From the NCBI GenBank assembly GCA_014871385.1, contig CM026425.1, positions 12,633,821 to 12,697,820 on the forward strand: a stretch of DNA of 64,000 bases. Direction: 5' to 3'. A program made the position numbers and the translations under genes. Positions 1 to 64,000 of the stretch are shown here, in pieces (position 1 is the stretch's first letter; every line of letters begins with the position of its first letter). The notes beneath the pieces are model-generated. The model was given only the letters and a program-made list of their open reading frames with translations, had not been told where the DNA came from and did no database searches. This DNA is from Ceratodon purpureus. Its lineage: Eukaryota > Streptophyta > Bryopsida > Pseudoditrichales > Ditrichaceae.

Positions 1-59
1 GAGTTCGTACCGAGCGCCCTAGGATGAAGGTAGGGGAAAAAGACACATCAGAAGCAAAC

Positions 60-3000
60 CTAGACATTGATAAGCGAAAGAAGGCCACTCTGAAAAATAG
101 CCTTGACCTCGTTAAAGCTGAGGCTTGGAGCATGGATGTAGGAGTCCTGGTGAATATCAAGGTTGCATATAGCATTGAAGATGTAATAGAGATGCTTGCA
201 AGGCACCCAGGGAGGTCGTTTTCCCAGCGACTTGATGGACATTTCCTTGAAGTTGGGGCAGGTGCAGGCGGGCTCCGGGCCAATTGTTATTTTGTAGACG
301 TTGGACTCCGACGGTCTCAGAGACAACGCTGATGATGCACCCGAAACCTGGGTTAGGTATGAGTGTGACTGATTGGATTCGAATGGTGAGTAGAGTAGAT
401 GAGGCCAGTTGTTCTCGTGCTCTGTTCGTGGCACCCGGTTACAGCGCCGAATCTTGAATCCCCCTCGCACCGTGGGATATATTCCTGGAGCAGGGGTACA
501 CTCCACTGCGATAGGTCAAACCGTGGCCGCTGTGGGAGAGATGCACCGTCGTGAAAAACTTGGTGAGCGGGTAATTCTTGGCGTTGAGGGAGTCTGAAAC
601 CGGCTGCCTCGAGGTCAAGTATCTCCCTCTTTGAAAGGCGAGAGCCACGCTTGACAGGCCAGATAAGCGGGGGAGGGGGCATGCTGGAGACCCAGTTCCG
701 CTTAGTACCCATGACGCATCTCTGGATGTCGTCGTTACAGAAGCAGAACTGCATCCATTTTTGCTGATCCTTCCTGACGTCGGTGAAGATGCCCCAGTAG
801 CATGGCACAATTGTAGCCTTCTTTCCCCGTATGAGCCTCGCCGTGCACTTCTTATTCGTCCTCGCCTGTTGAGCAAAACACGCCTTCGCCGATCCCTTTG
901 GAAAGCCTGACAAGGTGCCACATACTCTCGTCCACATCCGTCTCCTCCACAGCGGTTACGTGATGACGACTCCTGTTCTCGTCCGGGCTTGAGACTGGCG
1001 ATGGGGGTGCCGCTTCGACCGTTTGTGGAGGTGAATCCTCTGGTTCAGCATCAGGCTCCTTGCGTGCTCGCGTATTCCTAGTGCTCAGACGAGGTTGAGA
1101 AAAATTTACCTTGTCCGGCCTGGGGGAGTCATATTCGGATCCGATCGGTTTGATTCAGCTTCCGTTTCGTGGACCCAAAGAGCTCCTCGCCTTCGCGATG
1201 TGGCTCACGGGAGAGGCAACTGTGGAGCGTCATGGAAGTGTTCAGTGGCATCGGCAAGGCGCTTGGGAATCCCTGATTTTGAGCTCGCCGTAAACGGAGT
1301 TCGGCTTTGCAAGGTCCCTTACCCGGGGTCTCACCTCGCAGGTAGGCGCTATAGTTAGTGCATTGCATGAAGCCCCTGACATAATCGTCCACCGTGGCAA
1401 AGTAGATGTTGTCGCCACGATTGCCCGACATCTGAAGCCATATATTGTGCACAGTCTCCGAGAGGTTGCAAGAGGGCATCTCGTCCTTCTCGGCGTCCGT
1501 AAGGTCCTGCAATCAAAGAAATTGCTGATTTAAATCAATTCTACGTCAAATAAGTGTATTAAGTGACTGGATAAAAAAAGAGATGTTGTACTCACCAATT
1601 GCATGAAGCCTCCCCACTGCCGATATCTAAAGTGCCAAAATACGAGCCAGAGTTCGAGGTCACGAAGACCGGAGGCAGTAGTAGTAGCGCCTGAGGAGGT
1701 CCACCATGCTCGGATCGCGTGGAAACGAATGTCGGCTTCTTCCATGTTCTTTGCATCACGATACTGCTTGCAAAGCACGTAATGCTGCCTCTGCAAATCT
1801 GATCCGATGATGTGAGCCTCAGTGTGCTTCCTAAGTGAGGTTGCCCAATGAAACTGGCACGTACGCTCACGGTCTGGCATTGGAACCGTCGCGTCGCCAC
1901 TTCCATAGATCTTCCGCACACAGTTCCAGTTGGCCTGGGCGCTGTCCGCCATGAAGCCCTTGAAGTGACTTTGTCATAGCCATATTTTGCCATTATTCCG
2001 TTCAAGAATTGCCACATCACGGTCTGGGCCCTCACGTCTTCTGACTGCATATCACAAATGGCAATAGTCATGACCCGGCAATACTGAGAGTCATAGACAT
2101 GACATGCCATGGTTGTCCAACCCTTTGTGCGCTTGACGTGATCAAACATAATCCAGGAATCTTGGAGATCCCCGCCAGGTTGCATTCGCTTTACAAGGTC
2201 CACTCCCGACCCGGGACCTTTCTCGGACATCTTAAAGATAAAAACCTTATCCCCTTCAGAACCCTGCCCGGGAAATTTATTGTCATGAATAAACTCCCAC
2301 TTGCTGCAGCCCCGCAAGGCAGCGATGCCGTCGATAATGCCCAGGTTACCGATCCCCCTGAAGGTCGTCACGGCGTTCTTAAGCCCGGGCTTGCTGAGTG
2401 TATAATACTTCTTGAACACCTCATCCAACTCTTCGTCCGAAAGAATGGTCCGCTTCTCCCCCGGTGCAGTTAGGAGGTACTCACTCAGAAAATCCTTACT
2501 CGCCTCTAGAGCTAGGGCCGATGTCTTGGCGTACGGAGTGTTCTGCATATGCAACTCGAGTAGGTCGAGAACCTTCTGCTTGGTCTCCCTGCACTCAACG
2601 TATCCAACAGGGTGGTTATGTGTACCGATATGGATACACGCACGTGACATCGCAGGATTCCCGAGCACGTAGTACATCCTTGCAGGGCACGTGGCGATGC
2701 ATTCCGGGGGATATCTGCAGATTTTGCATACAAGTGTGGACTTCGGAGGAGGATCACAACCAACGACAAACGGGGTAAGCGTGACACCGTCCCACTCAGA
2801 CTCGTTCACCTCCATCTTGCGTTTGTCTCCTCGAAGCAAGAAGTCGCACTTCTCGTTCTGGCATTTCAGATGACCTGCACATACAGAATATCTGAAAGTC
2901 AGTCCTTGGTCGTTTGTGATGTTGGTCGTCATGGTCTTGCACCATGGATGTGCGTCGTACTTCTTATCCATCCCTGCCATCGACTTTGCGCTCGCTGCAG

Positions 3001-3641
3001 TGCCGCGATCAGGGATTGGTGGAAGCTCGAAGAGCACGTCCCCGTTAAACTCGGTCGGTAGAAATGGCACCCGATCCCTCTAAGTGCTCTAAAGTCCAAC
3101 CTCGACAATGCATTCCTCGCTCCGGGTTTGGAAAAAGACGCATAAGGCCGGGGATGACACTGAAGCTACCCGATACTGGTTTCTGCGAAGAACTAGGCTG
3201 AGCTTGGGACGGCGTAACGAAATCATCCTTATCTGACTCACTTAGGACATGAATGCGTTGAGCTACGGGTTGTTTCACAGGAGGATTTGGCTCGGTTCCA
3301 ACATCGACAGTCGATGTCATGGATCGGCCCGGTGTTAATATCTCAGTGGATGCAGCCCAACGATCCGCAGTGAGTCCCCTCACGACATATCTTCTAGCCT
3401 CAAGAAGCCACTCCCTACCATCCTCAGCTCTAATCGGCATCTGATATACAGTTTGAATCAGTTCGCCGTCGTCGTTGACAATTTCTTCCTCAAGATGGAC
3501 GGACTCAAGAACAAGGTTGTATCTCACGCTCAACAAGATAGCGGTAATCGACCCTACACCCTCCGAATTACATGGGACACAGAATGGAACATCGTGACCT
3601 TCAGCACGTATACGAGCCATCTCTACGGGGAAGATGTGCAC
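60..3641 (-). pseudogene. Mutator-like (MULE) transposase with SWIM zinc finger, decayed
   Basis: Reading leftwards from an ATG at 3641, coding-quality sequence runs to about 60 but in several frames. The first block (3641-3045) is a poorly conserved N-terminus. A Cys-rich block near 2640-2750 holds CKIC, then C-x4-C, then a histidine cluster (GTHNHP). An RNase H-like region (about 2200-1960) is followed by MADSAQANWN at 1952, a likely second catalytic Asp, and a CQFHW motif resembling the MULE C-x2-H signature. A donor GTGAGT near 1597 and an acceptor TTGCAG near 1512 define one intron. The C-terminal part at about 250 has CTCPNF with a downstream PCKHLYY, the CxC...CxH pattern of SWIM fingers. 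Frames change near 3060 and near 1963, where one missing base would restore the frame, so this copy is probably inactive. The family role is DNA transposition. No terminal repeats were identified. Confidence 0.7.
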
Positions 3642-3661
3642 AGAGTGGAAGAGCCGAAGTG

Positions 3662-5386
3662 AAGCAGGAAGGCTGTTGCATTGGGTGGTTTAAGAGTTTT
3701 GTAACCAAGTACGTGATAGTTCACCATTGCAGCGTGGTTCAAGACCAGTATCATGTCCCAGAATATAGTTGAACAGCTTTTATTTTGGGCACACAATCAG
3801 CATTAATGACTGACAGATTCAAAAATAAATCGTCTATGAGAAGAAACCGTCATGGCAAAGCCTATGACGCCCTATGGAACCTCAATTAATAGGCGAACTC
3901 AGAGCTCGGTGGGGGACATTTAGCCTAAGTGCATCACACATTGGCCTTAGTCATTTTCAACATAGCACGGTTGAGGTTCATTTCTCTCTCAATGCATCAA
4001 GGATCTGATAAGAGTATGAGCCGGTTTTGTCTTCGAAGTAAGTTTTACGTTCACCGTCACAGATGCCCAAGTCACATCGGAGTGGGGGGTTAGGCTCCCC
4101 CAGTGAAGAAACCCAGGAGAGATCAGGGAAGAAGCGCAGAAAGAGTAAGACGGGGTTGCGCTTGACGGACAGGAAGTATCAGAGTCAGAGCAAGAGTCAA
4201 AGCAAGGTTGTTCGTTCAGTAAGCTCGATTCTCAGGGACTCGAGATCCAAGATTGAAGGGTGTCCGAGCGTCAACACTGGAGGATCGGCCACGAAAGTTA
4301 GCAGCAATCACTTCGTTGACGGGCAAATGACGGTGGCCGTCTCAAGGAGGGTGTTCAGCGATCTACACGCCAGTTCCATTCTTCAGCCGCGACATTCTGA
4401 TGTAAGCTTGTCAGCACGATGTCTTGGTACGTTCTAGACGCAGCTGTAGCATCATGATTGATCAGCGAGATTTTCGCTAGCCAGTGCCAGGTCGGGATCA
4501 AGTACTCGTAGGACTGGTTTGCGGCATCAGAATAGTGAGTAGTTTGATCGTCATGATAAATGTTTTATGGTTTAATAGTTTGCCGTCGCAATTTTCATGG
4601 TACGCTGGGCGTAGAGGAGGGAGTGGTTGTAGTCATCATCCAACCGGGTTGAAGCCGGCCGCGGTGTGTACTAATGGCTTATGAGGGTTTTAAAAGTTTG
4701 TAGGTTCTTGGCATGCATCACAGTCATTGTCATACTTATCTTTGAGTAGGAAGTTGGTGCGGTCATCATTGTAGTTAGCTGTAGGAATTGATGGTTGTCG
4801 CGGTTACGGTAGAGTGGGGGCCGCCGCGAGCAGGAAGTGTGGCTTAGAAGCTAATCGTGGCACGGGAGTGAGCAAGAAGTGTGACTTAGAAGCCACTCGA
4901 GGCAAGGGAGTAAGCACGCATAAATTGACAGACGGGGAGCCTTGCTCTTCAGTCTGCTGAGGGTTGTCGTGTTGGAGGTCGGAGATGCATGGAGGGGGTT
5001 TGGAGTGAGGTTCTTTGGTAGGTTAAGGGTATGCTGAAATGGTGTAAGTATAGGTTTTGAGAGGGTCTGAGAGGGGCGGCTTCAGAGCACATCTCCATCT
5101 GGGTTGCCGTTGCAAGGTTTAGGTGGATAGTGCGAGGTCTGAATTATTGTGGCCGAGAAGGGTTTGTGGGTGTCAAGAGCGGCGTTTTTTCAAGGCTTTA
5201 ATCATTGGGAGTGCACAACAGCTAGTGACGGATTGCCGTATAATACGCATTACATCTGTAAGTGTTGCTTAGGGTTTTTGTGACTTCTTAGGGTTTATGA
5301 TGTTATGCTTCGCATTTGGGTGTATTTGTTGTGCTCTGAAATGCGGCCTTCTATTGACTTGCATGTAACGTGCCTCTACCTTGCAG
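3662..5386. other. Intergenic or 5' region upstream of the ParB-methyltransferase gene
   Basis: No confidently coding gene. A 124-codon ORF at 4063-4437 (+) is Lys/Arg/Ser-rich and ends close to a possible donor (GTACGT), so it could be a first exon, but nothing recognisable is encoded. The segment ends with TTGCAG at 5381-5386, a 3' splice site six bases before the ATG of the next gene. It may therefore include a 5'-UTR exon and intron of that gene. Confidence 0.35.
4828..4911. repeat. 42-bp tandem duplication
   Basis: Two imperfect copies of a 42-bp unit start at 4828 and 4870. Both contain GAGCARGAAGTGTGRCTTAG followed by AAGC and end in GGGAGT. It lies in non-coding sequence with no known function. 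Confidence 0.6.
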
Positions 5387-5392
5387 GGCGCG

Positions 5393-8300
5393 ATGAGCAC
5401 TTCCCACGATATGGTGGACGCGGCCACAGAGGCAGTGAAGAGCGTGATAGACGATATTCCGAGAGGTTCCTTCATGGACGAGGATATGGGTAGTTCGCAA
5501 CCTCCCATCCGTAATGGCAGGGCCCCACCAAAAGTAAACTTTATGGGCTCCTTGCTCGAAGGAGATGATGAAGTGGGCAAGGCGGGGTTCTCGAGCGAGC
5601 AGCAGGAGGAGGGCTCGCGTGAGCAGCAGGAGGAGGGCTCGCGTGAGCAGCAGGAGGATGGCTCGCGTGAGCAGCCGGAGGAGGACTGGTTTCAGCCAGA
5701 ACCCAGCAAGGACAAGGACAGCAAGGAGGATGACGATCAGACCGAGGATCAGACCCAAGTTGGTGATGGCGAAGCCGGCGCTGATACTCTATTGAGCCTT
5801 GGTGGGCAGGTGGAAGAGATTGAACCTCCTCGAAAGCCTGTGAATGTTCGGCAAGCATTCCGTCAATTCAGGGAGGAGTTGAAGCCGGACCCATACGCTG
5901 CATTACTCAAAATGCGCCGCAGACCTCACCAATATTCAATGATCAAGATTCCCTTATGCCGGTTAATCCCATGTGATTTCGTGCGTCCAGCAATGCAGAG
6001 TGATGTACAGAAGTTGCAAGCTGAGTTCTTCAACGGCATAAGACCCGGGTCTGGGGCATTTTATGTTGCAGATACATCGCACACGGGGGACGTCGCAAGT
6101 GTCACCGAGGAGATGAAGTCAGGATGGTGTAACTGCTTGGAAGGTGTTGAACGCTGCGTTTGAGGATGAGATCAGGCAGCACAGGGAGACAAAAGATCTT
6201 ACAGGAAAGATGTTTTATGTCTTCGATGGTAACCACCGCACAAGGGCATGGCGGGAGTTCATCGAAGTGGAATACCCAGATGATCTTGAATGGGCTAAAG
6301 CAAACGGAAGGCCGGACTGTATTCTGCTCGATGTGAAGGGAAGCCGTGAAGCTCTAGTGACAGCAATGCATGCCATCAACAAGTGAGTCCTAAACTGTGC
6401 AAGAGTATTGTATTTTCTCCGGATGTTGATGTTGGATATAATAACATGGAAATTTAGAATCTTTGATATTAAAGAAGTGTGTGTTGTATTCGACACAGGG
6501 CCAATGAGGATGCTTACGTCAAAGAAAGGCTGCCGCACACTCTACACAAGATACAGACGTACGGGCAAATGTCTGTGGAGGAGCTGGAAAGGAGTGGAAT
6601 TCTAACGCCGGATCTTCTGGCGCGCACGAAGAGTTCAACTAAGAAGTCGTGGCATTCGATGCCTCAAGAAGTATTTGTGACGTTTTTACACAGCGTAAGT
6701 GTTATAAGAAATCAGTGCTGTCAATTCGTAATTGGATGATTCAAGTCCGGAGATGTTAATGGCACGTGGACTGAAACAGGCAACATTGGCCCAAGTCGCA
6801 GAGGAGGCTTCTCAAATTTGGATCAACGAGCACCCTGGTGATGATTCAGGGCACGAGATGAAGGCAGCTGTGGACAAGGCCGTGAAGGAAGCCAAGGATA
6901 GGCTGCAAACAAAGTTCAACAGAGAGCAAGCCGTTGCAAATCCAGTCCATGGCAAGGGATTTCAAAACGAGGTAAATACTTTGGAGTTGATCAATTGGGT
7001 TATTCTTTGAATATAGGACGTTAAAATTCGTGGTGATGAGTGGAAATTGATCTCAAAAATGGTCTGTCAGGATTGTTCTCTAAATCTTTGGACGTTCGGA
7101 TTCCGAGGGATTGTGCCCATTTAGTTCGTAGAAATGATCTGTCGGATTCTTATGAGAAATTTAGGATGTATAATTTCCAAGGGGATGTGCCCATTGAGCT
7201 CCTTTAAAATGATCTGTCGGATTCTTGGAAGAAATTTCGGACGTTCATATTCCGAGGGGATGTGCCCATTAAGTTCGTAGAAATGATCTGTCGGATTCTT
7301 ATGAGAAATTTTTGATGTTCAATTTCCAAGGGGATGTGCCCATTGAGCTCCTTTAAAATGATCTGTCGGATTCTTGGAAGAAAATTCGGACGTTCAATTT
7401 CCGAGGGGATGTGCCCATTAAGTTCGTAGAAATGATCTGTCGGATTCTTATGAGAAATTTCGGACGTTCAATTTCCGAGGGGATGTGCCCATTAAGTTCG
7501 TAGAAATGATCTGTCGGATTCTTATGAGAAATTTTGGATGTTCAATTTCCGAGGGGATGTGCCCATAAAGTTTGTAGAAATGATCTGTCGGATTTTTATG
7601 AGAAATCTTGGATGTTCAATTTCCGAGGGGATGTGCCCATTGAGCTCCTTTAAAATGATCTGTCGGATTCTTGGAAGAAATTTCGGACGTTCAGTTTCCG
7701 AGGGGATGTGCCCATTAAGTTCGTAGAAATGATCTGTCGGATTCTTATGAGAAATTTCGGACGTTCAAATTCCGAGGGGATGTGCCCAATGAGCTCGCGG
7801 AAATTTTCTAAAAAATCCGACAGATCGATTTATAACACTCATGGTAGCAAGGTACCACAGAGATTTTACATACGTTTTGATGATTTGGATCAAATATTTG
7901 CACTAAGATGTGTTTTTTTTAGTAATTTTAAGGAAAATGTGCCTCGAAATGCGAAAAATACCGAAGTACCCTGGAATGGTTGATTCGAGAAATCATCTTT
8001 AGAATCCGACAGATGGTTTTTCTGTGTACATTTACCTAGGTACTCTGGGAAACTAGTCGCAAGAAATTATCTCTAGAATCCGACAGATGGTTTTCGAGTG
8101 TCAATCATCTCAAGGTACCTTGTAAAGTTGGTGATAGCAAACAAGTTTAGAAATCCGACAGATGATTTTATTGTTTATATTTACCTGGGTACTCTGGAGT
8201 GTTTGTCCGAAGAAGTAATCTCTAAAATGTGTCAGATGATTTTAATGTGTCGATTACCGCAGGGTACTCTGTCAAGTTGGAGAATTTAGATTAGCTCTGA

Positions 8301-11300
8301 ACTCCGACATATGGTTTTGATTGTGTCAAATTACCTTGGTACTGTGGGAAGTAAGACAGTAGAAATAATCTCTGAAATTAGACTGTTGAATTCCTCAAGG
8401 TACGTCAGGAAATTAGATATCGTAAACAATCTAAAACCTATGAGAGATGGTTTATTTGTGTCAATCTACCTAGATACCTTGGAAACTTGGAGACATGAAA
8501 TAATCTCAAAAATCCGACAGACGATATTGATGTGTCGACTTCCGCAAGGTACCTTGTCAAGTTGGCAATCAAAAATCATCTCTGAAATCCGACGGAGAAT
8601 TATTTTGTGTTCACCTAGCTAGGTATTGTGGACTATATGACTCAAGAAATATTCTCTGAAATCCATTACATGATTTTTATGTTTCGAATACCCCAAGGTA
8701 CCTCGGAAACTTAGCATTGATAAATCATCTGTCTCATCCGATAGATGAAATCTACATCGTATTCTTTACATGGTACTGTGTTGCATTCGTATGACAGATC
8801 AGCTATTGGACCCTTTAGCGGTGATCTAACACACTTTCTATGAAAGAAAATGATGATTTTACATAGATAGTTAATGCTCTGTTATGAGGAAATTTGGTAT
8901 TCGATGCATTGATGTCTCTCGGATTCTAATCTTCACTAGTCTGATTACTTGGGATGCTGTTGATTTTCAGATCAAAAGACATTATGATCGGCACCAAACC
9001 AAGGTTGAGATGACCATCGACAAGCTCCAAGCAATTGCAACATCTGAGGTGTCGGCCAAAACAAAAGCGAAATGGCTGAGGTGGTGGAACGGGTCGGCGA
9101 GTTCAAGAAAAACATTGAAGTTTCCACCATCACCTTGCTCAATTGAAGTGCTTAACCCCTGGATTACAAAAGCTGCATTTTGGGCAAACGTAAGTGTAGT
9201 TCATCATTTCTGGAACTCTGGGTTGTTACACTGATTCGAGGTTATAGCCGATGGCTTCCTCTTTAGTTATTTGTGTCTAACTCTTAAGTTGATTCTTTTG
9301 TATCAGTTGGAAGACGAAGTCGAGAAAGAGTGCCTCAACTGGTTGGCAACCAGTTCCGATGCAGAGGAAGACATTAACTCCAAGCGCACTCCTATGGCCG
9401 AGTACATCGAGAAGTGGCGTGTGCTTCTATGGGAGAAGGCATACTTGTCGTTCTTCACTGGAGCTAATGTGTATTCGAAGTCGCAACCATTCAATTCCCA
9501 ACCATGGACCGACATGGCTTGGAAGCGATGTCTGTATCGGTACTTTAAGCGGGAGCTCATCCCAGCTGGTGTAGTTAAGAGTATACCACCTCCGTGGTTC
9601 AGCTGGACGGAGACATCGAATTCCGAGTTCATCTTTACAACCAACCAGCGGAAGATGTTCAATTTGAACCATCTGATTGAGTGCTGCTGGTATATCGAGT
9701 GCCCAAAGTCATTTGTAACTGCTGAGGAGAAGGCTATAAGGGAGATGTTTACCAGGAGGAAAGATGGGGAAGACGACACCCATGATATTTCAGATGAAGC
9801 ACTTCCTGCTCATGATGCAGAGCCAGAACAGGATACACAAGGTGTTTCGACATCCACTGGTGCCGGGGATGCGAACACAAAGAAACGGAAGAGGGGAGCG
9901 AAGTCGGCATCGAAGGAGTCCCACCAGGAACCAGTGAAGAAGAGGAGCAGGGGGAAGAAGTCGGACCCAGCGACTGTTGAGCCGAATGGTGCGGAGAATG
10001 GGACATTCTCTCCAAGGATTGGACATGCTGAGAAGCCAGACGTCAGCGCACCTCAAGCAGGATGCCCTGTTCATGAGTTGATTCTGAATGAATCAATAAC
10101 TGAGTGGCAGAAGGCAAATCCTAGAATGAGGTTGAAAAGCATGCCAAAGGCTTTCAACGACATGGTCCAGTGGATTCGGAGCGTCACCCCTCAACGGGTC
10201 CGGATGAAGGACGGGAAGAGTGTTCGGGGGGGTGGATTGGCAGATCTCATTATCATTGATATTCCGGAGGGTCTACCGGTCCCTGGTATATCCGATGAGG
10301 ACGAGATTCCAGATTGGAACAGCAGAGGCGACAATTACCTTGCAGCCGTCTTTGGCTTTGTTAAACTCGTTCTCCAAGACCAGGGGTGTGTGATCATTAT
10401 CCATCCGGATGACAATGGCGAAATTGAGGACGAGATTCGTGATTTTCATCAAGTGGTTGAATTGAAGTCTGAGAGGTCGTGGACAGGCATCAATAGATTG
10501 CTTCTTCGCTCCGCAAAAATAAGCGGCATGACAACATGCTTCTTTAAGGTGCAACTTCTCACATTATCCTCGAATAACAGCTTTGAATTCAGACCGACAC
10601 CCGAGGATTACAAGAAAAAGAGCATCGACATCGTTGACCGTGATGTCATCCTCAACTGGGTAACGCTGGAGCAACAGACGATGCGCAAGGAGGTGCCATG
10701 GCGAGGAGCGAGGGAGAAAGACGTGCTGTTCATCGAGAGTTTAATCAGAGCCACCACCAATCCCGGTGACGTCGTCGTCGACATCGGCGCCGGAACGGGT
10801 AAGTTTCATTGTTTTTGCACATTCATGGTAACTTTCAACAGGGCCATTATTACAAAAATTGAAACTATTACAATCTAACAAAGAGACACTCCATTGTATC
10901 AGGTGCGTCAATCAAAGCTTGCCGGCAGTCAGGACGGAACATAGTCGCGCTTGAGGATGATCACGAGCTGTATACAGAAGTCCTAAAGAAGATGGCCCTG
11001 CCGCCACTGCCTCTACCAAAGACGGATACCTCTCATGTACCGATCAAGCCGATGACTGAAAAAGACCTGGTGGCCACCCCTAAGCCGGTGAATAAATTCA
11101 TCGCCATGATGACCCAGGATAGCGACGACGAGTAAGTGAGTATTTCAATGAATATTTTTGAGATAAGACATTTTGATTACACATGGTGATATGTACAATG
11201 TGGATCAAAATTTTGATAAGGGTGTGGTTGCAGACCGCTAAGTCCGCGTTCTGGGGGGATAATTAACGAGTGCATCAAAAAGATCGCACTATCACCTGAT

Positions 11301-11468
11301 ATGCTAGGGCTTCCAGAGTATGCCGAGTTGGGGGCTCAAATTCAATCAAATGTGGAGTCTCCCACAATGAAGAAATTTACTCGTAGGAAATACGATGGTC
11401 GTGTCCTAAACTTTGTGGACATTGAAGCCGAAGTTGTTACTCATAGCATACTTGTTGATCCGGAGTGA
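5393..11468 (+). CDS. ParB-like/N4-N6 DNA methyltransferase-like fusion, multi-exon
   Basis: Start: ATG at 5393 just after acceptor TTGCAG (5381-5386). Exons from splice sites and phase: 5393-6382, 6499-6694, about 6753-6971, 8971-9189, 9307-10798, 10903-11131, 11234-11468. Residues 60-110 are a low-complexity Glu/Gln/Ser repeat. About residue 280 is FYVFDGNHRTRAW, the DGxHR signature of the ParB/sulfiredoxin-like fold. The long fifth exon has a basic KR-rich linker (9880-9960, nuclear-localisation-like). It continues with ADLIIIDIPEG, in the place of methyltransferase motif IV (usually [DNS]PP[YFW]), and then GDVVVDIGAGTG followed by a GRN-IVALE segment, the AdoMet motif I region. Motif IV before motif I is the beta-class order. 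The GAGTG codons are split exactly by an intron. One frameshift near 6140 separates the acidic N-terminus from the DGNHR block, and the third exon's acceptor is weak. ParB-methylase fusions are known in bacteria and phages, so transfer is an inference. The substrate is unknown. Confidence 0.72.
7050..7800 (+). repeat. 74-75-bp satellite array, block 1 (ATCTGTCGGATT orientation)
   Basis: ATCTGTCGG recurs at 7137, 7212, 7286, 7361, 7435, 7509, 7583, 7658 and 7732, a spacing of 74-75 bp. Each unit also has a GGATGTGCCCA box and a GGACGTTCAATTTCC-like box. Units fall into two subtypes, one with AAGTTCGTAGAAATG and one with GAGCTCCTTTAAAATG before the core. Confidence 0.92.
7813..8780 (-). repeat. 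74-bp satellite array, block 2 (inverted, diverged)
   Basis: AATCCGACAGAT-type cores lie near 7814, 8003, 8077, 8152, 8226, 8300, 8511 and 8586, again about 74 bp apart but on the opposite strand to block 1. Units also share a TGTGTCRATTACC-like stretch and a GGTACYYTGG box. Divergence is higher than in block 1, suggesting an older sub-array joined to a younger one in inverted orientation. Confidence 0.8.
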
Positions 11469-12787
11469 TCGCAATTTTACATGTTAATGAATTTTAAATT
11501 TACAGTTATTCTCTATGTATTACGGATTTTCATAGTATACAGCTTTTTATTTCAACAATACGACCTATTTACTTGGTTTGCATAATATTTACTGATTTGA
11601 ATGAACTCTGTCCTCATAATGCGATGATTACATTCTTCTTCATTAAATCGTTTTCATTCATTCAAAACTCATGGTATAAATGAAATAGCTGACTCAATCT
11701 TATTCGTTAATATGCTAATAAGTTGTTTTGTTATTTTTTTCTTGTTCAGTATCTTCTATTTGTCTGATAATCTGTTTCTACTATCTTCCGTATTAAGTTA
11801 TCTCTCTCTTGCATTTTTAATCAATTGTATGATTATTCAAGAATTCAATTAACTTAACTCATGTTCATGCCTGAATATCACAATTTTATTTTTGAAATTA
11901 CGTTCATTAAATGTTTATTATCTTTTTCTAATTTATTCGTCTATTTATAGTCTATTAATATTTTGTGCACAGTTCTTATACATTCAATATGAATCCCAAA
12001 GTAGGTTTCCAAATGTCCATCATGTATATTAAGATGCAATTCATTTGAACTGGAAGACCAAAACCTATATCCGCGCGTCACCTACCACCGACCCCGGTGG
12101 TTTTCATGGAGCTCACAAACCTTGTAACGAATCCGACAGATGGTTTTGGCTTGCGTTCAGAGCCACCGGGGTCCGTCTCCCGCTCCGTTACTTGCTCTGT
12201 CTCGTGCGTGGTTTTACACCTGGTTTCTCATGCGCAGTTTAACACATGCATTTGTTCATGTTTTTGGTATTTTTTTGTTTTGATCTATTATTATCATTCT
12301 GTCGTGTATTTATTCTCTGGTTCTTTTTGTTGTCAACATTCTAATTCGCTTTTTCCGAATGCAGCTCTTCGAAATTTGCCCTTAACCTCACGTTGAATTA
12401 CTTATCCCGGGTGGCATCTAAGTCCATCCCTTGACCATATATGACTTTGTACATTCTTTTGCTATTTCTATCATGCATTTTTTGATGCGTTCACTCTTTG
12501 TTTTACCATTATCATGATTTTGTACATTGAATCCATTTACCATTATCATGATTTTGTACATTGAATCCATTATATAATAAATTGAGGTGTGAATTGTTGC
12601 ATTTGATATACTCGATTGCAAGCATCTAGTGCAATTGAAAAAGGACTTTAATCAATTACTTCAAAATGTGAATAACACACAATGGCCTGGCATCTGTGCC
12701 GGTAGTGAACTAAGTTGATAATAGTCTTTATGCACATAGTCTACAGGGTCAAGACATACACTCTCATAAAATATTTCTACTCTGCCA
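11469..12787. other. AT-rich intergenic stretch
   Basis: After the TGA at 11466-11468 there is strongly AT-rich sequence without coding signal. It contains the 84-bp module at 12090 and a 34-bp direct duplication at about 12505-12572 (ACCATTATCATGATTTTGTA twice). Confidence 0.6.
12090..12173 (+). repeat. 84-bp palindromic-ended module, copy A
   Basis: Begins GACCCCGGTGG and ends CCACCGGGGTC, an 11-bp perfect terminal inverted repeat. The interior has AATCCGACAGATGGTTTT at 12130-12147. It has the same length and ends as the modules at 13557 and 17382, but its core is in the opposite orientation. Confidence 0.8.
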
Positions 12788-13267
12788 TTACAGCTGGACC
12801 ACCCACGCTTCTAGGTCAACGTCAAAATACTCATTCTCATTGGCCTTTGAATCGTGGCAGCTACAATATCCTTCATCTCGGATGAGCCTAAGACCCGTGA
12901 CATGCTCAAAGATATCTCGTGGGAGCACACATCCTGGCATGATTAGAACCTCAAAGACTTCCTCCATCATACTCATATACTCTTCTGCGCCATTGGAAAT
13001 GTCCACTGTCTTCGGAAGAACTGCCATCGCCATTCTTAGTTCTGCCCGCTCGTGCTGCACAAGAATTGATTCAAGTCTTCGCACCTCTTGGTCAACCTTT
13101 TCATCCTCAGTACTGTAGGCATATTCTCGGGCAGGATTTAGAACCGATCCATCTACTGTAAAATCTACTGAAGCTAGGTACAAAGTGGCTTTTGCGATCT
13201 GGCGCTTAAATCTACGAATAAGTTCAACTCGACGAAGCTCTGAGCGTTGTGACAAGGCCATCGACAT
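12788..13267 (-). CDS. Hypothetical protein, 159 aa
   Basis: Single open frame with its start at 13267 (a second ATG is two codons later). The N-terminal 30 residues are basic and helical (RRVELIRRFKRQ). A central stretch (about 60-85) is heptad-like (EVRRLESILVQHERAELR), suggesting a short coiled coil. The C-terminus has CSCH and is acidic. I recognise no domain. Codon content resembles the surrounding small genes. It lies divergently from the paralogue gene that starts at about 13.85 kb, sharing roughly 0.6 kb of upstream sequence that includes module B. Confidence 0.45.
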   Translation of the reverse strand: MSMALSQRSELRRVELIRRFKRQIAKATLYLASVDFTVDGSVLNPAREYAYSTEDEKVDQEVRRLESILVQHERAELRMAMAVLPKTVDISNGAEEYMSMMEEVFEVLIMPGCVLPRDIFEHVTGLRLIRDEGYCSCHDSKANENEYFDVDLEAWVVQL

Positions 13268-13435
13268 CCTAATATAGACTGCTCGGCAATTACGAACTTT
13301 TCAATAACTGTCCCCTTATCTTAGCATACTACCCGAAAGCATGGAAGTTTTGAAACACCGCCAAACACGATGTTCAACCTATCTATTCCCTCCAACCTCA
13401 CCCTGACTGTTAGCCCCGACCCTGATCCTCTCCCG

Positions 13436-13545
13436 CCCCCTCACACTCTCCCTCGCCCAACCCCTCACACTCTCCCTCGCCCAACCCCTCACACTCTCCC
13501 TCACCCGCACCCTCACACTCCCCTCACCCTCACTCTCAACCCACA
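13436..13545 (+). repeat. C-rich 24-bp tandem repeat
   Basis: CCCCTCACACTCTCCCTCGC and close variants repeat with a 24-bp period three to four times. The tract is pyrimidine-rich on this strand and lies just before module B and a TATA box, so it may be part of a promoter. Confidence 0.7.
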
Positions 13546-13556
13546 CCACAACCATC

Positions 13557-13640
13557 AACCCCGGTGGCCTTGGCAAATTGAGATAACCATCTGTCGGATT
13601 TTAGAGGTTGGTAATCCCAATTGCCAACTCCGCCGGGGTC
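13557..13640 (-). repeat. 84-bp palindromic-ended module, copy B
   Basis: Ends are AACCCCGGTGG and CCGCCGGGGTC. An inner pair, TTGGCAAATTG and CAATTGCCAA, extends the inverted repeat, so this copy could fold into the longest stem of the three. The core ACCATCTGTCGGATTTT lies mid-module. It sits about 200 bp before the TATA box at 13840. Confidence 0.82.
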
Positions 13641-13839
13641 TTGTGCACCTAGTCAACACCGCCGCCGCCGACCTAGCTGCCAAAGCAATCGCCTCCGCAG
13701 CCGCATGCTCTGACCTAACTGCCGCCGCCGCCGCAGCCGCATGCTCTGACCTAAGTGTCGCCGCCGCCGCCTTATCCGTTTCCGCGTGGTTTATTCTGAC
13801 CTATTCGCCGGCGCCGCCTTTTCTGCCGACATTGCGGGC

Positions 13840-13847
13840 TATATAAA
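13840..13847 (+). promoter_or_regulatory. TATA box of the 14.8-kb paralogue
   Basis: TATATAAA at 13840-13847. A pyrimidine-rich leader follows and a donor (CAGGTGCGT) near 13893. Spacing and leader resemble those of the second paralogue at 17796. Confidence 0.65.
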
Positions 13848-14630
13848 CCAATCCTAAATGCATTGTTCTCCATCTTTTCTCCGACCTCTTCAGGTGCGTT
13901 CCAAATTCTATTCCATTTTACTCTTTGTTTCGGTTTGTGGGTTTCGGTTCTTGGCTTTGGTTCTTTGTAGTATGGCGGGTCGTTTGTTCCCTTGCATTGT
14001 TTACGTAATGTTTGTATCATCTTTCCACGTAAATGTTGGTCTATCTGCATTCTTTCGTCCTCGTTGGCTGGCGGTTACGGACTCTTCCGAAGAATCGTCA
14101 GTGGGGTTGGGATTGACGAGTTGGGCAGATTGTTAGCACAGTTGCTCTGACCTAGGTACACCAATTGATTCGGTGTTTCGTAATGTTTGTATCATGTTTC
14201 TACGTGAGTGTTGGATTGTCTGCGCTGTTTTGTTCTCGTTGGCTGGCTACTACGGACTTTTCCAAAGAGTGGACAATTCGCTCGGTTCTAAAGAGTTGGG
14301 CGGGATGTTTGCCCTAGTGCTCAAGCCTTGAGATACTGATGATACTGTGATTAAGGGTGACACACAAATATAAATAGCATTGCCTTATCATTGCCTCCCA
14401 TTTGGATTTCGAAATGTTGGTTTCATGCTCTTGTAAGTGTTGGTTAATCTGGGCTAGTGAGTTCTCGGTGGCCGACCGCTTTGGACTCTATCGTCCATCC
14501 GCTATAAGTGGCCAACCGGGAGCAAGCTCAGTGTAAGGTTTAGTGGGGGTTACCTTGGTGCCGATGGGGGATTTGCTGATACCTTTGCACCTGGTTCCGT
14601 TGTGCGTAACTTGTGATAAGAAGGAATAGC

Positions 14631-14700
14631 CACCTAGTTGATCCTGCCAGTAGTCCTATGCTCTTCTCAAATATCGAACCATGCATGTGTCAGGATAAGC
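14631..14700 (+). pseudogene. 18S rRNA 5'-end fragment in an intron
   Basis: CACCTAGTTGATCCTGCCAG followed by TAGTCCTATGCT and CCATGCATGTGT matches the start of eukaryotic small-subunit rRNA (TACCTGGTTGATCCTGCCAG, then a second conserved stretch ending in CCATGCATGTGT), with several substitutions. The similarity fades after about 70 bases. It is far too short to be functional rRNA and lies in the 5'-UTR intron of the next gene. Confidence 0.8.
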
Positions 14701-14782
14701 CGTGCTACTCGGACAAGGCAGATTCTGTCTTGCCAAACTTTGAGGCGAACCGTATTAATTTCTTTTTAATCTTGGTAAGCAG

Positions 14783-15247
14783 ATGGCGAATATTTCTTCA
14801 AGAGTTCCAATGGTTTGCACAACATGCGTTGGGCTCGGACCATGCACCTGTCCGACATCCCGGAGCAGTCCAGTCCCTCATTCCCGAATTCCAGAAGGAG
14901 TCACTCCACTGCCTGACATCGAGCACCAAGCCTTTCAAGGGCCATCACCAACCCAGCCCAAGGAGACGATGCGGTTAATGTGTGTGGAAGGTCATGGGCG
15001 CTCCATTTGCTTCGAAGTAAAGAGTTCCGATGATGGCATCCCCGAGTGGGTGCAGAAGTGGATGGATGCGGTTGCTGCAGGCGGCGACGGAAATGAGTAC
15101 TGCCCGGAGGATGACGGGTATGTTCCAGAAGGCGAAGACTCTGATTTCCTGGAGTATGCTGCAGAAGAGGAAACCGAAGCGACGGTGGATGGTCCGGAGT
15201 CCTATGTCATCGTTCTTAGCGACGATGACAGTGACTCGGATGACTAG
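14783..15247 (+). CDS. Small acidic protein with Cys cluster and SUMO-interaction-like tail, paralogue 1
   Basis: The ATG at 14783 directly follows acceptor GTAAGCAG; the upstream exon (about 13.87-13.89 kb) is untranslated. The 154-aa protein has an N-terminal CTTCVGLGPCTC cluster (about residues 12-23) and a central conserved block MCVEGHGRSICFEV followed by PEWVQKWMDA (about 65-95). The C-terminal half is acidic and ends VIVLSDDDSDSDD. The hydrophobic-then-acidic-serine end fits a SUMO-interaction motif. The same order of blocks occurs in the gene at 18565, so the two are paralogues. I do not recognise a named family. A SUMO-binding or nuclear role is inferred only from the tail. Confidence 0.65.
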   Translation: MANISSRVPMVCTTCVGLGPCTCPTSRSSPVPHSRIPEGVTPLPDIEHQAFQGPSPTQPKETMRLMCVEGHGRSICFEVKSSDDGIPEWVQKWMDAVAAGGDGNEYCPEDDGYVPEGEDSDFLEYAAEEETEATVDGPESYVIVLSDDDSDSDD

Positions 15248-15542
15248 ATGTATTTCCTTAGATCTACGTGAAATTTCGGCATAGTATATTCTCTTCCTTG
15301 TGTACATTTCTTGTACCGCGACTGACGCTTTTATTAGCATTCCATTTTGTAAATTTTTGTAATTTTATTAAAGTACATATATCGGATCCTATTCATTTCA
15401 GAATGATTCTGTCCATTTTCCGTTTCATTTTATTCCTCAGATTTCATTAGTATATTCGCATACATTTAAATTATAAGTTTTTAAATATGAGCATTAACAG
15501 CAAGTGTTCGGGAAGTGTGCGGGATAAGTACTGGTAATCTCT

Positions 15543-15700
15543 GAATTAAATAACTGCTATTTTAACCGTTCTCTATATTCAAAGGGTATAACTGTTACTG
15601 AAATGGCTTCCAAAAAAATTTGAAGAAGGAAGTTGAATTAAATAATTATTATGCTAAACCGTTCTCTATATTCAAAGGGTATATCTCTTACTGATAAGGC
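15543..15700. repeat. Direct duplication, 92-bp offset
   Basis: GAATTAAATAA followed by ACCGTTCTCTATATTCAAAG occurs at 15543 and again at 15635. The rest of this 0.57-kb intergenic stretch (15248-15817) is AT-rich with no gene seen. Confidence 0.75.
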
Positions 15701-15817
15701 ATCATGAGTGATATGGAAGGATGGAACTCTTTTTGTGAACATTTGAAACAAAAAAGTTCCGTCCTCGTAATTTTGAATTTCCTAATCTTCAATTAGAATT
15801 CACATATACTTAATAGC

Positions 15818-16849
15818 ATGGCAGATCATAGACTTAAATGCGTTTTTCCTCTATTCTATGTCTTAATTCTGACAAATTTCCGACAAGTACAATCATTTGA
15901 TGAGGAAATTATACAGAATGTATTGTCACCAGTTGAAATTACAAATAATATTCCCAAGAAGGTATGGCTAGATTGCTTCGAAAAGCAATATGATCGTGGT
16001 GTGCCAATAAAGCAAAATGTCGTCTTTGATCAAATCAAAGCTCATGCATCTGTCGAAGTTGGCCGCGGTCTTCTCGATTTTGAAGATAATTTGTTTTGCG
16101 ATTTTGAATACGAAATCCGCGAATGGAACTGTGCCAAAAAATATGAGATTAATTACATGTGCATCTGGGAGCATCCACATGCTCGTCTTATGCGGCACGA
16201 AGATGCAAATTTCAACGATGACAACTGTCCAATCTGTGAACAAGGTCCCAGCCCTGATACATATTTGTGTCGATGGAATATTGAACGAGATGGTCTGTAT
16301 GTTTCTCAGTTCCATCCTTTTAGCGGTAGGCATCAGTACAAGCTTTTTAAGCAATGGAAGGAGGACGAGGACCACCATGAATTTCTGAAGGAGTATAGAG
16401 TGTCTATTTTCAATGATCTCGATGATGAATTACTGCTTACACATGGAGTTATGGATGCCCCAATGAATAACGTGATAATTCCAGGACGACTTCGAGCACA
16501 CATTTCCGAACGATTTTTTTACATATCCTTAAATCCACGCACCGACGAGCGTTTACTCAGTTCGCCTTGGATATGCAAATTTAAAGACCTGGGGAGTATG
16601 GCATATCGTAGAGATGTTAAAATATGGAAACCTCCTCTAGTGAACAGCATTTCAATGCCTATCGACTGTATAGATTGCGCATGGAAAGCAGATAATGAAG
16701 GGATATGGCTGGACCGAGTTGGATGTGGACAAACTGGATCAATATGGGAAAAACGATTTGACTGGGTTCCAATACGGAAGCGGACAAGAGAACCTGACAA
16801 TGAAGATCAACCACCAAAGCGTCCAAGACTAGAGCACTTGGACCTTTGA
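15818..16849 (+). CDS. Hypothetical 343-aa protein with signal-like N-terminus and basic C-terminus
   Basis: Single open frame from the ATG at 15818. The first 25 residues (positively charged start, then FPLFYVLILTNF) look like a signal peptide or anchor. The body has paired cysteines (DNCPICEQ near residue 150) and repeated aromatic and acidic blocks. The C-terminus has a KRTREPDNEDQPPKRPRL stretch that looks like a bipartite nuclear localisation signal, which conflicts with secretion. Base composition is clearly more AT-rich than the neighbouring small genes, so it may have a different origin. No domain recognised; no introns detected. Confidence 0.5.
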   Translation: MADHRLKCVFPLFYVLILTNFRQVQSFDEEIIQNVLSPVEITNNIPKKVWLDCFEKQYDRGVPIKQNVVFDQIKAHASVEVGRGLLDFEDNLFCDFEYEIREWNCAKKYEINYMCIWEHPHARLMRHEDANFNDDNCPICEQGPSPDTYLCRWNIERDGLYVSQFHPFSGRHQYKLFKQWKEDEDHHEFLKEYRVSIFNDLDDELLLTHGVMDAPMNNVIIPGRLRAHISERFFYISLNPRTDERLLSSPWICKFKDLGSMAYRRDVKIWKPPLVNSISMPIDCIDCAWKADNEGIWLDRVGCGQTGSIWEKRFDWVPIRKRTREPDNEDQPPKRPRLEHLDL

Positions 16850-17381
16850 AATTTCATGAAGAAGAGGCATTTCTAATATATTTATTGAACGTAAAAAAAT
16901 CCGTAATCCACTTCATATCATTTTGAATCCTCATATTTTAAAAATGTACTCAAAACACTATTAGTAATAGATTGTAAAATTATGAAAACTGACATTAATT
17001 ATGGAAGGTAGAAATAGCAATATTAATTATGAAAGGTAGAAATAGCATATATTACAATCGTCATTGCTTTCATTTTTCAGTAATAAAATTTGACTGCTTG
17101 TTTTGTATATCATATAATATTTACTTCATATAATATTTACGTTCTATCCATAGTGAGTATACAATTTCAAGTTATTTCTTATGGCTCTCTTACCTGGCAC
17201 TGAATACAATAAGAGTACTAATATAATTAATTGCATATCATTGCTTTTTAATTCAGCAATTAAATTCTATAAATAGCTAAACATCATGTCTTATGCATAT
17301 TCTCAAAACCCCGTTTACAACTCGCCTATCGCCGTTTGCGACGCGTCATGGACTTAACATTTTCCGAGCACCATCTGGCCC
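16850..17381. other. AT-rich intergenic stretch with short duplications
   Basis: No gene seen. A 28-bp direct duplication (ATTAATTATGRAAGGTAGAA) occupies about 16994-17049, and CATATAATATTTAC is doubled near 17110-17140. Confidence 0.6.
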
Positions 17382-17465
17382 GACCCCGGCGACATTCGCT
17401 TATCGCAGAAACCATCTGTCGGATTTCTGTGGTGGTTTGGGCTCGTTAGCAAACCCACCGGGGTT
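17382..17465 (-). repeat. 84-bp palindromic-ended module, copy C
   Basis: Begins GACCCCGGCGA and ends CCACCGGGGTT. The core AAACCATCTGTCGGATTT is in the same orientation as in copy B, and the length is exactly 84 bp as in A and B. It lies about 330 bp before the TATA box of the second paralogue. Confidence 0.8.
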
Positions 17466-17507
17466 CATCAAGGGGGCCACCCATGGTTTTTCTTGGAACC
17501 CAAAACG

Positions 17508-17610
17508 TAGTGTCGGATCCGACGGATGATTTCGCGGATGTGCATCTGCCAGGGTACCGCGCCGGGGGAGGGCAACGATTGGTGCGCCAAAATCCGACAG
17601 CCGGGTATGG
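17508..17610 (+). repeat. Degenerate relatives of the 74-bp satellite
   Basis: GGATCCGACGGATGATTTCG, then CAGGGTACCG about 30 bp on, then AATCCGACAG at about 17590. The order and spacing (core, then GGTACC-type box, then the next core after about 74 bp) match block 2 of the intronic satellite at 8.0-8.6 kb. Confidence 0.5.
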
Positions 17611-17795
17611 GAAGGGTCCGTAATGAGGGGAACCCGGCCCATTTTCCAAAACCCTAGCCGCCATGATATCTAGTCTTGACCTTGGCCGCCACGTTGCTTG
17701 GTTATCCGCGGCTCGATTAGGGTAGAAAGCCTAATTCCGCGCCGCCAGCTTGGATTTCGTGCCCCCTCCTTTGATATTGCGCCGCCTCCGACTTC

Positions 17796-17803
17796 TATAT
17801 AAG
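17796..17803 (+). promoter_or_regulatory. TATA box of the 18.6-kb paralogue
   Basis: TATATAAG at 17796-17803, followed by a pyrimidine-rich leader with CACCTCTTCAG and a donor GTAAGA near 17859. The leader parallels the one at 13860-13893 (GACCTCTTCAG), supporting promoter duplication. Confidence 0.65.
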
Positions 17804-18290
17804 TCACATACTTTCCACATCTTCTCTTCGTGGGCCTCTGCACCTCTTCAGTTTCTTTGTAAGATCCTTTTGACTTTTGCTAACTTGTTTGCTGCTCTTA
17901 TGCTACTGTTCTATTTGTCATGCTTCCGGTGTGCTATGCTCATTGTGTGGTACGTACATTAGACAAGTTCACCAGCACTCTTAGTTGTTTGTAGGGTTTA
18001 ATGGTTATTAATACATTGCACGTTGAGCTTATTGTATGCTCTGCTTGTGGTATGATGGATTGTTGTTTTCAATTTTGTTGCCTCTTATTCATATTGTCGG
18101 GATGGTTGACCTTTTCTCTGGGCTGAAGGAGTTAGTTTTTGCCTCATGCAAACCAACTGTTGTTAAGCTATGGCTTGTGACTGAGCTCACTTTATGTCCA
18201 AATGAATTGTCGGCTTACTATTATATTCTCGGCTGAAAGTTTAATTAACAACTCTTCTATTCTGGTGTTCATTGTAGGAAGCACAAATTT

Positions 18291-18392
18291 GTTTACCGAG
18301 AGCTGCTTCATCCATAACACATTTGTTTACCGAGAGCTGCTTCATCCTGTAACACATTTGTTTACCGTGAGCTGCTTCATTCTATAAGGTAC
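18291..18392. repeat. Three tandem 34-35-bp repeats
   Basis: GTTTACCGAGAGCTGCTTCA begins at 18291, 18325 and, with one substitution, 18360. The tract lies in the 5'-UTR intron of the second paralogue. Confidence 0.85.
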
Positions 18393-18564
18393 AAATTGTA
18401 CCGTTTTTACCTCATTAGAACAGAGCTTCTTTATAAATGACAAGACAGGTCCTTTTCGTTTTCCAATTATTTAGACTGTTTGACATGCAATAACTGTAAT
18501 ATAGGAATCAAGATTATAATGTACTCTAAATCAAGACTAACTACAAGTTATTTTTTTTGCGTAG

Positions 18565-19005
18565 ATGGCAAGTTCTCCTACGGCCTCTTCAATGCCTTGC
18601 AAGTCCTGCTTGGTAGGGGGTGCTTGCTCCTGCCTTGCCACTCCGATCGATAATGTCCACCCCGAATCCAAGAGGGCACATGATTCAAATGGAGTAAGCC
18701 CAGCCCGAATTAATGACAACGGAGATACGCTGAAGGTAATGTGCGTACAGGGACATGGGAGGTCACTTTACTTTGAAGTGGACAGCTTCGATGATGAATT
18801 TCCCCCTTGGGTTCAGAGGTGGATGGAGAAACACGCTGCGGATTGCGGAGGGACTATTTGCTGCCCGAGTGAAGATGGAGGCGAATCCGAGGATAGTAGC
18901 TCCGCAATTAGCGTTGAGAGTGTGATGAATGGCACTAGCGCAATTCCCGGCCCTGGGCTCTCTCTCATCCTCTTGAGTGACTCTGACAGCGATAACGATG
19001 AGTAG
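18565..19005 (+). CDS. Small acidic protein with Cys cluster and SUMO-interaction-like tail, paralogue 2
   Basis: The ATG at 18565 directly follows acceptor TTTTGCGTAG, the same arrangement as paralogue 1. The 146-aa protein has CKSCLVGGACSC near residue 10, MCVQGHGRSLYFEV with PPWVQRWMEK around 60-90, and ends LSLILLSDSDSDNDE. Cysteine spacing, the GHGRS block, the WVQ-WM block and the hydrophobic/acidic tail are conserved with paralogue 1 while linkers are diverged, indicating an old duplication under constraint. Function unknown. Confidence 0.65.
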   Translation: MASSPTASSMPCKSCLVGGACSCLATPIDNVHPESKRAHDSNGVSPARINDNGDTLKVMCVQGHGRSLYFEVDSFDDEFPPWVQRWMEKHAADCGGTICCPSEDGGESEDSSSAISVESVMNGTSAIPGPGLSLILLSDSDSDNDE

Positions 19006-20225
19006 TCAATCTCTTCAGTTGTGGTTTTGTAGTTACACATATATACTCTGACCTACAAGAGAAGTAACATTACTTAGGCTATGTTAATAGAGACGGATCT
19101 TAGCTACTCTTATGCTTTATAACTTTGTAAAGAAGATAATGGTCATGCATAATGTGTCTCATTTTCGCGCCATATCTATGTGAGTTTCATGCATGTATCA
19201 ATTAAAAGTCAGTATACCAGTCATGTGCTATTACAGTGAACTGACAGTAGAATATCAAAAGAGTGATAGAGAATTCAATGATAGAAAAATAGAAAAGGTC
19301 TCTTGGAAAATGCTAGAACTCAGCAAACGGTAATTACGATTACAATGTTGCGAAGGAATTAATACCTTCATGAATATCCTAAGGACATTGGTATCTGCTG
19401 TGAGGCAACTATAACTCTACAGCGGAGAAATCATGGTGAGGCAATTTTTCTCTATCGGATCCGACACACGGTTAGAGCTCATTGTCTAATTTGCTGACCC
19501 CAAATTTAGCTCACCCTTTGTAACCCCCACTTTAAAGTAGGAAGTCATCTTCAGATTGCTACCAGAACTCTGAAAGTTGTGTGATTCACATTCATCTAGT
19601 CTACAGTATATGAAAGTAGATGTTTGGATGCATCCCTTCTGAATGATGAGAATTCTTCACTATGGCCATTTTCATGAATCATAGTTCACAAGTGCAATTC
19701 TTCACTACCAATGCAGTTCAGGACATACATGCCTTCTGAAGCCTATCCACTGTTGAAGTATGGTTCCATCCTTTAACTAGTCGTAAATCATATCCTCAAT
19801 CAACAAAAGAGCTTTATACGTATTAGTGTACTCCACTTAAGAGCGCCGAGCGGCATTAGTAGAATTTGAGCATTAATCCGATTTCCCCATTCTAGTTCTA
19901 CCAGCCTATATTTCAGAAAATGTTACATTGCAAAATGCCTATTTTAAACTTTAAGTTGATGACAGATGTCACCTTGATGTAATCAACTCGACTTTGGCGT
20001 AAATCCCTAAAATGCAACAATCCATTTGCCCACCTTTGAATACGCAATTCATATAAAATTCTTGGCATATATCAAACTAAGTGATAATGGAAACTACTGC
20101 CTCAACTGATACATAAATTAGACATTTTAAATTACCAACAACGTCGACCATGACAATATCTATGGTACAGCATCAGTGTTGCTACCGCAAAAGAAATGAA
20201 AGATGGGAATACACAAACCTTGTTT
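19006..20225. other. Intergenic stretch, nothing recognisable
   Basis: Mixed-composition sequence with no coding signal that I can support. A GGATCCGACAC box near 19456 resembles the satellite core. Confidence 0.5.
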
Positions 20226-20849
20226 TCATGATCGCTTTCCAAGCACGGCATTGAGATGCACCTTCCTTCGCAAAGGCCACGAGAGAAGACCGCAACGCAG
20301 TGCTCGTGGTGCCCAATACTTAGGAAAAACTTTCCTCTCGTTGATTGAAGACCCTGGTGCAGTGATGGAGGACTGGCCAATGCTGTAGCCCGTAGGAGGG
20401 CCCATCACCTCCATGGTGTAACTATTTCGCAGGTGGTCACGCAAAAGTACCTTCTGCTGCAATGAAAGATCCCGGAGCTCCATTTCTACAAGTTTCTCGT
20501 CAATCTCAAATGGGATAACCCGGTCTGTCATAAACAACGTGAGGGCCTCAGTCCAGTATGCATGAACCATACCTGTACCCCACTCGTCTTTCCGCTTCCT
20601 TGCATCTCGCGACTCTTTGAAAGCCACCACATACGCCGACCATGCTGGCATGGAATCAATCAGCAGCACCCATCGATCACCTCTTTGTCGCAGGTTCTCA
20701 AGCAGCGTCATGTAGTCATAGCACCAGTCCGAGTTCTCAATGTATTCTCGATGCAACTCGGGCATGAGGTCTGGAAAGAGCTCAGCCATCGCTGACTCGG
20801 GCGTGACCCAACTCTGGCTGAACAAGTCGGTGATCACTGCGAAGTCCAT
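20226..20849 (-). CDS. Hypothetical protein, 207 aa
   Basis: Open frame from the ATG at 20849. Residues 1-130 are acidic with aromatic residues (DLFSQSWVTPESAMAELFPD, then WCYDYMTLLENLRQRGDRW) and have coding character. The last about 40 residues become basic and may run into intron sequence, as a GTTTGTG donor-like site lies near 20218. No domain recognised. Confidence 0.45.
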   Translation of the reverse strand: MDFAVITDLFSQSWVTPESAMAELFPDLMPELHREYIENSDWCYDYMTLLENLRQRGDRWVLLIDSMPAWSAYVVAFKESRDARKRKDEWGTGMVHAYWTEALTLFMTDRVIPFEIDEKLVEMELRDLSLQQKVLLRDHLRNSYTMEVMGPPTGYSIGQSSITAPGSSINERKVFPKYWAPRALRCGLLSWPLRRKVHLNAVLGKRS

Positions 20850-21322
20850 TCTACAATTCTCAAACTAAGGAGGCTAAAAACGAATCACAAAAAAATGTGA
20901 TAACACAAGAGAGACAAACTTGAGATCACATCCTCCAAATCCAAACAGGTTAACCCTAAACTCACACATTAATGCGCAGTACCTCAATAACATTGTAGTC
21001 CAGTTTTTGACTGTCGGATCCGACATCATGTTTTGGGAGACTAAGATGTTGAAGGGTAAGGCATTCAGTATATCCGTACGTGTGTGTTTATTTCAATGTG
21101 CCATGGCCGCCAAAATTGTTTTGATTATCCTCCACTTAAGAGCTAATATTTATGATTGGTTTCCTCCACCGTTGGCTGAGCCTCTTATTAGTTGCTAGGA
21201 GGTACCTCATACAAACGCATTGCTCCTTCTCTCTCCCATCCCCTTAGCTTGTTTTCAGAATTACATTGCAGACCTAAGCTTCAATTCATCGTTCCTCTCA
21301 TTCTCTTGCAAACACCGTGGTC

Positions 21323-21925
21323 ATGGATCAGTCTCCCCCCTCTGCCCAGCATGTTCAATCCTCGTCCACTAGCCATACCTCGTTCCGAGAGGAGATCAAG
21401 TCTTCGATGCCTCCAACTTCAGAAATGCTCCGGGTTCGATTCATTGCCTCTTCTGTTGATTTGAATATCTTTGAATTTACTTTACTCCCTTCGGTTTAAG
21501 TTAGGTGTTTGCATTTTCTGCAAGATTGTGTACCTCACTTACCCTTCTTCTTCCACTGGATGCAGGACGGGTTACCATGGCATAATTGGGAGCTGAGGGA
21601 GTTCGTTTCGAGAGTGACCGACAAGTTCAAAGATCGACGGCCTGGTAAGGAGGTGGACATGTTCTCCGACGTCCAACAGCTTCGTCAAGTGATCCGATCA
21701 AATCGAGGCCAGATAGACTGGACCGAGGACGACGTTCGCACACTCAGGCGTGTTGAGAGTGCTTCCGGGATATCATGTCTAGAACCCGAGCTGTTTCATT
21801 ACTACATTCCAAGACTCAGATCAACATGGACTTCTACGGACAACGTTGTTGATTTTGGCAATGGAGCTCCCGGACCATCGGCTTTCTTAGAGGAAGATTT
21901 TGATTGGGTACAGGATAATGAGTAG
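21323..21925 (+). CDS. Hypothetical acidic protein, two exons
   Basis: Probable exon 1 is 21323-21433 (Ser/Pro-rich, ending SEMLR) and exon 2 is 21566-21925, after acceptor TGGATGCAG. Phase is zero at both ends. Exon 2 encodes DGLPWHNWELREFVSRVTDK, a charged middle (QLRQVIRSNRGQIDWTEDDV) and an acidic aromatic C-terminus (FLEEDFDWVQDNE). The donor GTTCGA is weak, so exon 1 is tentative. Family not recognised. It is followed by a C10 run and AT-rich sequence. Confidence 0.45.
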
Positions 21926-22107
21926 CCTAAGCCTTCCAATTCCGAGAACAGTGACAGCCCCCCCCCCCCGGTGATTCTAAGAATCATTTTTAGTATGTAC
22001 AATTTTTTTTCAATATATATATTTTGCGGATTCTCGAATCTTGGTGTCTAAATTTCATTTTTCAACTTCATTCGCTCATGGGTTTATAGGAACCCCGGCG
22101 GTAATTT

Positions 22108-25100
22108 TTTCCACGGTCATAGGGTCCCCGGTGCGTTTTTTGTCTGCTCACTTTTGACCCCCGGTGCGTTTTTTGGCTGCTCACCGCTCACTGCTCACTG
22201 CTCGCCGCTGCCACACCAGAATGCCCGTCTATCCTTTCAAGTGGCTGGATTTTCCACCGTCCTGTAACTTATAGTGGCTGGACACCCCACTGTTCCTATC
22301 TACCACCCGAGAAGTGGAGTAATAATCCTTCCGTACGGCTATGGACCGATCCGGATAACTACTCAGTACCGGTTACGGATACGGAAATCATACTACAATG
22401 ACATTACCTTACGGCTGCACGGTATTCTACCATACTATCTTCCTTCCGGATTGGTTCGCAGTAGGGCATCCGGCTTTTATCCCATCTACAGGAAGCGACC
22501 GGTCCGTTTCCGGATCCCGGTGTACACACGGCTCTCCGTGTCCTTGAGACTACCAGCCCTGCTGCAATACGTCTCTCCTCCCCTACGGGCTCCTTCCGGG
22601 ACTGGAAACCGTCAACACTCGACGCTTGACACCTCCCCAGTCTCTCCGGGCGCTCTCCCGACCTTCCTACTGTTCAACACTCCTCCGGAACACTACTGAA
22701 GACAATAGTACCACAAACCATACGGCAACGGACCCGTCAGCAGCCGGTTGGCACAACAAATCCAAAAGTATATTCTCAATTGCAACAACAAAACGGCGTA
22801 CAAAAACAAGGCCCCGGCCTTGGGAAAACGTCTAACTTAAATACTAAAACCTATCGGTTCCTAAAGCGACCAAGTGGCCCACCGAGATCCAGGAATTCCG
22901 GATCTTGGATCCGGGAATCCCGGACCGGTGGCCGCCTTCTATTCCTAGTTACTGCCGCTATCTATCCGGATTGGCAGCCGGGTGCACTGGAGCCCCATCG
23001 TTAGTCGCTGCCATTTTATCCGGTCCTTATCCTAAACCCTACTCCTTGTGCTTATCGAGCCGGGGACTGTGCCGGGTTCCGTCCAACCGTTCCTTCTTCT
23101 GTGGCCGCTTCAGTTTCTTCAACGAGGGACCTTCTTCCGGAGCCTCAGATGCTGACGGTTCGCTGGACTTCCGGGATCGGTCTACTTGAACTGCCGGGGA
23201 TGGAGATCGTGCCGCCACCGGAACTGCGCTGAGATCCACCTGGAGCGTTTCCGGAGATCCCTGTACCGGCATAAAATCTACCGGTGGTGGTCTCTGGTCC
23301 GGTCCCAAAGGAATGTTTCCGGGGTTAACAGTCTCGACTCCATCCAAGTTGGGTAGAGTGTGCAGACTGCTCAAGGTATCCGGAATAGGATCCTCCAGCG
23401 GGTGTCCTACCTCCTGTTGGGCTGGCCGGATGGCAGACCGTATCGGAGAGGCTGGAGGTGGCACCGGTGCCGGTTCCCTGGTTGGGGACGGTGGTCTGGG
23501 CTCCTCTCGATCTGCCGGTGGCCCTGATGACGGACCGGCCTCTGCGTAACCGAGGACTTCCACCAGGTTCTTCATCTGCATCCAAGTGTCCTTCATCACC
23601 TGCGTCCGGTCGTGCATGAACTTTATAATATTCTTCATAGTCGGATCCGGTTGACGGGTCAGGAAGGCTTGGTAAACGGCGCACTGATTGGCCACATCTA
23701 CCGGAAGAGCTAAAGTGGCCTTGATCTCGGCGACCGACCGGATGGCCTCGACTGACCGGTCACGGGCGTCATTGAAATCTTTCCGGGCATCACGCACCTC
23801 CTCCTCGAGCTTCCGATTCGTCTCCTGGTACTTCGCTAACCGGTCCATGTGCTTGTCCTGGAGACTGGCCAAGTCCCGTTGCTTGCGAAGAATACTCAGG
23901 CAATCCTCCAACCGGTCCGAACCCGTAAGGATCATTACTTCCCTAGCCAACCGGCCCTCCACCTGCCTAGTCGACTGTAAGAACCGGGCATACGTCGTCG
24001 CCTGTTCCGATAGGTTAACTAAGTCCTGGTACGGATCTCCGGTGTGCTCCGGTGGTCCGGTGGGTTGTTGGATCTCCGTGTTTAGGGTTCGCTTGGCCGG
24101 TATGGGAGTCCGAGGTGATCCGGATGGCTGTCCCTTTTCCGGGCTGGGACGGGGTCTCTTAGCCGGCGTGGGGGAGACCTCGATAACATCATCATCGTCG
24201 TCCTGGTCGGACACTTCTTCCGGCTCAGCGAACTGCTGATAGCTTAAGAGCTCATCGTACTCCCGGACCTCGTCAGTACTCAACAGCCCCTTAGTACGGT
24301 AGAGGTGAATGAGGAAAGACGGAAGGCAGGTGGCCTGCTTCTTGGTCTTCCGGAGATTGGCCACTTGCCGGTCGATTATCGTCTTCATCATGACACCCCA
24401 GTCCACCGTGAATTCACCGATCATGGCCCCAATGAAAACGGACGCCCACTTGATGGTGATCCGTTTGGGCTTTTCCGGATGGAAAATAGGGTTCATAAAC
24501 CCTACGACCCTCCGGGCCTCCGGATCCGCAATGTCATCCAGCTCCCATCCTTCTCTCGGGTCTCCGGCCCCCTTGAGATACCGGTGTATGAAGTCCCGGG
24601 TCTCCGGTGTCGAGACCTCGCCGGAGTTCTTGAAACCATACGTCTCCCTCCAGAGTTGTGCCGTCCACTTATCCGGCTCTCCCCGGATGGTTCCTCGATT
24701 CTCGGGATTCTTGACGAAGATCTCCTGGGCCGGAAGGGCAAGCTTCCAACCCCATGCCTTGTCCAGTAGGACCTCACAACTCATAGACTCTAAGGCGGTC
24801 CGGAGGAGCTCCCTCTCCTTCTCGTCGGCTGGCATCAACGGCATTACCCGTTGTACCCTGAACGACTGTCCTTCCGCCGCCGGTTCCTTCCCTTTCCTAC
24901 CCATTCTGCTAAATCTTCCTCTCCGTCACTCCGGTAGCACCTGCACGCACGATCCTCACCACAATCTCTCGCCTAACGGAAACACTTCCGTCTCACCGTC
25001 TCTCTCCTACCGTCTAACCCTAACTGCGCCCTCCGCCTTAGAGCGCAAGGATCCGTCGTGCCACAAAATGACAAAGAGAAAGGAGGAGCATGGCGGTTCT

Positions 25101-25482
25101 TCCTCCTTTTATACCTGCCCTCGCGCCCACCCGTTCGTAGCTCATCATGACGGACGGTCGTAGCCCCTCATCATTGGACGGTCGCGACCGGCGGCGTTTT
25201 AATGGTTGCAGCCATTATCCCCGTGTGCGTTGTACCTTTTGGTGGTTATCCTTAAGTCTGCCGGGTCAGGGCTCTGTCATATAGACTGTACCCGTCTTTC
25301 CTCCACCGCAGACGACCGGATCTCACCCGGCTGGCCTTCCGGTCCCTTATTTATTCAGCCGACCGGCTTAACCGGTTGTTTTACTTATAGGCTTAGTACT
25401 TCCGTATTTCTAACATAAAATTTTTAATTTTTTTATCATTTTCCTACCGGAATTAGTATTCCGGTGTGTCAACCGTGGAAAT
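22108..25482 (-). mobile_element. CCGG-rich transposon fragment with a Transposase_32-like gene
   Basis: From about 22.35 to 25.47 kb the tetramer CCGG occurs roughly 85 times by hand count (about 18 expected at this GC content), typically as WCCGGW, in the gene and its flanks. Possible terminal inverted repeats are TTTCCACGGT near 22108-22118 and its complement ACCGTGGAAA at 25473-25482, but the match is only about 10 bp, so the boundaries are uncertain. No reverse transcriptase is present. It may be part of a larger Tat-like retrotransposon. Confidence 0.5.
23039..24904 (-). CDS. Putative plant transposon protein (Transposase_32-like), 621 aa
   Basis: Uninterrupted frame from the ATG at 24904. 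Residues 60-230 resemble the accessory protein of plant Tat/Ogre-type retrotransposons: an RETYGF block, FMNPIFHPEKPKRITIKWAS, then KKQATCLPSFLIHLYRTKGL. An acidic tract (DQDDDDDVIEV, about residue 238) precedes a basic Pro/Ser-rich linker. Residues 300-480 are strongly helical and charged (coiled coil), and the C-terminus is Pro-rich and then basic (KKLKRPQKKERLDG). Such proteins have no proven catalytic role. CCGG motifs are embedded throughout the coding sequence. Confidence 0.65.
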   Translation of the reverse strand: MGRKGKEPAAEGQSFRVQRVMPLMPADEKERELLRTALESMSCEVLLDKAWGWKLALPAQEIFVKNPENRGTIRGEPDKWTAQLWRETYGFKNSGEVSTPETRDFIHRYLKGAGDPREGWELDDIADPEARRVVGFMNPIFHPEKPKRITIKWASVFIGAMIGEFTVDWGVMMKTIIDRQVANLRKTKKQATCLPSFLIHLYRTKGLLSTDEVREYDELLSYQQFAEPEEVSDQDDDDDVIEVSPTPAKRPRPSPEKGQPSGSPRTPIPAKRTLNTEIQQPTGPPEHTGDPYQDLVNLSEQATTYARFLQSTRQVEGRLAREVMILTGSDRLEDCLSILRKQRDLASLQDKHMDRLAKYQETNRKLEEEVRDARKDFNDARDRSVEAIRSVAEIKATLALPVDVANQCAVYQAFLTRQPDPTMKNIIKFMHDRTQVMKDTWMQMKNLVEVLGYAEAGPSSGPPADREEPRPPSPTREPAPVPPPASPIRSAIRPAQQEVGHPLEDPIPDTLSSLHTLPNLDGVETVNPGNIPLGPDQRPPPVDFMPVQGSPETLQVDLSAVPVAARSPSPAVQVDRSRKSSEPSASEAPEEGPSLKKLKRPQKKERLDGTRHSPRLDKHKE

Positions 25483-25900
25483 CACTTTCCACAAAACTTG
25501 TAAGAAACATAACGGTGACCTTTTCTTTTATGGGTGGAGGTAAAACGAAAGATTGAAAAATGAAGTTATGTGAAACATGAATCAGAACTAATCCAGAATG
25601 AATCAAGTTTCAGGTTCTCATAAAGGTGAACTATTCTTGCTCTGATTACTACTGATTTGGGTACTTCGTTTCCACACAATCAAAGTCTTCTCGAGTAGCT
25701 TAGGTGGGCATTCCGCTACACATAAAAAGCGGAATTGAAACATGACAGCCGAATACATACATCCACTTCCACAAAGTGACATCGGATATGGGACTTCACA
25801 AAATTTTACCTCCACAGATAGACTAAAAAGAAAATATTTTGTGTAAAACTTCTCATTTCGAATGGCTTAGCAGTTTCTAACATCAAAGTTCTCAGTAAAA
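25483..25900. other. Spacer between elements
   Basis: AT-rich, no gene seen. Contains a short inverted match (GGAGGTAAAACGAAAG near 25535 and AAAATTTTACCTCC near 25800) of doubtful meaning. Confidence 0.4.
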
Positions 25901-28339
25901 TCAAGTGATATCAGTCACATCTTCTACACTAGTCTCAGATTCACTAGCACCCGCTTCTGTGCCCCTACTTGTCTCTTCGATATCTGCTGCCTCAGGAGAC
26001 ACATATCTACTGCCCTGGCGGGTGCGACTCTCACGCCAGGCCTCACTAGCCGCCCCTGCCCCAGATGCATGCCATGCTTCACGCCTCCTAGCCATACATT
26101 CAAGGGTTGCTGGATCTGGCAACACCTGCTCGGATGCCGAAGTCCTCATTTGCAACTTTGCAGCATACCTGTGCTGTATATTTCTATACCAGAACTCATA
26201 CTGCTGAACGATAACACTCGTCCTAGCTACTGTCCCACCATGCTGTCCATGGTATTGGCTAGATGCTTTAGCAGCATGGTGCGATTTCTCCATTCCTTGG
26301 CAGTTCCATACAGACAAACTCCCATACTGTTCAATAAACCAGGGTCCGTGCTTCACCAACACGTGCTGCCAACAAAAGATCAGGGTCAATTCAAAACTTG
26401 TAAACATAGTATAAAAAGCAAACATGGTTGTTGAAGCATCAATTACATGGAGGCAATAGCGAGCCTAAACCACGAACAAGCTAAAACGCTCACAACACAA
26501 GCCAGTTAACACTTTGAAATACTCACGATATAGTGCGTCACGTGACCCTCCCCATGTGCCGCAACAAATGCTCTCCCGAAACTCTCAATGACAGATTTAC
26601 AGTTCCTCCTCTGATCGTCAGTCAGAACCAAGCCAGTGAAGTATGGCTGCAATGCCTCGAGAGTCTCCCATACTCGCCTGCTCTTCACCCTTGCTTGCCC
26701 ACTTTCCAGGTTATTTGATTCTGAAGCGAGTACGTCCTTCCAAACCCGATCATTTCCGGACCATGAACTTGGTCCAAACAGTTTGCTTGCACAGACTCCG
26801 CCAAGGCTCGGCTTCTGAACAACATTCCCTGTTTTCCCAGAGAGTTGCGGGTCTTGCTTTAGCACACAGTTCGACCCTTCTACACCAATAGCAGACATTG
26901 TTTTCTCCATAGCGTCAATTGCAGCGGATTTCCTCTCCCCCTCTTGCATGTTCCAGACGAACATGAAGTGCAGATGTAACACTTTCTCAACAATTCGAAC
27001 CAGTGCATGCAAAGTGCATATGTGTGTCCTGCTCAAAGGAATTGGCAGAATAGGTTTCCATCTCGGATGTGTGTCGATGTCGCATGGTGCACCTTGAATC
27101 CTTGTAGCAAACAAACCTCCCTGCCAGGTTCCTTTCCCACGTGCTGAAGCAGTCTGCTCTGCTTCAGCACTTGTGCACGTCCTCAAACGTTCGTGCTTCT
27201 GCTCACAGTATATGCAATTCATCTTGCATGCCGGCCCATGCTGTAGCCCATACATACACTTGATGGTCTTCATATCAGCACTTAAATGCCACTCAACTGG
27301 ATAACTTCCGTAACCTGCTACATCAAGTTGTTCCCCGCTTGACTGCGCTTTAATGATATCCGGAAAGCTTGTTTGTTCAAATACCCACTGCAAGATATCA
27401 TGTGATTCCTTCTCCACCTGAAAGCAGCCTATTGGCCAAATCTCTTGCTCAGACTGGACAGAGAAATATTTATCATTGTTTCTCTGTATCTCTGGATCTA
27501 GGGCTCGATTCATCAGTGTCAGGCTCACTCGCTCAAACTTCTTCCCGTGCAGCACTTCCGCCTCATCAAGCTTCAGCACGAATATCAATGGCCCGCCCCT
27601 CAACTCTGATTTAAACCAAGGTAATAAACAGCACTTAGCATCGAATACATTAACAAGAGCCCGCTACCTTCCGATAAATGACAAAACAGAGATTTCGATT
27701 TTGGAACTCACCTTCAACCGTGATGTCATAGAACAACACCATTGATTTTTGAACTACTCTAATGTCTGCAAAGAGGTTGTTTTTTTCATTTAGAATAACC
27801 TCCCTTGACTGTCTCACCACATTCTTACTGACCCTCGCCTCTGAAATCACTCTGCGCCCGTTTATGTGACGATACTCTCCAATGAATTGTGGCAGCTTGC
27901 TATTCATGCTCCTTCGCAACTCCGCCACCTTATTACTAGACGGCAACAGACCTCGCTTCAGCTCAGGCGCTACAGACATCACTCGGTGCTTGATGACCTT
28001 GCAGAGTGCATGGTATCCTCTATGTGTTACGTTGTTACCATCGCACACTCCCAGCATGACTTCTTGACTCAACTCCCCTTGAATCTTTTTGAATACATTC
28101 TTGGTTGCGGCCGCATTTGCTTGGCTCATCTTGGGCTGCTCTCCTAACCTCAAAGCCTCACCTGCAGACAAAACGCTTGCAATAGCGCGTGCTGTAGCAG
28201 TTTGTGAATCTTTTGCCCCGTTCAGCCTTTTCCTCTCCCCCCGTGCCTTGTTTGATCGCTGCAGTTGACTGACCAGTCGAGGTTGAATCTGAGCCCGCAA
28301 TATAGTCCTTCGACGCTTAGCATTCCCTGATCCTGCCAT
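25901..28339 (-). CDS. Unclassified putative transposase, three exons, copy 1
   Basis: Start ATG at 28339 (MAGSGNAKRRR). Exons 28339-27712, 27605-26527 and 26365-25901 use GTGAGT donors and join in phase to about 723 codons. Notable blocks: basic N-terminus; FYDITVEG then a splice into LRGGPLIFVLKLDEAEV (candidate catalytic Asp); ACKMNCIYCEQKHER (Cys/His cluster, possibly zinc-binding); THICTLHALVRIVEKVLHLH; SSWSGNDRVWKDV; then after the last intron HVLVKHGPWFIEQYGSLSVW and GMEKSHH, with an acidic candidate catalytic Glu. The C-terminal 80 residues are low complexity. Resemblance to cut-and-paste transposases is by layout only. A second copy with the same intron position starts at 29889. Confidence 0.6.
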
Positions 28340-28597
28340 GCATCCATCTGGTATCAATGACCTTACACCCTGTTTAAATAAACTCCTTCAAAGAAGATAT
28401 TAAATACTTACTGCACTACTTGGTTAATGTCCTCCACATTGACTTGCTGCAATGCAGCAAGCAAGTTGGTTTGCTTGTTTAGAGCAAAATAAGAAAACCA
28501 TGAATTCGCAACAGCCTGCTTCCATATTACACTCACAGATAAGTAAATAGCCGCAACAGCACTATAAAACGTAACTGCCGAAGCATTTCACAAACGT

Positions 28598-29269
28598 CTA
28601 AGAACCTGGAGCGAGCTCGTCTACATTCTTCATGCTTGACGTGTGTACGCGCTTGCGGAGACCCCTCGGGGTCTCAACCATGTATTTCATTTTTGCTTGT
28701 AGATCTTCACGCGCTGTTTTTGATTTCGATAACTCTGCCTGCAATGAAACTACCGTTGCTCTAAATCCCTCCGCTGCAGCAAGAAGTGACGTCCTCAACT
28801 CTGTACATGTGGCTTCTGAATTGACCAGTTCGCTCACTAATCTTTCACGCTCTTCCCCAAGCAAGGACACGGTGCTCTTCAAATTGTCAATATGGCGTCT
28901 ACATTCTTCATGTTGCTGACAAAGACAATGTATGTCAAATTCATAACCACGGACCGTCGATTGCAAGCTCGTGACTGCACTGCCCAAGCGTTTTGTGTAT
29001 CCCAGCATACCTCCTTCGCCGTGGCATAGGAATTCCAAGTACTCTTTCAACGTCCTAAAGCATGGATGCAAACTTGTTGCAGGATCGACTGGATATAAGC
29101 TCCCGTCCACCCACAGGTCGATGTTCTTCTCCCCATTAGCCCTCCTTGCAGCAAATCCTGCACGTGAACTGCGTTCGTCTAACAAATGACCTCGCTTAAG
29201 CACTGGAGCGTAGATCGATGCCAAACGCACAGAAGGCACGTACGTGTTGGTCACATCTCGAAGCGCCAT
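28598..29269 (-). CDS. Coiled-coil protein adjoining the putative transposase
   Basis: Frame from the ATG at 29269, 223 aa. The N-terminal 90 residues hold a compact block ending EYLEFLCHGEGGMLGYTKRL. Residues 95-190 are heptad-rich (QQHEECRRHIDNLKSTVSLL and LVSELVNSEATCTELRTSLL). It lies head-to-tail upstream of the transposase gene with a 260-bp gap. A donor-like CCAG/GTTCTT near 28605 and an acceptor AAACAG near 28370 leave open that both are one transcript, although the phases I tested did not join cleanly. Confidence 0.5.
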   Translation of the reverse strand: MALRDVTNTYVPSVRLASIYAPVLKRGHLLDERSSRAGFAARRANGEKNIDLWVDGSLYPVDPATSLHPCFRTLKEYLEFLCHGEGGMLGYTKRLGSAVTSLQSTVRGYEFDIHCLCQQHEECRRHIDNLKSTVSLLGEERERLVSELVNSEATCTELRTSLLAAAEGFRATVVSLQAELSKSKTAREDLQAKMKYMVETPRGLRKRVHTSSMKNVDELAPGS

Positions 29270-29888
29270 CTTCTAATCCGACAAAAAAAGCAATAACACA
29301 TATAGTTGAATCTCACAACACTGTACAAATGTGAACAACGATAAAATTAACAGCACTTTCCATTCCTAAATTGGGCAGATACGACACACACGGTGCATGA
29401 ATAGAACTGACAGCATACTTCAAGTAGAATGCTGTAGCAAATTTTCATAACTGTAGACAGCTCTCAATTTGGCGCGCCACTGCCACGGGACATGCCATGC
29501 TTGCACCTCCCGCCTTTTTAGTGGAGGTATTTCCCGCCCCCAGTTTGCCCACGGGGCTTATTTAATTCCCATCAAATATATCAAATAGGGGATGTTCAAA
29601 TATTATAACCCAAGATTACACTGACCCATGGGTACAATGGATTGACTTTGCAGAATGCTAATAGTTATTTTATCCGGGTTTCAACGGCTGTTGGTTGGTA
29701 CTGGTCACTATTCTACTTTGTTTTATTGGAGTGCTATGGACTGCTCCTAGGATAGAATGATTACTTCGACCCTGCCCAAGCACTGTTGGCCGGTTGCCCC
29801 CAACGAAAAAAGGACTACCTTTCAACTGCCCGGGACTCCCTTGGAGGGCCTCTTGGAGACTCGAAAACTTTTCTAATGCATAGAGCAA
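29270..29888. other. Non-coding boundary region between two related elements
   Basis: Separates the oppositely oriented putative transposase copies. A GC-rich patch at 29468-29560 (GGCGCGCCACTGCCACGGG) stands out from AT-rich surroundings and could be an element end. No gene seen. Confidence 0.4.
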
Positions 29889-30914
29889 ATGGAGAAGTCC
29901 TTGTCAGCTATCGGGGCTCACGGTGGCAATGTGGAGATTAGAAAGGATCCGAAACTGAGTGGCAGCACAGGGAATGTGCCACAGAAGCCATCTTTCAGTG
30001 GGGTTGTTGCTAGCAGACTATTTAAACCAAGCGTATGGTCTGGAAACGACAAGGCCTGGAAAGACATATGTCAAGCAGAGAGCAATAATAGTGGCGGCGG
30101 TGCACATCGTAGGGCAAGGGCTGCTATGTGGCAAGCCTTTGAAGAGGTTCTACCATATTTCAGCGGCTTGGTGCTGACAGCAGAACAACGACTCCAGTTC
30201 AAAGGGAAGATAGAAACGTGGGGGAGAACATTTTTGGAGGCCTTCGGAGAGGAGCATGTATCGCACTACATGGTGAGTTATATGAACGAGATTTGGGATG
30301 AATTAGGGGTTGATGGCTGACCTCACTTTTGTCAATTCTCTATCCAGGACTAACCTTGGAGTGGCTGTTGACAGCATGTAATTGTCAGGCATGGCAGTTG
30401 GTTTGTGGAGGAATACGGTAGTCTGGCCGTATGGAGTTGCCAGGGTATGGAGAAATCCCATCATCAAGCGAAGGCAGCGAATCAAGCGCATACAGCTCAC
30501 GGTGGTGGCAAAGAACGCATCAGTGTTATTTTGCAACAATTCCAACATTGGTACCGAAATATACAGCATCGGTATAAGAAGAAATTAGAGTGCACCAGGG
30601 TTCTAAATACCCCGGACGATGAGGCCCGCATGGAGGCTACACGTAGAAGGCGAGAACAGTGGCATCGATCAAATGCTGCCAGGGCTTTGGAGAATTGGCG
30701 GTCAAGGCGACGGCGTGTTGGCAAAGCTTGGGTGTGTAATAACACCGTTGGAGGTGATGGAGCCAACAATGATCAAGCAAGAGGATCTGCCAACGAAGAT
30801 GACTCCGGGGAGGAGGGCAACAATGTGGATCTTGAGGAAGGACGCAACTCAACTGACGGTGACGACGCTGGCAACAACGTGGACAGCGATGATGCTGGCA
30901 ACGAGCCTGTATGA
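29889..30914 (+). pseudogene. Unclassified putative transposase, 5'-truncated copy 2
   Basis: Exons 29889-30272 and 30375-30914. The donor ATG/GTGAGT and acceptor TTGACAG lie at the same codon as in copy 1 (both exons 3 start with HV-VKHG or HV-VRHG). Matching blocks include SAIGAHGGN, SVWSGNDKAWKD, LPYFSGLVLTAEQR, FVEEYGSLAVWSCQGMEKSHH and WYRNIQHR. Similarity to copy 1 is roughly half the residues by eye. The N-terminal two thirds, including the LKLDEAEV and Cys/His blocks, are missing. The C-terminus is an acidic Asp/Asn/Gly repeat (NSTDGDDAGNNVDSDDAGN). Confidence 0.65.
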
Positions 30915-32078
30915 ATTGAGTACAAATTATGCGTTCTAAACTCATTGGATGGACATCTATAATGTAGTAAGTTTTTTATTTTTTTTAATTTTTTTGATCG
31001 GAGTAGACAGTGGTTCTTCTTTAACATGTTTTTTGGTTTCATTCTAGAATAGCCATTTACGGATAGATTTATCAAAAAATGAGGATTTTTTCGAGCAATT
31101 CCCTAAAATGGCTTATCCATTGCTAAGTTAATCTTCATAATTATTAAAGAGGCACCCATGGAGAAGAAGGGGAGTCCACTGACAGTGAGGTCGCTGGCAG
31201 CAATGAGGACAGTGACGACGCGAGCAATGGCCGTGTGTGACTTGACCGCAATGTATTTTGGTAATTATGTTAGAGCTATGTAGAATGTGGCTGGCAACAA
31301 TGTTTTTTTTGAATGAGTTAGGCCATGTTTCTCCCCTAAACTTGTTTTGTGGATAGCTCACTAAAGTGCCTAGTCCATGCAATTATTAATCTTCATAATT
31401 AATGGTCTTAGTAATCATATGTACCGGTCACGCTCAAATTAAGATTTTAATTTCTAAGACGATTTTCTAAGTACCCACATCAAATGGGGATGTGTGGTTT
31501 AGGGCCATGGCAATCATTTGCATGGAGTGGCAATTAAGGGAGAAATGAGAGCTTTGCACCAACTCCTCAACCTCCCTTCATTAAACTCTGTTTGAGACTC
31601 TCAACTCAGTCTAAGCCCCCAAAACCTCCCCTAAAAGCGTTCCAATATCCTCTTGAAGTAAACCCGGCCTAGTTTCCAAGGACGCACATGTGGTTGACTC
31701 GGGCAGGAAGGCCTCTCTCTTTTCCTGCCTTGTTCCCATACGACACCCTCCGTTGACTCCAACACCTCTTCAGCTCCTCTATCTTCTTCAGTCGTCCTCT
31801 TGCTGTCAGCAAGCGCCCTCGCGATTGCAATTACCTTGGCAGTTTTGTGGGCGCCGTGGGGAAGTTGGATGTTCAGAGGGCGGTACAGTCACGCACCCCC
31901 TTTGGGTCGTTGAGGATCGCGTGAGGAGACGAAGAGTACCGCCAGCAACGACTTTGAAGGAAGGGGCCGTTGCGGTCGACTGCACGAAGCAGCTGCAGCG
32001 TGAGGAGCGAGCCGTCGAGGAGGGCCGTGGAGATTCAACGGCAGGTGGAGCAAGGGGGTCGTGAGCGGTTTTGGAGCA
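30915..32078. other. Non-coding region of the TGCTGNCAGCA element
   Basis: Apart from the duplicated tail, there is no gene I can support. CTTGCTGTCAGCAAG near 31802 is a perfect odd-length palindrome. The sequence becomes GC-rich and purine-biased towards the 53-bp repeat. Confidence 0.45.
31150..31240 (+). pseudogene. Duplicated acidic C-terminal tail of the copy-2 transposase
   Basis: An open stretch reads GEEGESTDSEVAGSNEDSDD and ends ASNGRV-stop, closely like the tail that ends at 30914. It lies 240 bp downstream with no coding link, so it is probably a partial tandem duplication or an unused exon. Confidence 0.5.
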
Positions 32079-32400
32079 GCAAGGTCGGGAGCGAGGAGCA
32101 GCAGCAGGGTCGAGAGCTGCGGGGAGGTACAGCAAGGTCGGGAGCGAGGAGCAGCAGCAGGGTCGAGAGCTGCGGGGAGGTACAGCAAGGTCGGGAGCGA
32201 GGAGCAGCAGCAGGGTCGAGAGCTGCGGGGAGGTACAGCAAGGTCGGGAGCGAGGAGCAGCAGCAGGGTCGAGAGCTGCGGGGAGGTACAGCAAGGTCGG
32301 GAGCGAGGAGCAGCAGCAGGGTCGAGAGCTGCGGGGAGGTACAGCAAGGTCGGGAGCGAGGAGCAGCAGCAGGGTCGAGAGCTGCGGGGAGGTAGAGCAA
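32079..32400 (+). repeat. 53-bp GC-rich minisatellite, six units
   Basis: GCAAGGTCGGGAGCGAGGAG begins at 32079, 32132, 32185, 32238, 32291 and 32344, with a degenerate seventh start at 32397. Units are almost identical. Because 53 is not a multiple of three and the unit lacks stops in several frames, all frames look open on both strands, and apparent ORFs across it are artefacts. Confidence 0.95.
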
Positions 32401-33137
32401 GGACGACGAAGAAAGAGCAGCAACGTCGTTGGCAAGAAGAAACGGAAGCGCAAGCACTGTGGTGGGTCACGGAAGGTGATAGAGCGGGGCGGAGCTGCAT
32501 TACACGGAGCTCGCGTTGAGGGTCACGTGAGGAGCGGCCGTGGAGCTGAAGGCGAGTTCTTGCGGTTGGGAGCTACAGCGCAAGGTGTGGGGAGGAGCAT
32601 CACGGTCGGGAGCCCGAGGGGAGGGGGGTATAGCACAAGGAGCGGGGTGGAGCTCTCGAATAGTGAGGAGCAGGCGTGGAGCTCATTGGCGAAGTGAGGA
32701 GCGGGCGTGGAGCTGCAGCGTGAGGAGCGGAGTGGAGAAGAACCGAGGCCAGCCGGAGAGAGGGGAGGGTGAGCTATAGCAGAAGAAGCGGGGTGGAGCA
32801 GCAGGGCTGGGAGCGTGGGGTGAGGTGGAGGTTTCTCGGCTGCAGAATCTAGAGGCGCATTGTCACGCGCGGCGAGAGGGGCTTCAAGCTGCACCGTCTT
32901 CCACCGCTGACAGTGAAGCATTGCGAGGTTAGTGATCTGATCGTGTCTATTTTTTTGCAACCTTGCTCCTCCTTATGTTGCGGTTGGCCATGTTGGAGCG
33001 TACCGACCATGGTGAAGAGAATAGAGTTGCTCAGCAATGGCTGCTAGGGTCGCGGGGGGTAATGGTTTAGAGATGTGTAGCTTAAATCTCTAATCTGCAA
33101 GAATAATACCCTGTCCGTTTCTCTCCTTTCAGCTGCC
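32401..33137. other. Purine-rich leader upstream of the coiled-coil/RING-like gene
   Basis: GAGGAGCGG-type repeats persist to about 32870 with no convincing gene. A donor-like GCGAG/GTTAGT near 32930 and the acceptor CTCCTTTCAG ending near 33131 suggest a 5'-UTR intron for the next gene. Confidence 0.45.
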
Positions 33138-34984
33138 ATGCGCGATCCCCCTTTCGTAAAACGTGTTGTTTTTGCACTACCAGCGCCAGGGATGTCGAGC
33201 CGTAGGAAGGGAAAGGAGGCCGTCGTGAAGAAGGAGGTCGTCGAGGTTGCTGACAGCAAGGAGGATGGCAACGATGTTGAGACGCCGTGGGATAACGCCT
33301 TCGACTTGGACGGCTTACCCCCTGCACTTCATGCACAGCTCCACCACCTCGCCCCATTTGTGCTGGGTAGGCAGGCTGCGGATTACGATGAGGACTTCTT
33401 CGCCCGCACCTTGCAGCTCTCCAACAAGGGGCTCAAGTTCAGTGACCTCAGCGGCGACAAGCATTGCAGGAAGGCCGACTTCATCGACAGATGGCTAGAG
33501 CGTTCTTTTGGGCGGCACTACGTTGCTGACTGTGAGGATCCGGAGGCCCAGAGGAAATACTGCGAGATGTACCGGTGGACTTATGGAGGTGACCCCGACA
33601 ACTGGGCATTTGGGACCTCCTTTCTTCGGGCTTGCCACCTCTACTTTGAGAAGGGCGTGGATGTCAACTTCGCCCAGAAGGCGGAGGCAATTGTGAAGGG
33701 GCGTGAGAAGCTGCCAGGGCGTAATCCGCAGAAGTTGACTCCCCCGGCCTTGAGGGAGCAGATTGAAGCCATTATCGACTTCCTCGCTGGCCACATCCCC
33801 GGTGCTGGCAGCAAGGGCAAGGGAGGAGGGGCGGAGTCGAGCGGAGGAGCCAAGCCAGTTGGAGCCACCTCCAAGGCTTTGATCACGGCCGCGGAGGCGA
33901 AGAAGGTCAGGGGACCTAGATCCCTGCCCCCTCCTGCCAAGGCCGTGGCTGAGAAGAAGTCCGTGAAGGCCCTTGTTGCCGTTGCCATCAAGGTGCAGCC
34001 CTTGGTGGCAACGGATCCGAAGCAGGTCCTAGAGCAGCAGCGCCTCAAGAAGAAGTCCTTGGAGGCGGCACTTCTGAAGGTGGAGGCCAGCCGGGACCGC
34101 GTGAAGGTCGACCTTGCAACCCAGCGGGACTACATCAAGGCCAAGGAGGCCGAGGAGTCCAAGCTCTATGACGACATCTTCTCCGCCCGCGAGGCCTCCA
34201 AGAAGGCCGCGGCTGATGGCAACGACCAAGAGAAGAGGCGCTTTGATTACGCGGCCCGCTTAGGCCAAGACAAGCTGGGGCTTGCAAGCAAGGCACTCCT
34301 TGAGGCCCAAGCCCGCATTGACAGGGTCTACAAGAAGTTGGAGGAGATGGAAGCCGATGAGCAGAGACGCCACGCCGAGGTCTCCGCGCTGACAGCGGAG
34401 ATCTCGGCCTTGGAGTTGGCTTCAGCTTTCTTGCGCCCGAAGAAGGTGCTGGCTCGTTATCCATTGGAGTTCCAGGTGTTGCCAATAGCCCTGAACGACC
34501 CATGCCCCTTCTGCGAGCGTTACTTCGTTGACACCTGCTGCGTACCTTTGTTCTGCGGCTGCTTGGCACATCCCCATTGTATGTTTGAGGCAGTCTTCTC
34601 CCAAGACGCCCGGTGCGGTCGATGTGAGCGGGGGATGACTGGAGGATGGCTTGGGCAGTGGGGCTTCGACCTCGACTCCAAGGCCGCGGAGGAGTTACGT
34701 CTCACGGAGGAGATCTTCCTAGCCGAGCCTACTTCACCACGTGCTGGCAGCAAGAGGCCCGCTGCCCCCTCTGTGGCCGCGCTTCCGTGGAAGAAGACCA
34801 AGGGCGACCAAGGTTTGTTGCCCCTTAACCTATCTGCCCATTGCTACTTGCCTAATTCGTTGTTACATCCGAATAATTCTTATTTTCTAATTCTTGTTTG
34901 CTGGCAGCAACTACAGAGGATGCTCTCCCCGACTCAGACTCCCTGGCGTTCGATCCCACGCAACGCTCTCCTCATGAGACCTAG
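33138..34984 (+). CDS. Coiled-coil protein with RING-like Cys/His cluster
   Basis: Exon 1 is 33138-34812 (a second ATG at 33192 is also possible) and exon 2 is 34908-34984, joined in phase at GACCAAG/GTTTGT...GCTGGCAG/CAAC. The N-terminus is basic. Residues 55-190 form a charged globular block (RWLERSFGRHYVADCEDPEA and RWTYGGDPDNWAFGT). Residues 290-440 are a long Ala/Lys/Glu-rich coiled coil. Residues 455-500 hold CPFC, then CGCLAHPHC, then CGRC, close to RING-type zinc spacing. The C-terminus carries KRPAAPSVAALPWKKTK. A ubiquitin-ligase role is possible but unsupported. The gene lies inside the TGCTGNCAGCA-rich element, and that palindrome forms its 3' splice site. Confidence 0.55.
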
Positions 34985-36282
34985 GCAGCCCTATCCGGAG
35001 AAGGGGACAAGGGCTCATCCGCCACCACGCAAGGACCAGGTGCAGCTGAGAAGAACGAGGACGACACCAACATGGAGGGACTGTCCAGCCTTGTTGAGGC
35101 AATTGCCACAGATGCAGCCGTGGAGTAGATTCCCACCTTAGATAGTTCCGTAGGCCGGGTTAGGGGTTTGCTGGCAGCGACTTTTGGTCCGGACTTTTAT
35201 GGGCTACATTTCTTAAACTTTTCCGAACTTGAAAACAATTTGCCTCTGGACTGCCATGTCTCTTTGAAAGATATGGCATTCTTGTAACCCTTCCTTTTTA
35301 TTCGCAACTGTATTTCTTCTTTATTGTGGACTGCTGACAGCAAGGGCTGCTCTTTAGCCGCCATTTTTTTTTTTTTCTTATTTCATTATTCGCCACCATG
35401 GTCCCTTTCAATTTTGGCCATTGTTGTTATTTACCATCTGCGACCTACTTCATCTCTTATGTACAACTGTTTTTTATTTTTATCTTGTTCTATTAGAATC
35501 AAGCGTGGTTCTTTTTTTATTTGCAACCTTCATTTTTTCGTCTTTGTTGGCACCAAGGGCTGCATTGTGCCCGCCATTGCCAGTTCAGAGCACCAGGTTC
35601 ACGAAGGAGCCAGCTTCTTCGGAGGAAGTAACAAACTTTACATTCCTTCCTAATTACTTCATATTTGTCAAGTGCCAAACTCCATTTTGTGCCTCTGAAG
35701 GGTCATGTGCTCTATTGTATGCAATTGTTTTTCTTTTCTTATTTTGCGCTGGCAGCAGGCTCCAGCGTCAATGGCGCCACCACAAGTTCAAAGCAATTTT
35801 GCGATTCAGACCCAGGCCCTCTGAAACCCCGGCCATTCTTCAGACTTCTTGTCTTTTATTCTATTTTTCATTTTGCACCCTAGGATTCACCACTGGTAAT
35901 TGTAACTGTTTTTCTTTTCTATTTCCGCTGGCAGCACAAAGATCAAGGGTAATCACAAATTTGCCTCCATATAACACGTTAATACAGGATGTCCCACAGA
36001 AAGTCCTGAATGGTAAGCAAAACCACTACCTGAACTCGCTAACGACTTCGCGAAGAACCTAATGACTTCCCACATACTGTGACTACCCATCCCCGAAATC
36101 ACTTTTCCTACAGCTCCACAATCTTCATCCTTTTGGGAACCGTGACATCCGCAGCTGTAAGGTGTCTCTCATGGCGCTGGTTGATCTGCATCCAACAAAT
36201 CCTGTCATTTTCGTTTGCTGGCAGCAAGGAGCTCTGAACAGCGAATTCCCAACACATCAAAACGACTACATGAATTCGGCTA
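34985..36282. other. T-rich non-coding region studded with GCTGGCAGCA motifs
   Basis: Poly-T tracts and frequent stops; no gene supported. Copies of GCTGNCAGCA lie near 35168, 35332, 35748, 35928 and 36216. A short acceptor-linked exon of the following minus-strand gene may lie at about 36108-36156. Confidence 0.5.
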
Positions 36283-37353
36283 GACTCGTACCTTTTTCTC
36301 ACGAACACCGTTTGCCTCTATCAAAACCAGGTTGTACTGCCCAGGTACGTCATCTCCAAGTGCCATTGCAATTTCGTGCCGCAGGTGGGATACTGGCCAA
36401 CCCTTGCCAACTTCGAATGTCGGCAGCAAGTTCCCCCTAAACATACAAGACACTTCCACCATCACCTCCTCTGGTAGGTGATCCAACGCTTCCCACTGAC
36501 TGTTGGCAGCCCCCCTATACCTTGTATACATGAACCTGGTGTATAATGTTTGTCTTCCCACGTGATAGCGGAAAACAATGCTGGTCCTGTTGGCAACGCA
36601 CTTGATGACATCTTGGCCAATGTGGAACTTCTCGTTCCACCCTGGGTTCATTAGACTGCTCAGCAGAGCCTCGGATGGAGTACTCAAAACAAACAATGTA
36701 GATGTCCGCCTAATGCTGTCAGCAGCTACCGCAAACAAATCAACCATAACATGGATTGGCATAAACCATTGGTGGTGGACGAAGCTGCTACCAGTTGTTG
36801 CTTTCATGGCATTTGCAAAATCGAGAGTGAGCTTTGTTCTAAACGCCTCAGATGTGTGCATGTCTGGCAAAGGCCACTCCACATCGTTGAACCCTGGAAG
36901 CGGGAGTGCTTCAACCTTCCCGTATAGCGTGTCACCTGTTGGAGGCAAATACAGACCACCAAGGAAGAATGTACCTATGTCCAGCAACTCCGCGTGGCTC
37001 TGTCAATTCCGTGTTGCCTCCACAATCTCAACATGGAGCACAAGAATGGGACCAAGGATAGATGCAGGATGTACCCAATCCTCCGAAACCGACGCGTACA
37101 GGTAGTTTGCCATTCCCAATTTGGTTGCTGCCTCCGTAGGATCCAAGCGCAAATGCCTTGGTTGATATGCATGTTGCACAAGCACCTTATCGAGGTCGCA
37201 TGCTCCATGCTCCGTGGAGATCCAAGAGAAATCTCTGATCTGCGCTTTGAAGGCCCCCCGAAAATTTTCTCCACCATGTCGCCTTGCCTCTCTACCCCAA
37301 GGCCCATCCGACGCTGGTTGCAGCATAACCCATGAATCACGATCCACCCTCAT
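36283..37353 (-). pseudogene. Hypothetical element-encoded protein with an in-frame TGA
   Basis: From the ATG at 37353 one frame runs to about 36292, interrupted only by a TGA at 37005-37003 between HVEIVEATRN and QSHAELLDIGTFFLGGLYLP. Downstream residues include WFMPIHVMVDLFAVAADSIR and LPEEVMVEVSCMFRGNLLPT. The frame then meets a donor (AAAAAG/GTACGA), and a small exon may follow near 36156. No domain recognised. Without the TGA it would be about 350 aa. The intron contains TTTGCTGGCAGCAAGG. Confidence 0.45.
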
Positions 37354-38621
37354 GGGGATCTAGTTGCCCTCCAAGTCTTGAGTATTATGCAGAATGACAC
37401 TCTGTACGAGGGAGTTTGGCCGTGAAGCCATACCACTAGAATGCATGAAATTTTTGACTGTGAACTCAAAAACTTACAAATGGTGTCGTCGCTGTCATCA
37501 ACCGCCAGAACTACACGCTGTCAACACACCCTCCGCCATCACGAACGGCTGAAACCTGCGTCCACGGCCTCGCAACCAAGGTACGACCTACCCTAAAACC
37601 TCATCCCGAAACCCCAATTCCCAACTCAGGTACTCTCTCCAACCTATGTGGATGGCAGACCGCTGGCAGCGTTGGAAGACCACTACAGCTAAACCCTAAA
37701 TCTCTACTGCATAATGCGTGACCACCCACAACCGAAATCGAACAACTTCGCCCAGCCTTTGGAGGCCTCCACCGCTCCATCCTGCTTGACAACGCAACGA
37801 CAACAACTCTCTCAGGGGAACGCATGAGGTTCGGAATGACCGTTGGCAGCATTTCGACATCAACACCTTGTGCACGTTGCATCTCAAAGGGGGAGCGGCA
37901 ATTCGATTTCGGTAGGTGGCCTGTGGAGTCAGTTTTGCAGGAGTTCATAAAGCCCACCACCGCTGACACCCTTCTGCAATGCTCGAATTCCGTGCGCGAA
38001 GAGGCTCCGTTCTCGACCTGCGGGACTACACGCGCGGGGGAGGGAAGCCTTCCTGCGCGACTATTGGCCGGACCCCCCCATTCGCGATTTGGCTCGCTTT
38101 TGGCGACCTGCTGGCACAGTTGGTGCCAGCAGGTAAAGTGCACGGGCATGCCCAAAATTTTGGCACAAATAACATGGAAAAGGCCCGTTGGAGACCCCAA
38201 ACTGCTCCTAATGCTTGAACTTCAATTTGGAGACTAATTGTGATGGTGGGTTGAGCAGCGAGAAGCAGCCTGGGGTTGTCTCCGAGCGATCGCCTTGCTG
38301 TTGAAGACTTTTTTTGTGTCGCTCTTCAACATCGTTGATGCTGCGGTGGTGCGTCGTGAGCGTGTTGTTTTGGCGAGTGTTGAGCGCGATGCAGTGGACA
38401 GAGCTGAGTATCCTGAGATCGGAGGTTAGGTTTCTGAGTTTTCTATTGGTTTCTAAATTGGGTTGTCGACTGTATTATTGTATTTGGTTTGGCTATGTCC
38501 ATAAGCTAGGGTTTCTATTTGATTTCGATGTATGGGTGTTTCTAGAGTAAGGTCCTAGGGTTACGTATTTTTCTTAGGGTTTGGGGTTTGTCTTAATTCA
38601 AATTGTCTGTGTCTGGTTCAG
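37354..38621. other. Non-coding region ending the TGCTGNCAGCA element and preceding a broken gene
   Basis: No gene supported. Motif variants lie near 37667 and 37842 and in the hairpin at 38107. From about 38.24 kb the character changes to a GC-rich leader (38.25-38.45 kb) and then T-rich intron-like sequence up to the acceptor GTCTGGTTCAG at 38611-38621. Confidence 0.45.
38107..38133. repeat. 11-bp-arm hairpin (CCTGCTGGCAC ... GTGCCAGCAGG)
   Basis: Perfect inverted repeat with a 5-nt loop that contains the element's GCTGGCA half-site on each arm. It lies near the right end of the region where this motif is common. Confidence 0.7.
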
Positions 38622-38828
38622 TGGTAGGGATCAAGGAGGATGGTGGTCCTATCATCGGAAGAATTGGTGGAGGAAAGGCTATGTGTGAGCATTGTGATGA
38701 TTTCTTGTTCGACCCTCCACCAGTTGTTCTGGCCGAGTATAACACTAAAGTCGCAGGACAGAGAGGCAAGAAATTTTACGCTGTGAAGAAAGGGACGAAG
38801 CCTGGGATTTACGCTACTTGGAGGGAAT
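38622..38828 (+). pseudogene. RNase H1-type hybrid-binding (viroplasmin-like) exon, cut by the LTR
   Basis: After the acceptor at 38620-38621 an open exon encodes MCEHCDDFLFD and then KKFYAVKKGTKPGIYATW, a close match to the N-terminal RNA/DNA-hybrid-binding domain of eukaryotic RNase H1 (Cauli_VI family; known pattern yYaVrkGr-pGiY-tW). The frame is cut two codons after the Trp by the 5' LTR at 38829. The remaining domain and any RNase H catalytic domain would lie beyond the retrotransposon, outside the window. Whether the parent gene was RNase H1 or another protein with this domain cannot be seen. Confidence 0.65.
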
Positions 38829-40565
38829 TGTGAGCTGACTTTTTTTGAGAAAAGTCTTTTTCAGCAAAAACAGTGTAAATAGGACCAAGTTACCATGTCA
38901 ATTTGATATCCATGTAGATAGTGGCTGTAGAAATCTGGTTGAGAGTCAAATGGACAATAGTGTAGAATTCAGGGGACATGGCCCTACCTAGAGACACGAC
39001 TTGTCAAATTGACTCTACGTACAGGCACACCCTTTAGAAATTAAGGCATAACTAGGAATTAAGGAAGAAGAAAGAATTACTTCACCACACCACACAACAC
39101 TGTGTGAGTGATAGTCACATTATGTAAAAAAATATAAAAATAGAATTCCATTGTCTAATTGATTGTCAACTTGACTCTGAGTAGCTCACTGTTTAATGGA
39201 TTCACAATGCCCTTTGTCAATTTGAACTATAGCTTTGAGGCACAGTGTATTAATCTGCAGAACTGTAGAATCAGAATGGAGAACTGGAGCAAACTGATTA
39301 CTGTCTAATTGATTTGCGAAGCTTACTGTCAAATTGAAACTGCAGATCTGCTGAACAGTGAATTTATATGTAGTCCATGGGAGATAGAATGAATAGTTTG
39401 ATCAAAGGGCTACTGTCTAATTGACAATTGAATTCATATTGCTTGCTGCATAATGTCTAGTTATCACTGGTCAAATGGACAAGATGGTGGTTCGGTATGC
39501 ATCCATGTGCATGCATACATTGTCAATTTGACTTGCATGGACCATGTCTAATTGACTCAGTGGAGAGTTGGTGAGAGTTACAGTGAATGTGGTGACTCAC
39601 ACTGGATACTGTCTAATTGAAATCAAAGATATTGATGGAGCAAAGTGAACAGTGAGGGAATTTGTCTATTTGAACTCAGAACAAAGGAAGAATTACTGAG
39701 TGTATAGCAAATAGAAATTATGAGAAATAAACACAACAGTTTGTCCAATTGACTTTGCATTGTTGTGAATGGGAATTATGGAGAATGAGAGTTCCGTGTG
39801 AGTACTGGAACAGTGAAGTGAGTATTACTTGATAGTCTTTTAAATTAGATTGGCCATCTGAAATAGAAGACTGAGAATGACTTAGAGTTTATGGAAGCCA
39901 GATTGAGTACATTGATGGATAAAAGTGACATTAATTATTAAGGAGTGATCAGCCTTAGTGATTATTAGTTCTCATTATAATAAAACTTGAATATATTCAA
40001 TTGGAGTATAGTGCAGTCATTGTAATTGAGTAATACAATTGAGAAGTATAGTTGTGATGAATGGTAGAGTTGGAGTATGATTGAATGTGAATGAGTAGAC
40101 AGTGATTACATGTCTATTTGAAATGCGATGGATGGGAGGAAAAAGATGAAGACAAGCAAGGAGTTGCTTGAGATAAGTTAATCTATCATAACATATCCCA
40201 AAGCATCATTCATAGGCATAAATAGGTTGAACACTAGATTCTAACCTAGTAATGAATGAACTTGCATATGCATAATAAATGCATTGTCTAATTGAACTTG
40301 GAAGGGAGTGATGGCAATAAACCGAGAGATGGTACTTGTCAATTTGAACTCCCATTACCCTTGAACCAATTGAGAGTTTGGGTTACTTGGGTTTTATGTG
40401 ACTTGAGGTAATTAAGACATTAGAGTTATAAAGAGATTCTTTTAAGGAAATACTTTGCATTCTATACATTCTTTACTTACTACAGTGACCTTTAGTTACG
40501 TTAAAAGCTAAACGAAAAGACCTATTCCCATGACTTACCACTATTTGTAAATTTCACCAATTACA
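38829..40565 (+). repeat. 5' LTR (1,737 bp)
   Basis: Begins TGTGAGCTGAC and ends TTACA (TG...CA). It is repeated almost identically from 63465. It contains eight exact GTCNANTNGAC palindromes (38945, 39003, 39165, 39415, 39470, 39522, 39546, 39743) and about ten one-mismatch copies. No protein is encoded. Confidence 0.93.
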
Positions 40566-40568
40566 TTT

Positions 40569-40586
40569 TGGCGCCGCTGCCGGGGA
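40569..40586 (+). promoter_or_regulatory. Primer-binding site, tRNA-Asp type
   Basis: TGGCGCCGCTGCCGGGGA differs at one base from the complement of the plant tRNA-Asp 3' end (TGGCGCCGTTGCCGGGGA). It lies three bases after the LTR, where minus-strand synthesis starts. The following 0.5 kb (40587-41083) is an AT-rich leader without an ORF. Confidence 0.85.
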
Positions 40587-41083
40587 ATAGGTTCCGGTTA
40601 AGCGGTAGCTAAAAGTGTAGATAAAGTAAAGAATAGAAGATCTTTGTGCTTTAAGCTAGAAGATACCTCGTGTTTCTTTAAGAATTTAAAATTTCAACTT
40701 CTTCTTAAGAAAAATTTCTTAAGCAATTGGTTGTGTATTCTTTTAAGGACAAAGAGGAAATCTTTATAATCAACTTTAACCTTTAAAGGAATCCTTTAAG
40801 AGAAGAAAGGGTCATAGTAAAAGTAAAACATAGATTAAGTATTGAATTAACTCAGAGAAGTGTATGGTAACAAAATATTGTACTATACCATGGGTTAACA
40901 AAAGAAACTTTAGACTTTTGAAATGTCTTAAGATGTGAGTTTATGAATTCTCTTAAAGGTTGATTGAGAGATAGTAATTAACCTTTCTGAGATTGTGAGT
41001 AAGAGGTAGAAGATCGTAATTAGAAGATTGCGATATAGGTTTAGAGTATATGAGTTTTGATTGATGACAATCAATAGTAAATA

Positions 41084-41581
41084 ATGTATCCATTTCCATG
41101 GGAAGTCCAACAAAAGGATAATAATCAATTCTTTGAAGGACCTTTCCTATTTGCTGCACTTTACCGAGTTTATAGGGGAGCATATTTTGGGCAAGGTTTT
41201 CAAATTTGTGGTACACACTCTAAATTTGATTCAAACCTTCAGAATAAATTTGACCAACTACCCATTGATATCAAAAGAATAATATTAGCAAAAATTTGGG
41301 ATAATGGAACAAGGTTTAATGCTTTGATAGTTTTTAAAGGAGAATTATTTTTACAAAGCAATTTACATTTTCTATTTGCCCAATATGGGAGATTGAAAAA
41401 TTTAACTTCACCTATAATCTCTAAAGGTTGTGGAGCATGGAATGGATACAAATTAGATACCAAAACTTATACCTTTAAATACGGACCTCAGAAACTAGAT
41501 AGTCAAGTCTTAATTCCAGATTTTCTATCTAGAGAATCTGATAAACCAATTTCAATTGCGTTTGGATTATTATGTCTTTAA
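41084..41581 (+). CDS. Retrotransposon upstream ORF, 165 aa
   Basis: First sizeable ORF after the leader. Sequence such as FLFAALYRVYRGAYFGQGFQ and ISKGCGAWNGYKLDTKTYTF is complex and not repetitive, so probably a real protein, but I recognise no domain. Ogre-like elements carry an ORF before gag, and by position this is comparable. Confidence 0.5.
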   Translation: MYPFPWEVQQKDNNQFFEGPFLFAALYRVYRGAYFGQGFQICGTHSKFDSNLQNKFDQLPIDIKRIILAKIWDNGTRFNALIVFKGELFLQSNLHFLFAQYGRLKNLTSPIISKGCGAWNGYKLDTKTYTFKYGPQKLDSQVLIPDFLSRESDKPISIAFGLLCL

Positions 41582-41585
41582 AGAC

Positions 41586-41885
41586 ATGACAATCGAGAGT
41601 GAAAAAATTATCGAACAATTAGTCAGATTAAGACGATTGTTGATAATTTATGAGGGTATACAAAGAAACGAAGAAGCATTGATTCACCTTTTAGCTAAAG
41701 AGATAGATCAAATTAGCAAGGAAGGTGAATCAAATTCTGAAAAGAACTTCTTAATAGAAAGGTTGATTAGTGAACATAATTATCCTAGGAATTTTCAAGA
41801 AGAAGAGGTGGATGAGATATTTGAAGTAGAACCTTTCACCTTGAATACTTGGATAATTTCTTGGTTTGATACCAATAAGAGTTAG
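41586..41885 (+). CDS. Retrotransposon upstream ORF, about 100 aa, helical
   Basis: ATG at 41586, in a different frame from and immediately after the preceding ORF. Charged and helix-prone (KIIEQLVRLRRLLIIYEG, then LIHLLAKEIDQISKEGESNS). Could be the C-terminal part of the preceding product after a frameshift or splicing. Confidence 0.4.
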   Translation: MTIESEKIIEQLVRLRRLLIIYEGIQRNEEALIHLLAKEIDQISKEGESNSEKNFLIERLISEHNYPRNFQEEEVDEIFEVEPFTLNTWIISWFDTNKS

Positions 41886-42157
41886 TCTTTATTCTAATTA
41901 AATGGAATAAAGAAAATGGTAAAGTTAGAGGAGGAAAGATTAAGGGAATTAGCCAAACTTGGGCGACAAAACTACTATAGACAATTCAGAGCACCTGTAA
42001 AACAAAACAAGGTTGGGAGAATCATAAAAAACTTTCTTAAGAGAAGTAGGGAAGTAATAGTTAAAAGAAATAGATAGAGTGAACAACAAAAATAAGTGAT
42101 TATTTTTCTTTAAGTAAAATTGGGGATAGAAGATCATTTAGGTCTAAGCTTCAATGC

Positions 42158-42742
42158 TTGAAGCCTAAATGGCATTTATCAATGTCTGAGAAGGATAAAG
42201 AATTGAGAGAAAAGCAAAATATTGCAAGAAATGAATGTTTGAAAAAACGGATTGAAAGGAAAGAAAAACAGATCTTAACATTAGTATCTGCCAATCCTGT
42301 TTACAATTCAACACCATCCCCAGTACTTAAAGAAGAAACTATTCCCTCAAATTTTAACACCTCAACTAGCCAAGTTAAAGAGAGTGAAACAATTCAAAAT
42401 CCACTTTCTATAGAAGAACAACACCAAAGTTCTCTAAAGAATGAGGATTTAGAATTACCAGAGGAAGGTTTGAGAAGGTCGCATTATTTATGTTGTCACT
42501 CACCACCATTTAGGAGGTTAACCTGGGGATCTTCAAGTGAAGTAAACCCACTTCAAATTAATTCTGAAAAGGGAAAGAAGGTAGAAGAATTAGTCACACC
42601 TTCTTCCTCAGAATTTGAGAGTTCTTTGAAGAATCCATTTACCACAGAGGTTGGAGAAAATTCTCAACACCAACCCAAACTAATTTTGAAACACCAAAAC
42701 CTTATCTCGACGAAGCTGTACAAACCTTTGTTACAGGTATAG
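42158..42742 (+). CDS. Retrotransposon Gag N-terminal region (frame 2 segment)
   Basis: Likely start ATG at 42182. Lys/Glu-rich (MSEKDKELREKQ) then Ser/Pro/Glu-rich, low complexity. It overlaps by about 120 bp the upstream extension of the gag frame, which opens at 42619. It therefore probably forms the N-terminus of Gag through a frame change or a small indel. Confidence 0.4.
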   Translation: MKPKWHLSMSEKDKELREKQNIARNECLKKRIERKEKQILTLVSANPVYNSTPSPVLKEETIPSNFNTSTSQVKESETIQNPLSIEEQHQSSLKNEDLELPEEGLRRSHYLCCHSPPFRRLTWGSSSEVNPLQINSEKGKKVEELVTPSSSEFESSLKNPFTTEVGENSQHQPKLILKHQNLISTKLYKPLLQV

Positions 42743-44439
42743 AAAGTTGGGTTAATGATATTGCAGATATTACTGAGGTAGAAACCACAACCCCTATTGA
42801 AACATACATAAGGGAAATTTCATTAGAAGACAATAGAAAAGAGTGGAATGATGAGGAAGTAGCTTATGAGGCATCTCTTCCAGAAACATTTCCAACTATA
42901 CAACCTTTTACCAACCCTTATGAACCATCTAATGATGAAAGTAATGAGGATTGGGAAGGGATAAATTGTTGGAGATTTTCATCAGGAGATTCCTCTGGGA
43001 GTAGTAGTAGTGAGAGTAGTGATACAAGGAGAGAAACAAGCGAAGAAGAATTGTTAAGACCTACTTCTTCACCTCCTTCACGACCTCCTCCCAGACCTCC
43101 AACTCCTCATCCTAGACCTCCACCACCCCCACCACCACTACCACCTCCACCACAGACTTTACCACCTAATATCATGGCACAACAAAGGATTTTAAACATA
43201 GCACCATATCCTATGTACCATGGATATCCAGGGTCTGATCCCGATAGACATTTGGAAAGATTTAGAGTGGTTGCACAAGCAAATCAGTTACCTGAACATT
43301 TATATTTAAGCACTTTCCCAAGCACATTGCTTGATGATGCTCATGAATGGTATGTCCAATTGCTAACCGTACCCACAAGATGGGAAGATTTAAGGAGAGC
43401 TTTTCTTGATAGGTTTCGACCTAGATCATTTATACCAGGGTTAATCGACAGATTTCGAACGATAAGAATGAGTATAAATGAGGGTATAGATTCCTATTAT
43501 ACAAGATTTAATGCTCTTCTAAAGAGATGGACAAATCATGGATTAACTGATCAAGTATTAGCATGTACCTTTGTAGGAGGGGTTTGGCCTGATGAGTTAA
43601 GAATTTACTTAAAGGAACGAAACCCCCAAGACATTGCTAGTGCTTATACACAAGCTAAAACTTGGGAAGAGGCTAGAGTAAATACTGATTTTGCACAATA
43701 TGCAGAAGTATATCCACCTAGGAGAGAAGGTTATGATCATGCTCAAGGCATGGATGCTTATGGCCGTGATCATTATCCTTATTTACCTCCAGCTAGATCA
43801 CAACTACCAGTTTTGACTTATCCTTCAAATCCCATAGTCATGAATCCTCAACCTTTAGCAATTAAAGCCCCTACAGATGATATATTAATGAACAACATTA
43901 CTAAATTAGAGAAAAAATTAAATGAACTATCGGTACAAATAACTCATGGGAAAGATAAACGTTCAAAACCTACAAATATGCGTGCCAATATGTGGTGCAC
44001 TAATTGTAATGGACATGGACACCTTTCCAATGAGTGTTACACTCCGATAGGTGGGGAATTTAGTAATAAACCTAAATGTAGTTTTTGTGGAGGACCTCAT
44101 GACGTATCTAAATGTTGGAATTTGGGGAAAGTAGTAGCTGCAGTGAGTTCTAATTTGCAGGCAAACGGGACAAATAATAACAAAGCACCTTATAGTGTAA
44201 CTTCAAAACGTCCGTTTACTAGACCAAATGTAGGACCACCTTATAGACCTGGGGATGGGAGACCAAGGTGGAATGATACTTATAATGCCGCACCTGTGTG
44301 GAATGGACCGCCTACTAATCCTAATACCCATAGATATGGAACTCCTGAGAAAGGAAAACACTTAGTGTGTTATAACTGTCAGGAATTAGGACATATGGCG
44401 AGAGATTGTCCAAATCCAAAGAAACAAAATTGGGTATAA
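42619..44439 (+). CDS. Gag polyprotein with zinc knuckles
   Basis: The open frame begins at 42619; the first ATG in the strongly Gag-like part is near 43174. An acidic segment and a Pro-rich hinge are followed by a retrotransposon Gag domain (PYPMYHGYPGSDPDRHLERF, LDDAHEWYVQL, WEDLRRAFLDRFRP). Near the C-terminus lie CTNCNGHGHLSNEC (CX2CX4HX4C), CSFCGGPHDVSKC (CX2CX3HX4C) and CYNCQELGHMARDC (CX2CX4HX4C). The gene ends at TAA 44437-44439. A further knuckle, CGRCKQSGHIANNC, follows immediately in the pol frame. Confidence 0.85.
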   Translation, partial: EFFEESIYHRGWRKFSTPTQTNFETPKPYLDEAVQTFVTGIESWVNDIADITEVETTTPIETYIREISLEDNRKEWNDEEVAYEASLPETFPTIQPFTNPYEPSNDESNEDWEGINCWRFSSGDSSGSSSSESSDTRRETSEEELLRPTSSPPSRPPPRPPTPHPRPPPPPPPLPPPPQTLPPNIMAQQRILNIAPYPMYHGYPGSDPDRHLERFRVVAQANQLPEHLYLSTFPSTLLDDAHEWYVQLLTVPTRWEDLRRAFLDRFRPRSFIPGLIDRFRTIRMSINEGIDSYYTRFNALLKRWTNHGLTDQVLACTFVGGVWPDELRIYLKERNPQDIASAYTQAKTWEEARVNTDFAQYAEVYPPRREGYDHAQGMDAYGRDHYPYLPPARSQLPVLTYPSNPIVMNPQPLAIKAPTDDILMNNITKLEKKLNELSVQITHGKDKRSKPTNMRANMWCTNCNGHGHLSNECYTPIGGEFSNKPKCSFCGGPHDVSKCWNLGKVVAAVSSNLQANGTNNNKAPYSVTSKRPFTRPNVGPPYRPGDGRPRWNDTYNAAPVWNGPPTNPNTHRYGTPEKGKHLVCYNCQELGHMARDCPNPKKQNWV

Positions 44440-46800
44440 TCCTTTATGTGGGAGGTGTAAACAAAGTGGTCATATAGCAAATAATTGTACAGCTCCAGCA
44501 CCTGTGAAGAGTGTTCAATTTAGTGAAATTGAAAACTCAAGGAATGTGAATCAAATCACACAATATGAAAGAGATAAACCTCAGGAGGTTTATATAACAC
44601 GTGTACAAGCCAAAAAGGCTATGGTTGAAAGTGATCAACATAGTAGCTCTGATAGTGACTATAGAAGTAGTAGAGTGAGAAAAAACAACACACCTTCAAA
44701 AGTAGTTAAGGAGAAGGATGTTGTAAAACCTAAACCAATATTTCCCTTAATACCTCCAAACATTCCTATAAATAGTGAGAAAACAATACCATTAGAAGAA
44801 CCTAAGGAGAAGGATAAGGGTAAGCAACCAGTTGAAGAAACTACAGTATTACCTCAAGATTTACCAAATAATTTTGCTAACTTGCCTAGTACCTCAAATT
44901 CATTACCTACGTTTTATAGACCACCTAAAAAGAAACTAAAAGAAACACCAACCATTCCTAAGAAAAGGAAGTATAATCGCACAATGAAATTGTCCGAGGG
45001 AATGAATCCATATGATATCTTAACAAATATGGATAAAATCCAACCTGACATTTCTTTGAGGCAATTGTTAGCAATAGCACCTAAATGTAGAGGTGAACTA
45101 AGTTCTTCGTTGGTTAGAAAAAGGAGTAAAATCGTAGATGTGCATGATATATCCTTGGACCCTGGAGCACCTACTGTGGATGTAATCATAGATGGTTCTC
45201 TAATTGAAGGAGTCCAAGTAGATAGTGGTTCTAGTGTCAACTTAATGAATGTTGACACTATGGAAGAACTAGGATTAACTCATATGACTTCCACTCCTAT
45301 TATCTTAAGAATGGCAGATCAAAGTCGAGTAGTACCATTGGGTATTTTGAGAGGAATAGTTACAACTATAGGAGGACTTAACTTTAAGATTAATTATATA
45401 ATCTTTAAAGTGAGTGAATCCATATCAACATACCCAATATTATTAGGTCGTCCATGGCTTAAATCTGCTAGAGCTAAAGATAATTGGGGAAAGGGAACAT
45501 TAACTATAAAAGCAAAAGGGAAACGGGTTGTATTACCAATGTTCCCAGTTAAATATCATGGTGAGACTCAAGAAGAAGACACAGATGTCACTTCTGAAGC
45601 CTCATATGATTCAAATAGCGAAAGTACTAAAGTAGTAGAACAGGAGAAAATGCCTGAGTTTAGATGTTTAGGGACTGGAGAATATTCCTTTCTGAATAAC
45701 GAAGTAGATTCAGATGATGCTATTCTAGCATGGGAAAATTCGCCAGTACTTAATGTAACCGCCGAAATTGAGTCGGAATTAGAACCTCAATATTTGAGTG
45801 ATTCTGAAGAATTAATGGAAAACATGTCTCATATAAAAGGTAGTAATATAAGTCCTGTTAAAAGCACTTGCATTGATATGAATTTGGGAACTCCAGAGGA
45901 GCCCAAAAACATAAGAATTTATGAAGGATTAAATCCAAAGGAATATGAACAATGGTTTAAATTCTTTAAAGAATGTAAAGATGCATTTGCATGGACTTAT
46001 AAAGACCTTAAAGGAATACCTCCAGAAGTCTGTCAACATAGAATTATTTTAGAACCTAATACAAAACCGGTAAGACAAAGACAATATCGTATGAACCCAA
46101 AATATTCTCTCATGGTTAAAGAGGAAATAGATAAACTACTAGAATGTAATTTTATATATCCAGTACCTTATAGTGAGTGGGTATCTCCAATTGTTGTGGT
46201 GCCTAAGAAGAACGGGAAGTTAAGGATTTGTCAGGATTTCAGAAAATTAAATAGTGTCACTAAAAAAGATTATTTTCCTTTACCCTTCACGGATGCAATC
46301 CTTGATGGTGTAGGAGGACATGAATGTTATTCTTTTTTAGATGGATTTTCTGGTTATAATCAAGTACAAATCGCCCCGGAAGATAAATCTCTAACAACTT
46401 TTACAACTGATTGGGGAACCTTTGCTTATAATGTCATGCCCTTTGGATTGTGCAATGCACCAGCTACTTTCCAGAGAGCAATGACAACAGCTTTTCAGGA
46501 ATATTTAAGAAAATTTATTGAAATTTTCTTAGATGATTTTTGTGTCTTTAGTCCTAAAGATGAACACCAGAAATGTTTAAAGAAATGTTTTGAACAATGT
46601 GAAAAATATGGTATTTCAATAAACGCAGCCAAGTCTGAATTCGCTGTACCTTGTGGACGATTAGTGGGTCATATAGTTTCAAAAGAAGGTATAGGTGTTG
46701 ATCCAGATAAAGTAGCTGCTATCAAAAAATTAGAAATACCTAAACATATGACAGAACTTAAAGGATTTTTAGGAGCTTCTGGATATTATAGAAGATTTAT
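44438..46800 (+). CDS. Pol 5' part: protease and reverse transcriptase, interrupted
   Basis: Frame 2 is open from just before the Gag stop, beginning with a zinc knuckle; the first internal ATG is at 44504. An aspartic protease with DSGSS (about 45221) and LLGRPWL follows a long Ser/Lys/Pro linker. RT motifs include FIYPVPYSEWVSPIVVVPKK, LRICQDFRKLN, FGLCNAPATFQRAM and FLDDF (catalytic Asp pair; F in place of the usual Y). The frame ends in the connection region at YYRRF, cut by the Mutator-like element at 46801. The +1 relation to Gag implies frameshifting or an indel. Confidence 0.85.
46791..46800 (+). repeat. Target-site duplication of the Mutator-like insertion, left copy
   Basis: GAAGATTTAT, repeated at 56060-56069. 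Ten bases, in the 9-11-bp range of Mutator-like insertions. Confidence 0.85.
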
Positions 46801-46856
46801 GGGGAAAGGTCGTATGTGAGCGGAGAGCGAAGAGCGGAGAGCGGAGAGCGGAGATT
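46801..46856 (+). repeat. Left terminal inverted repeat
   Basis: About 55 bp with iterated GAGCGGA. It pairs with the right end apart from a 7-bp insertion (TGAGCGG) there. Confidence 0.85.
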
Positions 46857-49298
46857 GAAGAGCAGAAAATAGACATTTATATTGTCATTATAAATTCAAT
46901 CATCCCCTATGACCGTGGATATTTTGCTCAATACTTTTATTATTTTTCAATTTTGAAATAAATTTAGTATATAATCTGTTGATTTAGATTCTAAATATAG
47001 CAATATTTTGGCATGTTTCAAGCAAGTTCAATCTCCATGGATAGAATTCCTTTTCTTCACTGTGAATAATTTAGGGCTGACGTCATCATGACATTAGTGT
47101 ATGGTCAATAATTGTCTACTTTCAATAATATGTTCTATTTTCTTTTTAATCCTTGTTTTGTATTAGATAGCCGTCTAAATTTTTTTAATCTTTTCCTTAA
47201 TATATCTTATCTCATATTATCTCATCTTATCTTTCTCATGTTTTTATATTGGCTTTACTGTTCCTGTTATTTACATTTTGCTTGACTTTTAAAAGAATTG
47301 TTTATGTGAGGGTGTATATTGTTTGTATGTGAATGTGTATGAACCTAGATGCTCTGTGGAATTGCCTCGTGTGCAAACATGTTTGCTGGTGTAAGTGACT
47401 TTGTATTTGCGAATGTTGGTGAGTGTAATTTGAGCATGTGTGATATGTAGTGCATGTTTTTCAAACTATTAAATCAAAGAGCACAATGTGTTACGAAGGA
47501 ATTGTTTTTGATTTAGGATTTTATAATAGAATTGACGTACATCTTTTTAACTTTCATCGCCATCAAATTCTATTTCATGAAGTTCTATCTGTAATTGCAT
47601 TGTTTTTGTCTAATCATAAAAACCGCACTACTCTATATAATGGCAAGGACTTTGGAAATGTCAAGATCAATGTTGTCAACTATAGTAGCTCCAATGCAGC
47701 ACTTGTATCCTTGGATAAAGATCTGTACTGTAGTAAAGATCTATCATCTAAGCTAAGATTGTTAGTAAGTTCATACTAAAAACATGTGTATTTGAATGAT
47801 AATTGTTGATACAATTGTCCTAAATCATTATAAGGAACAACCTCGGTGCAAGTGTGACTACATAAGGAGTTTTAGAATACACTTGAAGGCATGCATGTGT
47901 GAGTATAAACTCATTAATACTGTGAAATTGCAAAAGGCTTTTTAAATCAGTTATAAATTTTTAATGGTTATCGGCTACTTTGATAAATAATAATGGGAAT
48001 TTACCATTCTCCATGGATAGTCAAGAAAAGATAAATTATGGTGGTTAGAAGTTCAATAGTGATCATTTAAACACCTTTGCTGTACATAGTAGCCGCTGAT
48101 GATGTAGTATAATAACTAGAAAGTAACTAGGCACTGTTGGTTGGGCAAGAAGATTAAATGTGGTAGATATCTTCATTTGGAAATATAGGATTATATTAGG
48201 ATCAGAAGAGAGAGGCGGTTAATAAAGAAAAAGAGCGTTAGGGTTTTCTAGAAAGGATAAGTAAAAAGCGAAAAGGACTGAAGACCATCCTTGTACAATG
48301 ATTTTGATTGTACATTAACACTTTTTAGAAAATGAAAGATAAAATCTCTTGAACCATTAATCTAGTGTAAATAAGATGGTGTGGAAAAAATATGATATAG
48401 AGATGGAATTCTAAGAATATAAGAACATGAAGTGCAATAAGCACAAGGATGAAGAATAGAATAGATTCTTTATTTATGGTTTTTTTTGGAAGCATATAAT
48501 GAGCTTTGAAAGATAATCTACTTTTAACTATGATTGTTGAAATTTAGAGCAAATCCATAGCCAATTAGACTAGACTTTGCCAGCTAGGAAAAAAATGGTA
48601 GGATGCGAGCCAATCATGGTAGTTACAACTTATTGGTGACATAGAATTTAAGCTTCATTTAAAAAGTTTAAAATTTAAGGTAGGCTTCTGTAGATATAAA
48701 AACTTTATTACAATAAAATATATAGAAAAGCTCATACTTGTATTTGCTTGTTAAAAAGGTGTTAACAAGACAATGATATCAATTTGTACTTAAAGTAAAT
48801 CATGGCACTCCTTATCATCAACTTAAAAAGGAAGATAGACAACAAAGATTTATCTAACTTATTATTACCAAATTGAGAAAAAAGTGAAAAAATGAAAATC
48901 CCTAAAAAATTGATACATTTTCAACCTCCATTTTTAAAGTGAAAACAACCTTTACCACAAAGATATTATTGCGTTTTTTGCTACAGTAGGATAAAACATA
49001 CAATAGACGCACGAGACCTTTTGCAATCATAATCATTATAAAAGAGATCTTGAAACAAAACGATACAACGTTCAACAAAAAATGAGAACATTGAATGCAA
49101 AGAAACTATTTGTAGAATTACACAACATCTTTAGACTTTAAAACATGAGACAAGCCAATCCACAATAACGTTCGAATAATTGTATCTTAAATGTATGAAC
49201 AAGCATACTAACAAATACCATCTCCTAAAAATTACCCAATTGCCATTATAATATTCCAAGAAAGTCCTCATCAACAAAACAAGACAGCATGCCGGTAG
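46857..49298. other. AT-rich left interior of the Mutator-like element
   Basis: No gene supported. One 109-codon ORF (47450-47779) is the only sizeable frame and looks like chance or relic. Confidence 0.5.
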
Positions 49299-52200
49299 AC
49301 AAAGTACGAAAACAAGTAAAACAAAACAACGCAAGTTGCAAAAGATATAGCGCAACACTTTCATATAGCTTTTTCCTCCAAAAGTAAACAAATCTCACCA
49401 TGCTTGATGCAATCAATCAATTCAAAAAAACACAAACAGAGAACTTCAAATAAGAGTATGAGCAAGCTTCAACCCATTCTAACAAAACATTATTCCATGG
49501 TCTATGTACAAGACATTCACTTGGTTTGGTCAATAACTATAAAAGCACTAAACCACTACATACACTATATAATCCAACTAAAACAATCAAAGTGATAACA
49601 AAAGAGGCTCCCAAAATGCATTCCATCTCACCTCTAAACATAATCATGAAGATTCATACTACCATTCAAAGGCGGCCTAGATTTTCAAGGTTCTCAGACC
49701 CCCTCATGTTTGAGATCCAATATCTCCCAAACCAAACAAAACCAAGGCTTCAAACTTCGTACACACATGTGATACCTCACAAAGTAGCCTTCTACAAAAT
49801 CTCATTTCCAAAGGCGTCGCCGATTAGCGTCAACACAATGGAAACCAAAGTCCAAAATCTGCCATTTTTTCCAGAAACCCGACCGCGCCCTGGAGGCTGG
49901 GAAGGGGCTCTCGGTGCCGAGAGCCCCTTCCCAGCCTCAAGGGCGCGGTCCTAAAAGGGCCCTTTTCAAGCCCATGATGTGGCTCTCGGCACCGAGAGCC
50001 CACAATTGGACTCCAAGTAGGGGGCATTAACATGGCAAACAGTGGCAGAATGGATGCCAAGGTTTTCAGACCCCCTCATGTTTGAGATCCAATATCTCCC
50101 AAACCAAGCAAAACCAAGGCTTCAAACTTTGTACACACATGTGATACCTCACAAAGTAGCCTTCCACAAAATCTCATTTCCAAAGGCTTCGCCGATTAGC
50201 GTCAACACAATGGAAACCAAAGTCCAAAATCTGCCATTTTTTCCAGAAACCCGACCGCGCCCTGGAGGCTGGGAAGGGGCTCTCGGTGCCGAGAGCCCCT
50301 TCCCAGCCTCAAGGGCGCGGTCCTAAAAGGGCCCTTTTCAAGCCCATGATGTGGCTCTCGGCACCGAGAGCCCACAATTGGACTCCAAGTAGGGGGCATT
50401 AACATGGCAAACAGTGGCAGAATGGATGCCAAGGTTTTCAGACCCCCTCATGTTTGAGATCCAATATCTCCCAAACCAAGCAAAACCAAGGCTTCAAACT
50501 TTGTACACACATGTGATACCTCACAAAGAAGCCTTCCACAAAATCTCATTTCCAAAGGCTTCGCCGATTAGCGTCAACACAATGGAAACCAAAGTCCAAA
50601 ATCTGCCATTTTTTCCAGAAACCCGACCGCGCCCTGGAGGCTGGGAAGGGGCTCTCGGTGCCGAGAGCCCCTTCCCAGCCTCAAGGGCGCGGTCCTAAAA
50701 GGGCCCTTTTCAAGCCCATGATGTGGCTCTCAGCACCGAGAGCCCACAATTGGACTCCAAGTAGGGGGCATTAACATGGCAAACAGTGGCAGAATGGATG
50801 CCAAGGTTTTCAGACCCCCTCCTGTTTGAGATCCAATATCTCCCAAACCAAGCAAAACCAAGGCTTCAAACTTTGTACACACATGTGATACCTCACAAAG
50901 TAGCCTTCCACAAAATCTCATTTCCAAAGGCGTCGCCGATTAGCGTCAACACAATGGAAACCAAAGTCCAAAATCTGCCATTTTTTCCAGAAACCCGACC
51001 GCGCCCTGGAGGCTGGGAAGGGGCTCTCGGTGCCGAGAGCCCCTTCCCAGCCTCAAAGGCGCGGTCGGGTTTGGGGCTTGATGGGCCCTCATCGACCAAT
51101 TCTTACTTGTAAAGGGACTGGTTAGGGCCCCTTAGGTCAAATCCTCGACCGCGCCGTTGAGGCTGGGAAGGGGCTCTCGGTGCCGAGAGCCCCTTCCCAG
51201 CCTCAAAGGCGCGGTCGGGTTTGGGGCTTGATGGGCCCTCATCGACCAATTCTTACTTGTAAAGGGACCGGTTAGGGCCCCTTAGGTCAAATCCTCGACC
51301 GCGCCCTTGAGGCTGGGAAGGGGCTCTCGGTGCCGAGAGCCCCTTCCCGGCCTCAAAGGGGCGGTCGGGTTTGGGGCTTGATGGGCCGTAATTGACCAAT
51401 TCTTACAAGTAAAGGGACCGGTTAGGGCCCCTAAGTCCAGAAACCCGACCGCGCCCTTGAGGCTGGGAAGGGGCTCTCGGTGCCGAGAGCCTCTTCCCGG
51501 CCTCAAAGGCGCGGTCGGGATTGGGGGGATATAGGCCCTTAGTATTCCTTTTTTTTAAGGAAGCAGCCACTTACGCCCCTAAAGACGCGCATTTGTATGT
51601 AAAAGGGTCCTTAGCGACCTCAAAAAGCCCTTTTTTTAAGAAATGGTCCCCATATGACCCTTTACCTTCGCGTTTTTACATAAAAAGGGACCCTTATGAA
51701 CCTTAGAGGTGTAGAACCCGACCGCGCCTTTGAGGCCGGGAAGGGGTTCTCGGCACCGAGAGCCCCTCCCCAGCCTCAAGGCCGCGGTCGGGTTTCTGGA
51801 CTGAAGGGCCCTAACCGGTCCCTTTACTAGTAAGAATTGGTCAATCACGGCCCATCAAGCCCCAAACCCGACCGCCCCTTTGAGGCCGGGAAGGGGCTCT
51901 CGGCACCGAGAGCCCCTTCCCAGCCTCAAGGGCGCGGTCGGGTTTTTGGACTTAGGGGCCCTAACCGGTCCCTTTACTAGTAAGAATTGGTCGATCACAG
52001 CCCATCAAGCCCCAAACCCGACCGCCCCTTTGAGGCCGGGAAGGGGCTCTCGGCACCGAGAGCCCCTTCCCAGCGTCAAGGGCGCGGTCGAGGATTTGAC
52101 CTAAGAGGCCCTAACCGGTCCCTTTACAAGTAAGAATTGGTCGATGAGGGCCCATCAAGCCCCAAACCCGACCGCCCCTTTGAGGCTGGGAAGGGGCTCT

Positions 52201-53193
52201 CGGCACCGAGAGCCCCTTCCCAGCCTCCAGGGCGCGGTCGGGTTTCTGGAAAAAATGGCAGATTTTGGACTTTGGTTTCCATTGTGTTGACGCTAATCGG
52301 CGACGCCTTTGGAAATGAGATTTTGTGGAAGGCTACTTTGTGAGGTATCACATGTGTGTACAAAGTTTGAAGCCTTGGTTTTGCTTGGTTTGGGAGATAT
52401 TGGATCTCAAACATGAGGGGGTCTGAAAACCTTGGCATCCATTCTGCCACTGTTTGCCATGTTAATGCCCCCTACTTGGAGTCCAATTGTGGGCTCTCGG
52501 TGCCGAGAGCCACATCATGGGCTTGAAAAGGGCCCTTTTAGGACCGCGCCCTTGAGGCTGCGAAGGGGCTCTCGGCACCGAGAGCCCCTTCCCAGCCTCC
52601 AGGGCGCGGTCGGGTTTCTGGAAAAAATGGCAGATTTTGGACTTTGGTTTCCATTGTGTTGACGCTAATTGGCGTCGGCTTTGGAAATGAGATTTTGTAG
52701 AAGGCTACTTTGTGAGGTATCACATGTGTGTACGAAGTTTGAAGCCTTGGTTTTGTTTGGTTTGGGAGATATTGGATCTCAAACATGAGGGGGTCTGAGA
52801 ACCTTGAAAATCTAGGCCGCCTTTGAATGGTAGTATGAATCTTCATGATTATGTTTAGAGATGAGATGGAATGCATTTTGGGAGCCTCTTTTGTTATCAC
52901 TTTGATTGTTTTAGTTGGATTATATAGTGTATGTAGTGGTTTAGTGCTTTTATAGTTATTGACCAAACCAAGTGAATGTCTTGTACATAGACCATGGAAT
53001 AATGTTTTGTTAGAATGGGTTGAAGCTTGCTCATACTCTTATTTGAAGTTCTCTGTTTGTGTTTTTTTGAATTGATTGATTGCATCAAGCATGGTGAGAT
53101 TTGTTTACTTTTGGAGGAAAAAGCTATATGAAAGTGTTGCGCTATATCTTTTGCAACTTGCGGTGTTTGGTTTTACTTGTTTTCGTACTTTGT
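49299..53193. repeat. Large inverted repeat with hairpin-bearing tandem arrays
   Basis: The left arm starts at GACAAAGTACGAAAACAAG (49299) and the right arm ends with its complement (53193). Between lie tandem 372-bp units (left arm: about 49.68, 50.05, 50.42 and 50.80 kb; right arm: one to two) and then 150-bp units on both sides of a centre at about 51.54-51.71 kb. ORFs of identical sequence appear on opposite strands of the arms (for example 49526-49954 and 52966-52538), which is a symmetry effect rather than evidence of genes. Confidence 0.92.
51011..52250. repeat. 150-bp tandem units each holding a 42-bp perfect palindrome
   Basis: Perfect palindrome with arm GGCTGGGAAGGGGCTCTCGG and a two-base centre TG. 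It starts at 51011, 51161, 51311 and 51461 on the left. On the right, related copies start at 51734, 51884, 52034 and 52184, some with one substitution. Flanking CGACCGCGCC and GGCGCGGTCG extend each stem to about 35 bp. Spacer sequence has GACCGGTTAGGGCCC-like and CAATTCTTACTTGTAAAGGG-like boxes. Confidence 0.9.
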
Positions 53194-55999
53194 TTGAAGG
53201 TTTGTTATGGCTTTTCTAGCACTTTGGGTTAATCAATTCTTTTAAAATTCCTTTATATTATTTAATTACACATGAAATTATGCATGATCCTATTGTATGC
53301 TTTGTGTATTGGCAATTGCCTTCTTTTTTAGAGTACACAATTTGAGTTAGATGTTAAGTCCTTTACATGTTTATAGTACCGAACGTATGTCTTTTCACAT
53401 TATTTTTTGATGATTGGTGCCGGAGATGTAGAGCATTTTTGTAGAAATCACATAAAAATTGACATCTCATACATTTCTCTCTTTAGTTATAGGGTTCTTT
53501 TTCTTTGAGCAATCACCCTAACATTTTGGAAGTTGCAATTCTACACTAGATTGCTTGCAGTTGAAGTTAGTCATTGATGCCTTGAACAATGCATTTTGAT
53601 CCATTGACCACTGTATTGAAATAGAAACTCTGACATTTGACAAAGCACCTCACTCTTTATGACAGCTCCATTAGATGAGATACTTATCTAGCAATAGAGA
53701 TAATAGATTATCATCATCGATTATGTTTTGATTGATTTTTTCTATATGTTGTTGACCAATATATTTATCATGTAATCACTTTGCAATCTTAAGATCCACA
53801 GAAACATCCTCATGAGCTTTTAGATGTTGACTATACACACGTGGTTTTCGGCTTTGCTTGTTTCTCTTGCTCATTTCCTTGTGTCTTTTTCACAGTCTAA
53901 ATGTATTTTTTTTCTTAAAATACGCTCCTCAACACTTTTGATTGTTTCTTATGAGGTTTGACATATTGGCTTAGTTTTCATGTCCTTTATCTTAGCCTGC
54001 ATTACTGCTCTCTCATCTGTTTCTTTACTCAATTTTGTCTCCATATTATAGAATATAGCTAAATAATTATCAAGCTATAAATTCTTTAATCAGCCATTGA
54101 AAACTCACAGTCCTATGTTTTCAAAGACAAAGACACTTTTTTAATAGATAATCAGTGTGTCATCACGCTATCTTTAAGAAACCTTAATTTTTGAATTCTA
54201 ATCTAGTGATTTTATGTAATGTATATGTTAATACACACATAAACTCACTTCCAAGCCTCAACACATAAATGCAATTTCAAAGTACACACACTTTTCCAAC
54301 ATATTACAAATAAATTTTGAAATCACTTCTTCAATCTCTCCTACAAAAATGCACAACATACTATGCCAAGAGGCAGACTCGACTTGACTTCAATTTCTTC
54401 AATTAGTGGTTGTGACTTTCTTTGACTCTTGCTTTGGCTCTTTATTTTCCACCTCTACTTATCGTTACATCAGGCCATCATAGTCATTGCATAAATTCGT
54501 AATAGTATACATTTCTTTAATGACACAAAGTCCCACAAAGAAGTGTCACCTATCTTGTAAATTTATGTATTAAATATAAATTTGAAAGGATAACGCTTCC
54601 AAAAAAACTTCATTATCTATGTTTGAACTAGATTTTGCATCTTTTATGTCATGTCATGAACTAAACTTTGTACTCTAATAATGAAATGTTTGACAAAAAT
54701 CATCAATGAAAGCAATAAGAATATTGATCACCATGCATTATAATCTATATCCATCTAACTTGTTATCTTTTAAAGGACAATTGTTGAAATTGGCTTTTTG
54801 AAAGTTTAGGCAAGTACTTGTAATGTCAAATTTAGATACGATTTTTAAAAAAATTCTGAGAGTTTTTTCCCTAACAAATGTTTTGAAGGAATCTATTTTC
54901 TTTGAAAAATTGGACACGAAAAAAAAATAATAATGGTACTTGAAGTGGAATTTTGTGTTGTGTAGGCAATTCAGGGAGTTGTGCTAAATACATATGTTAC
55001 CTTTCACACTTTTTCTATAAATATTCAATGTTGTCATCTTTGAGGTTTTCCAAAAGAGAATTACTTTTAGTACAATGTTCATTCCGCAAAAGATCAAAGT
55101 TTTTTCACTGTTTCAAACAATGCACCAATAAAACTGTTTCTTTCTTTTATAAAAGTTAGAAACTTTGTTTTCTTAGGTTTATTCTTTTTTTCACTAAAAT
55201 GATGAATATTAATCTTTATTTTGACAGTTTAGATTGGGACTTTATAAAGTAATGGAATCTCTAGGAAAGAAATTATATGAATTTGACATTCTTATGTATT
55301 CAACTTTATAAAAAATATTGTTTTCTGCATGCTACACTTGTCTTCTCTCTGTAATTTATTTTGGTACAATTAGCTATCTTAGAAGTCTTTGTCAAGCATG
55401 AAAACCCTAAAATCCACAATGTAAGAAGCCTAAGAAAAAAAGTTAGAGTGAGTCAACCTAATTAAAAGTCAAGCTAAGAAAGTTTGTTTTTGGATTTCAA
55501 TTGTTATGATCATCTAATCTCTAGGGTCAATTCAGATGATTTTTTTTGTCCTATCTACAACAATAATCTTATTAAAGATCTTATAGTCAGAATTGAAAAC
55601 TGATGATTTTTTAGTCATTCATTCTTTCTACATTAGAAATGGCAGTTTTGAGAGTTTTTAGTGAAATATAGTCAAAGAACTTTAGGGGTTAAATTGCCCC
55701 TACAACACCACTAAACCAATGTCCAACATAATTTCTTATTAGAAATGGATCAAATACTATCTACTATACACAATAATCTTCATCCATCTATTCGTGTAAT
55801 ACATAAAATATTGCGTACTTGTAAGAAAAATGGAGATCAAAACTGATAAAATCAGACTTCAACCCACGGACATAGGACCAATTTTTTTACTAAAATTAGG
55901 AATATTCTAAAAAGATTCGAATAATCTAAACATAGATTCTAATTTTAGAAAAAAATTAACTATTTTTAGAATCTGCTCTCCAATTTCTGCTCTCAGAGC
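53194..55999. other. AT-rich right interior of the Mutator-like element
   Basis: No gene supported; long T- and A-rich stretches with many stops. A 68-codon ORF at 54953-55159 appears to be chance. Confidence 0.5.
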
Positions 56000-56059
56000 A
56001 GAAATTCTCCGCTCTCCGCTCTTCGCTCTCCGCTCACCGCTCACATACAAGCTTCCCTC
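56000..56059 (-). repeat. Right terminal inverted repeat
   Basis: TCTCCGCTCTTCGCTCTCCG followed by CTCACCGCTCACATAC and GCTTCCCTC. Just inside it, GCTCTC and GAGAGC-type half-palindromes around 55975-56010 add a small hairpin (TTTCTGCTCTCAGAGCAGAA). Confidence 0.85.
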
Positions 56060-57918
56060 GAAGATTTATCTACTTTTATGCAGAAGTAGCAGCTCCTTTA
56101 ACACATCTAACAAAACAAACCGATACTCCTGGTGTTTGGACAGAAGAGTGCACAAAAGCATTTAATAAACTTAAAAAACGGCTTAGTAATGCTCCCATCC
56201 TAATACCACCAGATTGGGAGAAACCGTTTGAAGTTTATGTAGATGCATCAAATTATGCTATTGGAAGTGTTCTCAGTCAAAAAGACGCAAAAGGTCATGA
56301 TCGACCTATATATTTTTCTAGTAGACAATTAAGTGCTGCTGAGAAAAATTACTCTGTAACGGAGAGAGAAGGGTTAGGAATGATATATTCAGTCCAAAAA
56401 TATAGACATTATTTATTAGGTTATAAGTTCACTTTCCATGTAGATCATGATGCACTTAAATATATGGTTAATAAACCACAATTGAGTGGGAGAATAGCTA
56501 GATGGGTATTGTTACTTCAAGAATTTGATTTTACGGTTAATGTAAGGCCTGGCAAAAAACATGCCAATGCTGATTTCTTATCACGGATTAGTAAGGAAGT
56601 GAATCCAGAATCCATAGATGATAGTTTTCCAGATGCGCATATTTTTCAAGTGGATATCATTCCAGCAGAATATGCTGATGTTATTCATTACTTGAGTACC
56701 AATACCTTCCCTCAAGATTATACAGATAAACAAAAACAAAAATTAATATTTAAATCTCAACCATATACATTAATTGCAAAAGTTTTATATAAAAGGGGTA
56801 AAGACGGACTTTTACGGAGATGTATTAATCCAAGTGAGGTACCATTAATTCTTAAAGGTTGTCATGACGCTGCATGTGGCGGTCATTTTGCCGGAATGGT
56901 AACTGCACATAAAGCGTTACAATCCGGATATTGGTGGCCAACACTCTTTGGGGATGCACATAGATATACTAAAAAATGTGATCCATGCCAAAGAGTGGGA
57001 AAACCTACACCTTCAAAGGCAATGCCTTTAAATCCAATTTTAGCTCAAACGCCGTTTGAGAAATGGGGAATTGATTTTGTAGGACCTATTAAACCACCTA
57101 GTCGACATGGTCGAAATAGATACATATTAATTGCAACTGAATATGTAACTAAATGGGCAGAAGCTCAACCTACGAAAGCCGATGATGCTAAAACTGTTGC
57201 CAAATTTTTATATGAAAATATTATTACAAGATTTGGATGTCCAAAAGAATTAGTAAGTGATCGGGGAACTCATTTTCTTAATGAAATAATTGAACAACTA
57301 ACTGAAAAATATTCAATTAAACATAGAAAATCTACACCGTATCACCCCCGTGCTAATGGTCAGACAGAGAAAACAAACGGTATATTATGTCGGATAATTA
57401 CTAAAACTGTACAGGGTTCAAATACGGATTGGGACGCAAGAGTACCAGATGCATTATGGGCTTATCGATGTGCATTTAAAGTATCTACAAAATTTACTCC
57501 ATTTCAATTAGTTTACGGTCAAGAAGCTATTTTACCAATTGAAATGGAACTCCCGTCTTTAAGAATTGCATTAGATGAACGATTAGGAGATGAAGAATCT
57601 TTAAGACATAGGCTTTATATGCTCGAAAAATTAGATGAAACGAGAGCCCAAGCATATCTTAATAATGAAGCTATTCAAAAACATCGTAAAACATATTATG
57701 ATAGCAAATTGGAACCCAAAGTTTTGAATCCTAATGATTTAGTATTATTATATGATAGCCGATTTCAAAAATTTCCAGGAAAATTTAGAATGCGTTGGTT
57801 TGGACCATACCGGGTATTAAAATCGTATCCCAATGGTTCAGTTGAACTTCAAGATTTTGCAGGAAAAATTCATGCCACAAGATATAATGGTTTTCGTTTG
57901 AAACCATACATAACTTGA
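56060..57918 (+). CDS. Pol 3' part: RNase H and integrase
   Basis: Open from the right copy of the target duplication (56060-56069) in the frame of the upstream part. RNase H: PFEVYVDASNYAIGSVLSQ, AVTERE-type TEREGL, FHVDHDAL and HANADFLSRI. Integrase zinc finger: GCHDAACGGHFAG with CDPCQRVGKP. Catalytic residues: WGIDFVGP, LVSDRGTHF and an E in RANGQTEKTNG. A DLVLLYDSRFQKFPGKFRMR C-terminal domain follows; no chromodomain. It ends at TGA 57916-57918. Confidence 0.9.
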
Positions 57919-57935
57919 GGACAAGTTCTAGATTT

Positions 57936-57945
57936 AAGAGGGGGG
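57936..57945 (+). promoter_or_regulatory. Internal polypurine tract
   Basis: AAGAGGGGGG 18 bp after the pol stop, nearly identical to the tract at 63451 before the 3' LTR. In standard gypsy elements the plus-strand primer tract is next to the 3' LTR. Here 5.5 kb of extra sequence lies between, so this may be a relic or a second plus-strand initiation site. Confidence 0.7.
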
Positions 57946-59548
57946 CAGTAAGGGTAAAAAATTCAAAAATTTTAAAAACTGTCCTACTTAAGTACTAGAA
58001 ACTGTGAAATTTTGAAGAAATTAAAAAACCAGCGATCTAAAAAAAAAATTAAGTTACAAAAAGCAAAAGTTCAACAAATTTAAATTCTGAACTGGAGAAA
58101 TTTTCGAAGCAAATGGAAATTACTAATTGACAAGTAGACACTAACTAAAATAATGAGTAAGTAGTAATGATCAGAAAATACAATTAGTGAGTGGAAAGAC
58201 GGCTGATATGATAACATGAATTGGGGGCTGTGATCATGATGACCACGTTGCATGGAAATGAGTATAAAATTCCACTAACTGTCAAATAGACAAAAGAGAC
58301 TGGTCGAGTCGAGTAGACCACATCATCTTCTCCAAAACTGGAAAACAGAACCTCAAAACAAACACATTTTCTTGGAGAAGCACCGGCTGCGAGTCTGAGA
58401 GAAGTGGGCGAGGTTTTTGTCAAGTAGACGGAGCGCTACATTGTGAGCGATCAGGGTTAGGAGTGGAGAGAGATAGTTGTCAAGTGGACACAGAGTGAGT
58501 ATCGTGAGGAGATCAGAACGAGACGAAGCGAGATACCGAGAGGATCGACAGAAAAGCAGTTCAGTTGAGGGTCACAATTTGAGTAATTGATGTGTGAGGG
58601 ATACTGAGAGATCCGAGAGAGAAAGGAGTGAAATAGAGGGTTGCATTGCTACATTTTACAACATGTGTATGTGAGAAATTGAGCGACTGAAGAAGGAGTG
58701 AGGCGTATTTCAGTTGGCATATCGGGAGGTGAGTTGTGTTGTTGTTGATTTCGCATACTGTTTTGTCAATTGGACAACCTGATTAGCATAGAAATACTTA
58801 GGTCAAGTGGACACAATGTTGATGATAGAGATGTTGCGATAATATCGATGTGAGAAACAATTGGATACGATACATTGGGTCAACTGGACTCAGGGTTTTC
58901 TGACTGTTGCGAGTGTGTCAATTGGAAACAGTGTGACAGAAGGGGAAGACGAAGCATTGCATCTTGAGAGGCATATCTCTCGTAGTCAAGTTGACACATA
59001 CATTCGGGTGAGTTTCATTGCATCCATTCTGATTGTGTCAAGTTGATTGCATGTTGTTTTCGCATCTTTGTTTTGTATGTCCAATTGAATTGTTACTTGT
59101 GGAAAACGGTGACTGTCCAGTAGACAAGAATGGAGAAAACACAAAACACAACTTGCCGAGAGAAAGAAAGGATAAAAGATCAAAGGAACGAAACTGAAAC
59201 TTGGTGCTGTGATGCATGATGATAGTAATGTAGGAAAATATTACAAACTGATTGCCGAGAGAAAGGGAGGAGAAGAACAGAAAGAACGAAGCTTAATATT
59301 TTCAATGGAATGTATGCTTAGACGATTGTGAAGTAGAAAATTAGGGATAGAAGTGATTGCCGAGTGGAAGAAGTGTTTTATAGTTTTAAAGTAAGGAAAT
59401 AACAAAGATAAAATTCCCGAGAGTTCAAGTAGACAGTGCCGAGAGTTTCAGGGAGAGTCAATGCCAAGAAAAATTTCAATTAGACAAAGTAAGAATTGAA
59501 GCAAACTAACTGCCGAGTGTGTAGTCTAATAGACAGAAAGAAGGAACA
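57946..59548 (+). other. Non-coding spacer dense in GTCNANTNGAC palindromes
   Basis: No ORF supported. Exact motif copies start at 58281, 58419, 58479, 58765, 58802, 58879, 58985, 59115 and 59524, with several near-matches between. Confidence 0.75.
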
Positions 59549-62500
59549 ATGGTAAACGAAGGTCAAGTTGACAGAGAAGGCAGAGGAACTGATCAAGGGA
59601 GGCTCCAACCCGAAGTTGCAGGATCGGTCAAATTGACAAGGCCAATTGCTCGGCCCAAGATGAAAGTGATGAAGAACAAGAAGTCGAAGAAGCCTGTGCT
59701 TGCGGATGCAATGCAACAGGACCTGTCAAGTGGACCAAGACGTCAAATTGAACACTTGGAGCTGAAGAAGATTGACCGGGAGGCATGGCCGCAATTTGAA
59801 GCCAACCGGGAAAACTTCGTGAAGGCAGTCTCTTTGGGACTTCGTGATGGTTGTCTTCGAGGATCAGGATGATGGGAGGATCAATCAATTTCTGACTTCT
59901 TCGGAGTATGGATCCAGAGGAATGGCCGTGGTGGATGGAAGAAGCGTACCTTTCAACTCGACAGCCATCTCCAAGATGTTGAAGCTGCATCAAGGAGACA
60001 ACTTGTTGATGGAAGAGGTGGGCGGTATTTCAGAGGACGATTTGACCAACGTCTTTGACAGAGCTGCCAAGACGCAGAGTGGCTACAAATTGGTGAATGC
60101 GAAAGAGACGTGGAAGGAGTGGCTACTTTTCTTCAATCAGAGGATTATGCTGGCGGAGAAGGGGCCTCTGATCATGTCGAAGGAAGGAGTAGCAGCCGCG
60201 ATTTACGGGTGGAATGGTGTCAAATTGAGTTGGGGAAACATTCTATTTGACAACATCAAGGTGGAGATTAGCAAGAAACACACGCGGTATCCAATCACAC
60301 TCTACAGTGCGATTTACCTCTCAGAGCTGACCAAGCCATCAAGTCAAGTGGATTCAGGTGTGTCAACTGGACCGGTGAGAGTGCTTCCAGACTTGCTCAA
60401 TTTGACAAGGGAACCAGAGCCTAGAGCCTCGACTCCATCATCCTCGAGAGCCAACAAAGTCAAGAAGAGGAGAGTAGAGGATAACTCCTTACCTCAATGT
60501 CTATTTGAACTGAACCCGAGGTTGGGAAGAGGAGCAAGATCAGCCAGTCAAGTAGACAATCGTGAACCTGCAAGGCAACCCGCGTTGCAGCTCACGCAGG
60601 CTGAGGTGGCTGCACAGCTCAAGGATGCACTGGTGAGAGAAACGCAGCTACGGTTGAAGATCAAGGAATTTGAGCGTACGGTGTTCAACTTGACCACTGA
60701 GAACAACCTAGCTGTGGAAGATATACGAAGGCTCAATACACAGTTGGCTAACTTGGCGGAATTGAATGAGGGGGGGAAGCACAATAAAGTGGACCACAAA
60801 AGTGCTTAGCTCATTGCCAATTTCAGCCATTGTTGTAAACACTAAGAAAAGTGCCATAAAATTTTTTGATATGTTAAAAGTGGGATGGGATATAGAAAAT
60901 AGACTTGGTCATCTGGAGTCCTGGAAATTTGCATAAGAAGGTAAGGTGTTTATGATGCCCTACGAGTACCTCAAAGTGCGACAAAGTGAATGCAGTCATT
61001 TGAAAAAGTTGCTAGAAAAGAGTGCAAACTTTGTCAGAAAACACTTTCCAGCGGATGGTGCCCTCCGTTTGTGAATTGTGGTCGTGGGAATGGGCACCAC
61101 CCACTTCGTTCGGAAGTTTGGACGGACGAGAAGTATATCTGGGATGTTTTTTAGGAGGGTCACTTCGGCGGTACTTTTTGTGAGTTTTTTTTTCAACGAA
61201 CATCGTTTTTTAAATTGGAAAAAACATCCTCTAAAGACAATAGAGGGCACTAAATGAAGAAATCAAGACTTCGGAAAAGTTCATTTTCATGATTTCGAAC
61301 TAGTGGTCAAATTTAGTTTCAATTGAGGATGCTCTTTTTATGAAGATGCGTGTAAGATACCTTATGACACCCTAGAAAGTGACTAAAATGCTCAAAAACT
61401 TCACCAAAATGCTCAAAATCAGCTTTGAGCTTTAAAAAACAGCACACTTCATATTCACTTCTTAGTGATCACATATTGCACTTTGTGGTCCACTTTATTG
61501 TGCTCTCCCCCTGAGGAATTGACGAAACCCACTGTAGCTGACATTGAGATTGACACTGGGAAGTCGTTCCAAGAGCTGTATAACGATGAGAAGCAGCACC
61601 GCATCGAACTTCAACGTCAATTTGACCAACTTAATGATGCCAAGACTGCCATTTCCAAGCTCTGCACCGAGGAGAGGAATGAGAAGAATAAGCTCAAGGC
61701 AGAGTTGGAAAGCTTGAAGAAAAATCCGATGGTGAAGGTTGTCAACCCCTCGGATTATGCGACTCTGAAGACCAATAACGAATTGTACCACCGTACTATC
61801 GAGATTGGTAAGAAGCAGTTGCAGGAGGCCCGGATGGAGAACAGGGCGTTGAGAGGAGAACTTTGGAAGGTCGACTTGACATCACCACCAAGTTATTCCC
61901 TTTTCCATGCATACGAGTTGCAAAGGGATAACTGGTTGGCTCTGGTGGGGAAAGACAGGGGATGTCTATTGGACAGTGGTGACTTCGATGCAGTATGGGC
62001 AGCGTCTAGTAGACACGCTAATCAGCAGAATCTCATCTGTGAGATGATCGCAAGAGGCGATGTCCAGTTGACCGACCAGAAGAAGCTGTTGCTCCCCATA
62101 GGTCACTTGGGAGCTCGAGTGGTGTTGTATTATACAACACTGGAGGAGCAACTCCAGAAGAGACGTCAACTTGACATGTCGGTGGAGAGTCACAGACTGG
62201 TGAAGATGGGCGATTCGAGTAGACAGGTGGTGGATGTTGCGGAGAAGGTGCCAAGTGAGGAGCTCAAGGAGTGGACAGCAACTTTGGAGGGGCTGCTCAA
62301 GGAGTTTGATGACCGTGATAACATCCTTGTCAAGTTGTCATGTGTGCTGAAGAGGGAGACTATGCTCAGAGGGGCGAGTTGACCACGGCACACTATGTCT
62401 ACGGGATGCACAAGGTGAGGCAGCAGATCATGGACACCTTGAGAGAGTTGAAGAAGGGCCATCTATTCATCACCAGTCATGATCTTCAAGTCGAGTTGAC

Positions 62501-63332
62501 CTTGCCTCCACCCACATATAAGGCACCGGGGTGGCTGTCTATTCGAACACCGGTTACAGGGTCTATATTGACAGTCAAGTACTTGGGAAATTATGCGAGT
62601 CTATTTGACAATGAAGCGGTTTTTCCGCTACCCACGTGGACTGCGATTGAGTGGCTGCTGGAGGATTACGGGCTGTCTCGAAGGGAGGAGCGGTCATGGG
62701 ATTTAATTTACAAGGAGATTGTGAATGTCAATTGGACCGATGCGGCTCCGGAGGCTGTGAGGACAAATGGACATTTCTGCGATTGTAAGAGGAGGTTCAA
62801 GTGGGCTCCAGATAGTCTAATTGACTCGGTGGAGTATAATTGGCCTCTGATCCCTGGTCAATTTGACACGGCATTGAATTGTGCCACGGCCTATGAGGGC
62901 TTCTGGCAGATTCACCACACACACACCGACCCTGTGTGTTTCCGAGCAGCCATATTTTCTAAGTTTTTAGCTCGGATATGCAGGGATTTTAAGGTGGTGG
63001 TGAATGTAAACCGTTACGATGAGAGGAGGCCGGAGTTCTTGATCAACCTCAAGCTCCGTTACCACTCAAGTCGTTGGGGGAGGATGCTGGAAGTCATGGC
63101 CATGACTCATTTTCTTTACGGGTCTAATGGATGCTTCATCAACGAATTCAGGGGAACTCGGAAGATAGCTATTGACAATTGGCTAACCTTCCAGCATTCC
63201 AACAACACTGAATTACTTCGGAAGGATGATGAAGTGAGGAGGGAAGTGTCCAAGCTCATGGCACAGCGGATCCAGAAGGAGAGCCATTACGGTGACCAGC
63301 ACCGTAATCACCACCGACGTCATCATGTCTAG
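59549..63332 (+). CDS. Retrotransposon 3' accessory protein(s), Transposase_32-like plus coiled coil
   Basis: Coding blocks 59549-59830, 59835-60769, 61512-62380 and 62340-63332 make one reading path after removal of the MITE (60770-61511) and two frame changes near 59830 and 62340-62380. The first domain (EAWPQFEANRENFVKAVSLG, then GMAVVDGRSVPFNSTAISKM and a PITLYSAIYLSE block) resembles the putative plant transposon protein. A Pro/Ser linker, then coiled coils on both sides of the MITE (ETQLRLKIKEFERTVFNLTT; KLCTEERNEKNKLKAELESL) follow. The last 300 residues are globular with WTAIEWLLEDYGLS and a His-rich end (HRNHHRRHHV). Function unknown; DNA binding is only a hypothesis. Codons are interwoven with GTCNANTNGAC motifs. 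Confidence 0.65.
60770..61511. mobile_element. 742-bp MITE inside the accessory ORF
   Basis: Terminal inverted repeats GGGGGGGAAGCACAATAAAG and its counterpart GGGGGAGAGCACAATAAAG on the opposite strand, continuing through TGGACCACAAA. Flanked by TGA (60767-60769 and 61512-61514). Removing it with one TGA puts the reading frame back in phase. A 3-bp duplication fits PIF/Harbinger or CACTA-like elements; the ends do not decide which. It holds no exact GTCNANTNGAC copy. Confidence 0.85.
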
Positions 63333-63450
63333 TTGACAGTAGCTACAGTGGGTGTGCAAGCTAATCTTTGTATATAATTTTTGAGTCTAGTTGACATAGT
63401 GTCTAGTAGACAATGCTGTAAATGTGGAACTTGCCGGGAGTCAAGTAGAC

Positions 63451-63461
63451 AAAGAGGGGGG
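63451..63461 (+). promoter_or_regulatory. 3' polypurine tract
   Basis: AAAGAGGGGGG three bases before the 3' LTR; plus-strand primer site. Confidence 0.85.
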
Positions 63462-63464
63462 CTA

Positions 63465-64000
63465 TGTGAGCTGACTTTTTTTGAGAAAAGTCCTTTTCAG
63501 CAAAAACAGTGTAAATAGGACCAAGTTACCATGTCAATTTGATATCCATGTAGATAGTGGCTGTAGAAATCTGGTTGAGAGTCAAATGGACAATAGTGTA
63601 GAATTCAGGGGACATGGCCCTACCTAGAGACACGACTTGTCAAATTGACTCTACGTACAGGCACACCCTTTAGAAATTAAGGCATAACTAGGAATTAAGG
63701 AAGAAGAAAGAATTACTTCACCACACCACACAACACTGTGTGAGTGATAGTCACATTATGTAAAAAAATATAAAAATAGAATTCCATTGTCTAATTGATT
63801 GTCAACTTGACTCTGAGTAGCTCACTGTTTAATGGATTCACAATGCCCTTTGTCAATTTGAACTATAGCTTTGAGGCACAGTGTATTAATCTGCAGAACT
63901 GTAGAATCAGAATGGAGAACTGGAGCAAACTGATTACTGTCTAATTGATTTGCGAAGCTTACTGTCAAATTGAAACTGCAGATCTGCTGAACAGTGAATT
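63465..64000 (+). repeat. 3' LTR, first 536 bp
   Basis: Starts TGTGAGCTGAC and matches the 5' LTR over all visible bases except one T/C change. It runs off the window. Confidence 0.93.

Follow-up and report, generated by a model that had tools for sequence, protein, structure and literature searches.

The palindromic word GTCNANTNGAC, which is scattered over a Ty3/Gypsy LTR retrotransposon of Ceratodon purpureus, is under selection at the nucleotide level and is best read as a cis-acting DNA site. In the window, by which we mean the whole 64-kb stretch of DNA that was analysed, there are 41 exact matches against 0.82 expected, with a maximum of 5 among 100 dinucleotide shuffles. Eight of these are found in the 5′ LTR, 30 in the segment that follows pol and precedes the 3′ LTR (58281-63450), and three in the visible part of the 3′ LTR, and none in positions 1-38831, in the leader, gag, and pol, or in the insertions at 46818-56042 and 60783-61505. 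An earlier, sequence-only reading of this DNA had counted 29 exact copies from 58.1 to 63.46 kb, and here the excess is borne out with the number corrected to 30, while its eight and three LTR copies were obtained again. It had also placed no copies in gag/pol or either inserted element, and with zero counted in each, including gag/pol, where an equal density had been held to tell against the idea, the claim stands. The features are as follows.

30173..37670, strand unassigned (.), separate element with provisional limits and 15 exact GCTGNCAGC around the ORF 33138-35141
38832..40565, + strand, 5′ LTR (ends set by eye) with 8 exact copies (38945, 39003, 39165, 39415, 39470, 39522, 39546, 39743) and 10 near-sites without the last C
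40566..43050, + strand, leader and a PBS-like stretch from about 40569; palindrome absent
43051..44439, + strand, gag (Retrotrans_gag, zinc knuckles); palindrome absent
44504..46819, + strand, pol part 1 (weak protease match, reverse transcriptase); palindrome absent
46818..56042, strand unassigned (.), nested insertion within pol with inverted ends, an internal control; palindrome absent
56380..57918, + strand, pol part 2 (RNase H, integrase); palindrome absent
57919..59548, + strand, post-pol non-coding stretch with 10 exact copies (58281, 58308, 58419, 58479, 58765, 58802, 58879, 58985, 59115, 59524)
59549..60809, + strand, N-terminal half of the accessory ORF with 5 exact copies in three phases (59562, 59627, 59725, 60362, 60547)
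60783..61505, strand unassigned (.), small insertion in the accessory ORF with matching inverted ends; palindrome absent
61506..63332, + strand, coiled-coil-like part and C-terminal domain of the accessory ORF with 11 exact copies within (61616, 61870, 61964, 62004, 62062, 62165, 62490, 62599, 62727, 62815, 62857) and one spanning its end (63327)
63333..63464, + strand, stretch preceding the 3′ LTR with 3 exact copies (63385, 63401, 63440)
63465..64000, + strand, partial 3′ LTR, running off the window, with 3 exact copies (63581, 63639, 63801)

Assignment to Ty3/Gypsy follows from the paired LTRs (38829-39364 and 63465-64000, 99.8% identical over 536 bp) and the order gag, RT, RNase H, and integrase. 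Pfam matches above cut-off were Retrotrans_gag, zf-CCHC, RVT_1, RT_RNaseH, Integrase_H2C2, and rve, with the protease below it. The nested insertion ends in an inverted match (46802-46854 and 56006-56057) with tandem heptamers at either end. As for the accessory ORF, the sequence-only reading had taken 59549-63332 to be continuous, and this we could not maintain, as there is a frame change near 59.84 kb, leaving two frames in the N-terminal half, together with the insertion at 60783-61505. Across the genome, 113 rows match, and for 30 of them the frame is open over 1019-1020 aa and the match free of stops. The protein is of about 1020 aa, with a coiled-coil-like middle and a C-terminal domain that has no fold match.

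Purifying selection on the word itself was seen in 29 other copies of the element in the same genome, in which 18 of the sites were followed. Counting as shared variants those positions where at least two copies depart from the commonest base, we found 0 among 144 fixed motif bases and 250 among 2270 other positions (Fisher 1.3e-7), and the same holds at third codon positions alone (0/30 in the motif versus 153/563 elsewhere, 1.5e-4). The N positions of the motif do carry shared variants (10/54), and when the 18 sites were placed randomly 5000 times, at least four shared variants were always encountered. Differences confined to a single copy, on the other hand, are as frequent at motif bases (15/144) as elsewhere (262/2270, p 0.79), which means that copies decay normally once inserted. 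With shared variants absent and single-copy ones at the normal rate, selection acted on the DNA word in the elements that spread. Comparing shared with single-copy variants, for fixed bases and for free ones, makes for a general, experiment-free test for site selection.

The excess also withstands stricter backgrounds. Second-order Markov sequences (300 for each region) gave a mean of 0.16 and a maximum of 3 for 57919-63464, which has 30 sites, and a mean of 0.05 and a maximum of 1 for the LTR, which has 8. Copies inside coding sequence begin in each of the three codon phases, and they outnumber those of synonymous shuffles in four comparisons (3 versus 0.24, 2 versus 0.12, 6 versus 0.31, and 5 versus 0.47), while gag and both pol pieces gave none in this test. 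The earlier view that these copies do not reflect a protein repeat is upheld, and a lack of excess over a codon-preserving shuffle, which had been named as refuting the idea, was not seen. Site flanks are unrelated (mean identity 26%, maximum 47%, 703 pairs), and 0 of 24 listed tandem-repeat rows touch a site. Genome-wide, we counted 6193 places with GTCNANTNGAC and 3757 with the reversed control; a lone match is thus nothing unusual, and it is clustering that sets the word apart. Among other words, ATCNGNCNGAT, the top one of the upstream region, was set aside as mostly a tandem array, with 13 of its 17 copies in 7137-8163.

The form of the site is that of a strict dyad. Half-site pairs numbered 38 at a spacer of 1 and no more than 1 at any of 11 others, a count that took in the 5′ LTR and the 3′ region and excluded the 3′ LTR. 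Beyond full sites, half-sites stay about at background, with 5.5 per kb for GTCNA/TNGAC (5.3 and 6.9 in two controls) and 2.3 per kb for GTCNANT/ANTNGAC (1.7 and 1.8). The extended form reads T-GTC-(A>T>C)-A-N-T-N-GAC-A, in which the T/A adjoining the core occurs at 41 of 76 flanks (p 4e-6) as a symmetric preference, G is avoided at N4/N8 (3/76, p 2e-5), and N4 and N8 do not covary (Watson-Crick in 12/38 versus 14.2 expected). One-mismatch copies, described before as many, are indeed common and mostly lack an outermost base, this alone being missing in 10/10 of those in the LTR and 17/22 in the 3′ region. Incomplete LTR sites all miss the same end (10:0, p 0.002), with 10:7 in the 3′ region. 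By eye, the consensus common to the LTR sites is slightly richer. CpG depletion is strongest in the LTR (observed/expected 0.17), despite its many sites.

Related families were found with the same word, with another, or with none. The L034 family, whose C-terminal pieces share 58% and 52% aa identity with those of the window element and whose third codon positions are 35% identical, carries 22 exact GTCNANTNGAC in 5 kb, as against at most 4 for any palindrome in ten Markov sequences. Compared with 13 alignable window sites, it keeps 5 exactly and 1 with one mismatch and has lost 7, and part of its sites lie at new, non-homologous places. In the L036 family (34% identical), a different palindrome, CCAA(N)TTGG, occurs in 21 copies with unrelated flanks, 13 of them in the accessory ORF (all three phases) and 8 outside. 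Six stretches of 41-47% identity showed no such palindrome. Overall, among 15 stretches around other accessory-gene matches, two (L034 and L042) have their own GTCNANTNGAC, one (L036) has CCAA(N)TTGG, and for 11 no dispersed palindrome was convincing. Two of these 11, L031 and L033, contain an accessory frame that is open over 1060 and 1062 aa, respectively, so the accessory protein can exist without a palindrome. Two candidates were dropped: L043, whose 9 GTCNANTNGAC lie in an LTR remnant of the window family, and TnnTTTnnAAAnnA of L040, with 8 copies against up to 6 in shuffles, which we ascribe to AT-richness.

The accessory protein family occurs in other public sources too. For two peptides of relatives from such sources, GTCNANTNGAC was the best of 25,600 palindromes (P0017, 11 versus 0.55; P0005, 9 versus 0.73), and the peptide of a further relative, P0008, points to ATCNANTNGAT instead (7 versus 0.40). 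Lineage-wide use of GTCNANTNGAC was rejected, with ranks of 62nd and 63rd of 256 in two groups of distant relatives. A third dispersed palindrome, GCTGNCAGC, is present in 15 exact copies in the window's separate, unrelated element; constraint on this word was not seen (varying at 6/88 fixed and 202/4940 other positions) in five copies, these being seven non-window loci minus L049 and L053, likely duplicates though not identical. It ranks 32nd of 256 in proteins of that element's relatives.

The word may be read by a DNA-binding protein that acts as a dimer, the accessory protein being the likeliest candidate, in self-recognition such as anti-silencing, a reading for which we judge the chances about even. 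By this mechanism, the retrotransposon would scatter some 40 GTCNANTNGAC over its LTRs and the pol-to-3′ LTR segment, coding and non-coding alike, and purifying selection would keep them while the element is active. An obligate dimer of a sequence-specific protein would read them, as suggested by the dyad symmetry, the fixed spacing, and the lack of half-site enrichment; the earlier proposal of a dimer site accords with this spacing and the symmetric preferences. The accessory protein, as the most likely reader, would then coat the DNA of its own family and influence transcription or chromatin at the LTRs, plausibly countering the silencing of copies, and it is predicted to prefer TGTCNANTNGACA over one-base changes or altered spacing. 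Dimer binding, the reader's identity, and any anti-silencing or transcriptional effect are what we infer, and the domain and fold searches, which came back empty, count against binding by this protein, as do the accessory frames that go without a palindrome. Pfam and PDB searches gave no relative of the family, and fold and domain searches no DNA-binding hint; the N-terminal half has a weak Transposase_32 match, below cut-off (E 0.071). Also counting against it, the CpG-poor, site-rich LTR does not look like one long protected from methylation, the signature of which was not seen in this CpG-poorest part, and the 10:0 end asymmetry in the LTR is not what a pure dimer site predicts. More broadly, and with somewhat less than even confidence, transposable elements of this genome may each have a private palindromic address word, spread through LTRs, untranslated DNA, and accessory gene, and read by the element's own dimeric accessory protein of an undescribed family, word and reader co-diverging (GTCNANTNGAC, ATCNANTNGAT, CCAA(N)TTGG), with the unrelated GCTGNCAGC element having converged on the same device; this would amount to a general self-recognition or anti-silencing code, with the coding of protein made to yield to the upkeep of DNA sites.

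Alternatively, the sites could recruit a host DNA-binding factor (an activator, insulator, or architectural protein), with the accessory protein otherwise employed. We consider this unlikely, if still a serious contender, given that accessory frames without a palindrome are known, that dozens of sites in the LTR and 3′ region would suit an abundant factor, and that the half-sites resemble what we take to be the plant TF words TTGAC and CCAAT. However, near-background half-sites and absolute spacing are unlike single TTGAC or CCAAT boxes, and the fourth base of the word may be A, T, or C. Moreover, the word differs among related families of one genome, apparently also among relatives elsewhere, and outside the LTRs it is found in and about the accessory gene and not in the leader, gag, or pol. 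That the sites instead guide integration or element-element interaction (self-targeting or copy pairing) and not gene control is improbable; their presence in the LTRs and next to the 3′ LTR would fit, though selection throughout the accessory coding region is not readily explained.

An RNA-level role, which the sequence-only reading had allowed for, would have the motif serve to package, dimerise, export, or protect a transcript, be it the genomic or the accessory one. Internal sites, together with some of those in the LTR, would presumably be included in the genomic transcript, and degradation of LTR sites is orientation-biased, but the flank preferences beyond the core are dyad- and strand-symmetric, the 5′ leader has no sites, and N4 and N8 do not covary, on which ground a hairpin is also rejected; with a single base between them, A5 and T7 are, moreover, unable to form a hairpin pair. 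Such a role is therefore disfavoured and quite improbable. Least credible, to a point close to negligible, are sites without function, their spread being due to gene conversion, template switching, or tandem duplication, or their presence to protein repeats or base composition. A mechanical origin is possible for dispersed repeats, and the richer common consensus of the LTR sites leans this way, yet flanks are unrelated, codon and Markov shuffles fail to explain the excess, the fixed bases lack shared variants while N positions vary, and L034 has new sites at non-homologous places. For the window family, the constraint test already refutes it unless the mapping is wrong.

VANDALs, to which the palindrome had been likened, are Mutator-like DNA transposons. 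Their words are of 8-9 bp, and VANCs carry DUF1985 and act in Arabidopsis anti-silencing (PMC5735166, PMC10398659), on targets that are often tandem repeats in non-coding DNA (PMC5735166). The extra non-catalytic gene, the short repeated DNA word, and words that differ among related families are held in common, the last seen here in GTCNANTNGAC and CCAA(N)TTGG, yet 11 of 15 stretches have no convincing word. The analogy thus holds for word divergence and fails for layout, since ours is a Gypsy-type LTR element with gag and pol and a dispersed dyad of 11-13 bp with unrelated flanks, also in coding sequence. Nor was DUF1985 recognised in the window pieces, 32 alignment members, P0032, or the ORFs of L031, L033, L034, and L036, a relation below profile sensitivity being not excluded. 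In the VANC system the protein binds the word and removes methylation; the sites here are candidates for such binding.

Drosophila gypsy recruits Su(Hw), a host zinc-finger protein, whose sites, some twelve in number, are gathered in a single 5′ untranslated stretch. Like it, ours is a Gypsy LTR element with clustered short, here putative, chromatin-protein sites; unlike it, ours has some 40 sites, which are family-specific, extend over the LTRs and the 3′ region, and also fall within codons. En/Spm TnpA reads many copies of its own subterminal 12-bp motif and counteracts methylation, but in a DNA transposon with motifs only near the ends and no coding-region sites. Plant Gypsy elements of the Retand/Tat type, in the portions of the accounts available, have a long pol-to-3′ LTR region with an extra gene of suggested DNA-related role, the Retand genes being antisense and mostly TRP28 and about half of the elements having tandem repeats, and these portions yielded no dispersed palindrome (PMC11963269, PMC7264820). 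Our accessory gene differs from Retand in being sense, and TRP28 (PF04195) was absent from it and from the antisense ORF at 59628-59993, the only one listed there with 120 aa or more.

If true, this would be an LTR retrotransposon with a dispersed, family-specific word selected within its own codons, undescribed in the literature searched. It would open to testing by what means a mobile element labels the copies that belong to it amid thousands of others, and in what way recognition pairs switch specificity.

The 11-bp palindrome GTCNANTNGAC, with eight fixed bases in two half-sites around a one-base spacer, occurs as 41 exact copies in the window against 0.82 expected. The copies lie in the main element, a Gypsy-type LTR retrotransposon ordered as 5' LTR, gag, pol, accessory segment, and 3' LTR, which has the following parts:

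38832-40565, 5' LTR
9.2 kb, insertion with inverted ends that splits pol
5.5 kb, segment after pol with the accessory ORF in sense orientation
60783-61505, small insertion with inverted ends in the accessory ORF of the window copy
3' LTR, ending at the window edge and only partly visible

The LTR pair shows 1 mismatch in 536 positions compared, and the accessory ORF of the window copy has a frame shift near 59.84 kb. Going by parts of the published accounts, Retand elements (PMC11963269) and elements with additional ORFs (PMC7264820) are nearest in anatomy. GC climbs after pol, and the two halves of the element appear compositionally different; over 38832-63332, the CpG observed/expected ratio is 0.17 in the LTR and 0.32-0.37 in the leader, gag, and first pol part, then jumps to 0.79 for the second part of pol, with values of 0.62-0.75 in the 3' region. 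Tandem arrays of 372-bp and 150-bp units form a large inverted structure at 49299-53193, within the 9.2-kb insertion, and the palindrome GGCTCTCGGTGCCGAGAGCC is abundant there. Elsewhere in the window, ORF 9271-10878 has a sub-threshold DNA N6/N4-methyltransferase match (PF01555, E 0.0013), and 7082-8280 holds 74/149-bp tandem arrays, most units of which carry ATCTGTCGGAT or its reverse complement, with single copies beyond the arrays at 12131, 13589, and 17414.

Eight copies of GTCNANTNGAC are in the 5' LTR, 30 in 58281-63450, and three in the visible 3' LTR. As the sequence-only reading had claimed, gag/pol and both insertions contain none; the leader and the 38.8 kb upstream are likewise empty. 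When 25,600 palindromes with eight fixed letters were scanned in 8-kb windows, GTCNANTNGAC led all others in its region, with 33 copies in 56001-64000; across six shuffles, the highest count reached by any word was 4. Genome-wide, it matches 6193 places and a reversed control word 3757, so that single matches are common by chance and the signal resides in the clusters.

Protein repeat, base composition, and duplication were each ruled out as its source. The earlier view that the word is no protein repeat holds, since the sites within coding sequence occupy all three phases and outnumber those in synonymous shuffles (2000 per coding piece): accessory pieces contain 3 against 0.24 (reached by 1 shuffle), 2 against 0.12 (reached by 9), and 6 against 0.31 and 5 against 0.47 (reached by none). 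Second-order Markov sequences give 0.16 (maximum 3) where 30 are observed, and 0.05 (maximum 1) where 8 are. Moreover, the 20 bases on each side of the sites are unrelated (mean identity 26%, highest 47%, 703 pairs).

The shape of the site is equally strict. Half-site pairs number 38 at the one-base spacer and never more than 1 at any of eleven other spacers, and outside full sites the half-sites are near background (5.5 per kb versus 5.3 and 6.9; for the longer half-sites, 2.3 versus 1.7 and 1.8). One-mismatch copies lack only an outermost base in 10/10 cases in the LTR and 17/22 in the 3' region; the missing base is the 3' outer one in all ten incomplete sites of the 5' LTR (38832-40565), with losses balanced (10:7) in the 3' region. 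The full site is wider than its core and symmetric: 41 of 76 flanks have T/A directly beside the core, the first N in each half disfavours G (3/76), and no T preference is seen further out.

Family copies were compared within the same genome (362 Mb, 151 contigs; the window is C5:12633821-12697820). A protein search with the C-terminal accessory piece found 113 places, of which 46, the window's included, matched over 280 or more residues at no less than 96%, and 30 had an open frame of 1019-1020 aa matched without a stop. Thirty of the places were obtained as loci of ~4 kb, and the comparison set, with the window's own left out, comprised 29 distinct loci, each with 19-26 exact sites. We mapped these by blastn on window 61.5-64 kb, restricted the count to positions with coverage from 15 or more copies, and scored as shared variants those where at least two copies were unlike the commonest base, gaps counting as differing. 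With sites defined on the window copy, shared variants affect 0/144 fixed motif bases versus 250/2270 other positions (Fisher 1.3e-7), and 0/30 versus 153/563 at third codon positions (Fisher 1.5e-4). At the motif N positions they number 10/54 (fixed versus N, Fisher 1.2e-6), so the N bases changed freely and the fixed bases did not. Single-copy differences are similar (15/144 fixed, 262/2270 others, p 0.79); inserted copies thus decay normally at the motif, yet fixed-base changes are never shared. Random placement of 18 such sites never gave fewer than 4 shared variants in 5000 draws (mean 15.6), and seven one-end-relaxed sites had 0/49. These comparisons indicate that the word is selected as DNA, whatever the reading frame.

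The same word recurs in another family, represented by L034, a stretch of this genome with an accessory gene (aa identity 58% and 52% in two C-terminal pieces and 41-42% elsewhere; nucleotide identity 54%, third codon positions 35%). Its 5 kb contain 22 exact GTCNANTNGAC, of which 14 are spread over two ORFs in every phase, one sits where a third, short ORF ends, and 7 lie outside. Of 17 window coding sites, 13 can be aligned to L034, where 5 are exact, 1 has a single mismatch, and 7 have three or more; the 11 aligned L034 sites appear in the window as 5 exact, 1 one-mismatch, and 5 absent. By this alignment, sites both persist and turn over between the two families. The closer locus L042 (85% identity) has 12 copies, some in LTR-like sequence.

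A different word is found in L036, of a still more remote family; its 988-aa accessory ORF encodes a protein 34% identical to the window's, and it matches the window's integrase end at 76% over 134 bp. Here, GTCNANTNGAC is missing, and the 5 kb carry 21 word copies, 12 CCAANTTGG and 9 CCAATTGG, within 119-4352, with spacer 0 or 1; pairs number 0 at spacers 2-6 and one at spacer 7. Thirteen lie within the ORF in three phases and 8 outside, with flank identity averaging 29%. Its decayed relatives (L041/L056 at 72%, L043/L055 at 65%) have 1-2 exact and 10-14 one-mismatch CCAATTGG; the comparison counts are 3 for L031 and L032 and 7 for L034. A convincing dispersed palindrome is absent from 11 of 15 hand-fetched stretches (L031-L033, L035, L037-L041, L044, L045), some of which may share one family, several of L039-L045 being decayed. 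L038 has one lone GTCNANTNGAC, an AT-rich word in L040 was set aside, and a test of spaced words of seven letters yielded no clear result in the six stretches among L031-L038 that lack a palindrome. L031 and L033, both without a convincing palindrome, have open accessory frames (1060 and 1062 aa). The results go against the palindrome as a universal rule.

Traces of the word also occur among the 31 protein relatives of the C-terminal accessory piece from other public sources (P0001-P0031, E 4e-118 to 7e-37). Among 15 near relatives, peptides encodable by GTCNANTNGAC in any phase rank 1st of 256 same-shape palindromes, also with the window's site columns left out (14 columns versus 6.6 matches in shuffles). 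Such peptides number 11 versus 0.55 in P0017, 9 versus 0.73 in P0005, 7 versus 0.81 in P0003, and 5 versus 0.60 in P0001, and the best word was equally extreme in 0, 0, 1, and 11 of 400 shuffles, respectively. Among 25,600 palindromes, GTCNANTNGAC takes first place in P0017 and P0005 and second place in P0003, and it falls outside the top three in P0001. Among distant relatives, it ranks 63rd in one group of 7 proteins and 62nd in another of 9. For P0008 (45%), the best word is ATCNANTNGAT, one letter from GTCNANTNGAC (7 versus 0.40, 0/400 shuffles, all three phases fitting); because other patterns reach 2e-8 in a low-complexity gag control, the P0008 result is suggestive and falls short of proof.

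A second element, around ORF 33138-35141, has a word of its own: all 15 exact copies of GCTGNCAGC (wider form TTGCTGNCAGCAA) in the window lie within 30173-37670, against a second-order Markov expectation of 0.23 (maximum 2 of 200). Its half-sites pair 15 times at spacer 1, 2 and 3 times at spacers 0 and 4, and never at five other tested spacers. Five copies lie in the ORF in three phases (0.66 by synonymous shuffle, 0/2000), flanks average 26% identity (highest 50%), and eight loci, the window's and 7 elsewhere in the genome, have 7-11 copies in 5 kb. Constraint was not seen among five copies, nor was GCTGNCAGC singled out by the proteins of five relatives. By eye, the cysteines of the element's protein are arranged in a RING-like pattern.

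As for what reads GTCNANTNGAC, its dyad, absolute spacing, unenriched half-sites, symmetric flanks, and frame-independent selection suggest an obligate dimer site. The simplest reader would be the element's own accessory protein, since the word differs among families sharing the accessory gene, surrounds that gene, and is in the LTRs; we regard this as evenly poised, and its main rival, a host factor, as rather doubtful. The protein comprises an N-terminal part (sole hint Transposase_32, sub-threshold, E 0.071), a long coiled-coil-like stretch of helix, and, at the C-terminus, a conserved domain, whose family of 32 members shows no match in Pfam below E 0.015. AlphaFold2 gives pLDDT 82 and pTM 0.74 for the C-terminal piece, and 74 and 0.48 for P0005; PDB searches by sequence or fold returned no convincing match to the protein, which does not imply a new fold. 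CpG statistics of the main element lend no support to long protection from methylation. None of the titles listed, from literature that mostly excludes subscription papers, concerned an LTR retrotransposon with a dispersed palindrome. In the proposed mechanism, the putative reader, the accessory protein, would bind GTCNANTNGAC as an obligate dimer, and the outcome may be anti-silencing, by analogy with VANC, the VANDAL anti-silencing protein of Arabidopsis, as portrayed in parts of PMC5735166 and PMC10398659.
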